Shown piece by piece: positions 1 to 64,000 of a stretch of DNA of 64,000 nt. The first letter of the stretch is position 1. Each line of letters opens with the position of its first letter. The notes beneath the pieces were generated by a model. It saw only the letters and a list, made by a program, of their open reading frames with translations. It searched no databases and had not been told where the DNA came from. Source of the stretch: Magnolia sinica (lineage: Eukaryota; Streptophyta; Magnoliopsida; Magnoliales; Magnoliaceae); contig NC_080588.1 of NCBI RefSeq assembly GCF_029962835.1, positions 14,092,001-14,156,000 of the forward strand, in the 5' to 3' direction. A program made the translations under genes and the position numbers.

Positions 1-104
1 TTCTTCATTAAATGGTAGTTAACGCACAACATTGTCTCTCGAAAGATATGCGGGGAAGCTCATTGCTAGTGTCACTCGCCACGTGGATATCCCTGTGGCT
101 CGAC

Positions 105-470
105 GTGGCCAAGCTCTGTGGGATCAACTGAGATGTATGTATTTTATCCACGCCGTCCATCCGTTTTAGCAGCTCATTTTAAGACAAGATCATATAAACG
201 ATGCAGATCCAATGGCCAAATAGACCACACCACAGAAACAGTGGGGACTGAACGCTCACCGTTGAACATGATCTTGATCCAAAACGTCTCTGGTCCATTA
301 AGAACTAATCAACGGTGGGCGTTCAATCCCCACTGTTTTCTGTGGCGTGGTCCACCTGAGCTCTGAATCTGGTTTTATTTCTGGCGTCATGCCCTACAAT
401 AATCTGGAAAGCGGATGGACGGCGTGGATGAAACACATACATCACTCTCGGGCCACAAATCTTAGGTCAC
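105..470. repeat. GGGCCCACC-type inverted-repeat element
   Basis: The first ~70 bp (a 'gatgtatgt...ttatccacgccgtccatccg' stretch) return as a reverse complement at about 400-465. The middle contains the family's usual 'gaccacaccacagaaacagtgg' segment in both orientations. This is a non-autonomous, MITE-like element with long imperfect terminal inverted repeats. It has no coding capacity, and short open frames across it are spurious. The same family recurs many times in this window. Confidence 0.6.
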
Positions 471-1214
471 GTCGTGCCAGGAGGGTATACCTGTCGCGGC
501 AATCCACTTCCAGAAATAAGTGGTCAGAAATGAACAGGAAAAGGATTGATGGATCAATCGGATCCGTTCATTGTGTGGGCCATATCATGGGTTATGGTTA
601 AAAATCGGGTCCATGAGAAAATTTCAACCGTAGATTTTACTCAATTTCCATGTGTGTTATGAGCCATTTTCCATCCACGGTACGGATGACTTGATGGACG
701 GTCAGAAATTATAAATAACCCTTCCACTTGTACCGTTGACAGAAGGATCTACCATTTTCCGGTGGTCCGATCTCTACCATATCATCATCCTAACTACCTT
801 TTCCTATTTAAGAAAGAAGGGTACTGTAGCCATAACCGTCCAAGTGGACATACGTACTCTAATCTGGACCACTAAAATAGTGGATGGAACGATGGCTAAC
901 CATTGGATTTTAGTCATTGAATTTAGACCACTGATATCATTCCTTTTTAACTGATCATTTGGGCCCACCAAATGGACGGTGTGATAGAAGTGGTTTATTG
1001 GAAGATCTGGATGTGATGCATGAATTCCATCCGTACGAAGGATGAGTTGCCACAGCTTGGTGAGCTGTCAAAGGGCTTTTTGGAATCCAGCTCTTCTTTC
1101 CAATCTGCGAAGAGTAGGGGTTGATTATAGATTTTCAAAGGTTATTTTGGTAATTCTGAAGTCTTATAGGAAACCGTAGGATGGGAAAGAAATACTCGGG
1201 TTTTCGGTTTCGAA

Positions 1215-1480
1215 AAGTGGGACCTACAGTTCAATGATCCAGACCGTTGATCAGTTGGACCAAGACTTATATATCATACACAGACATTTGGTAAAAGAAT
1301 CCTAACCTTTCAATTCACAGCCTAAAAATGGTCCAACACTGGGATTTCTCGAGTTTTAGGTTTGTAAAAGTGGGGCCCACAGATCAATGATCCGGACCAT
1401 TGATTCATCGACCCCAGTCTTGATAGATCATACCCAGAAAAATCTTCTTAATAAAACAATCCTAACCTTTCAAACTAGTG
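1215..1480. repeat. Two direct repeats of about 153 bp upstream of the LONGIFOLIA gene
   Basis: The string starting near 1218 (gtgggacctacag, then tcaatgatccagacc) returns near 1371 with substitutions. Both copies end with 'aatcctaacctttcaa'. The repeat lies about 400 bp upstream of the pyrimidine-rich leader of the following gene. It may be part of the promoter or simply a decayed repeat. Between 470 and 1215 I see only fragments of the GGGCCCACC family and no gene. Confidence 0.5.
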
Positions 1481-1819
1481 ATCGTAGAAAGAAATAGAAC
1501 TACGGTGCAAATTCAACTGAAAAAAAAGGTCAATGACTGATAATTGAGTGTTCACACGGCGATCCACAAGATCAACGGTCTTGACCAGAAGCTTGAGTTG
1601 ATGACGTGGATCCTGGGGCGGTGGATGGGGAGAAGTAAAAAACAAATGGAAGAGAGAAAAAGGTTGGGAGGGACGAGAACGAAAAGAAGGGAAATGGAAT
1701 TGCAGGCTTTCCAGAACACAACCCCACTCGGTTCTGACACACCTCACATGCTGAGGCAGGCAGATGTGGAGCCCATCCTCCATTATCAGGCCACATGGTA
1801 ACGTGAGAACACACCACAC

Positions 1820-2413
1820 GCAGATCTGACCCACCCATTCTCTCTCTGTCTCTCTTACCATCCTCGAATAAGTCCTCTCTCTCTTCATATATCGCAATGC
1901 ATTCTCTCAATGTGGTTTTCTCTTAAAACCAAGAAGAAAGCTTCTCTCTCCACAAAACATCTCTTCTTGGGTCTGCTGAAATTTGCTTGCTTGGGTGAAT
2001 TTTTAGCTGTGGAATCTGATTTTGGGTAATGGGTTTTCCTTCTCTCTCTCAACTCTTTAGCTATCCTTCAGTCATTTCTCAAAAAACCCATGAATAATAA
2101 CTGCATTTTTCAATTAATTGGTGGGTGTTTTGGATCTGCTCCTTTCTTGGGTTGTTTTGAAGGAAAGCACAACAAAAAGAAAATTGCTTTTTGGGTGTTG
2201 GAATATCTGCATTGTTGTTGAGGACCAGAGAAGTTTTTCTTTTTGGGTCTTGGGTTTTGATTGCAAATGATTTGAAGAATGTGAAAAAGTAACATTCTTT
2301 TTGGGCCTTGAATTGGTTGGAAAAAAGATGGTTTTGTTTTAGCTGTTGTTAGAGGAACTGAATTTCGTGTTGGGTGTTGAAATTTCTTGTGTTATGGATG
2401 ATTCAAGGCCTAG
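1820..2413 (+). promoter_or_regulatory. Probable leader (5' UTR) of the LONGIFOLIA-like gene
   Basis: A CT-rich stretch (about 1836-1960, 'ctctctctgtctctctt') is typical of plant 5' leaders. It is followed by T-rich leader-like sequence. A consensus splice donor, TAG|GTAAGT, ends a possible noncoding exon at 2413. A short upstream frame (MDDSRPR, from the ATG at 2395) sits at that donor. The coding ATG is 0.9 kb further on, so a leader intron is likely, but its acceptor cannot be fixed from the sequence. Confidence 0.4.
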
Positions 2414-2975
2414 GTAAGTGATTTTGGATTGGTTATCAGGTTTTGATTTCATATGATTTGGATAAGTTGAAAATTGTCATTTTTTGGGCCTCGAATTGGT
2501 TTATAAGGATGGTTTTTTAGCTGTTTATGGAAGCATTCAATGCAGTATCATTAAGAAAATCCCAAGAAAGAAGGAAATTTTTTGCTAATTATCGAAATTT
2601 CGTGTTATTTGTAATCTGAGGCCTAGAGAAGTGATTATGGATATGGGTATTTGGTTTTGATTTCATATCATTAGGAGAAGCTGAGAAAAAGGCCATTTTT
2701 GTGGGCCTAGAATTGGTTTTTAAAAATGGCTTCTTCTTCTTTTTTTTTTTTTCTTTAAGGCTGTTTGTGAAGGAATTCAATGCTGTATCATTAACCAATC
2801 CCAAGAAAAAAGAATTTCTTGTTGGAAATTCTTGTGTTATTTGGAGATATGAAGCCTCAAATAAGTGTTTTGAGATTTTCTGCTATTGGTTTTTTATTGC
2901 ATATGAACTGACAAATATAAATTTCTTTTTTCCAGTAGCTGTTGTGATAGAGGAATTGAATGTTAATATCATTTA
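2219..2975 (+). repeat. Degenerate tandem repeat, about four units of 190-230 bp, in the LONGIFOLIA leader
   Basis: Similar blocks start near 2219, 2407, 2618 and 2849. Each runs: 'aggcctag-gaagtg', then 'ggttttgatttcatat', then 'gggcctngaattggtt', then a T-run, then 'gctgtt...gaattcaatgc.gtatcatt'. Only the block at 2407 keeps a consensus splice donor (AGGTAAGT). The others read agagaagt or aaataagt. The array lies between the CT-rich leader and the start codon. Confidence 0.6.
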
Positions 2976-3276
2976 AAATTATGGGTGTAAAGGTGTTTGA
3001 TTTTATTAGATAACTGAAGGATTTGTTTGGCTGATAATAGGTAATGAAAAAGCTGTCATTGCAAGATTTGAGGAGTTGCTTTGTATTTTGCTGGGATTCT
3101 TCTCATTGAGTGCTGATAAAAAGAGGCTTGAATTGTGTGGTGTGCTGTTGCAATTCTTGGAGAAAAAGGGATTGAGATTTCTATCTTTCGGGGTGTTTAA
3201 AAGTTTATTGGTTTCTCTATGGTGTGAAGATTAGAGAGTTAGGGAGATTTGTTTGTAATTGAAGCAAGAAGGCGGG

Positions 3277-6200
3277 ATGTCCGCAAAGCTGATACAGGCG
3301 TTGACAGATGACCATCCAGATCTGCAGAAGCAGATTGGATGTATGACTGGGATCTTTCAGCTGTTTGATCGACATCATATCATCACCGGAAAGAGAATCA
3401 ATGGCCACAGCCATAAGAAGATTTCTTCAGGTATATTGTAACCAGACTAGGGTTGGAATTTGAATTTGTAGATGTTGTTTTCAATATGACCTTCTCTTTC
3501 AATTATGATGATCGCGACCTTCCTGCCCAGGAATTTAGGCCTAGAGAACATGTTCTGTTGTATGGACCATTGATCTTGTGGTCCACAATTTGGATGGGCT
3601 ATCTTAAAAAATTGTAGTGAATGGATGACTCCTACTATCTGATTGTAGCGAGTTTTGCTGGAGGAATGTAGACTGTTGCTCAATTTGTGAGTTAACTGTT
3701 CATTTTCTCAGGCTGCTGATTGTGTGGCCACTATATTCCAATCGCCATATCTTTCAGTATCTGGCACAACCATGTGGTAGCCTATCAAGTCGGGGGATTT
3801 GATCACCACATACAAGTGCCACATGCACAATAGCCATGTTTGTTTGCACACTCAATGGAATTTCATGATACATGTGTGTCGTAGTAGCATCCCTCTATTC
3901 TTAATTATGGAGATTTTCCTTAATCCATGAAATGCTATTTTCTGTGGTATGGATTGATCTTATTTGTAAAGAGGAATTATATGATCCTCACCCTGAGGAT
4001 TAATCCAAACAACGGGGCTCCATGGTCCGGCAATCCAGACTGTTGCTCTGATGGGGTCTGCCATGGATGGTGGATGTGTGTAACATCACCCAGATTGGTG
4101 GATCCTACCAAGGCTTCATTCTGTGGTTTGTTGAATATTAAAATTCACTGTATCTTTTTTCTTACTTATGTCTGGACTGGAGGCCACTGATTGAAGGGAT
4201 TAGGATTTTCCTATCTGTAAAATTTTTGGGCACATTCAATCGACAGCAGTCTATTAGATCAATGTTCTGGATCACTGAACCATGGGCACCACCATATGAA
4301 CTTGGGACCCAGAAATACATACATATCCTCGCACTGAAGATGGTATATCTCCTCAGTCGTAAGAAGTACATGAAAATGGTATCCTGTTTTCTTATTTGAT
4401 CTGGTTGCTTTGAAATGCCATTTTTATTTAAAACATAAAATTAGGAGATTTCTGCAATTGATCTGGGCGGGTGTAGGCACGCACCACCCACATTTCTGTA
4501 TGTCTATCTTCTTCTTGAGAAGCCTGGCTGCTGTGAAGACTATCTTGTTTGTTTGAACAGTGGAAATTCTGTTTCGCCTTTTGTTTTCTTGGTTTATTGA
4601 GTTGAGCATGTTTGCACCGTTTTCCCTCTTCATGGATTTGGCTGAAGTTCGTTATCTTTGATTAGACCCATTTCAGCTGTCGATTTCATGTTATGATTTT
4701 TTGCTTCCAATCTGATTATATCAATGTTTTTTCATAGGCCATTCCCACTTGAATAACGGCAACCTTGGGACGGATGAGACTGCATGTTCCCCACAGGCCA
4801 TCGTGGTAAGAACTGCTCCAGATTTCACTACTAATTGATATTAAGAAATTGGCTGGCGATCCAGGCGATAAAAGGTTCACATAGGAAAAGTCTCACTGTT
4901 TGGAGATCTTCCAATATTGTCCTGGTTATGAAAATGAATGGGCAAATAAGGGTTTCCATGGACCTCTGCGACCTAAATGCAGCCTATCCTAATGACAACT
5001 TTCCTCTGCCCATCATGGAGCTACTCATTCATAGCACTTCGGGCTACTCAACCATGCCATTGATGGACGGCTGTTCTGGATATAATCAAATTTAGATGGC
5101 CTCAGAGGATGAAAAAGCTATGGCTTTCAAAACCCCATTCAACATCCATACAAAGGCGATTCAGGAATAACCTTCTGGATTTCACACGTATGGATGGCAA
5201 TGATCTCTTATCAGTGTGATTTTCACCATTCAGGCCGTCCATGGTGGGATCTACTAGATGAACTGTGAGGATCACCAAGGGATGAGGCTCATGGGCAAGC
5301 GCCCCTAGCAAATCTGTTGTGAAAGTCTGCTAGTTTTTGTTTTAATCTTTATTTCTGTTTTCATTTTTATTGACTTTGTTGAGTCGAACTCTGGAATTAA
5401 AAGACCGTGTTCTCTGATTCATATTGTAGTTTTTGAACGTTGTTGCGGTTGGGGTGTTTGTGGTTTCGTGTATATTCATAAGCACTTGGCATGTGTTTGC
5501 AGGAGAAGAGCTTGAGCAAGAATCAGATTGAGAATCAAAGAATCTCGGTCGAGTCATCCAGAGCTTCTTGCTCATCTTCATCTTGTTCTTCATCATTTTC
5601 ATCTCTCGACTGTAATAGAACAGCTCAACCGGAACCCCCTTCATTTGATCGGGCCACTCTAGAGCGGTCCTTGAGGAATCCGCAGAAGTCGAAGAATTCA
5701 GATGTCGAAAGCAGACCGAATAGTGCTTATGCTCAGCCTGGGAGGGAATCCCTTGATTTGCGAGATGTTGTCAAGGACTCGATCTATAGAGAAGCTCGTG
5801 GGCTATCGGTTAGAACCTCCACCAGAGAAGAACCTGCGAATCATGTTCTGAAGCACAGAGACTCACCAAGGCCTTTACAGCTGTCCAAATCAATGGATGG
5901 AGGATCGTACGCACATGGAATCAATGGAAAATCGAGGATGCCTATGGATCTAAACGAATCGCTCCGGGTTCTTGCGAAACTTAAGGAGGCGCCATGGAAT
6001 TTCAATGATGTGAGAGAGCCGCCGAGAGGGTCGTGCGAAACAAAAGATGGGTCTTTGTTTTCAGTATCAAAGGATGCTCCTCGGTTCTCTTTTGACTCGA
6101 GAGAAACTTGTAAATCCAGCGCGAAGCTCAGAGAGCTTCCGAGACTGTCGTTGGATAGCAGAGAGCGTTCCATGAGTGTTACTAACGTTGGTTCGAAATC

Positions 6201-9200
6201 AAACTCAATCCTGAAGGAATTGCGGAGTAATTTCGACCAAAAGAATTCTAGTTCACTGAGTCCGCAGCAAGAGTCAGGAACTCAGAAGCGGCCGCCAAGC
6301 GTTGTGGCGAAACTGATGGGCTTGGAAGCAATGCCCAATTCAAGCTCTAACGGTCAGGGACAAATAGGTTGGATGAAAACCTGCTCTGACGAAGATCGTG
6401 ATATTTCTTACACCGAGAAAAACAGCAACGGCTACTTGAGATCATCGAAAATGGCTAATGAAAGCAAACAAGATCGAAGTTCACAATCCCCAAGGAGCTC
6501 CTTCAAGGACCCCATTTCACCACGCAGGAGAAGTCCTGATCCAGTAATGAAACCCATTTCTAGTACAAGATTTCCGATCGAAACTGCTCCATGGAGGCAG
6601 CAGGATTGTGGCCGGAGCCCGCAGAAAACAGCAGTTAGAAGCCGTGAAGCCCACACAAGGCCACCCACTTCCCAATCTGTGTACAGTGAGATAGAGAAAA
6701 GGCTGAAAGAGCTTGAATTTCAGCAGTCCGATAAGGATCTCAGAGCACTTAAACAGATACTAGAAGCAATGCAGGCCAAGGGGCTTTTAGAGACCAAGAA
6801 AGAAGACCAAGATTCCCACATTTCAGTTCCAAAGAATTACAATAACCTGAACCTGATTGCGATCGATCACAACCCAAGATCAGCAAACAGGCGGAACCCA
6901 CCACAGATCAATCGACCTCGTTCTCCCTCAATCAAGGGGAGTAGTCCTCCGCGGGCTTTTGAGTCTCCAATAGTAATCATGAAACCAGCGAAGCTTATCA
7001 ATAGATCTGGTATTCCTGCTTCCTCGGTTATTCCTTTGGACAGTTTGTCGGGTCTTCGTAGTTTTCAGAGGAACGATTCTGTTGACAGCAAAAGGGTGTC
7101 AGCCAACACCCGAACAGCTAAAGACACAACTCCTAAAGCCAATCTAAGGGAGTCTGGTGCCCGGGTTCTCGGTTCCATTGATAAGAAAACCAATGGTAAG
7201 ATAGAAGAAAATGTTTCACAGAAACCTCAGATGCGGTCGGTGCATGCTTCATCTAGGTCTCAGTTGCCAACGAAAGACAACAACGGAAGCTCGACAAGGA
7301 ATTCTGGCTCTGTGAGCCCGAGACTGCTGCAGAAGAAGTTTGATTCAGAGAAGAGATCTCGCCCTCCCATCCCACCATCAGATTCAGGCAAGCCTAGAAG
7401 GCAGCAACCCATCCGGCAGCAACCAGAATCAGGTTCTCCAGGTGGGCGACAGAGGCCGAAACCAGTCCATGCCCAACAGAACGAAGACCAGATGAGTGAG
7501 ATCAGCAGCGAAACAAGAAAGAGTAATCAGGGGGATGAGATTTCCTTGAGATCAGATAGCAACATTAGCTTGGCATCACAGGTCGATATAGAAGTGACAA
7601 GCGCCGACCAGTCTGCAGAAATGAATTGCGTTTTCTTCCAGCAAGGCAACCGGAGTCCATCTCAGAAGGCTGTGAATACCACAGTTTCGAGCCTAAAACA
7701 AAAGGTATGCATTTTTGTTTGGGATGCGTTTGGATACTCAATGAGATCGAATTGCACTGTCAATTGAATGTAGTGGAATCAGTCATAACGAGGGACTACC
7801 CCCAAATTGCAATTAAGATTATTTCAGTTCCAACTTGAAATGCTAGAAATCGCAATTAGGGATTTGGCAGGCATCTTGAGCTAAAATGTTGCTGGCCCTC
7901 TTTTGGTCTTTTCCTTTTATACTTTTATATTGAATGTGATTCTAATTCAATTCAGTTGAAATGAGCATTTGAATGCGACGTAGTATCCATTCCTGTGGAT
8001 TCTTCATTTTCTCAATTGACATGATTAATGGGTTTTTTCGTTTTCACTTGTTTAACACCCTCTCAGAAATCATCGCCAATTTTGGGTGAAGATGGTATGT
8101 CAGCAGAATTCACAACGACCGCACCTGAACAGCCGAGTCCTGTCTCCGTTCTCGATGCTTCATTTTACAGAGATGATTTGCTACCTTCTCCTGTGAAGAA
8201 AATATCAAATGCCTTCAAAGGTGAGGTTTTGAATCCTATGACATTCATCTACTTAACTAAGAAAGCATAAGAATGTCAAAAAATTACAGAATTGCTGCTT
8301 GTTTCTCACTATGTAGCTTGCATACTACATAGATGGTAATGTGCCCATGAAATTCTGGTGGATCCACCCATGCACTTGTAGTGGAAGAAGCTGGGGCAAC
8401 CTATGTTCAAATACTCACCTCCATGCATACACCTGGTTGACTCGGGATTTGGTCGACTCAACTCAGTTTCGATAGGCTGCGGGTGCTGCACCCAAGCTCT
8501 AACTTCATGTGGGGGGTGGGGGGGTGGGGTTTGGATGTCTCATGACTGGTTTCTGAGTTGAATCTGAGTTGCACCCATGGTTCAAGTTATCGATATCTGA
8601 TGAGTGAACTCGATTGATATGCAACACTGTTAGCATTCATTTCACTTATTCAGCATAGTGAGTTGACTCAGTTGATATGCACTACGTATCGGTTGCATTG
8701 GTGTGGACCAAGGTATTCAAAATCGGTTATGTAATGGCCGTTGCCGTTACATAACAATCATAACCGTTACACGTTACAGGGTTGAAACAGCCGTAACGGC
8801 TGTTACAAGAAAAAAAAAAAAAAAAAGGCCGTAATGGCCCCGTAATGGTCCTGTAACAGTTTTTTCAAAAAATAAAAAAAAAGGTCCGTAACGGCCGATA
8901 CGGGGTCCATAACAGCCATTATGACCCATATCATAACGGAAACGGTGGTGGCCGTTTCAGCCACCATTACTGTTTTGGAACACCTTGGTGTGGACTTTGA
9001 CTGAGTTGATACATTAGAAAAACATATTGTATTTAAAAAAAATTTTAAAAAAAATAAAATAAAATTATGAGGCCTAGATCCATGTTCATTTCGAACAGGG
9101 AACTGCCCTGTTTGGAACCTAGTTTGTAAATGTGGGGCCCATGGTTGGTCTATCCAAGCCATTGATCTGACAGCCCCCATCGCGGATGGACCATTTCCCC

Positions 9201-10708
9201 CAAAATTTCCCAAATTGGATGATCCTAGCCATTTAATCTTTGGTCTTTCCTCTGTTGAGAGCCAAGAACAGGAAGGTTAGAGTGACCAATTGAAAGGATA
9301 TTCTGGGGGAATGGTCCATCCATGATGAGCCCATCAGATCAATATCTTGGATAGACCATTGGCTCCACATCCACAAACTAAGTTCCCAATAGGGAGTCAG
9401 TAAATTGCCTCTCTTATATCATTATGCATTGACCAATATTAAGCCTTGGTTGCACTACTTTAAATCCAAGTGTCTCGAGAAGGGGACCTCATTTTCTTTC
9501 ACTGACGTTCTGCCCAGAAAATTGTCTGCTTGTAGTTTCATGAATCTTCTACTCGTGTCGACTCTTCGGAGTCCTGCAATTCCTAGACACACTGGATCCT
9601 GAAGAGGGGTTTTTTTTTTTTCATATTGCCATACCTACTTGTAGCCACTGGTAACTGAGGGGAGGAAGGGGTTGTTGAAATTAGGAATCTCTCTCAACCA
9701 TCACAGAACTTGGGTCCTTGTACTAATGTGCAGATATTGTGTGATTTCAAGGGGATTGTCATGATGTGATATGGCCACGCATTTTGTCCCTACAACCTGC
9801 ACAAAAGACAAAGTTTACTTAAATGTATCCTATACAGTGGAAAAGAAGACAGACATGGCGTTATCCGAAATAATGTTGCTGCGGTCCCCTTTTCAGGTCA
9901 CCATTGCACCTGGGTCTGTTCAAGACGTGGTCCCTATCGATCGATGTGGACATGTGTCCACGTCAGTCACAATGATCCTAGGAGCAGACCCTACTTACAA
10001 TCACATCTGTGTAGTTAATATTAAGTCTGTACTTAACAACTAAGGCAGTATTTAAGTCCTAGTTTGAAAACTCGAATCGACTCAATGCTAGCCAGTTGGT
10101 TTGACTCAAAGACCTAAGGCCCAACTCCACTCGATGTTTTATAATTTAATATTAGAGGTATTAGAAATACTAATATATATAGGGAAAAGGTACTACGTCC
10201 CATGAGGTCGAGCTGTGTGGGCCCCACCGTGATGCGTTTTGAACATCTACCCCATCAGTCAGATGCACCATTCCATCGTGGGCCTAGGTCTCAAAAATCA
10301 AGTCAATCCGTGACTTGTGTGGGCCACACCACATACAGAAGTGGGGAGGGGCCGTGCACCATTAAAACATTCATAATCATTTTTTGGGCACACCGAGATG
10401 TGTTTTGCAAATCCAGCCCATCCATTATGTGTTTCCCACTTGGATGAGGGTTCAGACCAAGTTTCAGCAGCATTCAAAACTCAGGTGGGCCCCACCAATT
10501 GCTTTGATATGTTTTAACGGTGTCTTCACATGATTTTAGATGGTATGGCCCACCTGAGTTCCGTATACGGCTGATTTTTGGGATATCCCATAATTCAGAG
10601 GGTACCCATCAAATGCACGGTGTTGATGGTCGACACGCATCACGGTGGGGCCCACACAGCTTGACCTCACGAATGCTTACCGTGAGGTCGAGCGCATAGT
10701 ACCTTTTC

Positions 10709-10772
<64 letters not shown>

Positions 10773-12755
10773 GTGTTGAGGAGACCGAATCATCGAGTCA
10801 ACCAAATTTTATCAGTAAGCTGTTAGTAGTGGGTTCCTTTTTTTACCTTGCCTTTTATTAGTATTTAGTCATGACATGCGACTCACTGAGTGACTCAGTT
10901 TGAGTCATGGCGAGTCGTGTTGAGGAGACCAAATCATCGAGTCAACTCGATGAATCTTCCCAAATCTCTATCAAATCAGGCTCAGGACCGAGTTTCTAAG
11001 CCACTTGGCTTGAATTCTCACTGAGTTGAGTCAAATCGTCCGAGTTTCAAGTCTAGTTAGTGAGTTTTAGAAGTATGATTTAAATACTATTATTGAAGTA
11101 GTTTATTTGAGGAACTGGTAGTTCACATGCAAATATCACACCCACCTCCATGGGAGCACATGGCAAATGCAAGATTGGGAAAGCTCGTCTGGTAGGCCCC
11201 ATGATGGATCAGCCATGGCCCAAAAAATCATAATTGTTGGACAATCCTAACCATTTGATCAGATGATCGTAGCCATTTGATCAGTGGAGTTTAGGTGGAA
11301 AAGGGATGGTTAGAATCTAACCATTTGACTGGATGATCATAAGCAGTCAATTGGAGATGTGGCGAGAAAATGAAGTGATAGAAAAAAAAAACAATCAATC
11401 AACAGTTCACTTTTAATGGGACCAAAACACTCAATTTTGAGTGGTCAGAATTGTCTAACCATTGTATTTCTGGGCCATGGCCCATCCAATGGGGCTGCAG
11501 ATGGGTGAGCTTTACAAATTACATGTCTTGATCCTCCCTGTGGTGGTTCACCCCATGTGATATTAAGGGTGCAACTTGGGTGGTTTGGGTTGGGTTGGGT
11601 TTAGGGTCAACATGACCCAATCTGCAACCCGACCTGACCTGAATTCCCACCAACCCGACAAAAACATGTGATCATTGCCAACCGGATCTAAGCCGGTCTG
11701 AATTTTTCTTAACCTGAATTCAAATCAGGTTGGGATTTTCAAAACCAAAACCAACCTGAGAACCCTGACAACCCTACCCAAACTCAGGTTGGGTCAATCG
11801 GGTACAGGTTCACCGAGACACAAGTTGCAGCCCTTTGTGATATTGGCATTTTTGTAGTTGATATGTAATAATACCAAGAATATGCTTATTGATTCTTCTG
11901 ATTTTTCTTGCTTCAGATGATGAGAATCGTGACTCGGACGACATCTCTGGTGAAGACGGCTGGAACATGGTGGGTCCTGACTTATCCAATGGCACAAAAT
12001 CCAATTTCAGCTCTGAAATCGACCACAAGAAATTGGAGAACATTGAGCTCTTAGTTCAGAAGCTCAGGCGTCTGAACTCAGCCCACGACGAAGCCACCAC
12101 AGATCACATTGCCTCACTGTGTGAAGATGCAAACCCAGATCACAGATACATCTCTGAAATATTACTGGCATCAGGTCTCCTACTTAAAGACCTCAGCTCT
12201 GGCCAGACGCCAATTCAGCTCCACCCATCAGGCCACCCCATCAGCCCCGACTTGTTCTATGTCCTCGAGCAAACAAAGACCAGCTGGCTCTTGAAGGCGG
12301 ACCCCACCTGCGAAAACACCCTCCGGTCGAAACCCAACAAGGAGAAGCTCCACCGGAAGCTCATGTTCGATGCCATCAACGAAATTCTAGTCCGGAAGCT
12401 GGCATTGGTGGGCCCCCAGTCCGAGCCATGGATCCGAAGCGATAAACTGACAGTGGCAACACCGAGCGGGCAGCGACTGCTTAGAGAGCTTTGTTCAGAG
12501 ATTGATCAGCTCCAGGCTGCTGATAGTCTGGAGAGTAGTTTGGATGAAGACGATGATGGGCTGAAATCGATCTTAAGGGAGGATGTGATGTGCCGGGGGG
12601 AGAGCTGGATGGATTTCCATAAGGAGGTGCCAGGCGTGGTGTTGGACGTTGAACGGTCGATTTTCAAGGATTTGGTTGATGAGATTGTGAATGGTGAGGC
12701 ATCTAACCTGCGGGCAAGGCCGACTCGGCGACGCAGGCAGCTGTTTGCTAAGTGA
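3277..12755 (+). CDS. LNG: LONGIFOLIA-like protein (TON1-recruiting-motif/TRM family), five coding exons
   Basis: Exons by GT-AG sites and frame: 3277-3430, 4738-4805, 5503-7704, 8067-8220, 11917-12755. Joined they give 1138 aa without a stop. The N-terminus (MSAKLI..., CMTGIFQLFDRHH) is the conserved LNG start, which decides the ATG. After a serine-rich tract (ISVESSRASCSSSSCSS) come the VVAKLMGLEAMP motif (~341-352), the PSPVSVLDASFY motif (~831-842, encoded by exon 4) and a C-terminal DUF4378 domain (~935-1125). In Arabidopsis, LNG1/LNG2 (TRM2/TRM1) promote longitudinal cell elongation, and TRM proteins link TON1 to cortical microtubules. The protein is longer than Arabidopsis LNG1 (about 930 aa), mainly in the low-complexity middle, which looks disordered. 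Intron 2 holds a gypsy fragment and intron 4 several small transposons, yet all splice sites and the frame are intact. The gene is therefore probably functional. Confidence 0.92.
4905..5145 (+). pseudogene. Ty3/gypsy reverse-transcriptase fragment inside LNG intron 2
   Basis: Translation gives SNIVLV.KMNGQIRVSMDL, DLNAAYPNDNFPLP, then LMDGCSGYNQI, a TAG stop and MASEDEKAMAFKTPF. These match the fingers/palm start of Ty3/gypsy reverse transcriptases (NGQIRVCVDFRDLN, FPLP, MDGFSGYNQI, MAPEDEKKTAF). The YxDD catalytic box and the rest of pol are absent. The fragment lies wholly between the donor at 4806 and the acceptor at 5501-5502, so it does not enter the host protein. Confidence 0.85.
8511..8533 (+). 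other. G-run cluster (possible G-quadruplex) in LNG intron 4
   Basis: Runs of six, seven and four G separated by single T, followed by TTTGG, on the transcribed-sense strand. This could fold as a G-quadruplex in DNA or pre-mRNA. No functional claim is made. Confidence 0.4.
8705..8995. repeat. Inverted-repeat element rich in 'gtaacggc' in LNG intron 4
   Basis: The left end (accaaggtattcaaaatcgg) is matched in reverse complement by the right end (ttttggaacaccttggt). The interior is full of taacggcc/ggccgtta strings in both orientations, plus a poly-A run. A related element lies at 16,795-17,055. Confidence 0.55.
9098..9405. repeat. Inverted-repeat element in LNG intron 4
   Basis: The left arm (aactgccctgtttggaacc, then ttgatctgacagcccccatc, then gatggaccatttccccc) is repeated in reverse complement from about 9310 to 9400. 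The loop is about 90 bp. It is non-coding and MITE-like. Confidence 0.6.
10182..10710. mobile_element. MITE with GGGAAAAGGTACTA ends, copy 1 (LNG intron 4)
   Basis: Starts GGGAAAAGGTACTACG and ends with the inverted TAGTACCTTTTCCC. Sub-terminal 'tgaggtcgagctgtgtgggccccaccgtgatgcg' sequence is also present inverted at the right end. Both outer borders are TA dinucleotides, and the right border runs straight into a long (AT)n. A near-identical copy is at 60,314-60,861, also inside an (AT)n tract. A TA target would fit a Tc1/mariner-type MITE, but no transposase is present to confirm this. Confidence 0.75.
10711..10769. repeat. (AT)n microsatellite
   Basis: An uninterrupted AT dinucleotide run of about 59 bp directly at the right border of the MITE. 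Confidence 0.95.
11185..11515. repeat. Inverted-repeat element in LNG intron 4
   Basis: The left arm (cagccatggcccaaaaaatc, then ttgttggacaatcctaacc) is mirrored at the right (gtctaaccattgtatttc, then gggccatggcccatcc). It is non-coding. Its middle contains several 'aaccatttgatcagatgatc'-like direct repeats. Confidence 0.55.
11567..11836. repeat. Short TIR element next to the LNG exon 5 acceptor
   Basis: The left end (agggtgcaacttgggt) and right end (acaagttgcagccct) are inverted copies. The interior alternates gggttgggt and acccaacc-type strings. It ends only ~80 bp before the acceptor at 11,916, so it approaches but does not cross the branch-point region. Confidence 0.6.
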
Positions 12756-12935
12756 ATATCTTGAAATAATGTTTTTTTTCTTTTCATTTCTCATTTTTTT
12801 TCAACTTCTATTATAATATATATGTGAAAAAAAAAAAAGGTTGGAATTGTTGGCGGATGGAGCTTTTCTTATGTTTAGAGCTTTTGTACAAATATCTATT
12901 TTGTAGTGTTTAACATGCATACTCATGTTTTTAAT

Positions 12936-12941
12936 AATAAA
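12936..12941 (+). promoter_or_regulatory. Possible polyadenylation signal of LNG
   Basis: AATAAA lies 181 bp after the TGA stop, in a T-rich 3' region. It has the usual sequence and position for a plant near-upstream element. Confidence 0.4.
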
Positions 12942-13020
12942 ATACGTCAGTGACCTTTTTATTTCTTTCTTCTTATAATATCTCCATTTTACACATTGTC
13001 TTAAAACCTTGACGGGACAC

Positions 13021-13146
13021 TGACCTGTTTTCGTGAGCCGCTGATCGTTGTGAGTCGCTCACTGACCCGTTTTCGTGAGCCGCTGATCGTTGTGAGTCGC
13101 TCACTGACCTGTTTTCGTGGGCGGTTTGGTTCAGCCACCGATCGTT
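13021..13146 (+). repeat. 42-bp tandem repeat, three units
   Basis: 'tgacctgttttcgtgagccg' followed by 'ctgatcgttgtgagtcgctc' starts at 13,021, 13,063 and 13,105 (period 42). The third unit is degenerate. The flank to 13,275 (agtcaagactgctcgcccac, then ggttgggtcagtc) resembles the element at 11,567. Confidence 0.85.
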
Positions 13147-14745
13147 ATGAGTCGCCGAGTGATCAGCTTAGGCTAACCAGTCAAGACTGCTCGCCCACCC
13201 GGACTGACCTTGAAAACCCTACCCCAGCTTGGGTTGGGTCAGTCATGTCTAGGTTGACATGAACCCAAGTCACAAACCTACTGGCACCTAAATAATAATA
13301 ATAATAATAATAATAATAAGATTTATCATTTCATACATAAATTGCGATTTCAATTCATATATAAGACTACATTGTATATGCGTATCACATGCACTAGAGA
13401 TTCAATTAACTTTATTTGGAGTTACAAGACATTGATTTTATGGGGTGAAGTCCTTTTTCTGAACTTTCTTTTGGATTAATTCAATTGGATGGAATTCTGG
13501 ATTTATTATTATTATTTTTTTTATTATTTTGCTTTTCTGTTAATGACCCAACGGATTCATAGTTGCTACCCGGTATTGGGCCCACGTGCTGATTGGACCA
13601 GATCTTATTTTTCAGTCTGACATACCAACCTGATGGATGGATTAGATTTTACAACCATGTGTCATGTTGCCATTCATGAGCTTTACTGAAAACACGTGCG
13701 CGCTTGGCAAAGCTATAATATCCAACAAATAATTACTATTAACTAAAATGAGATGAACTCATTTTTGGGCATCAATCAAATGAATAATTAAAATGAGATC
13801 AAACAAGCACACAGCCACCCAAATATTGCATTTTTTGTTCACTGGGTGTGGACAACTGTTTATTCTTTTCTTCCATTTTTTCCCCCTTAAATATCCAGTT
13901 TTTGAGATGGCCTGATTGCCGCCACTTGTCCTCCACATGGTGGCCCACCGGATCAACGGCTCTGACTTCCTAAAGTGTGCTATTTGTGCATTGGGAGATG
14001 ATGGAGACGAGCACGGGCAGCCGTCTCCGAGGAGCCTCTTTAACTTCATGAATTCTTCATCCCATTGTCTAATTCATGGAAGTGAGAACACTTGGGGCGT
14101 GTTTTTCGCAACCTGTATGCATCAGACATTTTAAATACATCTTTGTAAGCCAGTTTATTCTTTATATCAATGTCCAAGTTAAGATCACTACAAGATATTT
14201 TGAATTTTCTTTTTTCTTTAAAGGAAAAGATATGCTGAAAAATCTAGTCTTCACACTCATGAAACCACACTGGTGATTCCAAGCTATGCATTCACCGATT
14301 TATTCACTTAACATAGATTCTTTATTTTTTCTAAGTTACTTTCTCCTTAACCTTGATGGACTCAATTGGCTTGGAGATGAATCCCCCCATAGTTATGTGT
14401 GACACTCGAAATACCTTCTTTGCCTTAGCCAGTCAATGAAACCAAAGCAATCATGGAATTTCAAAATTTTCACCCAACAATCAAACAACTCATTAATTGG
14501 TGTACTCAACAATCAGGGCAGCTATCGTTGGTTAAGACTGCAGTGGGACCTTCCCCAAGAGCTCTCTTATTTGATTAGTTAAGAGCACCCATCGCATACA
14601 TGTGGTGAGCTACCCGCTCTGTTGTGTGCAAATCAATTGAGTTGATTGTGCATGCTCTTCTTGTGTCACTCTCTTTGAAGCCACTACAAGATTATATAGA
14701 GTCAAAATCCAAACACCTGCTCTGATACAAATTTTTTTTTTTAAT
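13147..14745. other. Gene-free stretch downstream of LNG
   Basis: Contains an (AAT)n run at 13,291-13,319 and AT-rich DNA. A segment near 13,735-13,800 ('gttaactaaaatgaga'-like) resembles 44,190-44,235. I find no supported gene, RNA or element boundary. Confidence 0.5.
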
Positions 14746-15372
14746 GACTAGAGCTATACATGAGTCGAACTAAGTCGAGCTTGGCACAGCTCGGCTTGGC
14801 TTGGTCCTCAAGTCCGACTGGCCAGCTCGGCTCAGTTCGGCCAGCAGCTCAGGCTTGACATTTTCTCGAATATATAAATTGCATATTCAATCTCCCACAC
14901 TTCGAAAGCAAATATGAAAGAGTACTTTGTGGACATTTCATTAAACACGCAATGAGCAACAGCAAGATACGAGGGCAGGATTACAAATTTTTTTTTTTAG
15001 GGGGGGGGGGGGGGGGTGGTGTTGTTGTTTCTTCAATCTTCCCTATCTTCCCTCGAATACCCATTTCGGGAATACCCTGATATGAGGGGAGTTAAAGAAA
15101 CAACACTTTCACTAACGCATTTCATCAAACACTCGGTGAGCAAAGTGAAGATCAAAATGACCAAGTTACAAAGCCAATTCGATGTGAGTCGATTGGAGTC
15201 GGGGTTCAAGCCAAGTTGCGTTGAGCTCGGGCAAGCTCGAAAATTTTTTGAGCTCCAAAAACCAGCTCAACTCTGTCCGTATCTAGTTTCAAGCCAAGGT
15301 GAGTCGAACTTTTCCAAGTCGAGTTGAGCGAGCTGACCAAGCTAACTCGACTCGTGTAGAGCTCTAGAAAGG
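14746..15372. mobile_element. TCGAG-rich TIR element, copy 1
   Basis: Ends are inverted: CTAGAGCTATACATGAGTCG at the left and CGACTCGTGTAGAGCTCTAG at the right. The arms are full of gagctcgg, gtcgagc and ttcgagc strings, and the middle carries 'atttcatcaaacactcggtgagcaa'. It includes a 16-bp poly(G) at 15,001-15,016. It is non-coding. Other copies are at 24,620-31,405 (interrupted), 32,366-32,975 and 62,935-63,560. Confidence 0.65.
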
Positions 15373-17060
15373 ACCCACTTTGATGCCGAATGATGCACTT
15401 CAGTTATTGACTTGAGATTTCAATACCCAAATCACTAGAAAGGGCGAAGAACACAACAGTGTGTATTTGAGTAGGGAGTAACATTCCAAAATAGTAATTG
15501 TATACACTATGTTGTTGGACCTTGGGCTTGCATCAAATACGACTCTCATCAGGCTATCCCAAGCACAGAGATGTGGTATCTTAAAAATATGGTTTATGTA
15601 ATCAACACATTTACAAAACAAACGCCCTTGAGAAAGGGCTCAATGGTCAGTGTAGTTAAATGCACCAGGCGCACCCAAGGTGAACCTGCCCCTGGAGTGC
15701 CTGAAATGCCTAGGAGCCCCTAGGCACACGCCTGGAGTAGTTTCCAAGCACAATTTTTTTTAATGTATAAAATATATATTAATATGTAATTAAATATATC
15801 ATAATATTAATATTTACGTGTGTGTGTGTGTGTGTGTGTGTAGTAGTCTCCTGCGAGCAGTGCCGCAACCCATAGTAGACCTTATGTGCGCAAAAGGGGG
15901 ATAAGCACAGGTGGGGATGTGCATGTGAAATCCACTCCAACCATCAGGTGATTTATAGCACACTAAGCCCACAGCCCAAAAGCCAAGTTGATTCCATGAT
16001 TCAAGTGGATCACACCAACGGAAACAGGAGGGTGGGCGGCCCCCTGTACAATGTTCCCAATCATGTTGCCCACCTGAATCATGGATGAGCCCTCTGCCTA
16101 AAATCATCTAACGGTTGGAGTGAATTTCACATAACACATCACAGCTGGGGCCCACCTGAGCCACCCCCACTTTGCTAGCCTTCGATGTCACATACACATC
16201 ACAGCTGGGGCCCACCTAAGCTACCCCCCACTTGGCTCACACCAAGGACCTCCTGCAGGCTGGAGCACAGCTCACAGGAGACCACCATTCTGCATTAATA
16301 TGTACAATATTTAGTGCATAAGTATTTAAATCATTAATCTAACCTTATCCTAACTATTTGGGGTCCCGTTCCACCTTAACCATTCTTTTTAATATATGCA
16401 TATTTAAATAAATAATAAATATTTACATATACATATTTATAGACCCCACCATGAAAGCTCCAATCCGGCAACATCTTTGCTCTTCCATCTCTTATGTGAC
16501 ACTAAGGGAAGCTCAAATTGCTTTCAAGATGTCCAGTCTAAGGTGACCATCATAATTCACTATTAGGAATAATAATAATAATAATAATAAAGAAGAAAGA
16601 AATTGGAGATGTTGAAATTTGGGAAATTGAAATCTTAACTTCTTGATCTCAAAAGAAATGTGGAGCATTGTTGAAATAAAGTTAAAAGACCCTCTTACAT
16701 ATTTACAACCTTAAAAGAATGGTTACCAGGGGAAAACAAAAAACAAAAAAAGGAGCTACCCCTGGGAATACCACACTACAAACAGCCCATGTGATGCAGG
16801 AGCCAATGTATTCAATAAAGGTAACCATCATTACTGTTACGATATGGGCTGTTACAGCCAAATTTATTTATTTATTTAAAGAAAAAACCGTTACAGTGAA
16901 TTTTTATTTTTATTTTTAAGAAGCCAAATAACAAATAAAAAATTGTAACAGCAACATAACAAGCCGCAATGGCCCCATAATGCATAATGGCGCCCACCAT
17001 TACCATTATGTAACGGCCACAGCCATTACATAACCGTTTTTGGATACCATGGCAAGGGCG
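15373..17060. repeat. Repeat-rich, gene-free stretch
   Basis: Holds a (GT)n run (15,818-15,842) and a 60-bp direct repeat (catcacagctggggcccacc at about 16,137 and 16,197). Also present are an (AAT)n run (16,568-16,590) and a 'gttacag/ctgttac' inverted-repeat element (16,795-17,055) related to the one at 8,705. Blocks near 15,660-15,750 and 17,050-17,120 share 'cctaggcgc'-type strings. No gene is seen. Confidence 0.5.
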
Positions 17061-17612
17061 CCCACATGCCTAGGGTAAATGCCTCGCCAACAGTTCAGGC
17101 AAAACACGAAGGCGTGGACCTGGGTTGCCTTTGACCATGCTGCTAATGGTCAATGTTATATGTTCACATGTATCCCACCTGATGATCAGATTGGCCTGAT
17201 TTTCAATAGAATCCAATCCTACTCTCCTCCCGCATCAAGCAACTAAAGTTTTCTCATTTCCCTAACATTAAGCAATATACGTTTAACTCTTATGCTACCT
17301 ATTGCAGACCTTCTAGCATTTTCTACTTTGTGATTAGTCCAGTGAAAGTTAATTTCGTCATGCTTGTGCAAAACTTCCCAAGGAAATCAATCATATATAT
17401 ATATATATATATATATTAGTCTAATCATTCCGATTGAAACAATCTCAAATGGCTCAGTTAACACCTTTAAGATATCTCACATCATTCTACTACCAACTAA
17501 AGAGATCCTGTGGCAGCTGTAAGACCGGCCTTTTTGTCATCATTGCCAGAGAGCAGTGTTCCAATATGAGAAACTAACAGGAATTGAAACAAAATAATAA
17601 TAATGATGATAA

Positions 17613-17648
<36 letters not shown>

Positions 17649-20200
17649 GGTATAAAAATAACATAGAAATTAAAAGTTATGGACCTCGAAAATCAAAACA
17701 AGACCAAGTCCAATATGTAGCCAATACGTTACCGTAATCATCATCTCGGTCAAAACTTTGCTAAAGGCCACATGCCCTTAAAAATGTGACCAGAAGAATC
17801 ATCCTGGGATGTGTGGGACATCTCAGTCGAGCATCACAGGTGATATGTCAGAGGGTTGCAAATCACAGTGACTATGATGACGAGTGGATATTTTGTTTCA
17901 TTAGAGGCGGCCATAATTGCTATGTTCAAATCTCAGTAAATCCAAGTTATCTGCGTAGTTTCACTCAATTGATCATTTCAAGTCGAAAAGTTCAGCTACA
18001 GAATTCTTTTTCTTATATTGGTAGATTACTCCTCTAAAATTAGAACAACCGTAGTTTAAAGGGCAGTTCTTTAATCTAGTATGGAAGAAAAACCAACAAA
18101 TACATAACAACGGTCAGATCCGATCAATGCATGGAAAGGAGGGGAAATAAAGTTGAAGAATTCTCTCGTTCTCACTTTCCATATACGATCCATTTTAGGT
18201 ATTTTTAGAAGCAAGTGCTTTTAATAGTCAATGGACACTCCCCACACCATTTTTCTTTTTTTTCTTTTTTTTTGACGACCTGACAGCATTAGGAGGCAGC
18301 AAATCACCGAAGCCTGATGTTCAACATATCAAGGTTCCAACAACAAAGAAGAAAGGACTTCCCTTAAAAACAGTTTTAATGGCAGCTCCAAGTACCAAAT
18401 CATTAAGGTCAGTTTGAAGTACCTTGGGGGTGCACAGAATGCTTCCTAAAATAATTAGTTTAAGGTGTTTGAAAAAAATGCGACCCCCTTCAGACGTGCC
18501 AATGAATGGCATGTGTGAATGATCCCAATTCCCAGCCAACCATTGTCAAGATCTTCATGGAGCCTCTCAAAAACCAAAAAACAAAAAAAGATCTTCATAC
18601 GACAATACAGTCCTATAAAATCAACACCAATCCTCTGCTATATAGATAGAAGCAGCTGGCTACTAGCTTTGCTTTTGCTATTAGCTGACCAAAGACAGCA
18701 ATCTACTATCAACTGTCCAAGGGCCATTTGATGAACAACCAATAGGCGGTATTGACACCGTCTGGCAAAGGGGTTCAAAAAAAAAAAAAGGTTTAGTAAA
18801 ATATTAGGGTGGTTGCCCAAAATGCCCTTAAAATATCATCCCAAACTAAGGAAAGTCACACTTCAAAATCAGAGTGAGAAATAGTCAGGCCAAGTCAAAA
18901 TGTGTCCAAGGTAGTCACTGGTTTCAGAAACTGCTGTTTAAACTATTAATGCTGCTTGCGACCACAACAGGTCTCATCATCTAAGCTTAAACACAAAAGG
19001 ATATTCCTTATTCTAGATCAAGTAATGAAATGAAGAAAGGCAGTAATCTTACTCCTGCATATCAACCAAATGTGAAGTGATCATCCTCCAACCTTTGGAA
19101 GCAAGGTGTTCCAAAACAGTATACACCTCCATACCACCCAAATGCTGCTTAGAGATGCTTTCTGAAAAGGCATGTCATTCTCTGTGGGGGATGGGGCCAG
19201 AATTCGCCTTTGGGAGAACTGTTGGTGCGGCGATGTTTAAACCTTGAAGCAGGATGTTTTCCCTAGCTATCATCCCAACTGAACGAACATATGGTGGGAA
19301 AGAAAAATAAATGGAAAACAAGGGTCACCCAAAAAGGCCCTCACCCTTTCTCCTAGCAATTTGGGGACAGCTTTTAAATGGTAGATTGGCAAAGGTCTTA
19401 TGAATGATCAACTGCATATTAAACATCAAATATCAAAGTTCTTCTTCACCCAAGCTTTTGGAAAGGGCAACTCCAAAGGCTCAGATCAGCACCACTCACC
19501 AAGCACTGAACCCCAGGAAAATAAATGACAGGTAGCATCTCATAAAGATAGGGATTAAAAAGAAAACAAAAGAGGATATCACATCCATTTGCCCAATACT
19601 GCTACTATAAGCAATTTCCATTAAATTTACCATGAAATTAGACAAGATCTAATAATGCAAACCCAACAAGGGGACTCAAACAGATCAAAGGAAAAAAGAA
19701 AAGGGCCAACACCCCCAACCCCCAAAAAAAAAAAAAAAAAACTTCTACCAAATAAAACCAAAGAAAGAAACCTGCAAACTGAATTTTTATTCCATAATCA
19801 TCCCTTACACCTTCATAGCAGAGCCTTATATAGACTGAAACCAAGTAGAGAAGCCCTAATAACATAAACTTAGCAAAATGCCCCTGAATCCTTTCACTAC
19901 CATATGGGCCTTACGTAAATGGGCCAAACTCACTCAAACATAGTCAGAATTGCATGACCTTGGGCTTGTTTGATAGCTAAATCAATAAGCTCTCAAACGG
20001 AACCAATTTGTGTCATTTGAACATTGTATGGTGCCTCAAAGTGGCCCACCAAGAAAGTGACAAAATACAAAAGAGTTTATTAACTAAATCATGACTCTTT
20101 CACATCCTAAAGACTAATTAAAAATAAACATTATGAAATTGAAGATATACAATTGAATCCATGGGCCACACAATGCAAGTTGATAGTTAATCCTATCCAA
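17061..20200. other. Gene-free AT-rich stretch
   Basis: Includes an (AT)n run (17,394-17,416), an (AAT)n run (17,591-17,644) and several poly-A or poly-T runs. I see no coding region with a conserved motif and no element with clear ends. Confidence 0.5.
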
Positions 20201-20514
20201 TTGATCATCACGATTCGATGATCAAAGAGATGGACAGCGTTGCGATCATAGTGGCAAACTCTATAGAGGTCAACATAATAGTACCATCTCAACATCAATC
20301 AAAATATGCAAATCGGAAGTTGACTATGATGAAGGGCCCACAATCAACGTCTAGTACATGGAGGACCAACAAGATGCAAAAGAAAAGATGGTGCGTGTTT
20401 CAACACCATATTATACACAACCTACCCATCAGGCATGTAGGTATCCACCATCACCTACTGGTGAGGTCAAAAAAAAGATGCGCTCCAAATGAGGATCTTT
20501 GCAGGAGATTATGA

Positions 20515-21250
20515 CTACCAATTTAAACTTGAGGACGAGTAATTTTCAAAGCCGGGTGGAATTGATGCAACCACATGGCTACACAAGCTGCTTGATCAAG
20601 ATTTGAAGTAAAGGCCCACATCTCGGGCATGCACACTCCGCATGTGTGCACAAGAAAATGCAAACTTTTCCTTTTAAACTCATCTCTACTTTCCTTTTCT
20701 TTCAAATTTCTAAATTAGGAAATATCCTTACTTTCCTTTTATTTCAAATCTCAAAATTTTCTTTTTATTTCATATCTTTAAATTATGCAAGAAATAATCT
20801 TAGATTTTTCTTATTTAGGCATTTTCTTATTTAAGTGCTTTTTTTAATTAGAGTGCTTTCTTATTTAGGTGGTTTTCTATTTTTTTAGATCTTGGCTAGC
20901 TAGGAGTTCTATTTTTAGATTCCATAGATTTTATTGTAGATTGTAAAGACTCATTATAAATAAGGCTTAGGCCTATGGAATATCATAAGTCAAACAATAT
21001 TCTCTGGGAAGTGATCTCTAGTTCAAGACTAGATAGATGTTGAGCTTGCTCACAGTCGTGCATTCATGGTCTCTAGTATTCAGCTAGAGGATTGTCGGGT
21101 CATTTCCCACAATCTCTTTCTTTTCTTTTATCTATTTATTTCCCCTTTCGGGTTTTGCATTATTAATTCTATCCATACAAAATCTGTTAAAAATTATCTT
21201 ATCCGCAAACAGCACTATATTATTGCAGCTGAGATTAGTCTCCAAAAACA
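20515..21250 (+). mobile_element. Truncated Ty3/gypsy-like 3' end with one LTR
   Basis: 'aacttgaggacgagtaattt' followed by a purine-rich 'agccgggtggaat' is the usual tail of a gypsy polyprotein plus polypurine tract. The LTR then begins at TGATGCAACC (20,563). It contains a TATA box (TATAAATA, 20,955-20,962) and ends near '...caaaaaca' at about 21,250. No second LTR or pol was found upstream, so this is a truncated remnant. The exact 3' end is inferred. Confidence 0.5.
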
Positions 21251-21574
21251 CTGAGAAAATACTAAGTTTGGAATAGAATATGCAGAAGCAGAACTAAATT
21301 TATCCGTTCAACTAAAAATCATGGAAGAATGGGCTGCAAAAATTTATTTCTAAAAGAATTAATCATAGCCAAGTTTTACGGTGTAATGGGAACAGTAGTC
21401 ACTTACCTCTTGAATCCATCAAGATGAAACTATACAACACCCTTTATCGACAGACCCATTGATTCCATAACACTACACACCTTTAAATCCAACCATCCAT
21501 AACCCACTGCTACCAGCGCATTCTGAAATTAAAAAAGAAAATGCACCTTCTCATCAAGCAGACCTGTTAATGAA

Positions 21575-22681
21575 CTATTTTACAATTGAGATTTCCTTTG
21601 GATTCTCCACAGCCTCCTTACACAGCTGCTCCACTCTCCTTTGATTGTCATCCTTCTCATCATCCCTTGAAAACCAAGAAGTTGTTTTCTCAACATATGT
21701 GCTCCTAGAACTCAAATTCAAAGGAGCATTTAATGCTTTCTTGCCAGTCCCAAACATAAAATGCACAGTGGACCTCTTTTTGGGAAGAACCCTTCTCTCA
21801 TCATTATCTGAATTGCAAAACCCATTCTTCGCTGCCTCAATCACAGGCACAAAGATCTCAACCACAGAGACTCCATTCCCAACAACCATGCCATTGGATA
21901 GCTTAGCAGGGATGGCAACGGGCAGCACATTACACTCGGACACATGTCCTGCATTCGCAGCAACCCCAGCTGCAGCATCCATCATGGCGGGCCTTGCCAT
22001 GTCATCGCAAGCAAACTGCTGCTGCAAGCTCGACAGCGACCTTTCCCCATTCCTCTCTTTCCTCCCCTGCTCAATCTTACCTGTCTTATCTGTACGATGA
22101 CCCAGTGACCGCGGGTTCCAATCGAGGGTACTACGACAACTGTGGGAATTGGGGAATGGTGGTAGCCAATCAGGTATGTGCTTTCCAGCCGGAGCTTCCC
22201 CAATTTGGGCGAAACTCAGAGCCAGCTTCTGGGTCCTGATAACGGGGAATCTTGGGACGGGCCTCGCAAACGGAATCTCCTCTGCATACTGCACATACGA
22301 TTCGATCTCACGGACAATGCCCGAACCCGCAAGGCACCTATTGACGTCCGACGCCCCGGGAAAGCCCCGAGACGAACCCAGGTCTTCCAACCCTTGCACA
22401 ATATCAAACACGTTGCATGACGTCCTACCGGCGTAATTCGCGTGGGAGCACGCCATCTTTCCTATATCTCTCAGGTACCTAATTGCAATGTCGGAGAGGG
22501 CATCGAGGGCGGATTTCTGGAACCTCTGGAATCCAATGCTCTCGCATATCTGGGCCACTGCGATCCTAGCGATCGAACGGCTGAAATCATCGCCGACGCC
22601 CGACACCACCTTCGACCCGTTCCCGTTGTCGTTGCTGGTGCAGTCGTTACCTCTTCCAGTCTCTGAGCCGACATCGGTCAT
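21575..22681 (-). CDS. TAF8: Transcription initiation factor TFIID subunit 8
   Basis: A single uninterrupted frame of 368 aa. The ATG at 22,681 is the first in frame. A histone fold of the Bromo_TP type occupies about residues 33-108 (SRSIARIAVAQICESIGFQ, then ALDALSDIAIRYLRDIGK, then NVFDIVQGLEDLG). The TAF8 C-terminal signature IPDWLPPFP follows at 169-177. In TFIID, TAF8 pairs through its histone fold with another TAF (TAF10 in animals and yeast) and acts in RNA polymerase II pre-initiation complex assembly in the nucleus. Arabidopsis TAF8 is also short and intronless, as here. The rest of the C-terminus is poorly conserved and ends in charged sequence. There are no disruptions, so the gene is probably functional. 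Antisense frames inside it are shadows. Confidence 0.93.
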   Translation of the reverse strand: MTDVGSETGRGNDCTSNDNGNGSKVVSGVGDDFSRSIARIAVAQICESIGFQRFQKSALDALSDIAIRYLRDIGKMACSHANYAGRTSCNVFDIVQGLEDLGSSRGFPGASDVNRCLAGSGIVREIESYVQYAEEIPFARPVPRFPVIRTQKLALSFAQIGEAPAGKHIPDWLPPFPNSHSCRSTLDWNPRSLGHRTDKTGKIEQGRKERNGERSLSSLQQQFACDDMARPAMMDAAAGVAANAGHVSECNVLPVAIPAKLSNGMVVGNGVSVVEIFVPVIEAAKNGFCNSDNDERRVLPKKRSTVHFMFGTGKKALNAPLNLSSRSTYVEKTTSWFSRDDEKDDNQRRVEQLCKEAVENPKEISIVK

Positions 22682-22849
22682 ATTCAAAGAATCATACCGT
22701 TGCCCCGGAATTAGGATTTTGCGATGAATCGCATCGGTTCTTCTCGTGGCGTTTCACAGTTTCTGACAGGAAAAGATCCGTCCGTTGGAGAAAGAGGGCG
22801 ATTTTATGAAACGCTAGACGGGTTTTTGGCTGAAATTTCTAGGTTTTGT

Positions 22850-22853
<4 letters not shown>

Positions 22854-22897
<44 letters not shown>

Positions 22898-22995
22898 CCG
22901 GGAATTTCTAGGGTTTGTGATGGAATGAGAGAAAGTAAGAGAGTCTGGAATGTAAAGGGTAAAAAACCCTAGCGCGAGATTTCTAGGGTTTTGGG
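22854..22995 (-). promoter_or_regulatory. TAF8 promoter/leader: (GA)n tract and three telo-boxes
   Basis: Upstream of the TAF8 ATG lies a 43-bp GA run (CT on the gene strand, 22,854-22,896). Next come telo-box sequences (AAACCCTA or its complement TAGGGTTT) at 22,909-22,916, 22,964-22,971 and 22,984-22,991. In plants, telo-boxes near transcription starts are common in housekeeping and translation/transcription machinery genes, and CT-rich leaders are frequent. Confidence 0.6.
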
Positions 22996-23039
22996 AACAA
23001 TGGTGGACGCGAAGTTGCTGCAGACTTGGCAAGTGACGC

Positions 23040-24220
23040 TGCCACTAGTGGCTAGTGGTCGGTGCTGTGTGGACCCCACCGTGATATATGTGTTTTATCC
23101 ACGCCGTCCATCCATTTTTCCAGATAATTTTAAGGCTAGTTCCCAAAAACGAGGAAGATCTAAATCTCAATCTCAGGTGGACCGCACCAAACAGTAGTGA
23201 TTAAATGTCCGCCGTTAAAAACCTCAAAAGGCTCTCCTGTTAGGAAACGGATTGGCCACTCCCCTGCCACTGGCCAATGGCTGATGGTCGGTACTCTGTG
23301 GGCCCCATCATGATGTATGGGTTTCATCCATGCCGTCCATCTATTTTTCCTGATCCCTTTACGGTATGAGACCAAAAATGAGGTACATCACAATCTCAAG
23401 TGGACCACATTACACGAAACATTGAATGGGCGTAGAGGTCTGGACGACGCGGATTGCCTTTTGCAGGAAGTTCCTGCGCTGGAAACGGAGGTGGGGCCCG
23501 CAGTGATGTTTATGAGGAATCCACTCCGTCCATCCGTTTTGTGAGCTCATTTTCGGAAACGAAACCAAAAGTGAGCTGGATCCAAGACTCAAGTGGGCCG
23601 TAATAAAGGAAAAGGTGGTTAGGAAAATTCCTACCGTTGAAACCTCCCTGGGGTCGAAGGTGATGTTTACATGCCATCTATACCGTTCATAACCTCATTC
23701 TCACTGAGATTAACTGAAAACAAAAATATTAGCATGATTCAAAACTTCTTTGGCCCGAGAATATTTCAACTGTGGACGTTCAAATCTTGGCCCTACTTAA
23801 GCATTGGATCCTGTTCATTTTTTACCCTAATAACCTAAATTGAACACAAAAAAGGAATGAACGGGGTGGATTTCTCATAAACATCTTAGTGGCCCCACCT
23901 GGGTTCCTAACACAGGAACTCCAAGGGAAAGGCTTCCACAGGAAATCTGCTTCCCGGAAAAAGTGAAAAAATAAATATCTGTTTATGCAAAACTTATGTC
24001 GCCCTGAGAAGTTTTTAACGGTGACTGTTCAATCAATACTGTTTCATGTGATGTGGTCCAATTGAGATTTGAATCTTCTCGTTTTTAGGCTAATACCATA
24101 AAATGATCTGAAAAACATAGGTGGAAGGTGTAAATGAAACACATAAGTCATGGTGGGGCCACAAAGCACCGACCATTAGCCATTGGCTAGTGACAGGTTC
24201 ACTAGCCAATCCGCGTCCGC
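23040..24220. repeat. Nested GGGCCCACC-type inverted-repeat elements upstream of TAF8
   Basis: The left end (actagtggctagtggtcggt, then gaccccaccgtgatatatg) is inverted at the right (cataagtcatggtggggcc, then accgaccattagcc). An internal second start near 23,270 (ggccaatggctgatggtcgg) and a third near 23,490 show that at least two copies are nested or tandem. An (AAT)-rich run follows at 24,308-24,341. No gene is seen to 24,620. Confidence 0.5.
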
Positions 24221-25022
24221 AACCAAAAGCCCCTCGTTTCCACCGTAACTGTGTAGGACTGACATCTACTCCGTTCACTACTCTCTCTGGTTCGTATTAG
24301 GATTTATAATAAATAATAATTAAGAAATAATAATAATAATAGTCGACCCAACACTCAAGTGGGCCAGACCACATAGAAAAGTGGGATGGAGATACGTAGG
24401 GCTGCGATTGAAACTTTCTTGGAGCCACCCAACTTTTGGATCACTTAATGGAGATTTTAAACGTGATTAACGGTCTGGATGGCATATAAATATGACGGTG
24501 GGTCATTGGCAAACTTCCATGGTGAGCGTCCCAATCCCCACGGTCTTATCCTGCATAGCGGCCATTGAGTTTTGGATGAGCATAATTTCGGGCTTACAAC
24601 CTAACATATGCAGCTGCTCATGATGGCCAGCTGTACACGAGTTGAATTGAGTCGAGCTTGGCACAGCTCAGCTCGGCCAATAGCTAACCCTAATTTGAAC
24701 TGCTCGGCGAGCTTGACTAGCCAGCCCAGCTTAGTTCGGTCAATAACTCGAGCTAGCTCAAGTCAAATTCATACATGTGTGATATTTTCTCAAACACATA
24801 GAGTACATATTCAATTTTTCATAGAATGCAAAACACTAACAACAATATACGGATATTTTATCAAACACTCCGCGGGCAATATCAAAATCATGATTTGATG
24901 GTAGTTTTATAATGTGAAGTTTTTTTTTTTTTGTAGTGATTTGTTTCATATCCATTCCTTCCTTGCCACTGGCTGATCCTGTGGAGGATGTATGCACCCA
25001 AAACAACACTTCATTGAGTCAT

Positions 25023-26002
25023 TGTTGTGTTTTTTAGAATAAAAATAAATTTGAAAAATAAAAGTTATTTTTAGAAAGTAAATTAATATATTAATTATTT
25101 AAATTTTTCATGAATAGTGTGTATAGCCAGTCGGTAAGAGAAGAGGTTTTTGCTTATGCAACCAGGATTCAAATCTCCTCGCACCGTTCACACGTGCGGC
25201 GTGGGCGATAGGGTTGCTTGGGCGCTTTTTGGCACTTTATTAGGCGCATGTGCGCATCCTCGTAAGGAGCAATAAAAGCCTTAGTCTTTTTGACACACAG
25301 TTCAAACTTTTTTGGGTCATGGTTCAACTGGTATTGAGCTGGGGTCTACCTTAATGTTTTATCACATTTTTTTTTTATGATTAAGAGTAATTGTGACATG
25401 ATTGTACATGTGGCACCTATGCCACGTGTCGCTTATGTGGATACAGTTTTTCCTGTTGGATAACTGCTCCTGTCTGAATGGGTACAGAAATAACTGCCAT
25501 AGGACAAAGAGTCATGTCCTTTCATGGAAAGGCAATTATTTACTGTGAATGGGTATAGATTTCTTAAAAAGACTCTTTAGCACTTCTTCAGGAAGAAATC
25601 CATAATTTTTTAATTGATATAAATCTTAGATACTATAATCCAAAAGATGATACTCTTAATCCTTAAGATTATATCATCTTCTGTGCAATTACTCTCAATC
25701 TAATTTCTTGTTAAGTTTTTTCTAAATGTCTTAAGGCATATCGGTGTAAAAACTAGAGATCTGTTCAACACTAAAATGTGCAAATTTTCGTGTTGAAAAT
25801 CGGATTGAAAGTTCATTGTATCCTGAAGACAATTTGCAGATTTCTTTCGTTTGCACTTGCTGGAACTTATAGAAAAATGGCAGCAAATCTGTCTTAAGAA
25901 ATTAACTATTCAAGTCGAGCCTTGAACCCGATAGATCTGATCGTTTCGTTATCATTTTCTTCTATCCTCCGTTGTATACAAGAAACACTTAAATTTCTAA
26001 CA
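25023..26002 (+). repeat. 5' LTR of the copia element
   Basis: About 980 bp, TG...CA. It is about 260 bp longer than the 3' LTR. The extra segment lies between 'aaggagcaataaaa' and 'ttcaggaagaaatccat' (about 25,275-25,580). The gag ATG follows only 28 nt after the LTR end, and no canonical initiator-Met primer-binding site (TGGTATCAGAGC) is visible there. Confidence 0.85.
25128..25200 (+). other. tRNA-like/SINE-like segment within the 5' LTR (copy in the 3' LTR at 30,551-30,620)
   Basis: 'tagccagtcggtaagag' resembles a tRNA D-arm/Pol III A box. About 35 nt later 'aggattcaaatctcct' resembles a T-arm/B box. Both are conserved in the 3' LTR. The segment does not fold as a complete tRNA, so it is not called a tRNA gene. 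It may be an old tRNA-derived SINE piece fixed in this LTR family. Confidence 0.4.
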
Positions 26003-26030
26003 TTCAAGACAAATTTTTTATCTTTTCAAA

Positions 26031-26831
26031 ATGGAGGCAATTCATTCAATTCAAGTTATGAACCAAGACTTTGTACGACTGGATCGTTTCGACGGTCAAT
26101 TCTTCTCAAGATGGTAGCAGAAAATGTTTTTCTTTCTGACTACTCTCAAATTATCTTACATTCTAGATGATTATCTGTCTTCTCTACTCGAGCCAAAAGA
26201 AGACGACTCAGATCAAGTGAAGGAACAATGGAAAAAAAGGAAGGACGATGATTTTCTATGCAAAGGTCATATCCTAAACGCCCTCTCTAATTCTATCTAC
26301 AATTCGTACCGTAAAATATCCTCTGCTAAAGATTTGTGGACAAAATTGGATCAAAAATATAAAAACGAAGAGATCAGTACTCAGAAATTTCTGATCGACA
26401 ATTATGTCCACTTTAAGTTTAAAAACGATCAGCCAATTCTCTCCCAAGTAACCGAACTACAGAACTTGGTTGATGAATTGAAAATTGATGGGATAGATCT
26501 TCCTGAAGAATTCTTGGTCGGTTTAGTAATTGCAAAATTACCCTCATCATGGTTTAATTATAAAAAGAAACTGAAACATGATGAAAGGAAGTACACTCTT
26601 GAAGGGTTTCAACGACATCTTCGTATAGAAGAAGAGTCCAGAAACCTAGACAAGAAAGAAAGTGTTTCGGAAAATCATTCCAAAGCAAATATAGTAGAAG
26701 ATGACAAGCCAAAATCTCAGAACTCCAAATCTATTCCCCCAAAGAAACATACAGAGTTTAAGAAAAAAGGAAAGAAAAAGGGTAAGTGTCACTTCTGCAA
26801 TAAGCCTGGACACTACATAAAGGAATGTTGA
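26031..26831 (+). pseudogene. copia gag (nucleocapsid) pseudogene
   Basis: Starts at ATG 26,031 (MEAIHSIQVMNQDF...RFDG). An in-frame TAG follows the RW of the conserved 'F..W' region. The same frame then continues through the UBN2/gag domain (LWTKLDQKYKNEEIS, LVDELKIDGIDLPEEF, LPSSW). The CCHC zinc knuckle CHFCNKPGHYIKEC precedes a TGA at 26,829. The frame itself is unbroken, and only nonsense changes interrupt it. The product would package element RNA in virus-like particles. Confidence 0.9.
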
Positions 26832-28480
26832 CACAGGAAGAAACAACTGAAAGCTCAGGCTAATATGGCATAAGACCAACTTGTAGCAATGATTACTGAA
26901 GCCAATATAGTAATATCCGATGGTGGATAGTAGCTAGATACTAGTGCAACCATTTATATATCGATGGACCGAAACATCTTCAAGACCCATAAAGGTATAA
27001 CAACTGGACAAGAAGTGAAGATGGGTAATAACATTCGCGCAAATGTTGTTGGAAAAGGAACAGTAGAGCTTCAGTTTACATCAGGAAAAAGACTAACACT
27101 AACAAATGTATTGCATGTACCTGATATGTTTAAAAATCAAGTGTCAGGTGATCTTCTCAATAAGAGAAGATTTAAAATAGTGATTGAGTCTGATAAGTCG
27201 GTTATCACCAAGAATGGTATATTTGTAGGCAAAGGATATTCATGTAATGGTATGATTAAACTAAATATTAATAATAATGATGATGTTTCCGTTTATATAG
27301 TGGATTCTGTATCTTTATGGCATGCTAGACTAGGTCATGTTAATTATCATTTAATAAAAAGAATGATGATCCTATGCCTTATAACAAATCATGAAATTCA
27401 ACAAGAAGGGAAATGTGATGTGTGTGCCCATTCTAAAATAACCAGAAAATCATTTGGGACTGGCATGAGAAAATTACAACCCTTGGAGTTAATTCATTCC
27501 GATATCTGTGATTTAAATAATACATTAACTCATGGAGGAAAAAGGTATTTTATCACATTTATCGATGACTCATTAAATTTTCCTACATATACTTGATAAA
27601 ATCTAAAGATGAAGCCTTTGAAAAGTTTAAGCTTTATATGGCTGAAGTGGAAAATTAGTTGAATATAAATATTAAAGCCCTCAGAAGTGATAGAGGGGGT
27701 GAGTACTCTTCTAATGAATTCAACGACTTCTGTGAATCAAATGGCATAATCCATGAATTTACGGTACCTTACACACATCAGCAAAATGGCCTAGCGAAAC
27801 GCAAAAATAGAACATTAGTTGAGATGATCAACTATGTGATATTAAATTCTGGATTACCACTGAATTTGTGGGGGGAAGCATTGTTAACAGCAAACCGTAT
27901 TCTAAATACTATCCCACACAAAAAATTGGATATCTCCCCATATGAATTATGAAAAAAGAAGAAACCATATCTTCATTACTTCAAAGTGTGGGGAAGTATA
28001 ACAGAAGTTAGGATTATTGATTCTAAGAGAGTAAAGTTAGGTCCTAGAGGAATCAGGTGTGCTTTTGTGGGTTATGGGCTTCATAGTCCCGTATATAGAT
28101 TCCTGGTTTTAGAACAAACTTCTTTTGCTGACAAAAACATAATTATAGAGTCTAGGGATGCTATATTTTTTGAAAATACAGTATACAAAGACTATATGAA
28201 TAATCATACAAAAAGGCAGGTTGATGAAAATATAATAGAACCAATGAACGAAGATCCTAACAACTTTCATGATAAATCTAACACTCATCTAGAAGGAAAT
28301 GAACCAAGGAGATTGAAAAGGGCAAGAAAAGAAACATCTTTTGGCCCAGATTTCTATATGTTCATTATAGAATGGGATAGAAATGAAATAAGAAAGAAGA
28401 TTACTTTACCACTAAGTATTGAAAGTGATCCATCAACACTTAGTGAAGCTCTCTCATCTCCTGATGTACAGTTTTAAAGG
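26832..28480 (+). pseudogene. copia protease and integrase pseudogene
   Basis: Same frame as gag up to about 27,597. The protease site appears as LDTSAT, preceded by two adjacent TAG codons where WW is usual. Next come the GAG-pre-integrase motif SLWHARLGHVNYHLIKRMM, the C-x2-C of the HHCC zinc finger (CDVCAHSK) and the first two integrase acidic residues (HSDICD, FIDDS). A +1 shift lies near 27,580. After it come RSDRGGEY and the NGLAKRKNRTL block. There the catalytic Glu of the usual AERKNRT is Lys. A TGA replaces the Trp of YELW near 27,950. The region ends with a TAA at about 28,475. Confidence 0.88.
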
Positions 28481-29900
28481 GAAGTCATCGACAATGAAAT
28501 TGATTCCATAGTCTCCAATAACACATGGTGTTTGGTCAATCTTCCACCAGGTTCAGAGCCTTATAGAAGGGGATGTAAGTGGATTTTTAAAAGAAAGTTC
28601 AATCCTAATGGAACCATAAATAAGTTTAAAGCTCGATTGGTAGCCAAAGGATTTAGACAAAAGGAAGGTATCGATTTTTTTGATACATATGCTCATGTTG
28701 CTCGAATATCTACCATTAGGACTTTAATTGCTCTTGTAGCAATTCACCACCTAGTAATCCATCAAATGAATGTCAAAACGGCATTCTTAAATGGTGATCT
28801 AGATGAGGAAATCTCTATGGAACAACCTGAAGGGTTTGTTCAACTTGGGCAAGAGAAGAAAGTGTGTAAACTGGTCAAATCTCTTTATGGGCTCAAGCAA
28901 ACTCCTAAGCAATGGCATGAGAAGTTTGATCAAGTAGTACAATCTAATGGTTTTAGAGTAAACCAAGCAGATAAGTGCATATATATTAAATGTCAAATCA
29001 TTATCTGCTTATACGTAAATGATATGCTAATATTTGGACCAAATGAGGAATGTGTGAAAGAAACTAAAAAGTTTATAAGTACCAACTTCGACATGAAGGA
29101 TATGGGCAAAGCCGATGTAATATTAGGTATTAAGATTTATAATCTTAATGATGGAATAGCCTTAACACAATCTCATTACCTAGAGAAAGTGTTAAATAAG
29201 TTTAATTATTATGAAAGTAAATTGATTTCAACCCCATTTGATCAAAATATTAAATTGGTTAAAAATACTGGTAGATGTAAAGCACAACAAGAATATGCGA
29301 GTGCTATTAGGAGTTTAATGTATGCAATGAATTGCACTAGACCCGATATAGCATTCACCATAGGAATGCCAAGCAGGTAAACCAGTAATCCAAGACAAGT
29401 ACACTGAAATGCGATTTCGAGAGTTTTAAAGTATCTAAGAGGAACTATAGATTATTGACTGCTTTATAAATCATATCCCGCTGTACTTGAAGGGTACAGC
29501 GATGCAAGCTGGAATGCAGATAATATAGAATTTAAATCTACAAGTGGCTAGATATTCACTCTTCGAGGAGGAACAATATCATGGGTATCTAAGAAACAAA
29601 CGTGCATATCTCACTCTACTATTGGAAATCCCGTATTGGCCAAAGCCTACTCCTGCCGTATCTATCTTTTGTGATAGTCAGGCTACTCTTTGTCGTACTA
29701 TGAGTAAGACTTATAATGGTAAGTCTAAAAATGTACGTTTAAGGCATAACTTTGTTAAAGGATTGCTCAGAGATAGAGTAATCACAGTAGAATATGTTAA
29801 ATCCATCCTGAATTTAGCAAATCTCTTGACAAAAGGTTTATCGAGAGATAAAATAAGAAGAACCACTAAAGGAATGAAACTAAGATTCATAAAGATATAA
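28481..29900 (+). pseudogene. copia reverse transcriptase/RNase H pseudogene
   Basis: RT starts after the stop at ~28,477 in the integrase frame (CKWIFKRKFNPNGTINKFKA, ARLVAKGF.Q). The catalytic DVKTAFLNGDL reads NVKTAFLNGDL, and the catalytic YVDD reads YVND. Both essential Asp residues are thus Asn, which would abolish polymerase activity. Further stops follow near 29,380-29,550. RNase H motifs (GYSDASWN, ISWVSKKQT, IFCDSQATL, RLRHNFVK) survive, with a small deletion and frame change near 29,630. The terminal TAA is at 29,898-29,900. Confidence 0.88.
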
Positions 29901-30455
29901 CTTTCACTCTTAATGGCAACCCTACTTATGTTTTGAAATATAGGCTAGGTTCAAAGGGACAAACAAGTCAAGTATGTGACTGAAACATATACTAGAAAAA
30001 GAAAATTTGAGTCTCATTCCTAAAAGTCTACTGTTTGGTTTCTGCATTTCATAAGAGGCTGAATACTAACTCTTAATAGATCTATAAGCAGACTTTGCTG
30101 AGATGAAGTAGAATCATCTTTGATAGATCTACTTATATGAGTAGAGAAGTGAGGCTGCTTTTGAAGAGATTGGGATCGTCTCTATAATACTCATGAAATA
30201 AGGATACGCACCAGGCCAGAAATGTGTGAACTTTTAGATCTCCAGTTATATATGAATAAAAGTGTGTTATGTGTCTGATGAGTCATATAAGGTCCTTAGT
30301 TCAAGACTAATGGGTCACTAAGTAACCAGCATAACTTTGATACGTATACACTAAAGTAAAGGTTCAAATCCAAAAGATACTTCTACTTATGCACCTATTT
30401 ATACTGATATGCCATTCGTTCTAGAATTTGATTTTATTTTTGAAATTGTGGGGGA
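29901..30455 (+). other. 3' untranslated part of the copia element with polypurine tract
   Basis: About 550 bp between the pol stop and the 3' LTR, with no coding content. It ends in TGTGGGGGA (30,447-30,455), the expected plus-strand primer next to the LTR. Confidence 0.7.
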
Positions 30456-30456
30456 T

Positions 30457-31177
30457 TGTTATATTTTTTAGAATAAAAATAAATTTCAAAAATAAAAGTT
30501 ATTTTAAAAAGTAAATAAATATATTAATTATTTAAACTTTTCATAAATAGTGTGTACAGCCAGTCGGTAAGAGATGGGGTTTTTGCTTATGCAATCAGGG
30601 TTTAAATCTCCTCAAGGACGGTGCGAAGCACCGTCCGCGCACGGGCTCGTGGCATGGGTTGTAGGGCTGCTTGGGCGCTTTTTGGTGCTTTATTAGGCAC
30701 ACTTAGCACTTGCATCGTTGCAAGGAGCAATAAAATCCTGGATATTATAATCAATAATCTCTTCAGGAAGAAATCCATAACCTTTCAATTGATATAAATC
30801 CTGGATACTATAATCCAGAAAATGATACTCTTAATCCTTAAGATTATATCATCTTCTGTGCAATTACTCTCGATTTAATCTCTTGCTAAGTTTTTTCTGA
30901 ACGTCTTAAGGCATATCAGTGTAAAAACTAGAGATTTGTTCAATACTTAAATGTGCAAATTTTCATATTGAAAATCGGATTGAGAGTTCATTATATCCTG
31001 AAGACGATTTGCAGATTTCCTTCATTTGCACTTGCTAGAACTTCCAGAAAAAGGGCAGCAAATCTGTCTTGAGAAATTGACTATTCAAGTCGAGCCTTGA
31101 ACCCGATGGATCTGATCGTTTCGTTATCGTTTTCTTCTAACCTCCTTTGTGTACAAGAAACACTTAAATTTCTATCA
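30457..31177 (+). repeat. 3' LTR of the copia element
   Basis: 721 bp, TG...CA, matching the 5' LTR at both ends but lacking its internal ~260-bp segment. It contains a perfect 9-bp-arm hairpin (GGACGGTGC, loop GAA, 30,616-30,636). The 5' LTR lacks the left arm of this hairpin. Confidence 0.87.
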
Positions 31178-31479
31178 ATCATTTCATCGAACACTTAGCG
31201 AGCAACATTAATATCAAAAGAACTGAGTCACTGAGCCAATTTGATCCGAGTTGAGGTTCGATCCAAGTCCAGTCAAGCTCGAACTTTTAAGCTGAAAAAA
31301 TCAATTTGACTTGGCTCGAACTCAGTTTCAAACCGAGCTAAATCGAGCTTTTCAAGTCGAGTCGAGCGAGTTAACCGAACTAACTCGATTCATGTACAAC
31401 TCTAATGATAGGATCATGAGACCCTGGTCTCACTAGAAGCAGATTAGCTACTGACAGGTTGAGCAGCAAGACTCACAAT

Positions 31480-32300
31480 TGAAGTGATGTCACCAATTTC
31501 TATGGGATCCACCATGATGTATGTTTTGTATCCACACCGTCCATTTATTTGGAGAGATCATTTTAAGGCATAAGCTAAAGAATGAGTCAGATACGAAGCT
31601 CCTGTGGACCCCACCATAGAAAATAGTAAGGAGAATGACGACCACTATTAAAAATTTCTAAGGGCCACAAAAGTTTTCAAACAAGGTGATATTTATGTTT
31701 TCCTTTCTTTCATGTCTGCATTAACTTATGAACAGGTTAGATCTCAAATAAACATCATGGTGAACCTTAGGAAGGTTCCAATGGTGGGCGTCACTCTCCC
31801 CACTATTTTCTGTAGTGGGTCCACTCCAACTTTGTGTCTTCCTCATTCTCTGGCTCATGCCCTAAAATAATATCTCCATCACTTAAGATAGTGAAGCCTT
31901 TACTGTGGGCCCACCTTAATGTACGTAATATATATTCATACTGTTCATCCGTTTTTCCATATCATTTTAGGGCATTTCAAGGCATTATCTCAAAACTATT
32001 GCAGATCTAATAATAAGGTGAACCATGGTTCTACCTTAATATTTCCATAGTGTTTATTTACCATATAATATGTTGATAAGGTCACTTATATAAAGGAAAA
32101 ACAAATATAAGCTTGATCCAAAACTTTTGTGACCTATTAATGATCAATCAACACCTTTTTCCCTAGGGTATGGTCCACTTGATAATTAAATATGCTTCAT
32201 TTTTAGTGTAATGCCCTAAAATGATATGGAAAAATGGATGGATAGTGTGTATACATATATCAAGTTGGACCCCACATTAACGGCTGCAGTGTGAGCCTGG
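31480..32300. repeat. Two adjacent GGGCCCACC-type inverted-repeat elements
   Basis: One truncated copy (about 31,490-31,870) starts 'gggatccaccatgatgtatg'. A complete one (about 31,895-32,300) begins 'tgggcccaccttaatgtacg' and ends with the inverted 'atatatcaagttggacccca'. Both contain the family's 'atgatatggaaaaatggatg' segment. Neither is coding. Confidence 0.55.
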
Positions 32301-32365
32301 GTCTCACCTAATCTGCTCAGGCAGATGATAGACTATATCATCATGAAATCTGGACCTAGCAATAG

Positions 32366-32975
32366 GGGTGTACAAGAACCAAGCTAGCTTAGTTAGCTCG
32401 CTCGACTCAACTTGAAAATGTTCGATTCGACTCGGTTCGAAGCCGAGTTTGAGCCGACTCGAGCTGATTTTTTGAGCTCGAAAATGAGTTCGAGCTGGCC
32501 CCAACTCAACTTGACTTGGATCGAACCCAGATCCTATCGAACTCGGATCGAATTAGTTTGGTGACTCGGTTACTTTGATATTGATGTTGCTCAACAAGTG
32601 TTTGATGAAATAACTCAAAGAAGTGTGGCTAGTGGCAAGGAAGGTATGTATATGAAACTAACACCCTTTTTTTCTTGATTTTTATGTTGCTTAGAAGGTG
32701 CTTGATAAAATACCTGTAAAACCATTGCTGTTGTCTCAAATACAGTGAGATATTGAAGGTGTAGTCCAGATGTTTGTGAAAATGCTGCAATGGCGAACTC
32801 GGCTCGTACTCAGCTTGAACTAGCCCGAGTTGCTAACCGAACTGAACCGAGCTGGCTAGTCAGGCTCGAGGACCGAGCCAAGCCGAGTTTGAGATAAGGT
32901 CAGCTAGTGGCCGAGCCAAGTCGAGCTGAGGCTAGCTCGACTCGGTTCGACTCGATGTACACCCCTACCTGGCAG
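32366..32975. mobile_element. TCGAG-rich TIR element, copy 3
   Basis: Begins 'taggggtgtacaagaacc' and ends 'ctcgatgtacacccctac', so the termini are inverted repeats. Arms rich in ctcgactcg and gagctcg flank a middle with 'gctcaacaagtgtttgatg'. It is the copy with the best-preserved ends in the window and is non-coding. Confidence 0.7.
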
Positions 32976-33024
32976 CAAGGAAAACAGGGCCTCATGGAAG
33001 ACTGGGTTTTATCACAGCGGCTCA

Positions 33025-33870
33025 TGTGTTGTACACCCAAGCTTCTCATTGATTTTAGGGCAAGGGTCCAAAAATGAAGCAAATGCAAATATCAGGTTCA
33101 TGAAATAATGGTGGTTGACGGTAAAAAATATTTGATGAGCCACAAAGTTTTTTGTATTTTTCTTTCATCCATATCTGTATGACATCATCAGCAGGTTGTA
33201 TGGCAATAACCATTGCGGTGGACTTTTCATCAGCAGGTTTTGTGGCAATAACCATTGAGGTGGACTTTAGGAAGTTTATAACAGTGTAAGCTCAATAATC
33301 ATTGTTTCTTGTGGTGTGGTTTACCTAAGATTTGGATTTACTTCAATTGTTAAAACCATCCCCTAAAATGAGTTAACAAAACAGATGAGTGGTGTGGCTA
33401 TACAATATATACATCGAGATGGGCCCTATGGAAAAGACCTGGCAGAACCCAACCTGACTGAATGCATGCCTGGCAGTAGGAGAAATCTGGCCTAGGGTTA
33501 GTTCAATGTGAAGTTGATTGCATCCAACCCACGCCCATCTCTCGCCACGAATAGGCAAATATGTGTGGGGTCCACTATAATGTATATGTTTATTCATATT
33601 GTCTATCCCTCGTATCATTTTAAGTTATTAGCCCAAAAATGAGGTAGATCCAGTACTCAAATGGAACATCCTAAATAGTAATCTTCTCTTGCATTAAATG
33701 CATGAAGCATTAAAAGCAAGTTGCATTAAATGCAAGAGTCCTCTACATTGTGGTTCGCTTGAGTATCGGATCTACATCAATTTTAAGCTCAAACTTAAAA
33801 TGATCTAAGAAAAGGAATGTACGGCCGGTAAACAGAGACTCACAGTAAGACCCCACACAAATCCACTCAT
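33025..33870. repeat. GGGCCCACC-type inverted-repeat elements
   Basis: A partial copy (about 33,055-33,430) ends 'tatatacatcgagatgggcc'. A short complete copy (about 33,550-33,865) starts 'gtgtggggtccactataatg' and ends with its inverse near 'gtaagaccccacac'. A 36-bp 'acc attgaggtggactt' direct repeat at 33,208-33,270 lies in the first. No gene is seen. Confidence 0.5.
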
Positions 33871-35424
33871 TCATGACTAGAGATGGGAAAAGAAGGATGC
33901 AATCCACTTAAGTTCCAATGACAGTTAACCCTCATTTTTATTTTAAAAGATAGTGGTGACTCTTCCAGTATAGTTGCACCCTAACACAAAATGTCAAAGA
34001 TCAACCACATTGCAAAAATTACTCAATAGTCATCATATATCTTTTTCATTGGACCATTGATAATTTCATCTTTGATAATCCTTTCCTTAGCCATCAATAG
34101 TGATTTTAGATTATATTCCATCCACAATGTATCCTAGAATTTCATTGTTTGGATGGACATGGTAGTTCACCATCATTTTTAAAATGGTGGTCACTTGTCC
34201 TCTGACATGTAAGATGTTTGGTATCAAGAACACCTAAATTACAGGTCCAATTGTGGTTAGATCATATCTTGAAAATGGCATTAATTTCTCAATTTTAACC
34301 ATCCAATTAAAATCATTATCGAATGGATGGTTAGAGGTAGACTAGTGAGGCGTCCAAATTTGAAGGAAAAAAAATAAAATCAGATGATTATTATTGTCTT
34401 ATTAGTCTAACTTCTAAGGTTGTAATAGCATCTTGAGTCAACAAGTCATGTATCTAGTTTTAAAAGAACTAGCCTTCGCACATAACTTATAGAGAAATGA
34501 AAATGAGAAATTTAAAAAAGTACTATTGTTTTTTCAACATAATTTCTCTAAAATCTCTTACATTTATATGCCATCCCCTTATTTATAATTTCTCTTAAGT
34601 AGCACAAGTCACACTTAAAAATGAAAAGCTAGCTTAGGTGTTGTTTGGAAAACTGAAAAATAAAGTCTGAAAATTTATTTAAGTGATAAAAATTCAAAGT
34701 GCTTAGTTTTAGTACCTATAAAGGTGCATTTGGTAAACTGAATAATAATAAAATGTCTGAAATTAATTTAAGTATTGGATTCATTGTGTGCTGAATTTTA
34801 AGTACCGATAAGTGTCGGGATGCCTGTTTGGTAAATTGTTTCGAAAAAAAAAAAATATTTGAACACTGAAATTTAATATTAAATTCAAAATTTTCTGTTA
34901 GGTAAAAATTTCTTAAATTTGGCAATTTTACCAAATTATCCCTAATTTAGACACCTTTGATTGCAGTGCAATAAACTAGAATAGTTACATTAAGCATCTC
35001 AATGCCGAAGATCCATCAACTAAAAGAGCAAGGCCATCGTGCCTTTCACTAAAATGGTTGCTTTTGCAATAGCTAATACAACTCTTTGATTTTATAGTAT
35101 TTCTTGGTAAAGTGATTTGGAATTTTGAGCACATCTCTAACTCCTCGGATATGATGGGATTTCACACCTAGTGAATCTTTCACTCTACCTCTTGCGATTA
35201 ACACCATAGGATGTTCCTGCGGCCCAAACACCTACAGGAGGTAGTAGTGGGGAATTTTCTGTGATGGGCGAAAGCCTAATGGATCATTGCCGTGGGGAGG
35301 TAGAAAGCCTCATACCCTAACATGATCTGAAAAATGGATGAACAGTGTATTTCTCACAAAAATAATGGTGAGCCTCACCTAGTTGGCATCCTTCCAAAGC
35401 TGATGTGGATTAGGTGTTACTGGG
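33871..35424. other. Gene-free AT-rich stretch
   Basis: Between 34,630 and 34,900 three related blocks ('ttggtaaactgaa...aatgtctgaaa...aagtgat/aagtattgg') look like a small decayed repeat. Otherwise I see no gene, RNA or bounded element. Confidence 0.45.
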
Positions 35425-35519
35425 ATAATGTCGGACTGTGGGGCCAACTTGATGTATGTGTTGCATATCCACACGGTCCATCCATTTTTCTGTATCATTT
35501 TAGGATATGGTCACAGAAA
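35425..35519. repeat. Left half of a GGGCCCACC-type element split by the MULE
   Basis: The sequence 'ttgatgtatgtgttgcatat' to 'ttaggatatggtcacagaaa' matches the first ~95 bp of the family. It resumes at 56,286, beyond the MULE, with the family's next segment. The last nine bases (TCACAGAAA, 35,511-35,519) are the target-site duplication. Confidence 0.75.
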
Positions 35520-35745
35520 GAGAAATTTAGGACTGTGGACCCCACCTTTTATCCAACTATTTTTATGAAAGAAGACAAACTTTGTTTTGCAACTTAGACC
35601 TGCACGTGAGGAGACCGAATTTCAGCACAAAAATACCCCTCCTTTTCACTGTTGTCCACTTTCCTCTCCCTTTTTACTATCTGATTTTCATCTCCCTTTC
35701 CACTGCTGCTTTCACATTGCTTTCACCCCCCTTTCCACACTCCGG
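35520..35745 (+). repeat. Left terminal inverted repeat of the MULE
   Basis: Aligns with the reverse complement of 56,085-56,285. The first ~115 bp are nearly collinear (GAGAAATTTA, then gactgtggaccccacctttt, then atgaaagaagacaaac, then a ttttgcaactta segment). The match then weakens to shared 'ctttcac' and 'ttgctttcac' strings. Confidence 0.9.
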
Positions 35746-35866
35746 TTCCACGAGAAAGACAAAAAAACTCACTTTGTGGGCCCCCCTTATCAGCATTTTG
35801 TCTTCTTCCGAAAATGGTCGGTCTAGGGAAGAAATTATGCACCACAGGTATATTTTAAACTCGGTT

Positions 35867-36400
35867 GGGCCCACATTGAATGTATGTAGTATAGGAAATG
35901 GATTGGCTACTCCCCCCTGACACCAGCCCCGTGGCTGGTGGTCGGTGCTCTATGGGCCCTACCATGATGTATGTGTTTCATCCATTTCGTTCATCCATTT
36001 GTAAAGATCATTTCAGGGCTTCATCCTAAAAATAAGAGGGATATAAATCTTAGATGTACCACACTACAGGAAAACAATAGTGATTGGATATCCATCATTT
36101 AAATCCTCCTGAGGCCCACTGTACTGTTTATCTGAAATCCAATCTGTTTATTAGGTCATAAAGACCCAGATGAAGTCTAAAAACAAAGATCATCTTGATC
36201 TAATACTTTTATGACCCCCAAAAAGTTTATAATGGTCGATTTTCATGAAACACTGTTTCGTGTAATGTGGTCCAATTAAGATCAGGATTTACCTCTTTTT
36301 TGTATAATATCAGAAAATGATCTATAAAAATAGATGGACGACATGGATGAAACACATACATTATGATGGGGCCCACAGAACACCGAACACAGTGGGCATA
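35867..36400. repeat. GGGCCCACC-type element nested in the MULE left arm
   Basis: 'gtggtcggtgctctatgggc' near 35,939 is inverted at about 36,340-36,385 (cacatacattatgatgggg). A 27-bp string at 35,867-35,893 recurs exactly at 37,058-37,084. The string 'cagtgggcataatgattt' at ~36,388 recurs at ~37,177, so this arm has been internally duplicated or rearranged. Confidence 0.6.
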
Positions 36401-36407
36401 ATGATTT

Positions 36408-36925
36408 TCTAGTTTGCCCCGCTGATTTTGTAGTTTCCCCCACTCAAAATTCAAGTTTCCCCCGCTCAATGTCTTGTTTGCCCCGCTGAATTTCTAGTTT
36501 ACCCCACTCAAATTCAAGTTTGCCCCGCTGAATTTGAAGTTTGCCCATCTTAAATTCAAGTTTCCATTGCTGAAATTCAAGTTTGCCCCGCTGATTTTCT
36601 AGTTTGCCCCACTCAATTTAATGTTTCCCCCACTGAAATTCTAGTTTGCCCTGCTCAAGCTCTAGTTTCCCCCACTGAATTTCTAGTTTGCCCCGCTCAA
36701 TTTCATGTTTCCCTTGCTGATTTTCCAAGTTGCCTCGCTGATTTTTTAGTTTGGCCCGCTGAATTTCATAGTTTGCCCCGCTGAATTTCATGTTTAGCTC
36801 GCTGAATTTCATGTTTGCCCCGCTCATTGTTCAGTTTTTCCCACTGATTTTTTCGTTTCCCCTATTGAATTTCATGTTTGCCCTGTTTAATATCTAGGTT
36901 CCCTCCCTTAATGTCTAGGTTCCCT
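36408..36925 (+). repeat. ~21-bp tandem array 1 (TTTGCCCCGCT orientation)
   Basis: Consecutive ~21-bp units consist of TTTGCCCCGCT followed by [G/C]AATTTC or GATTTTC and then TAG, ATG or AAG. They are degenerate, with units of 20-22 bp. Because 21 is a multiple of three, long spurious frames with heptapeptide repeats appear on both strands; they are not genes. Confidence 0.93.
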
Positions 36926-37431
36926 CCCATATATGGGGTTTGGTGTATACATAATCCGATGAACATGATGTATTACAAATAAAACATCATACCAAGCATA
37001 ATCGGATTGCGTACTGAGTTAGTCAGTCCGCTCCCATTATATTAAGTAAAGTCATATGGGCCCACATTGAATGTATGTAGTATATCCATGACGTCCATCC
37101 GTTCTTCCATCTAATCTTAGCAGTTTAGCCCCAAACTGAAGCATATCAAAAGATCAAGTGGATCATACCGTGGGAAACAGTGGGCATAATGATTTCCACC
37201 GTTGAAACCATAGTGGGCCCAACAATGATGTTTGCTTGTTATCAAACCTATTCATAAGATCATATAGACATGGATTAATAGAAAACACAATTATAAGCTT
37301 GATCCAAAACTTCTGTGGCCCCTAAGAAATGATCAATATGAGAAGTTTAATTCAAAATTTTCATGTGGTGTGGTCCATTTGACATTGGATATGTTTAGTT
37401 TTTTTGGGATCCATACATGAAATTATCTGTT
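36926..37431. repeat. Spacer block of the left arm, inverted copy at 52,516-52,720
   Basis: 37,224-37,440 (gttatcaaacctattcataa, then atagacatggattaatag, then aacttctgtggcccctaag) is present in reverse complement at 52,516-52,720. Both copies sit directly beside an array, showing that the arms are long inverted repeats well beyond the terminal TIR. The spacer itself derives from a GGGCCCACC-type element. Confidence 0.8.
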
Positions 37432-38192
37432 AAGTTTGCATCGCTGATTTTCTAGTTTGCCCTGTTGAATTTCACGTTTCCCCCGCTCAATTTCATGTTT
37501 GCCCTGCTGATTTTGTAGTTTGCCCCGCTCAAATTCAATTTTGCCCCGCTGAATTTAAAGTTTGCTCCGCTCAAGTCAAGTTTCCCTCGCTGAAATTCAA
37601 GTTTGCCCCGCTGAATTTCTAGTTTGCCCAGCTCAATTTAATGTTTCCCCTGCTGAATTTCTAATTTGTCCTGCTCAAGTTAATGTTTTCCCTGCTGAAT
37701 TTCTAGTTTGCCCCGCCTAATTTCATGTTTCCCCCGCTAATTTTTCAGGTTGCTCCGCTGATTTTCCAGGTTGCCCCGCTAATTTTTTAGTTTGCCCCAT
37801 TGAATTCGTAATTTGCCTCGCTAAATTTCTAGTTTCCCCCGTTGAATTTCATGTTTACCTTGCTCATTTTCATGTTTGCCCCGCTCAATTTCAAGTCTAC
37901 CCCGCTAAATTTTAAGTTTGCCCCACTCAAATTCAAGTTTCCCTCACTGAAATTCAAGTTTGACCCCCTGAATTTCTAGTTTGCCCTCCTGAATTTTTAG
38001 TTTGCCCCGCTCAATTTCATGTAATTGCCACTCAATTTTGCAGTTTGGCTCACTGAATTTTCAGTTTGCCCCGTTGTTTTTCTAGTGTCCCCCACTAAAT
38101 ATCTAGTTTGCCCTGCTCAATTTCATGTTTGCCTCGCTTATTTTGATAGTATGTATTGTAAAATTTCTGGTATTTCCTCGCTCAATTTCTAT
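37432..38192 (+). repeat. ~21-bp tandem array 2
   Basis: Same unit and same orientation as array 1. Many units read GCCCTGCT or GCCCCACT in place of GCCCCGCT. The array ends ~140 bp before the first exon-like sequence of the DUF1985/Ulp1 gene. Confidence 0.93.
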
Positions 38193-38329
38193 TTATATTT
38201 CATATGAACCTTGTTCAAATTCATGAAATGCTACATTGTTTTCATTTATTTCTGATTTTGTACAGTATGTTTATGTTGTGAATTTTATGTTTGATATATT
38301 TTTCATTTTCATCTTTACAGGTGAGGAAT

Positions 38330-41125
38330 ATTTTGTTGTAATCCCCAACCCAACCTCTAGGTGTACACTGAAATGGTGGTTTGAGAAGGTGAAGGGTGGA
38401 TTGGAAAAGCACGATAGTCAACTAAATTTGTTTAGCCAATCCCCTTTTTCATTTCTATTACATGCTACATCCTTTAGATTTTTAGGGGCTCTATTTCACC
38501 TTCTTTTTCAACGATATAAAGGTGATCTAGTATTTGAGATCAGAGGAAGGTGCAGTTTATCGAGATGGACTTTGCCCTCATTATGGGCCTTAAGACTGGA
38601 GATCTTACCGTATCGAAAATTTGTGGCACTATGAGTACATTAAGAAACAAATACTTCAAGCAATATCCAATATTAAAGAAGGACCTAATGGACGTTTTTG
38701 ATAGATTAGTTGACAGCAATAAGCATGAGGATGTCGTGAAGGTTGCCCTACTCCTGGTTGTAGAGTTCTTTCTCAGGGGAACCGAACTGAAAACCATGTG
38801 CAACATGGATTATATTCACTTGGTGGACTCGCTAGATGATTTCTATAACTATCCTTGGGGTAGTTTGGGGTACCATGCAATGTCGCAAGGAATAGAATCT
38901 AGCGTTGCCGCATTAAGTGTCCCTCGGTACACTGTATGTGGTTGCCTCCTTCCTCTACAAGTAAGTACACCTTTTATTTTTTATATGTTTATCCTCTATA
39001 TGCAATTATGAATTTTTAACCCGGTGCAATTTTATTCTAACAGGTATGGGTAGTAGAGATACTACCTGCCCTGTAAGAGTGTGTTGTTTCGTATGTTCCC
39101 CATCAAATTCCACGCTTCAATCAATATCAAGGCTGGAAGGGTTGGAGGTACAACAAAATACATGCTAGCTATAAGTTAATATATTTCTCTAGCATTTACT
39201 TTGCTTAATTCTAACAGGTATACGCTTTTATATTTAACAATACTCTTCGTTCTTTTGCAGACATCAGTAATAATGAAATTAAAACCGACCCTTCGAGAAT
39301 GGGAACGGATGCGGTGAGATCGGTTCGTGAAAGTTTCTAGGTAAGATGTTATGGGAAAATGAACTATATTTTTTCTGCTTTTGTAAAGGAATCATTCCTC
39401 TTACATACCCATTGTTATGCTGTGTAGCTCAGTGAGACCCAGGAAGATGAGGAATAGGGTAATGAGAGTGATCATAAGGAGGAAGATGAATCAAACGAAG
39501 AGGGAAAAAATACTGAGAAAGGCGTGGAGGGAGAGGGACCGAGGGGGGGTATTATTCTTATGGAGGAATTTCGGGTTGAGAAGGAAGAGTTGAAGAAAGA
39601 GAGAGAGGAATTGAAGAAGGAGAGGGAAGAATTGAGGAAAGAGAAGGAAGACTTGAGAAGGAAAGAAGCGAGGGTTGATGAGAGGGAGGCGTTACTGAAA
39701 GAGAAAGAAGCATTGAAAAGGGAGAAGGATTTATTTTTTGAAGAGAAAGAAAAGTTAGCGAAGGAGAGAGAGGAGTTCAATAAGGAGAAGGAAGATTATA
39801 AGATGGAGGAGGAGGGTGAGGAGTTGAAGAGACGGGAAGAAAATGATATTAAAGAGAAAGAACGCTTCATGCACAGGGAATTTGATGTGCACACGTTTGG
39901 TTTCGCCAAGGGTAATGTATTGGATGCATCCACTTCTCATCCCGTCTATCAGAGGAGACCCAAAAGGGTACTGAAGCCATCAATTTATAAGGTTTCTCCG
40001 TACTTGTCCCTGTCTGCATTTGATACAACCCCTGGTTTGGTTCCCGAACCCAAGGCTGCAACAAGTTTTGCCACTACTCCGATACCATTTCCTCTACAGA
40101 TGGATCCATTCGGGATACTATCTGCGTAGCAATTGAAAGAGGTAGAGGACTAGTATGAAGCGAACAAGGCCACATCAGCCTACTCCTGGTTTGGTATGAT
40201 ATGGGTGAAGGATGCGTGGGTTGATAGCGTGGTAGGCATCACTAATTTATTCTCTATATGCATTGATAGACATGTAATTATTTATTATATTAATATATGG
40301 CTAAATCATACTATCCTATTGATTAGGCTATTGACAAATACATCAATTTCCTTGAGAAGAGGCGGACTGACCTGGCAATAGTCTATCCTCAGGATTGCAA
40401 GTTCTGTACAACGTTTTTTATGGTGACTGTTTAATTCGGACAATACTTAATATGTTTCACTTTTTCAACTTCTTAATTGTATTGATCTTTGATCATGTAT
40501 GTTTGTAACAGCCAATGATTGATAGGTGTTTGCCGGTTTTGATCACATATCGGGCATTGAACTCAGCATCAGAATGGGCCGAGCTGAACTCGGTCTACGC
40601 AATTGCGAAGCAGCGAGATAGACCATACACCAAAGTGATTTGGTGTTATGAACGGGTATTGCACTCGTCCCAGAACTTCTTCTGTGAGTGTTATATGTTC
40701 TATTCATTTTTTATTAATATATTATTTTTTCAATCATGGACATGTGTATGCGCCCATAAACCATGAAAATTCAATTGGTTTTTGCTGGTCATATATCCAA
40801 GACAGAGGAAAATGGTTATTGTGGATAGCTTAAGCACAAATCCATTAATAAAATACAAGTGTACGATGAGGAAGATGACCGATGCACTTCCCATTCTCTT
40901 CCATGTCACTAGAGACAGCACTGCGCTTGAAGGGAAGAAATGGACCGTCAGAGTCGATGAATCAGCGCCAAAGCAAGACAATGGTTATGACTGTGGCATT
41001 TTCGTAATGAAATACATTGATATTTTGTGTAGCATCTCACCTTAGCGGAAATAGACATGCAAAAATTCACTGTTGATTGGAGGAAGTTAATAACATATGA
41101 CTGCTTGTCTCTAGTTTGTAGATGA
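38330..41125 (+). pseudogene. DUF1985 + Ulp1 (C48 cysteine protease)-like gene of the MULE, degenerate
   Basis: Exon-like blocks: ~38,330-38,960 (DUF1985: WWFEKVKGGLEKHDSQ, FALIMGLKTGDLT, HLVDSLDDFYNYPWGSLGY), donor GTAAGT at 38,961; 39,044-39,147; 39,261-39,340; ~39,428-40,230 (a long Glu/Lys coiled coil, ~39,565-39,870); ~40,327-40,422; ~40,513-40,683. Last comes the protease end with IVDSL and the QDNGYDCGIFVMKYID Gln/Cys site, to TGA 41,125. Catalytic Asp, Gln and Cys are present. The position of the usual HW reads NW, and a frame change lies just before it. Another frameshift splits DUF1985 near 38,540, and nonsense codons occur near 39,075 and 40,127. Ulp1 enzymes process or remove SUMO. 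In MULEs such genes are element-borne rather than cellular SUMO proteases. Confidence 0.8.
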
Positions 41126-41313
41126 TATTTGTCAAGGGCATGGGAGCAATTTTGTTGAAATGTTGTACTATATACATTGTATTTTATACATTATACATTG
41201 TTGTCTCACTCATGTACAATTTCCTGTTGCATACATTGTGTTATATACATTGTTGAATATACATTGTACATTATGTTATATACATTGTTGAATATACATT
41301 ATGTTGTATACAT

Positions 41314-41675
41314 TTTATGCTTGCCCCACTGAATTTCATCTTTGCCCCACTCAAATTCATGTTTGCCCTGCTGAATTTCATGTTTGCCCCGCTCAATTCC
41401 TAGTTTGCCCCACTGAATTTCATGCTTGCCCCACAAATTTCATGTTTGCCCCGCTCAAATCATGCTTGCCCCGCTCAATTTCTAGTTTACCCCGCTCAAT
41501 TTCATGCTTGCCCCGCTCAATTTCATGTTTGCCTGGCTCAATTTCTACTTTCCGCCGTTGAATTTCATGCTTACCCCGCTGAATTTCATATTTGTCCCGC
41601 TCAATTTCATGCTTGCCCCGCTCAATTTCAAGTTTGCCCCACTGAATTTCATGCTTGCCCCGTTGAATTTGATGT
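41314..41675 (+). repeat. ~21-bp tandem array 3
   Basis: Same orientation as arrays 1 and 2, and mostly the 'tttcatgcttgccccgctc' variant. It is preceded by a short 'tatacattgttgaatataca' repeat (41,160-41,310) and followed by unidentified sequence. Confidence 0.92.
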
Positions 41676-41814
41676 TGCAGGAGCTGTTCGCTGATACCGC
41701 TTTAGAGGTTGATGTTCGAGCTAGGGGTAAGGAGCCATTGCATTCTCTGCTTTTCTTTCGACTTTTCTCTACTTAATAAACTAATATGGAATGATTACGC
41801 ACCCCTCAATTTCT

Positions 41815-42430
41815 TGACACCCAGTATATGTCCCTTTAGTTGGAAAGAAAATAGCATATTAAGAATTTTCAATGACATTCTCCAAATCCCCGATGTATTT
41901 GGCATTACCAATAAAAAATCTATACCTTATGCAGCATATGTCAGCTATGAAGGATTACGCAGACCAGTTAAATAATATGAATAAGGAAAGAGCACATAGC
42001 ATCTGATCCTTGCATGATTACTTTCATAGCGCGTAGATACTTTGAAGATTTTCTTTACTTTTTTTATATTCTGCTTAGGTGTCGACATGGATTTGTGAAC
42101 AGTGAAAATGTGCGATTTTGATTCAGGCCTACTGCAGATTCAATGGAGTGCCTGAGAAGCACTTCCCTTGTAGCCACTAACAACAATAACTAGTGCACTG
42201 CAATAAGAACTAGATTGATTTTGAAAGAAAATAACATATTTATAATTTCCAACAACATTCTCCAAATCCCCGATGTAAGTCGTAGCGACAACGTGGATAT
42301 CTCCCGAGATTTGCTCATTCTCTCTGTATTTTAGTAAGAAATAATGCATGGAGCAAATATGTTTTAAAAGTACAAATTACCCAATGAACACTTTTTAGGT
42401 TATTCACCTAGAACAAGTGGATGACAACAT
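41815..42430 (-). pseudogene. Captured RNA-dependent RNA polymerase fragments, left-arm copies
   Basis: The - strand at 42,349-42,205 reads KYRENEQISGDIHVV, then ATTYIGDLENVVGNYKYVIFF. A second, more decayed piece at about 41,900-41,830 reads IGDLENVIENS, a stop, then YAIFFPTKG. Both match the region just before the catalytic loop of plant RDR proteins. DNA from 42,205 to 42,433 is inverted relative to 50,467-51,135. The left copy lacks about 14 codons (the LVYKAPELHF part) and the active-site exon end. Confidence 0.75.
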
Positions 42431-42974
42431 GTTGATGCAATATGGAAAAACTACATCAGATTTATACAGAACATCTAAAATTTTAAGAAATTTATGATGA
42501 TAGAAACTTATGGCAATTGTATGTGCATTTAAATTGCTTTCAACAACACATCTAATAGGTCTTAAGTACAAAACATACTTCTCAATGCAATGTGCTTATT
42601 GGAACAAACATTTTAAGCATCATTCAAAGCATTCCTCAGAAGATCCATAATTTGGGACGCATTCATAGTTTAGCAGTGAAATTAAATTCTTATTTAGGTA
42701 CGTTTTCCTTGACTGGTTGCTAAAAAATACAAGCACTAAAACCAAGGACGGAATTTATTCACCCTCGTAATGATCCCTAGTGCTACAATACAACCCCAAC
42801 TTTTTCGTCCTAATAAAATTTCAAATACTCCTAACAAGGATGAAATTTATTCATCTTCGTATCGATCCCTAGTGGGCATGGCTAACATGGAGGGTGTGTA
42901 CTGACATGGGTGTGTACAACAAGCCAACTGAAACAAAAAATAAAAAAAGTGAACATAAAATAAAATTACAAATA
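42431..42974. other. Unassigned MULE interior
   Basis: AT-rich. It contains two similar strings with 'tttattca.c.tcgta.tgatccctagtg' at about 42,750 and 42,850. No coding region is recognised. Confidence 0.4.
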
Positions 42975-43750
42975 TATACGTAAAGTCGATTACATCGACA
43001 TATCATCGATATTATCGACAGAAGCTATCGATATAATCGACATATCATCGATATAATCTACGTAAGTCATAGATCATATCGACAATTTGTCGATAATATC
43101 AAAACTGGATGACAATTGTCCAGCAAGCATCGATGGATTTTCATATAATGTCGATATATCGAGACTTTATCATATATCGATATATCGATATATTGACAAA
43201 TTGTAGATAATATCGAATTATGGCTGTTAGTGTCCAGCAACCAATGCCACAAAATCCATATTTTGTCTATATATCGACACATTATCGATCATATCGATGA
43301 TGACGATGGATACATCGACGATATGTCAATGTATCCATCGTATAAAGCAATCATGTATGTAAAGTCGATTATATCGACATATCGTCGATAGAATAGATGT
43401 AAGTTATAGATCCGATCGACACATCTTCGATATAATCAACGTAAGTCATCAATCATATCTACAATTTGTCAATAATATCGAAACTGGTTGACAATTATCC
43501 AGCAAGTATCGATGCATTTTCATATAATATCGATATATCGAGACTTTATCGATATATCGATATATCGACAGCTTGTGGATAATATCGAATTAAGGCTTTT
43601 AGTGTCCAGCAACGAACGTCTAAAATTCAATATTTTGTCGATATATCGACACTATCTCGATACTATCGACACCATAACTGTCCACCAACGATTCAAATTC
43701 CTTCTTGATATATCTACAACTTATCGATATATCGTCAAACCAAACATCGA
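42975..43750. repeat. ATCGAT-rich satellite, two tandem 379-bp units
   Basis: 'taaagtcgat' at 42,981 and 43,360, 'taagtcat.aatcatat' at 43,063 and 43,442, and 'ccagcaag' at 43,120 and 43,499 all repeat with a 379-bp period. Within each unit the DNA is dense in tcgatatatcgat and cgacaatttgtcgataat palindromic strings. It is non-coding. Confidence 0.88.
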
Positions 43751-43849
43751 TATACCGACAAGTTGTCGATAACATCGATGACACGTTCAAACTGCATTAA
43801 CTGCTTTTGCCAACCATCCTTTATTACCTCCATACCCCCATTTCTTTCA

Positions 43850-43946
43850 ACTTCATCTTCCAAAACGTTGCATCCTCTTCATCTCCAACAGATTTCTCCA
43901 CGCAAGCAACCTTCCGGTTTGAGGGATTTCTTCTACGACAATCTCG
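43850..43946 (+). promoter_or_regulatory. Probable noncoding first exon of the MULE's second + strand gene
   Basis: A CT/CA-rich stretch (cttcatcttccaaaacgttg, then catcctcttcatctccaac) ends in the donor TCG|GTAAGATT at 43,946/43,947. An acceptor (gtttgaaacag) at 45,243-45,253 lies ~20 bp before the ATG at 45,275, implying a 1.3-kb leader intron. Between 44,000 and 44,760 nothing else is recognised. Confidence 0.4.
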
Positions 43947-44764
43947 GTAAGATTTTGTTTATTGCAATTTCCATGAAATGCTGATTTTTTCGATGATGGA
44001 AAGCCCTTCTTTCCTTTCTTCTATTTCTCAATCTGTCAATTGGATTTTAGCTTCTTTATTCAAGTTGAAAACGGAAATAGGGTTGCTGAGGTAGAAATGA
44101 TTTATTAGAGGTTTTGATATTTAATATATAATTATTGTTAACATGAACTCACTATATATCAGAGATTAAGATATCAAATACGTAGTTACTGTTAACTAAA
44201 ATGAGACGAAATCATTTTTAGATGTCTACCAAACATGACCTAAGACTGGTGATTTAGTTATCCCAAAGAGGAGTTTCATTCCTTACCACTGTAGCGAAAT
44301 CTGAACCAAAAGACAAATATAGAAAGTAGAAAGAAGGGATAAGTGCAGGTGGGAACAGATACAAGCAAAATTAAACTAATTGGATGGTTGCTATGCTTAA
44401 TCAATTTGATTTTCCAGCATGGGGCTTGTTACTCGGGCACTCAGAAACTGTATGAATGGCAAACATCAACTCATATTAAACTAACTAAATGGAAGAACCC
44501 ATTGTCCAAGTCAATGCTCCAAAACAAGACCACTGGAACAATCCTAACCTCTGATTTGTAGACACTTGTTGATGTTTTATTAGGACCATCAGATATTTTT
44601 TATTTTTAACCATCCGATAAATGTCCATCAGATAATCAAACAAGCATAATTTTTCATGTTATATCTAAAGTGAGACCCGTCATCTGTAAAGATCAACTTG
44701 AATTACTTATACGCCACATATAAAATTTCTAAGTAATTCAGAGTTCCTGTAAAGTTCCAAATGG

Positions 44765-45410
44765 TTTTAGTTTCACAGGAGATACTCCATAAGCTGGACC
44801 CTTTCTAAAGGGACTAGAACTTATCTCCAATTGAACTTATTTCTATAATTCTTTTAGTTGTTTAGATAGCTATAATTCCTACAGGTCATTACCAGTTAAT
44901 TGTTAGAATTAGAAATCCACGATCACATGAGATACTAAGGCATTGTAGACCCTTTCTAAAGGAAATAGAAATTTAGAAATCAGAACATCTCCATCATTAA
45001 TAACTTTCATTGAGATATTAAGAATCATTGTATGCTTCTATGAATAGATGTGAATGGAGCTGATTTTATATATAAGTGGCATGTTCGTATGAAGTATGTT
45101 GTGCTACAACTGCCCATGCGGAGTTCTTCTAGATAATCGCTAGATGATTTATATAGATACATTAGTTCATTGATCAATGATAAATCATGAATTGGACAGG
45201 TATATATATTCTCAATTTTGAGTTTACTTTATCATTTCCTTTGTTTGAAACAGGCAATATCATCGCAACAGATAATGACCAAGGATAAAGGAAAAAAAGC
45301 CTATGGTTGGAGAGTCAACCAGGGGAGGTTGTATAAAAATCCGATCAAGACCTTGTATGGAACGGTCAGAGGAACGGACTTCCCTGACCGAGTCGCCGGC
45401 TAGGCGAGCT
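44765..45410 (+). repeat. Segment duplicated in direct orientation at 52,865-54,395
   Basis: Shared strings include 'ggttttagtttcacaggaga' (44,764 and 52,870), 'tagatgtgaatggagctgat' (45,046 and 54,044), 'agtggcatgttcgtatgaag' and 'gataaatcatgaattgg'. They end with the first codons of the gene starting at 45,275. In the second copy about 0.95 kb of other DNA (53,060-54,000) intervenes. Confidence 0.8.
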
Positions 45411-46634
45411 CGTATTCACAGGAGTGCTCCAATTCAAGACCCTCCTCCACCAATCCAACCGGAACAACTGATCCCGCAAGTTCCTCCTCCTCCTGCGAAC
45501 ATGTACGACAAATATCGCGCCTGAAAAATTGTATATGAGAAAAAGGTCGATCGAGCGTGCATCTAGCAGTTTGGGATAACACAGATTTTGGAGAATGTTG
45601 GGTGGAGTAACCTATTAGATTTTGGAGGGATAGTTCGAAATGAGCAAGTGATCATATTTCTATCATATTGTCACATGCCGGTAATGCACCCTCCTTCATT
45701 TCAGGTGACCATTGGAGAGAACTCCACCACCATTAATACTGGGGTAGTTGCACAGCTTTTAGGGATTTCAATCACAGCTCGAGGCTTAACTGATCATGAC
45801 ATCGATGACCCAGTTGTACGGATAGAAATGACGAAGAATTTTTGTAGCAGTCAGCCGTGGAATAAGGGTAATGCACTGAGAGTAACGCACCTGGAAGCCA
45901 AGTACAAGGTGCTACACAATATCTTCTGCTTGAACGTTTATCCGAGGGACTCAAACAGATCTGACATTACTTCGTATATGTTAGACATTCTATACAGCAT
46001 CTATCATGGTATTCCTCTGTGTCTGCCCACCATCATTACTTAAATAATCGCCGACAGCATAGCGACCATGAGAAGCACATGCATTCCATTCCCACACCTA
46101 CTATGTTTACTCTCCCGTCATGTTGGCCTGATGCCCACCACAGACCGACCCAGACCTGTGAAAATGTTTACACAAAACAACATCAAGCGCATGAAACTGG
46201 GGACGAAAGGGGCATCGGCATCAGTGAGGCGCATTGAAGTTTTGATGGGAGAGACATAAGTAGAGGCTGCAGAGACGGACGAGGCTGAGACAGAGGCGGT
46301 CGACACCGACTATCCTATGGAGGGAGAGCAGCATGAGGTGCCACAACCCTCATATGGTTATACTAGTCGAAGGATACCATACCACAACCGCAGGGCATAT
46401 ATTGTTAGGCACATGGATGAGCAGGATAGACGACTGACACGACTGGAGCGATTTTCTGAGGCCATCCAGAATAGTATCGACTGGGTCGAGCGTAAAATTG
46501 ACAACCTTATTGCACAATCACCTACCGGCGTGATGATGTCGCTCCACCAGTTGGTGGTCCGTTCAGCTAAACTGGATTTACTCATGTCTGTTGTCTTGTG
46601 CATCAAGTATCTTTTTAGGATGTCAAGCCTATAG
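45275..46634 (+). pseudogene. Putative plant transposon protein-like gene of the MULE
   Basis: The ATG at 45,275 gives MTKDKGKK. One extra A in a run of seven (compare 54,285, which has six) shifts the frame at once. From 45,303 a single frame runs to TAG 46,632-46,634 with four internal stops. It begins with a basic region (RSRPCMERSEERTS) and a proline-rich linker (PPPPIQPEQLIPQVPPPP). A globular part follows (VTIGENSTTINTGVVAQLLG, LEAKYKVLHNIFCLNVYP, DITSYMLDILYSIYHGIP) that resembles the 'putative plant transposon protein' family (PF20167). It ends in an acidic stretch and an Arg-rich coiled coil (MDEQDRRLTRLERFSEAIQ). The family assignment is from pattern memory, and the function is unknown. 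Confidence 0.65.
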
Positions 46635-47119
46635 GATATTATTTTTAAATTATTTCTTTAGATCATGGGGTGAATTTTACTTTGACTGATGAAGGGGACA
46701 TTGATTTTAGTGCCCAAACTTGGGGTACTTATTTTGATTACAGTATGTGGTGTTATGCTGAAATTTTTTTATGCACTTCATGTTATGTTGCATGTTCTCA
46801 ATTTCATTTACCTTTCAAATGTTGATGGATTTCACCGGTGTGCATTACGTCACGACAATCTCGCTCCTAGATTGAGCGATATGACGTGATGATGAAACCT
46901 GATTGATTGAGTTTTTCCAAGTTTGTATAATATGATTTGATTAGACAGTTTTGCAGTTTTCTCATTGAAAAATTGTTGTACTGGGGGTGTTGAATTTGCA
47001 GTTTTGCAGTTTGTTGGAAATTACTTTGGTACGCAGGTTGTTGGAAATTACTCATAAATTGAATATGTGATACAATTACAAACTATGTATTATCCAAAGT
47101 ACATAAATTACATGATATG
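46635..47119. other. Spacer between convergent MULE genes
   Basis: AT-rich and non-coding. It includes a repeated 'ttgcagttttgcagtt'/'gttggaaattact' motif near 46,950-47,050. It probably holds the 3' ends of both convergent transcripts. Confidence 0.4.
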
Positions 47120-49522
47120 CTATACACCAGGTATGGGAAACTTGCACGACCAACGATTATGCCTGGTTTGTTTGCATCGCCCACACTTGACTGTCTTCGA
47201 TTCCTCTTCACGCGATGGAATTCTAAACTTTTTGGGTCTTCCAGCTAACCTCCTCTGCCTTGGGGGTTTAATCTGCGCATAATACTCCTTCATCCCCGCT
47301 GAAATTTTTCAGTCGCTATTGTCGCGTACTGGATACACCGATTCACTATACGTGGCCAGGTAATTATGCGCCGTGTAGAATGGGAAGCAGTATGAGTAGT
47401 GAAGAAGATTGTAGTTTATGCAGGCTGACAAGACATGCATACAAGGGTAGCCCTTCACGCCAAACTCACGACATGTACATGAAAACTCACTGAGCTTCAC
47501 CGTATCGTTATAATCTCCAACAACATAGTACTCATCTCGAGAAATAGCATGGCAGCGAAGATCTCGAGCCTTCTGCACGATATCCTTTAACTATTTCTCT
47601 GCCCATGGTGTCAAAGGACCAATAAATGATGCTGCAGATTCTCGTCTCTTGTAAAATAATTCTTGTATCTTCAACATTACAGCCTCTATCAATTTCGTAA
47701 CGGGGTATTCGCGTGCTTCTTTGAAAAGGGCATTAACGCACTCAGAAATGTTTGTCGTGACCAAGTTGAATCTTTGGCCTGGAAAGTGCGAAGATGCCCA
47801 TCTCTTGTACTCGATTTCTGTCAACCATGCATGTACTGGGGGATTGGCCATTTCGATATCATGCATAAGTTTTTCAAATTCGGCCCGCCTGCAAGTCTTC
47901 ACAGCCCTCCAGTAATACATCTCCAATGACTTGTCCTTAAAAGTATCCACCAAGTTTCTTTAGATTTGGTACGCGCAATACCCATGGATTGCATGCGGGA
48001 AGACTTGGGGAACCTCTTTCATTAGACCTTTATGTCGGTCAGATATAATGACAAGACCCTCCGTAGACTATAACATATCGTTAAGGTACATAAGGAGCCA
48101 ATTTCAACTACTGTTGTTCTCTGATTCCCCGATGCCAAACGCAACTGGAAATATATGATTGTCCCCATCTAAAGCTGTGGCGATGAATAGTACACCCTTG
48201 TATTTGCCCTTTAAGTGTGTCCCATCAATGGCCAATACCCTCTGTAATGATTTTTGAAAACTTCAAATGCATTGTCCGAGAGCTACAAAACATCTCTCAA
48301 ACCTGCAAGTCTATTGGTTAACAAGCACGGCAGTAACTGTCCCTGGGTTGGCTCTCCTCAACTCATGTAAATACAACGAGAGTTGATTGTAGGAGTCTTC
48401 GTAAGACCCCATCACATGATTAATTGTAAGCTCCCTTGCTTTCCATGCCTTCTAGTAACTAATACGAATATTATATTTCTCTTGCATGGCGAGGATAATA
48501 TCACGTGGCCTCAACCCTAGGCGTTGGTCAATGCGGCTAATAACTAGATCACACACTAGCTTACTGCTGGCTTGCCGGTGATCACTCTTCATCCATGCCA
48601 TGCCGCACGTGTGTTTTGATGTATAAGTCCATATTTTAAATATACCCGTATCATTCACCTGAGATGCATGAACTCTCCATTCGCATGCATCTTCGAAGCA
48701 CACCACGGTAAATCGCCTAGAATTTGAGTATATTACTCTATACTGGAAATTATTCCAAATGGCAAATTGGCTCAACACATACTAGCACCAACTCTTGTCC
48801 TTAAATGTTTTCCCAACAGCTATATCGATCGATCCACATAACAAATCAGTATATTCTGGCATTTTTGCATTTGTGAGTACATCATCATCAAACAGCGCGA
48901 TAACTTGACGAGTCATGAGGTTTGATGATTTGGAGAGGTCTAGAAGCAGAATGTCGCTTACACGCACAGATGGGATGGTGGATGATGATGGCAGATCTGC
49001 TGTTGATGCTAATGGCAGTGTCTTGTATTCATAATTGATGTTATTGTCAAGTGCACCACTGACTTGGCTAGTCACAACGTTTGATGTTTGCGGCGGCTCG
49101 AGCAATTGATCATTACTTATTACCACTTGTAATGGAGAAGGATTGTATTTGAATTCCACACCATACTCTTCAGCCACACTATCCACATATGTTGTGGTAT
49201 TAATGTGTTAGATTGTTTCAATGACTAACGGGATGAATTTTTCTGAATGCTCAAACTAGTAAGACAAGAACTCTCTGACATCATCGTCGTCTTTAATTTC
49301 GATTGGAGGCATTGATTCATTAGTGCAAGGATTCAATACTTTCATCCTAATATCACAATCTTCTAGTCTGCTCTTAATAATCTTGTAAATTCTAGATCGA
49401 AGCTCCTCATACATAGTCTCCAGACGTAGCGTCATTTGTTTTGATGTTCCACCCATGTATGAGTATTGTTTGTTTTCAAATTCTAACTCCCCGCCAAAAG
49501 AGTACATGATTTTTGCAGCCAT
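47120..49522 (-). pseudogene. MURA-type Mutator transposase, one frame with 11 internal stops
   Basis: From ATG 49,522 to TAG 47,120 is 801 codons in one unshifted frame. Domains in order: N-terminal (SFGGELEFENKQYSYMGG, PB1-like); MuDR DNA-binding domain (FAIWNNFQYRVIYSNSRR, VCFEDACEWRVHAS, TSKHTCG); MULE DDE catalytic core (AIDGTHLKGKYKGVLFIATA, VIISDRHKGL); SWIM finger (CTCREFGVKGYPCMH); and a C-terminal CCHC knuckle (CGRCKQTRHNRWSC). Internal stops occur at 49,256, ~49,208, 48,782, 48,452, five between about 48,320 and 47,965, 47,591 and 47,309. All are one transition away from Gln, Arg or Trp codons. An acceptor-like 'ggttttcag' just before the ATG suggests a leader intron. An intact enzyme would bind the TIRs and catalyse cut-and-paste transposition. 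Confidence 0.92.
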
Positions 49523-49754
49523 TATCTGAAAACCAATACAATGACACATTATCAGTGAATCGTAAATCAATGGAACCTTGCCATATGACAAAACTCAATT
49601 AAATAATGAAGGACCGACAGCTCAATTTCTATTATAGATAAGGATGATAAAGAGCTTAAGGAAATGAACAGTAAGCTACGCGTTTTTATTTCAAAAAAAA
49701 AAAATAACCAGATCTTATATAGATTAGGCCTTCATCGTTAACGAATGGTTTCAA

Positions 49755-50333
49755 GTGGTATTGAGTTGGCCAAATGATAAATTGAGCGACCATATCATGA
49801 TATTGATGTGGCAAACGATATTTCAAGCGAGCATACCGCGATATTGAGTTGAGAAAACATTTCTTCGAGCGAGCATAACATGATATTGAGCGGGGCAAAC
49901 GATAAATTGAGCGAGCATTGCATTGATATTGAATGGGCAAACTGTAAATTGAGCAAGCATAGGATAATATTGAGCTAGGCAAACATTAAATTGAGCAATC
50001 CTAGCATGAAATTTATCGAGGCAAACATTAAATTGAGATTATCTACCATGAAATTAAGCTGGACAAACATTAAATTGAGCGATCCTTACATGAAATTTAT
50101 CGAGTGGGGTAAACTGGAAATTGAGCGGGGCAAATTGGAAATTCAGCAGGGCAAACATGAAATTGAGCGGGGCAAACATGAAATTGAGCAGGGCAAACTG
50201 GAAATTGAGCAGGGCAAACATGAAATTTAGCTGGACAAGCATGAAATTGAGCGGGGCAAACTAGAAATTGAGGGGGGCAAACATGAAATTCAGCAGGGCA
50301 AGCATGAAATTCAGCGGGATAAGCATAAAATTG
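49755..50333 (-). repeat. ~21-bp tandem array 4 (AGCGGGGCAAA orientation)
   Basis: The reverse complement of the unit in the left-arm arrays. The first half has diverged, longer units ('gagcgagcataacatgatat'). The second half (50,106-50,333) is canonical. 49,760-50,110 is repeated in direct orientation at about 55,080-55,400. It lies upstream of the transposase gene. Confidence 0.9.
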
Positions 50334-50466
50334 GAAGTGAATGGTGACCTCAAGATGGGCCAAATGAGTGAACAAATGTATAGTTGCACAATTGGAACAT
50401 CTGAAATTCAAAGGAATGACAAAAACAATTGATTTACTAATCATTGTACTTTTTCCATATTGCTTC

Positions 50467-50530
50467 AACATGTTGTCATCCACTTGTTGGAGCGGGGCAA
50501 ATAGGAAATTGAACATGTTGTCATCCACTT
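50467..50530 (-). repeat. Single array unit inserted between 19-bp direct repeats
   Basis: AACATGTTGTCATCCACTT occurs at 50,467-50,485 and again at 50,512-50,530. The 26 bp between them contain one array unit (gcggggcaaataggaaattg). The corresponding site in the other arm (42,415-42,433) has the 19-mer once, inverted, and no unit, so the left arm represents the state before insertion. Confidence 0.85.
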
Positions 50531-50648
50531 ATTCCAGCTGAATTACCTAAAAAGTAAAAAGTGTTATTTGGGCAATTTGTTCTTTAAGAAAATATTTTTG
50601 ACACCCTCTATGATAAATTCCACTAATTACTAGTCCTTACAATTGCAG

Positions 50649-51212
50649 CTGCATTGAATCACGGAGACATGGATGATTTTCTTGCTTTGAGAATGATTAT
50701 CTGTGGAATTCCTCTTGATGAACCGTATTTGAAAGCTCATTTGTCAGTGCTAATGAGAGAAGAATTGAAAAGTCTCAAGGGAGGAAGGCTTCTTGTCAGT
50801 GAGTGTTACTATTTTATGGGAATTGCAGATCCGACTGGAATGCTAAAAGCTATTGAAGTTTGTGTTAATCTGTTTGTAATTTTGTTGCTATATTACTCTG
50901 TTTATGTGATTCCTCTGATTGTTTAAAACTAATGTGATATGTTTGCATTTGTTATCTAATTAACATTTCCATGCTTTATTTCTCACTAAAATACCGAGAG
51001 AATGCGCAAATCTCAAGAAATATATTAGTATATAAGGCTCCTGAACTACACTTTGGAGATATCCATGTTGTCACTGCGACTTACATCGGAGATTTGATAA
51101 ATGTTGTTGGAAATTCTAAATATGTTATTTTCTTTCCAACCAAAGGGCCGCGATCATTGGCAGATGAGATGGCGAATAGTGATTCTGATGGGGACATGTA
51201 CTGGTTTTAAGA
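50649..51212 (+). pseudogene. Captured RNA-dependent RNA polymerase fragment (gamma-type RDR), right-arm copy
   Basis: After an acceptor (ttacaattgcag, ending at 50,648), exon-like sequence encodes DDFLALRMIICGIPLDEPYL, then EELKSLKGGRLLVSECYYFMG and ADPTGMLKAIEVCV. A ~130-bp intron-like gap follows. The second block (about 50,990-51,212) encodes NILVYKAPELHFGDIHVV, TATYIGDLINVVGNSKYVIF, FPTKGPRSLADEMANSD and DSDGDMYW. The last is the catalytic DxDGD loop of RDR enzymes. RDR3/4/5-type enzymes carry DFDGD, and here Phe is Ser. Only a small part of the ~1000-residue enzyme is present, with intron traces. This indicates capture of host genomic DNA rather than cDNA. Confidence 0.85.
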
Positions 51213-51515
51213 AATCCAGAGGTTCGTAACCATTCCCTATTAGTTTATTAAGTAACATATGTTAGCACAAGTCTTTCTCAATATCACTCATTTTGGCACT
51301 TGATTTTTTCATGTTAATTAATTGGTGGACATGAACATGTTATTTCATTAACAAGTACATGAGTTCCTCATTATATTAGTAAAATATTAAGTTTCCTCGT
51401 ATGTCTTAGATAAAAAATGCCTAATTGTTCTTTTCTCAAGTGTATTATTTAGGAATCTTTTTTTCGTTGGAAGGATTTTCACAAGAATTAAGACAAGATC
51501 TTGGCTAACATAAAG
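51213..51515. other. Spacer after the RDR fragment
   Basis: AT-rich and non-coding. It may be captured RDR intron sequence, as it directly follows the catalytic exon, but nothing in it identifies it. Confidence 0.35.
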
Positions 51516-52515
51516 GAGCGGGGCAAACATGAAATTGAGCGGGGCAAACTAGAAATTGAGCGGGGCAAACTATAAAATCAGCGGGGCAAACTATAAAATC
51601 AGCGGGGCAACCTAGAAAATTAGTGGGGGAAACATGAAATTGAGCAGGGCAAACTAGAAATTCTGCGAGGGAAACATTAAATTGAGCGGGGCAAACTAGA
51701 AATTCAGCAGGGCAAACTTGAAATTCAGCAGGGCAAACTTGAATTTGAGCAGACAAAATAGAAATTCAGCAGGGTAAACAATAAATTCAACGCGGGAAAG
51801 TTGCATTTGAGCGGGGCAAACTACAAAATCAGTGGGGCAAATTAGGAAATCAGCGAGGCAAACATGAAATTGAGCTGGGGGAAACATTAAATTCAGCGGG
51901 GCAAACTAGAAATTTTGCGGGGGAAACATTAAATTGAGTGGGGCAAACTAGAAATTCAGCTGGGCAAACTTGAATTTCAGCGGGGCAAACTTGAATTTGA
52001 GCAGGGCAAACTAGAATTTGAGTGGGCAAAATAGAAATTTAGCGGGGCAAACAACAAATTCAGTGGGGGAAAGTTGCATTTGAGCGGGGCAAACTACAAA
52101 ATCAACGGGGCAAACTAGGAAATCAGTGAAGCAAACATGAAATTGAGCGAGGAAAACATCAAATTCAGTGGGGCAAACTAGAAATTCTGCGGGGGAAACA
52201 TTAAATTGAGTGGGGTAAACTAGAAATTCAGCAAGGCAAACTAGAAATTTAGCGGTGCAAACTTGAATTTCAGCAAGGGAAACTTGAATTTGAGCGGGGC
52301 AAACTTGAAATTCAGAGGGGCAAACTTGAATTTGAGCGGGAAAAATAGAAATTCAGTGGGGCAAACAACAAATTCAGCAGGGAAAAGTTGCATTTGAGTG
52401 GGGCAAACTACAAAATCAGCGGGGCAAACTACAAAATCAGCGAGGCAAACATGAAATTGAGTGGGGGAAACATGAAATTCATTGGGGCAAACTAGAAAAT
52501 CAGTGGTGCAAACTT
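51516..52515 (-). repeat. ~21-bp tandem array 5
   Basis: A 1.0-kb array in AGCGGGGCAAA orientation, the mirror of left-arm array 2. It contains a higher-order pattern: the block from about 51,600 to 51,890 (tagtgggggaaacatgaaat ... aaagttgcatttgagcgggg) recurs near 51,900-52,180 and 52,190-52,480, so a ~290-bp higher-order unit is repeated. Confidence 0.93.
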
Positions 52516-52720
52516 AACAGATAATTTCATGGATTGAGCCCAAAAAACTAAACGTATGCAATGTTCAAATAGACCACACCACATAAAAATTTTGAATTGA
52601 ACTTCTCATGTTGATCATTTCTTAGAGGCCACAGAAGTTTTGGATCAAGCTTATAATTGTATTTTCTATTAATCCATGTCTATATGATCTTATGAATAGG
52701 TTTAATAACAAACAAACATT
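52516..52720. repeat. Right-arm inverted copy of the spacer at 37,224-37,440
   Basis: Contains 'agataatttcatggattgag', 'cttagaggccacagaagttt', 'tggatcaagcttataattg' and 'tgaataggtttaataacaaa', each present in reverse complement in the left arm. It begins exactly where array 5 ends. Confidence 0.85.
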
Positions 52721-52864
52721 GGAAAAGAAGTCTTGATAACTAAGTACCTTGCATTATATGAAAAGCATGATAAGAAATGTTAAACAAATCTTGAAGCATT
52801 AATCTCAACGAGGCCTAAGTAGAGAAAAGAGGGAGAGCTAGTCTCAGCCAAAGAAGAAAAGCTC

Positions 52865-54398
52865 CAAATGGTTTTAGTTTCACAGGAGATACCCCAAAAG
52901 CTGGACTCTTCTCCAAATTGTTATATTAATCTATGACTAATAGGACTATTCTATTGTTATGTTAATCTAACAAGTTACTTTCAACAAATTGGAAATCATT
53001 TATCAACAGAATTTTATCTTCCAATTGAACTTATTTATATAACTCTTTTAGTTGTTTAGATAGCTGAAATCATTTAGTTATTTGCAATCTGATTTTGTTT
53101 TGTGAGTCTTTTTTGGAATTGGTATAATGTTGTTTGGTTTGTGCTTGGTGTTTTTATGCTGGGTTTGTGGGGATGGGACGGTTTGAGTGAGGGTCAATGT
53201 CAAAGGCCATCTGTTTTGGTTGTTGATTCTGAATCTGATTTCTTCGGTGGGTGTGTTTTAGAAATGTTGTTTCATATTGGGTTTGTTTGGTTTTTGATAT
53301 GGGATAATTCTTTTAGTTGCTAGGGACAAGCAAATTGAGTCATGTTTTCCATTTCTACATTCTGAATTTAAGGTCTTCTATCTTTCTAGTCTCTCTTTTT
53401 TTGGGTTGTCTTTGGTTACATTATCCAATTGGATTGCAACCATCTGTCAAATAAAGTGGAAATAACCAGATTGTAGTTTCCTTCCTTGGCATTCTTATTT
53501 AGGATGGATTTTTGAATCCTTATATTACTTTCAAGTTAGACATGATAGGGACAACTACAATTTGAGGGTCATTACCCCATATGAATACCATGAGCAGCAA
53601 TTAACTTTCCCATTCATCTTGATTAAATTAAAGGCTCGCAATTCAATTCTATTATGCATCTAAATGAAGCCTCAGCTCAATCAGTATGTCTAGAATATGT
53701 TAGTTGACTATGGCAAGGTTTCTTGTTGGGGTTCCAAGATGATTAGTTCTTCTGTTATTCCTTTCTTTTAATGAGTGTTTCAAGTTTGTCGATTAATGTC
53801 GGGAGTTGGGACAAATATTAAAATGATTTGCATGATGAGAGCTGTTTGGACTTGATGTTTTTATTAACGAGGCTTAACTGAGATATCCTTTACTGTTTCT
53901 AACTGGAAGATGTCCTTTGCATTATAATGTGCATGGACAAAAGAAACTGAGCTACTGAGATTGTAAAAAGGGGACATACCTCAAGCATGACTCTTAATAA
54001 TTTTCAATGAGACTGCCAGATTCATTTTATGCATGTGTGAATAGATGTGAATGGAGCTGATTTCATATAGAAGTGGCATGTTCGTATGAAGTATGGTATG
54101 GTACCACGAGTTGTACTACAATTGCTCATGCAGAGTTCTTCACTTAATCGTTAGATGATTTATATAGATACATCAGTTCACTGTTCAATGATAAATCATG
54201 AATTGGCTAGATATATATAGATTTTTTGAGTTTAGTTTATCATTTCTTTTGTTTGTAACAGGAACTATCATCGCAACAGTCATAATGCCTAAGGATAAAG
54301 GAAAAAAGGCTATGGCTGGAGAGTCATCAAGGGGGGATCGTACGAAACTCCGATCAAGACATAGATTGAAACGGGCAGAGGAACAGACTTCCCCTACT
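52865..54398 (+). repeat. Second, expanded copy of the 44,765-45,410 segment, with a truncated gene start
   Basis: Carries the same leader strings, the acceptor (gtttgtaacag) and ATG 54,285 (MPKDKGKKAMAGESSRGDR, then RHRLKRAEEQTSPT). It then runs directly into array 6, so the frame continues as heptapeptide repeats until 54,494. The inserted stretch 53,060-54,000 has T-rich, intron-like composition and no recognised gene. Confidence 0.75.
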
Positions 54399-55800
54399 GG
54401 GGCAAGCATGAAATTCAGCGGGGCAAGCATGAAATTGAGTGGGGCAAACTGGAAATTGAGTGGGAAAAACATGAAATTCAGCGGGGCAAACTAGAAATTG
54501 AGTGGGGCAAACATGAAAATGAGCGGGGCAAACATGAAATTCAGCGGGGCAAGCATGAAATTGAGTGAGGAAAGCATGAAATTGAGCGGGGCAAACTAGA
54601 AATTGAGCGGGGCAAACATGACATTCAGCGGGGCAAGCATGAAATTGAGCAGGGCAAACTGAAAATTGAGCGGGGCAAATATAAAATTCAGTGGGGCAAG
54701 CATGAAATTGAGCGGGGCAAACTGGAAATTGAGCGAGGCAAACATGAAAATGACCGGGGAAAACATGAAATTGAGTAGGGCAAACATGAAATTCATCGGG
54801 GCAAACATGAAATTAAGCGGGGGGAAAATGATATTCAGCAGGGCAAACTACAAATTGAGCAGGGGAAACCTGAAATTGAGCAGGAAAACATGAAATTCGA
54901 TGCAGCAAACATGAAATTTAGCAGGGCTAACATGAAAATTGAGCGGGGCAAACATGAAATTGAGCAGGGCAAACTGAAAAATTCAGCGAAAAAATCAAAA
55001 ACATTAGTACGGCAAGCATGAAATTGAATGGTGCAAACTGAAAATTGAGCGGGACAAACTATAAATTCAACTATGCAAGCAAACATTAAATCGAGAGAGC
55101 ATAGCATGATATTGAGCTGGGAAAACGATAAATCAAGCCAGCATATCATGATATTGATGTGGGCAAACGATATTTCGAGCGAGCATATCGTGATATTGAG
55201 TTGGGCAAACATTTCTTCAAGCGAGCATAGCATGATATTGAGCGGGGCAAACATTAAATTGAGCAAGCATTGCATGGATATTGAATGGGCAAACTTTAAA
55301 TTGAGCGAGCATAGGATAATATTGAGCTAGGCAAACATTAAATTGAGCGATCCTTACATGAAATTTATTGAGACAAACATTAGATTAACCTTATCTACCA
55401 TGAAATTAAGCTGGCCAAACATTAAATTGAGTGATCCTACCATGAAATTTCTCGAGGCAAACATTAAATTAACCTTATCTACCATGAAATTAAGCTGGGC
55501 AAACATTAAATTGAGCGATCGTAGCATGATATTTATCAAGACAAATATTAAATTGACCTTATCTACCATGAAATTAAGCTGGGTAAACATTAAGTTGAGC
55601 GATCCTAGCATGAAATTAAGCAGGGTAACCATGGAATTCAGTGAGCCTAGCATGAGATCAAGTGAGCCCTAACATGGAATTGAGTGAGCTTCAAATTGAA
55701 TTGAGTGAGTTTGACATGGATTTGATTGATCAATGCATAAAATTGACTAAGCCTAACATATGAAATTGACTAAGCCTAACACATGGAATTGACCGAACTT
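54399..55800 (-). repeat. ~21-bp tandem array 6, decaying outward
   Basis: Canonical AGCGGGGCAAA units run from 54,399 to about 55,060. From 55,080 the diverged 'gagcgagcatagcatgatat' and 'accttatctaccatgaaatt' units follow, partly a direct copy of 49,760-50,110. A last part to about 55,800 has 'ttgactaagcctaacata' units. This is the largest array. Confidence 0.9.
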
Positions 55801-56084
55801 CGCATGCAATGCCATTGTACAAGTGTAGCATTTTTTTCAAGATCTGTCCCTCCGACTGCCGCAGTATCGGTCAAATGCAGGTTGAAGAGAGGTGCTTTAG
55901 AGTGAAAGAATATTTTGAACCTTTTCAAGGAGATGCAACCAACTCGTGCGATTTCACGTAATCTAGCCAAGATGAAAAATAGCAAATGTAGAATGATGAT
56001 ATCTAGATGATTCACAGAGATTTCAGTCAGGAAAATGAGAAGAAAACCCTTCGTACTTCAGTTCTTAGTTCCAAGAGAGTGTAG
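55801..56084. other. Unassigned subterminal region of the MULE right end
   Basis: About 280 bp between the array and the TIR, without a left-arm counterpart that I can see. It could be captured host DNA. No protein family is recognised in either strand. Confidence 0.35.
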
Positions 56085-56285
56085 GGCTGGAAGCACCTAT
56101 TTTTTCGTTAAGGGGAGTGAAAGCAACGCTGAAAGCAATGCAGTGAAAGGAGTATGTAAAAAGGAGGGTTATTTTCGTCCTGAAATTCAGTCTCCGCACG
56201 TGGAGGTTTAAGTTGCAAAATAAGGTTTGTCTTCTTTCATAAAAACAACTGGATAAAAGGTGGGGTCCACAGTCATAAATTTCTC
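56085..56285 (-). repeat. Right terminal inverted repeat of the MULE
   Basis: The reverse complement of the left TIR, ending in ...TAAATTTCTC at 56,285. The strongest match is 56,150-56,285. The following nine bases repeat the left target site exactly. Confidence 0.9.
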
Positions 56286-56775
56286 TCACAGAAAACAAGG
56301 AAATCCTTATCACAAGCCAACCACACCATAGGGATTGAATTTCCGCCATTAAAAACTTTTTGGGGGTAACAAAAGTTTCAGGTCAAGTTGTTGTGTTCAT
56401 TCCGATTTATGCAACCTTATAAATAGGTTGGATGGCAAATAAACATTGCAGCCCTAGGATGTTTTTAATGGTGGTCATTCAATGACCATTGTTTCTTGTG
56501 GTGCGGTCTACTTGAGATTTGGATCTACTTCATTTTTGGGCTCATGCCCTAAAACAAGTTAAAAATTTTGATGGTCGGCGTGGATATAAAATATATTTAT
56601 CAAACTAATGGACGATGTGGATATAAAATATATTTATCAAAGTGGTCCATCTGAGATTTGAATATCTCATTTTTGGGCTCATGACCTACAATGATATGGA
56701 AATTTGGATGGATGACGTGGATAAAACATATGCCATAGTGGCCCCATAGAGCTTTTCCAGCATCGAGCAAAGGAC
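56286..56775. repeat. Right half of the GGGCCCACC-type element split by the MULE
   Basis: Starts with the duplicated TCACAGAAA, then continues the family order: 'ccaaccacaccataggg', 'attaaaaactttttggggg', 'cttgtggtgcggtctacttg', 'gggctcatgccctaaaac'. A second fragment of the same family (56,595-56,770) follows and repeats 'tggatataaaatatatttat'. Confidence 0.75.
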
Positions 56776-58140
56776 TTATTACCGAATTAAGCATGAGTAC
56801 AGCTCTACATCACTTCCCTTTTAGCAAGTGACATGTCTCCGAATGAAGTGGGGCAAAAGATATCCTCGAGCGTGAATAAGATTTGTCATTATTAAGCACG
56901 TAGTGCCGACATGTGGCAACATCTTATTAGTCCATGCAAGTGTGCCAAGAATGGGTGTAAACAAGGTGGAGCATCATATAACTCCTCTTGTTGAGAGATG
57001 ACTCACAACGCATGATGATGCGGCAAACTGGCAAATATTGGGCCATTCATCTCTAGGGTCCCACCTACAACATGGTTTTGGATCGATAACCTTCAAAAAA
57101 ATATACTTTAGTTTAACAAAAATATTATTATCCTGTCAAATAAATAGGCCACACATACACAAATTTTTATTAGGTTTTTACTCTAAGTACACCCACTATT
57201 TTGTGGGAGTACCGCAATAGCATTGCTTTTCAATATCCCAGGAAGAAGATCGCTGCATTCAAGCCACAGCTACGACTTTGACTCGCCAAATCGAAGATAA
57301 GTACTGTCTTTTAAATTATTTCAGTTTGGGTTTTTATGAGATAGCTCGGAAATCTCAGCAGGTTTGTTTGTAATGACCTCGTAAAATCATAAAGTGGGTT
57401 TGATTGTGGTAGCCCGTGAAAATTGTAATAATTGTATAAGGTTGTTAAGGTGATCTTAGAAAATCTTGAAATAGTGAAAGCCAAAATTACGAGTGTTGTA
57501 ATTTTGGGAGTAGAGTAGGTTGCATTGAGGCACTGAACCACCATAACTCGTTTGTGCATTGTGGTGATTGGATATTATTATTTATGCTATTATTGTGATT
57601 TATTTATTCATTACAATAGTTTAATATTTTGATTTCAAAGACATTGTGAAATAAGGTTGTCCTACTTAAATATTTTAGGTGTAAGGTTGTCCTACAACTA
57701 TTTGATATCAAGAATTCAATACTTTACAAAATTGTATTAAATTGATTTATTATTCCTCATTGTATCGAAATATTTGGCATTATCCTATCACCCCCCTCTA
57801 GGACATATATCACTCATCATTTCAAATACTAATAAATCAACTATGCATCTATAGGAACGGATACAAGCAACAAATCAGGAATTTCTACTCTATTGGGCAT
57901 TTTATCGAACATGCAAGCCACGTTACAACCAACATAGCAATTCATGTGAGGTAAGGCATATTTAGTGCATAGGCATGTGAGTAATAGGAAGCATGAGCAA
58001 CAATTTTATAATTTCAACTTATTCTAACATCTAATTGAACGTTCGAGCTACATTATACATGATTAACAATTTATGGGAGGTGAAGAGTAATACGAGCATG
58101 GACTGTTTAACATGCAATCATCTATTCACTACACAAATCA
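56776..58140. other. Gene-free stretch
   Basis: AT-rich and without a recognised gene. The part from about 57,290 (ctcggaaatctcagcaggtt) onward may already belong to LTR-type sequence, but no boundary is visible. Confidence 0.4.
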
Positions 58141-59690
<1,550 letters not shown>

Positions 59691-60313
59691 TCTAATGTAA
59701 ATAAGTAAAGATATTCTAATTTCATACGCCTAAGTTTCATTAATTTCACGTTCATGTATGGTATGGTGCATATTGACTATGCTAGTCTGTCTTATAGTAG
59801 TCTACCTCCCTTAAAACCTTTTCACCCTAATAGTTTATTAGAATTTTTCAAAATATTTGGATTCATGACGACGGTTCCCCTCTATCTAGAGTAAAAATAT
59901 TTGTTTTCAGTGTTCAGCCAACACAGAGAGATGGTTGTAGTGGGTTTGAACCCGATACGTCGATCATCTACCTGACCAGGGGAGAAGCCTCGTTCTATCC
60001 CTTCATAGTCCTGGTGGATCTTGGACTTCTGCTCGGTCAAAGCAGTGAGTCCATTGGTAGTTGCCGTGGATTGAAAATTGGGTCAAGCCGCGAATGCTTT
60101 GCAGTTTTATGGTTCTGTAATTCTATAATCCAATTATTCTAGACATTTGGGGAATGTCAAAATTTATTAAGAAGTTCGAGTTTTACATTTATGAGGTTGT
60201 CTTTCGGGTCTTGGTTAAAGAGAGTTCTCATTTTAATTCATGTCCAATTTGTCTATTGTTTGTAACATCTTTGTCACTTTTAGTTAATTATATATATATA
60301 TATATATATATAT
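59691..60313. other. Gene-free stretch ending in a (TA)n run
   Basis: Possibly internal sequence of the reverse-oriented gypsy element, but no pol motif is recognisable. A 26-bp (TA)n run (60,288-60,313) leads into the MITE. Confidence 0.4.
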
Positions 60314-60859
60314 GGGAAAAGGTACTATGCGCTCGACCTCACGAGTCCGTCCCATGAGGTCGAGCTGTGTGGGCCCCACCTTGATGCGTTTCGAACATCT
60401 ACCCCATCAGTCAGATGCACCATTCCATCGTGGGCCTAGGTCTCAAAAATCAATTCAATCTGTGACTTATGTGGGCCACACCACATGCAGAAGTGGGGAG
60501 GGGCCGTGCACTATTAAAACATTCATAATCATTTTTTGGGCCCACCGAGATGTGGTTTGCATATCCAGTCCATCCATTATGTGTGTCCCACTTGGATGAG
60601 GGTTCATACCAAGTTTCAGCAGCATTCAAAACTCAGGTGGGCCCCACCAAGTGCTTTTATATGTTTTAACGGTGTCTTCATATGATTTTAGATGGTATGG
60701 CCCACCTGAGTTCCGTATACGGCTGATTTTTGGGATATCCCATAATTTAGAGGGGACCCATCAAATGCACGGTGTTGATGGTCGACACGCATCACAGTGG
60801 GGCCCACATAGCTCGACCTCAAGTTAGGCTTGCATGCGCTTGACCGTATAGTACCATTT

Positions 60860-60861
<2 letters not shown>
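60314..60861. mobile_element. MITE with GGGAAAAGGTACTA ends, copy 2
   Basis: Starts GGGAAAAGGTACTATGCG and ends TAGTACCATTTCC. It is closely similar to 10,182-10,710 over its whole length and has a longer left sub-terminal part (ctcgacctcacgagtccgtc). It is flanked on both sides by (TA)n (60,288-60,313 and 60,862-60,909). A 95-aa frame across it is spurious, because the same frame breaks in the other copy. Confidence 0.78.
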
Positions 60862-60913
<52 letters not shown>

Positions 60914-61219
60914 CATTTCATTTGAAGTTTCATGAAAATTAGAAAAATTCCAAAAGTACCGACTGTCCAAAACCAATGATTTTCTATATTATTACAAAAC
61001 GTCACTATTCCTTGTAACATTTTCTGTCCAAAATGCTTATTTTTTGAGCTCGTAAGCTTTTTATTAAAAAGAAGAGCATGTAAATCAAACCCATACATCA
61101 CAATGGCCCCTCAGAATCCCCGTCTGTTACTAGAGATGATATTACCAAATCTGCTCCCATCTTTCCTTCGGTGTTCCCGATGGATTTGGAGAAACCCCAT
61201 CCTCACCCAAGATGGTGCA

Positions 61220-62770
61220 ACCCTTACCGTGGGACCCACATTGATGTATGCATTATGTGTCTACGCTGTCCATTCATTTTTTTTTATTTTTTTTTTTTCC
61301 AGATCATTCTAGGGCATTATGCCAAAAATAAAGCAGATTCAATTATCAGGTGGACCATACCGTAAGAAACAGTGGTGATTGACTATTAATGAGCCACAAA
61401 AGTTTTTGGATCAAGCTAACAGGAAACATTAAGGTACACCCTAAGAACTTTTTAATGGTAGGGCGGTCAATCACCATCATTTCTTATGGTATAGTCCACC
61501 TGATCTGCTTCATTTTTAGAATAATTCCCTAAACTGATATGGGAAAATATATGGACGGCATGGATATATAATACATACATTAAGGTGGGCCCCATGGTAA
61601 ACCCATGGTAAGGGCGGCAATGTCTTCCGTGAGGCAAGGGTCTTAGCTAATCCGCTCTCATGGATTAGGTGCACTTTGGCCTCACCCAAACTAAACGAGT
61701 GTAGCCTTTACCATGGGGCTCACCTTGATGTATGTACTGTAGATGTACATGTCATCCGTTTTTTCAGCTCATTTTAGGGAATGATCCAAAAATAAAAGGT
61801 CTAATTCTCAGGTAGACCACACAAAAGAAAATAACGGTGAGTTACTATTAAAAACTCCTTGTGAGCCATGGAAGTTTACGATCCAGCTGATATTGGTTTT
61901 TCCCCCTTCATTATCAACGGGTTGGATGGAAAATAAACATTAGGGTGAGCATTACAGTGAGCCCTTGGAAGATTTTAATAGCAGTGTTGGGCGTCGTAGG
62001 GCCCACTTTGATGTATGTGTTGGCCATCCAACATGTCACATAGACCTAGATGAAGGGAAAAACAACAATTATCAGCTTGAACCAGAACTGTTATGGGCCT
62101 TAAGAAGTTTTTAAGGGTGGACGCTCAACGTCCACTGTTTCCTGGGGTGTGGTCCACCTAAGATATGGATTTGACTCATTTTCGAGCTCATGCCGTAAAA
62201 TAATCTGGAAAACTGGATGGACAGCGTGGATAAAACGCATATATCACGGTGGGGCAAGGCAATGTCAGTAGCACGTCTGTAGGCAAAAGAGGGAAACGGA
62301 TTGCGTCCTTCCCCCAGGATGGAAATCAATTCACGCAGGGCTGTGTGGGGCCCTCTGTGATTCGTGAGTTTTATCCATACCGTTCATCCATTTTTAAAGA
62401 TCATTTTATGATATGAGCCCAAAAAGGAGGCAGATCCGAGGCTTAAGTGGACTACACAAAAAGCCATGGTGATAATGACCCCACTGTCAAAACCTTGTTA
62501 TGGCTCACCCTGATGTTTATTTACTATCCAACCTCTTCATAAAGTCACGTAGACATGGATGAAGGGAAAAAACAAATGTCAGATTGATCCAAAACTTCAC
62601 TGGCCCCCAGGAAGTTTTAATGGTGGAAGTTCAATCCCCACCGTGTGGTCCACTTGAGCTTGTATCTGTTTCATTTTTGAGCTTTGTGGGCTTATACGGC
62701 AAACTGATATGTAAATATGGATGAACAGCATGGATAAACCCCATACATCACATCACGACGGGTCCATAGG
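61220..62770. repeat. Cluster of GGGCCCACC-type inverted-repeat elements
   Basis: At least three copies or parts: about 61,225-61,620 (complete, ends inverted), 61,700-62,260 (composite) and 62,340-62,770 (complete). Each starts with a 'gggnccacntgatgtatg'-like end and closes with its inverse. Between 60,910 and 61,220 I see nothing specific. Confidence 0.55.
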
Positions 62771-62849
62771 CCCTTGCCTGGACCGAAGGGAATCAGCTTC
62801 CACAAAAGCTGGTGATTAAAAGCTACCTCTTTAATAATGGGTATTTTTG

Positions 62850-62850
<1 letters not shown>

Positions 62851-62890
<40 letters not shown>
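62851..62890. repeat. (TG)n microsatellite
   Basis: A 40-bp TG run just left of a TCGAG-rich TIR element. Confidence 0.95.
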
Positions 62891-62892
<2 letters not shown>

Positions 62893-62934
62893 ACTTTATG
62901 GCTAATAGAATGTACTTAATTGATAATTATTGGT

Positions 62935-63560
62935 AGAGATGTACACTGAGTCGAGTTAGTTCGGTCAGCTTGCTCGACTCGACTCAAAAAAGCTTGATTT
63001 GCCTCGGCTCGAAATTGGATTCGGACCGAATCGAGTTGGTTTTTGGAGCTCGAAAAAATTTCGAGCTGAGTTTGAGCTTGCCCATGTTTGACTTGACTCG
63101 ACTCGGATCGAACCTCAACTCGAATCGGCTCAGTAACTCAATTATTTTGATATTGATGCTGTTTGATGAAATGACTCAAGGATTTGTTGTTTCAGGTTTG
63201 TACATTCTTCGTAGGATCGGATGGTGGCGAGGAAGGAATGTATACGAAATAAATTACAACAAAAGAGAACTTTACACTATAAGACTGCCCCTCATATCTT
63301 GATTTTGATGTTGCTTGTGGAATGTTCGATGAAATACCTGTAAAATGCTATTAATGTTTTGCATTATGTGAGAAATTAAATGTGCACTCTATTTGTTTAG
63401 GAAAATGTCGCATAGGCTCAAACTTAGCTTGAACTGGCCCGAGCTACTGACCGAACTGAGCCGAGCCGAGCCAAGTTCGAGCCGAGGTTAGCTACTGGCC
63501 GAGCCAAGCAGAGCTATGTCAAACTCGACGCAGTTTGACCTGTGTACAACTCTAAATATT
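62935..63560. mobile_element. TCGAG-rich TIR element, copy 4
   Basis: Begins 'tagagatgtacactgagtcg' and ends 'gacctgtgtacaactcta'. The arms and middle order are as in copies 1-3, including 'tttgatgaaatgactcaa'. It is non-coding, and a 110-aa frame across it is not shared with the other copies. Confidence 0.62.
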
Positions 63561-64000
63561 GGGGATTAATGACATACTTTAATGAGAAGATAATTTTAAA
63601 AGGTACCAGAATGCAAATATGGGATTAGTGAGGTAATATTTTGTAAAATTCTCATAAAAAACACCACTGATGCAGTGCCATGTGACGTTGCTACTATTTT
63701 GTGAGCCCCACCATAACAAATACCTTTTAATACTTGGTGCATTTAATGCAACCCAAGCTTACTATTTGGTGTGGTCCACTTTAGCGTTGGATTTGCCTCA
63801 TTTTTTGGGCTCTTACCTTAAAACGACATGAGAAAAGAGATGAACAATGTGGATAAACAGATACATCATAGTGAGCCACCCCACATATCTGCCATTTTTG
63901 GGTAGAGATGGGTGGGGTAAGATGTAATCCGCGTCCCGCGGACGCAAATTAGTTGGCATTACCAGGGTAGGGAGTTTTACTATAATTGCCCCATGGTGGA
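63561..64000. repeat. GGGCCCACC-type element fragment at the window end
   Basis: 63,690-63,890 contains 'gagccccaccataaca' and the inverse 'acatcatagtgagccacc', with the family's 'gtgtggtccactttagcg' part between. The window ends in unassigned sequence. Confidence 0.45.

Follow-up and report, generated by a model that had tools for sequence, protein, structure and literature searches.

The six arrays that the 21-bp unit TTTGCCCCGCTCAATTTCATG builds within a Mutator-like element (MULE) of Magnolia sinica are probably clusters of sites bound by the DUF1985-Ulp1 protein that the element itself encodes, serving an anti-silencing system of the VANC type; this reading, which draws on sequence comparison, is the one that we favor. 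The element spans 20.8 kb of the window (the whole stretch of 64,000 nucleotides analyzed here) and possesses terminal inverted repeats (TIRs) as well as a 9-bp target duplication; its arrays amount to about 4.5 kb in total, and its features are, in window coordinates:

35511..35519, no strand: left target-site duplication TCACAGAAA, an identical 9-mer lying outside both TIR ends
35520..35649, +: left terminal inverted repeat, matching the right TIR at 117 of 131 positions
36402..36928, +: array 1, 21-bp units (TRF, segmentation)
36931..37431, +: ~500-bp spacer module, with an array abutting its 37431 side
37432..38190, +: array 2, immediately preceding the DUF1985 exon (TRF, segmentation), as likewise in L024 and L016
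38196..39011, +: DUF1985 exon (PF09331, 42.3 bits, cut-off 35.1)
39458..40129, +: coiled-coil-like part with in-frame 21-bp repeats at 39578-39656 (TRF, ORFs; coiled coil by visual assessment)
40767..41045, +: catalytic C-terminal part of Ulp1 / Peptidase_C48 (PF02902, 46.3 bits)
41312..41700, +: array 3 (TRF, segmentation)
41770..42433, -: inverted fragments of the right-arm RdRP region (79-91% matches)
45567..46043, +: weak PF20167-like ORF (23.4 bits, below the cut-off of 45)
47309..49594, -: MULE transposase, DBD_Tnp_Mut and SWIM (PF03108, PF04434, over cut-off)
49777..50333, -: array 4, upstream of and sense to the transposase (TRF, segmentation), as likewise in L003, L006 and L119
50627..51210, +: captured RNA-dependent RNA polymerase (RdRP) fragment (PF05183, 35.1 and 66.7 bits)
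51517..52515, -: array 5 (TRF, segmentation)
54399..55800, -: array 6, its distal part a 42/84-bp higher-order repeat (TRF, segmentation)
56156..56285, -: right terminal inverted repeat, paired with the left TIR
56286..56294, no strand: right target-site duplication TCACAGAAA, the same 9-mer as on the left

The 131-bp TIRs are 89% identical between the element ends, and the best other copies of the left TIR in the genome reach 94-95% (best 40 of 1727 first-look candidates). The window copy itself is broken: its DUF1985 domain, which sits between arrays 2 and 3, runs over two frames split near 38.54 kb, and an in-frame stop between ORF pieces 48452-48781 and 48782-49207 interrupts the transposase; the DUF1985 of other copies is readable in one frame. 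Across the genome, PF09331 scored over the cut-off at 150 of 150 places (the best 150 of 819 first-look candidates), the transposase relatives scored were the best 150 of 939 first-look matches, and the RdRP fragment, which matched RDR2 chains with an E of 0.003, gave 41 listed matches of 210 candidates. Ulp1 lies on the + strand of the window and the transposase in reverse orientation on the - strand; DUF1985, the domain placed outside the window, and the transposase are convergent in all 41 pairs within 20 kb among the matches listed. Inspection by eye found no transposase within 40 kb of the DUF1985 samples of motif class D (classes are introduced below) among the 150 transposases listed. 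Parts of the element are duplicated: the last 205 bp of the spacer module recur inverted at 52516-52719, giving arrays 2 and 5 a common flank (37228-37431 / 52719-52516, 93%), and arrays 4 and 6 are alike in direct orientation (49756-50371 / 55107-55708, 79%). The spacer module also resembles, in part, a dispersed repeat, with 65-75% matches in 3 of 20 control regions.

Our TRF run places six arrays of a ~21-bp motif where an earlier note on this DNA had seen them, and the total proposed there, ~4.5 kb and on the order of 200 units, is right, since permissive segmentation yields 233 units, including a few that are flanking sequence, and 184 units are exactly 21 bp long and above the score cut. 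TRF itself ends arrays 2, 3 and 6 at 38138, 41676 and 55793. With at most one mismatch, TTTGCCCCGCT matches 97 times in the window (mean 0.75 and maximum 4 in 100 shuffles), invariably on the + strand in the left arm (39/39) and on the - strand in the right arm inside the element (57/57), as had been claimed for this copy. One further match lies on the - strand at 56847, outside the right TIR, and a lone unit is found beyond array 4, at 50491-50501. The supposed G/C-rich core accounts for only part of the unit, in which conservation is highest at columns A13, T2, T11 and T17. Since tandem growth preserves orientation, the orientations in the window represent at most six independent events, and the pattern by arm arises from two convergent genes, both preceded by sense arrays. 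Inward mirroring is a property of the window copy, other copies being mixed, and we rejected it as a general rule: a full-length copy on C13 reads + + + - + -, and neighboring arrays of opposite strand at most 5 kb apart (first 100 places listed per pattern, all on C1) comprised 2 convergent and 8 divergent pairs for class A, and 5 convergent and 1 divergent for class D.

Across copies, the recurring trait is a sense-oriented array preceding the DUF1985 exon. At 46 of 47 sampled loci, the 1.5 kb before this exon contain an array of 18-24-bp units, as compared with 3 of 20 shifted controls, and the core near DUF1985 was found 281 times in sense and never in antisense for class A/B (32 loci), and 75 times in sense and never in antisense for class D (7 loci); the 281:0 ratio does not represent 281 separate events, because the copies are related by descent. 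Spacings between cores were exact multiples of 21 in 287 of 326 cases and within 1 of such a multiple in 313. DUF1985 subfamilies differ in their motif, giving classes A-F. We initially named these by visual inspection of the TRF consensus units and then re-derived A, Ap, B, C, D and E by iteration, starting from the same by-eye groups. Classes A-E have a CGSTCAATT-like half in common, the other half being variable, and in the iterated consensus units CG-S-TCAATT is common to A-D. When A-E were compared circularly, the best match fell on the same strand in all 10 pairs, with p<0.05 in 6 of them (0.004 for A-D) and not below it in 4; the A-E best match was one base off the shared register. The class F unit measures 23 bp, L060, a class F locus, is without an array, two Ap loci have 19 bp, and classes A and B are mixed at some loci (e.g., L095). 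Motif class follows the DUF1985 tree closely (9 class changes; shuffles, mean 28), and we do not take this strong signal as proof of coevolution, since the array adjoins the exon and co-divergence is expected by linkage alone. On the transposase side, fetched regardless of motif, the class B element L118 showed no array in 701 bp and the Ap element L119 a class A-like array, not Ap; L003 and L006 are unusable for class concordance within elements because they were found via the motif itself.

Exact dimers number 3,234 for class A and 12,980 for class D genome-wide (reversed-pattern controls, 0 for both). The earlier note would have counted a 21-mer common genome-wide outside such elements against its view; the 3,234 class A dimers make it common to the letter, and the objection mostly fails in spirit, as 17 of 19 array loci lie no more than about 3 kb from other sequence of the window element: 13 were recognized by TIR, gene, RdRP or subterminal sequence, the other 4 by spacer sequence only. 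No element sequence was seen at L008 and L100. Some arrays, at L004, form ~700-bp higher-order tandems.

Could the arrays be passive minisatellites, grown by slippage in an ancestor and carried along, with orientation and class reflecting descent only? Tandem growth fixes orientation and keeps any period, the copies share ancestry, arrays 2/5 and 4/6 look like duplicates, and both the L004 tandems and the two loci devoid of element sequence fit such an origin. However, arrays are retained upstream of DUF1985 in classes whose median dS reaches 1.6, they keep period, strand and the CGSTCAATT-like half while the other half changes, and they stand at several separate places within one element; hence, we consider this explanation unlikely. 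The presence of sense arrays ahead of almost all DUF1985 exons sampled, together with the period and register kept by diverged classes despite near-saturated A-D synonymous sites (DUF1985 dS 1.61), instead speaks for the recognized motif proposed in the earlier note over idle slippage.

DUF1985 itself is under purifying selection (median dN/dS 0.24; 437 of 595 pairs), near-identical copies being less constrained (summed dN 0.202 and dS 0.350 in 13 pairs). Moreover, some classes carry a methylation-type mutation footprint. Among the 184 window units, C>T/G>A changes affect 37 and 43 at CG, 42 at CCG and 5-15 at the CHH positions tallied; the deamination footprint covers CG/CHG in the window and class A arrays and CG only in class D arrays, is uneven in class B, and was not found in class C arrays.

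The Magnolia arrangement looks like an Arabidopsis system whose protein shields the element from silencing. Two reports (PMC5735166, PMC10398659) describe VANC proteins that carry DUF1985 and bind short motifs in their own family, these being same-orientation tandem repeats in non-coding DNA that differ between VANC21 and VANC6; the VANDAL21 repeats lie upstream of VANA and within introns of VANB and VANC. Likewise, the Magnolia element is a MULE with a Mutator-like transposase and a DUF1985 protein, the non-coding DNA of its family contains dense tandem motifs in a single orientation, and related families have different motifs (classes A-F). In contrast to VANDAL21, the Magnolia repeats lie upstream of the DUF1985 exon, upstream of the transposase, and elsewhere; the unit is 21 bp long, a CG-containing half-site recurs across classes, and the host is a magnoliid. 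Since VANDALs are defined by absent or degenerate TIRs, and the Magnolia element has TIRs of ~130 bp (131 bp), we rejected VANDAL membership. DUF287 is shown alongside DUF1985 in VANCs in PMC5735166; 14 scanned ORF pieces of the window, exons unjoined, gave no DUF287 match. PMC13317346 and PMC2528002 describe KIU / KAONASHI-MULEs (KI-MULEs) with an Ulp1 domain reverse to the transposase, the presence of Ulp1 in some VANC genes, recognition of motifs inside the KIU / Ulp1-VANC group, and Ulp1-carrying MULEs from rice and melon; hence, Ulp1 outside eudicots is not new. The Magnolia Ulp1 is also reverse to the transposase, whereas KI-MULEs are non-TIR elements.

We propose that the DUF1985-Ulp1 protein reads the 21-bp unit, whose length corresponds to two helical turns, so that successive sites would share one helix face. 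Dense same-strand arrays that precede the DUF1985 exon and the transposase, in a promoter, leader or 5' intron, would let the protein load onto the control regions of its own family, where it may prevent or erase methylation in CG and non-CG contexts and thereby keep DUF1985 and the transposase expressible; both the binding of the motif and hypomethylation through binding are what we infer. Subfamilies could shift the variable half of the unit, with the protein shifting too, and so escape cross-talk and host small RNAs. More tentatively, we speculate that sequence-specific anti-silencing by DUF1985 predates eudicots, and that Magnolia may have several parallel systems. Their sites would join a common CG-containing half (CGSTCAATT), which might be read when unmethylated, to a family-specific address half, so that the protein would sense methylation and distinguish its own family from others.

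What is new is a VANC-like arrangement in a magnoliid, with several motif classes. Magnolia stands outside eudicots, the clade to which the main comparative paper (Sasaki et al. 2022, EMBO J) assigns anti-silencing systems in its title, and transposon-encoded sequence-specific anti-silencing would, if our reading is true, not be a eudicot novelty. One magnolia genome would then offer several natural motif/protein classes for finding the DUF1985 residues that choose DNA, a change of VANC target would become testable by comparing classes with half a site in common, and the proteins might be a source of sequence-specific demethylation modules. It would also account for the large set of 21-bp repeats in the genome (3,234 class A and 12,980 class D dimers).

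Alternatively, the arrays might be promoter/enhancer repeats for a host transcription factor that drives the element genes, DUF1985 having no role in recognition. They precede DUF1985 exons and several transposases in sense orientation, which suits this explanation, as does TTTGCCCC, which fits WTTSSCSS, a loose E2F-type string that matches 32 times on one strand of the element and 50 times on the other. Amplification of E2F sites by transposons likewise spreads many short TTT-S-S-C-type sites; in Magnolia, however, strict E2F-type sites (four TTTSSCGC forms) are nearly absent, with only 3 in the element, and the sites are one-strand 21-bp arrays tied to DUF1985. Moreover, the variable half differs by DUF1985 class, which is disfavored under a fixed host factor, and arrays 1, 5 and 6 lie away from annotated genes. 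We consider a host factor as unlikely as passive growth. Least of all do we expect transposase-binding or end-recognition sites, or a small-RNA source: arrays lie near TIRs in several copies, including one with no DUF1985 or transposase match, but they also occur deep inside the element, and their orientation relative to the TIR varies.

The six blocks of 21-bp units described in the earlier note are present in the window at 36402-55800, far above chance level, and their strict orientation by arm is confirmed for this element, with 39 motif matches in the left arm (arrays 1-3), all on the + strand, and 57 in the right arm (arrays 4-6), all on the - strand; an additional - match at 56847 lies outside the element. 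The arrays, whose consensus unit is TTTGCCCCGCTCAATTTCATG, are real and organised. Their orientation represents six independent events at most, and fewer if paired arrays are merged, since arrays 2 and 5 are inverted duplicates (by flank) and arrays 4 and 6 direct relatives. The element is a 20.8-kb MULE bounded by TIRs and a 9-bp TSD, TCACAGAAA, with the following features:

35520-35649 and 56156-56285: left and right TIR, 117/131 identical
Left arm, + strand: DUF1985 exon, coiled-coil-like part, Ulp1 domain
Right arm, - strand: transposase with Mutator DNA-binding domain and SWIM finger
50627-51210, + strand: captured RNA-dependent RNA polymerase (RdRP) fragment, DSDGD in the catalytic-motif region
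41770-42433, left arm: pieces of this RdRP region in inverted orientation

This copy is decayed, having a split DUF1985 frame and an in-frame stop within the transposase. The element also holds a distinct repeat block of ATCGATA-type units (42974-43669; ~20 bp and larger), unlike the 21-bp motif, and is flanked by a 563-bp direct repeat (10196-10757 and 60348-60909, 94% identical).

Throughout, "upstream" means 5' of the DUF1985 exon or of the transposase's first recognised ORF, and covers promoter, leader or 5' intron alike. A profile search of the genome with PF09331 gave 819 first-look candidates, the best 150 of which were scored, all above the cut-off, and 47 of these loci were sampled (ranks 1-12, then each fourth rank between 13 and 149). 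An array (TRF, 18-24-bp period, at least 2.5 copies, score 60, within 1.5 kb upstream) was present in 46/47; L060 was the sole exception, with no 18-24-bp array in that 1.5 kb, and L059 and L093 had an array of a 23-bp type only. Three of the 20 control regions carried an array, and one of these three (L100) is itself a class A-like array; the controls lay 200 kb away in 18 cases, 300 kb away in one and elsewhere on contig C77 in one, and control L117 is all N. The arrays fall into several motif classes, the window motif being of class A type. The class A/B core was found 281 times in sense and never in antisense across 32 loci, and the class D core 75 times in sense and never in antisense across 7 loci; these counts are not independent events because the loci share descent.

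Motif classes of arrays upstream of DUF1985 exons (iterated consensus unit unless noted; loci)
Class A: TTTGCCCCGCTCAATTTCTAG; 16 loci
Class B: TTTGGCCCGCTCAATTTCCAG; 9 loci
Class C: GTTGCCTCGCTCAATTTCTAG; 3 loci
Class D: CATTTCACGGTCAATTCCATT; 7 loci
Subclass Ap: TTTGCCCCGCTGATCTTCTAG; 8 loci
Class E: unit TGTACTCGGTCAATTTTCACC, brought into the common register by a shift of one; 1 locus
Class F: 23 bp or none; 3 loci

A consensus CG-S-TCAATT is common to classes A-E and absent from Ap and F, the C of TCAATT occurring in just 47% of class A units. In circular comparison of A-E the best match was on the same strand in 10/10 pairs, with p from <0.001 to 0.35 (6/10 pairs <0.05), and for the A-E pair it lay one base off the common register. 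Since DUF1985 of classes A and D differs by a dS of 1.61 (amino-acid identity 56%), period, strand and half-site have outlasted near-saturation of synonymous sites. On the DUF1985 tree, B, C, D and F each occupy one side of a branch, and nine class changes are needed vs a shuffle mean of 28, an agreement expected anyway because array and exon are linked. Motifs A and B are mixed at some loci, L095 among them. The Ap arrays of L064 and L072 have a period of 19 bp instead of 21 bp. Loci L059, L060 and L093 form a DUF1985 lineage that has diverged deeply, to ~35% identity with class A where measured; the 23-bp repeats of L059 and L093 differ in sequence from the other classes, and L060 is without repeats.

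Among the 150 DUF1985 and 150 transposase places listed (the best-scored of 819 and 939), 41 of the DUF1985 places lie within 20 kb of a transposase, which every one of them faces; shifted controls gave 1, 0, 0 and 0. Sense arrays also lie upstream of the transposase in the window, L003, L006 and L119, and none was found within 701 bp upstream at L118; as L003 and L006 were picked out by motif, the unselected tally is 1/2. The inward pattern of the window copy follows from two convergent genes that each have sense arrays 5'. As a general rule inward mirroring fails, for elsewhere the strand order of adjacent arrays varies: among the first 100 listed places of each pattern, neighbouring arrays were convergent in 2 and divergent in 8 cases for class A, and in 5 and 1 for class D. 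No strand switch occurred in pairs of neighbouring listed dimers within 300 bp of each other, of which 48 were class A and 68 class D; abutting arrays may switch strand within ~110-165 bp (L015, L013).

Across the genome (1,838,573,281 bases, 127 contigs), the strict dimer of the window motif is matched exactly at 1595 + 1639 places, its reversed pattern at none; the class D dimer has 6646 + 6334 (control, 0). The idea that the 21-mer belongs to such elements held in large part. Of the 20 loci we inspected, 19 came from pattern searches, with overlapping ones merged, and the other was control L100. At L005 the motif stands alone, and L002 has five scattered units only. With L005 excluded, other element sequence lay within ~3 kb at 17/19 loci and was lacking at L008 and L100. 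At 13 of the 17 it was TIR, transposase, DUF1985, RdRP or subterminal sequence, and at four (L004, L013, L015, L030) the link was only the spacer module (~500 bp, window 36931-37431), a weaker sign because 3/20 control regions match it at 65-75%. One control region of the 20 (L112) has a transposase relative and none a TIR match. At L004 spacer module and array form a higher-order tandem (~700 bp, four copies in 3 kb).

Several observations bear on function. The median dN/dS of DUF1985 is 0.24 over the 437 of 595 pairs that were usable, drawn from 35 stop-free copies, and 13 near-copy pairs, summed, show weaker constraint (dN 0.202, dS 0.350). Core spacings <200 bp are exact multiples of 21 in 287/326 cases and within 1 in 313/326, compatible with sites on one helix face, though tandem growth preserves any period. 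Motif sequence, density and helical periodicity are reportedly determinants in Sasaki et al. 2022. The 184 window units carry 37-43 transitions at each CG/CCG position vs 5-15 at the CHH positions tallied, an excess that is the mark of past germ-line methylation. At the sampled loci, class A + Ap shows this pattern too, with transitions of 0.17 (CG), 0.22 (CHG) and 0.09 (CHH); class D has a footprint at CG only (0.20, 0.07 and 0.07), class B an uneven one (0.03 vs 0.39 at its two CG positions) and class C none (0.09 CG vs 0.11 CHH).

In Arabidopsis, the DUF1985-containing VANC anti-silencing proteins of VANDALs are described, in excerpts of PMC5735166 and PMC10398659, as binding a short motif that occurs at high density and in a single orientation in their own family's non-coding DNA, with specificity varying by family. 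Ulp1 is present on some VANC genes and on MULEs of grapevine, melon and rice, and in KI-MULEs (non-TIR MULEs) it is oriented opposite to the transposase (excerpts of PMC13317346; PMC2528002). The Magnolia element agrees in DUF1985, one-orientation arrays, motifs that differ between families and Ulp1 opposite the transposase, and by analogy probably works like these systems. Unlike VANDALs and KI-MULEs it has TIRs, and membership of either class was set aside; TIRs alone are no great separation from VANDALs, because some Brassicaceae relatives of these bear them (PMC6446971, in part). The title of Sasaki et al. 2022 names eudicots (reference list of PMC13317346); Magnolia sinica is a magnoliid, outside that group, and among the titles and abstract openings listed, largely from outside the subscription journals, we found no report of a comparable arrangement in a magnoliid. 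The arrays are probably functional and make up a VANC-like arrangement in a host beyond the eudicots, with several classes of motif; protein binding and demethylation are putative.

The RdRP fragment has multiplied together with the element: of 210 candidates, 41 were listed as matches, the other copies at 84-96%. Among the matches listed, nine lie, by eye, ~2-4 kb upstream of a transposase match and divergent from it, one with an 805-aa open frame. Since fragments are also inverted in the left arm, the capture was duplicated or rearranged. A putative anti-silencing element contains a piece of a silencing-pathway gene. The DUF1985-Ulp1 gene itself has an in-frame coding repeat of 21 bp (heptad) at 39578-39656, and similar repeats occur downstream of the DUF1985 match at L054, L055, L056, L057 and L061; peptide repeats are reported in VANC variable regions too (PMC5735166, in part).
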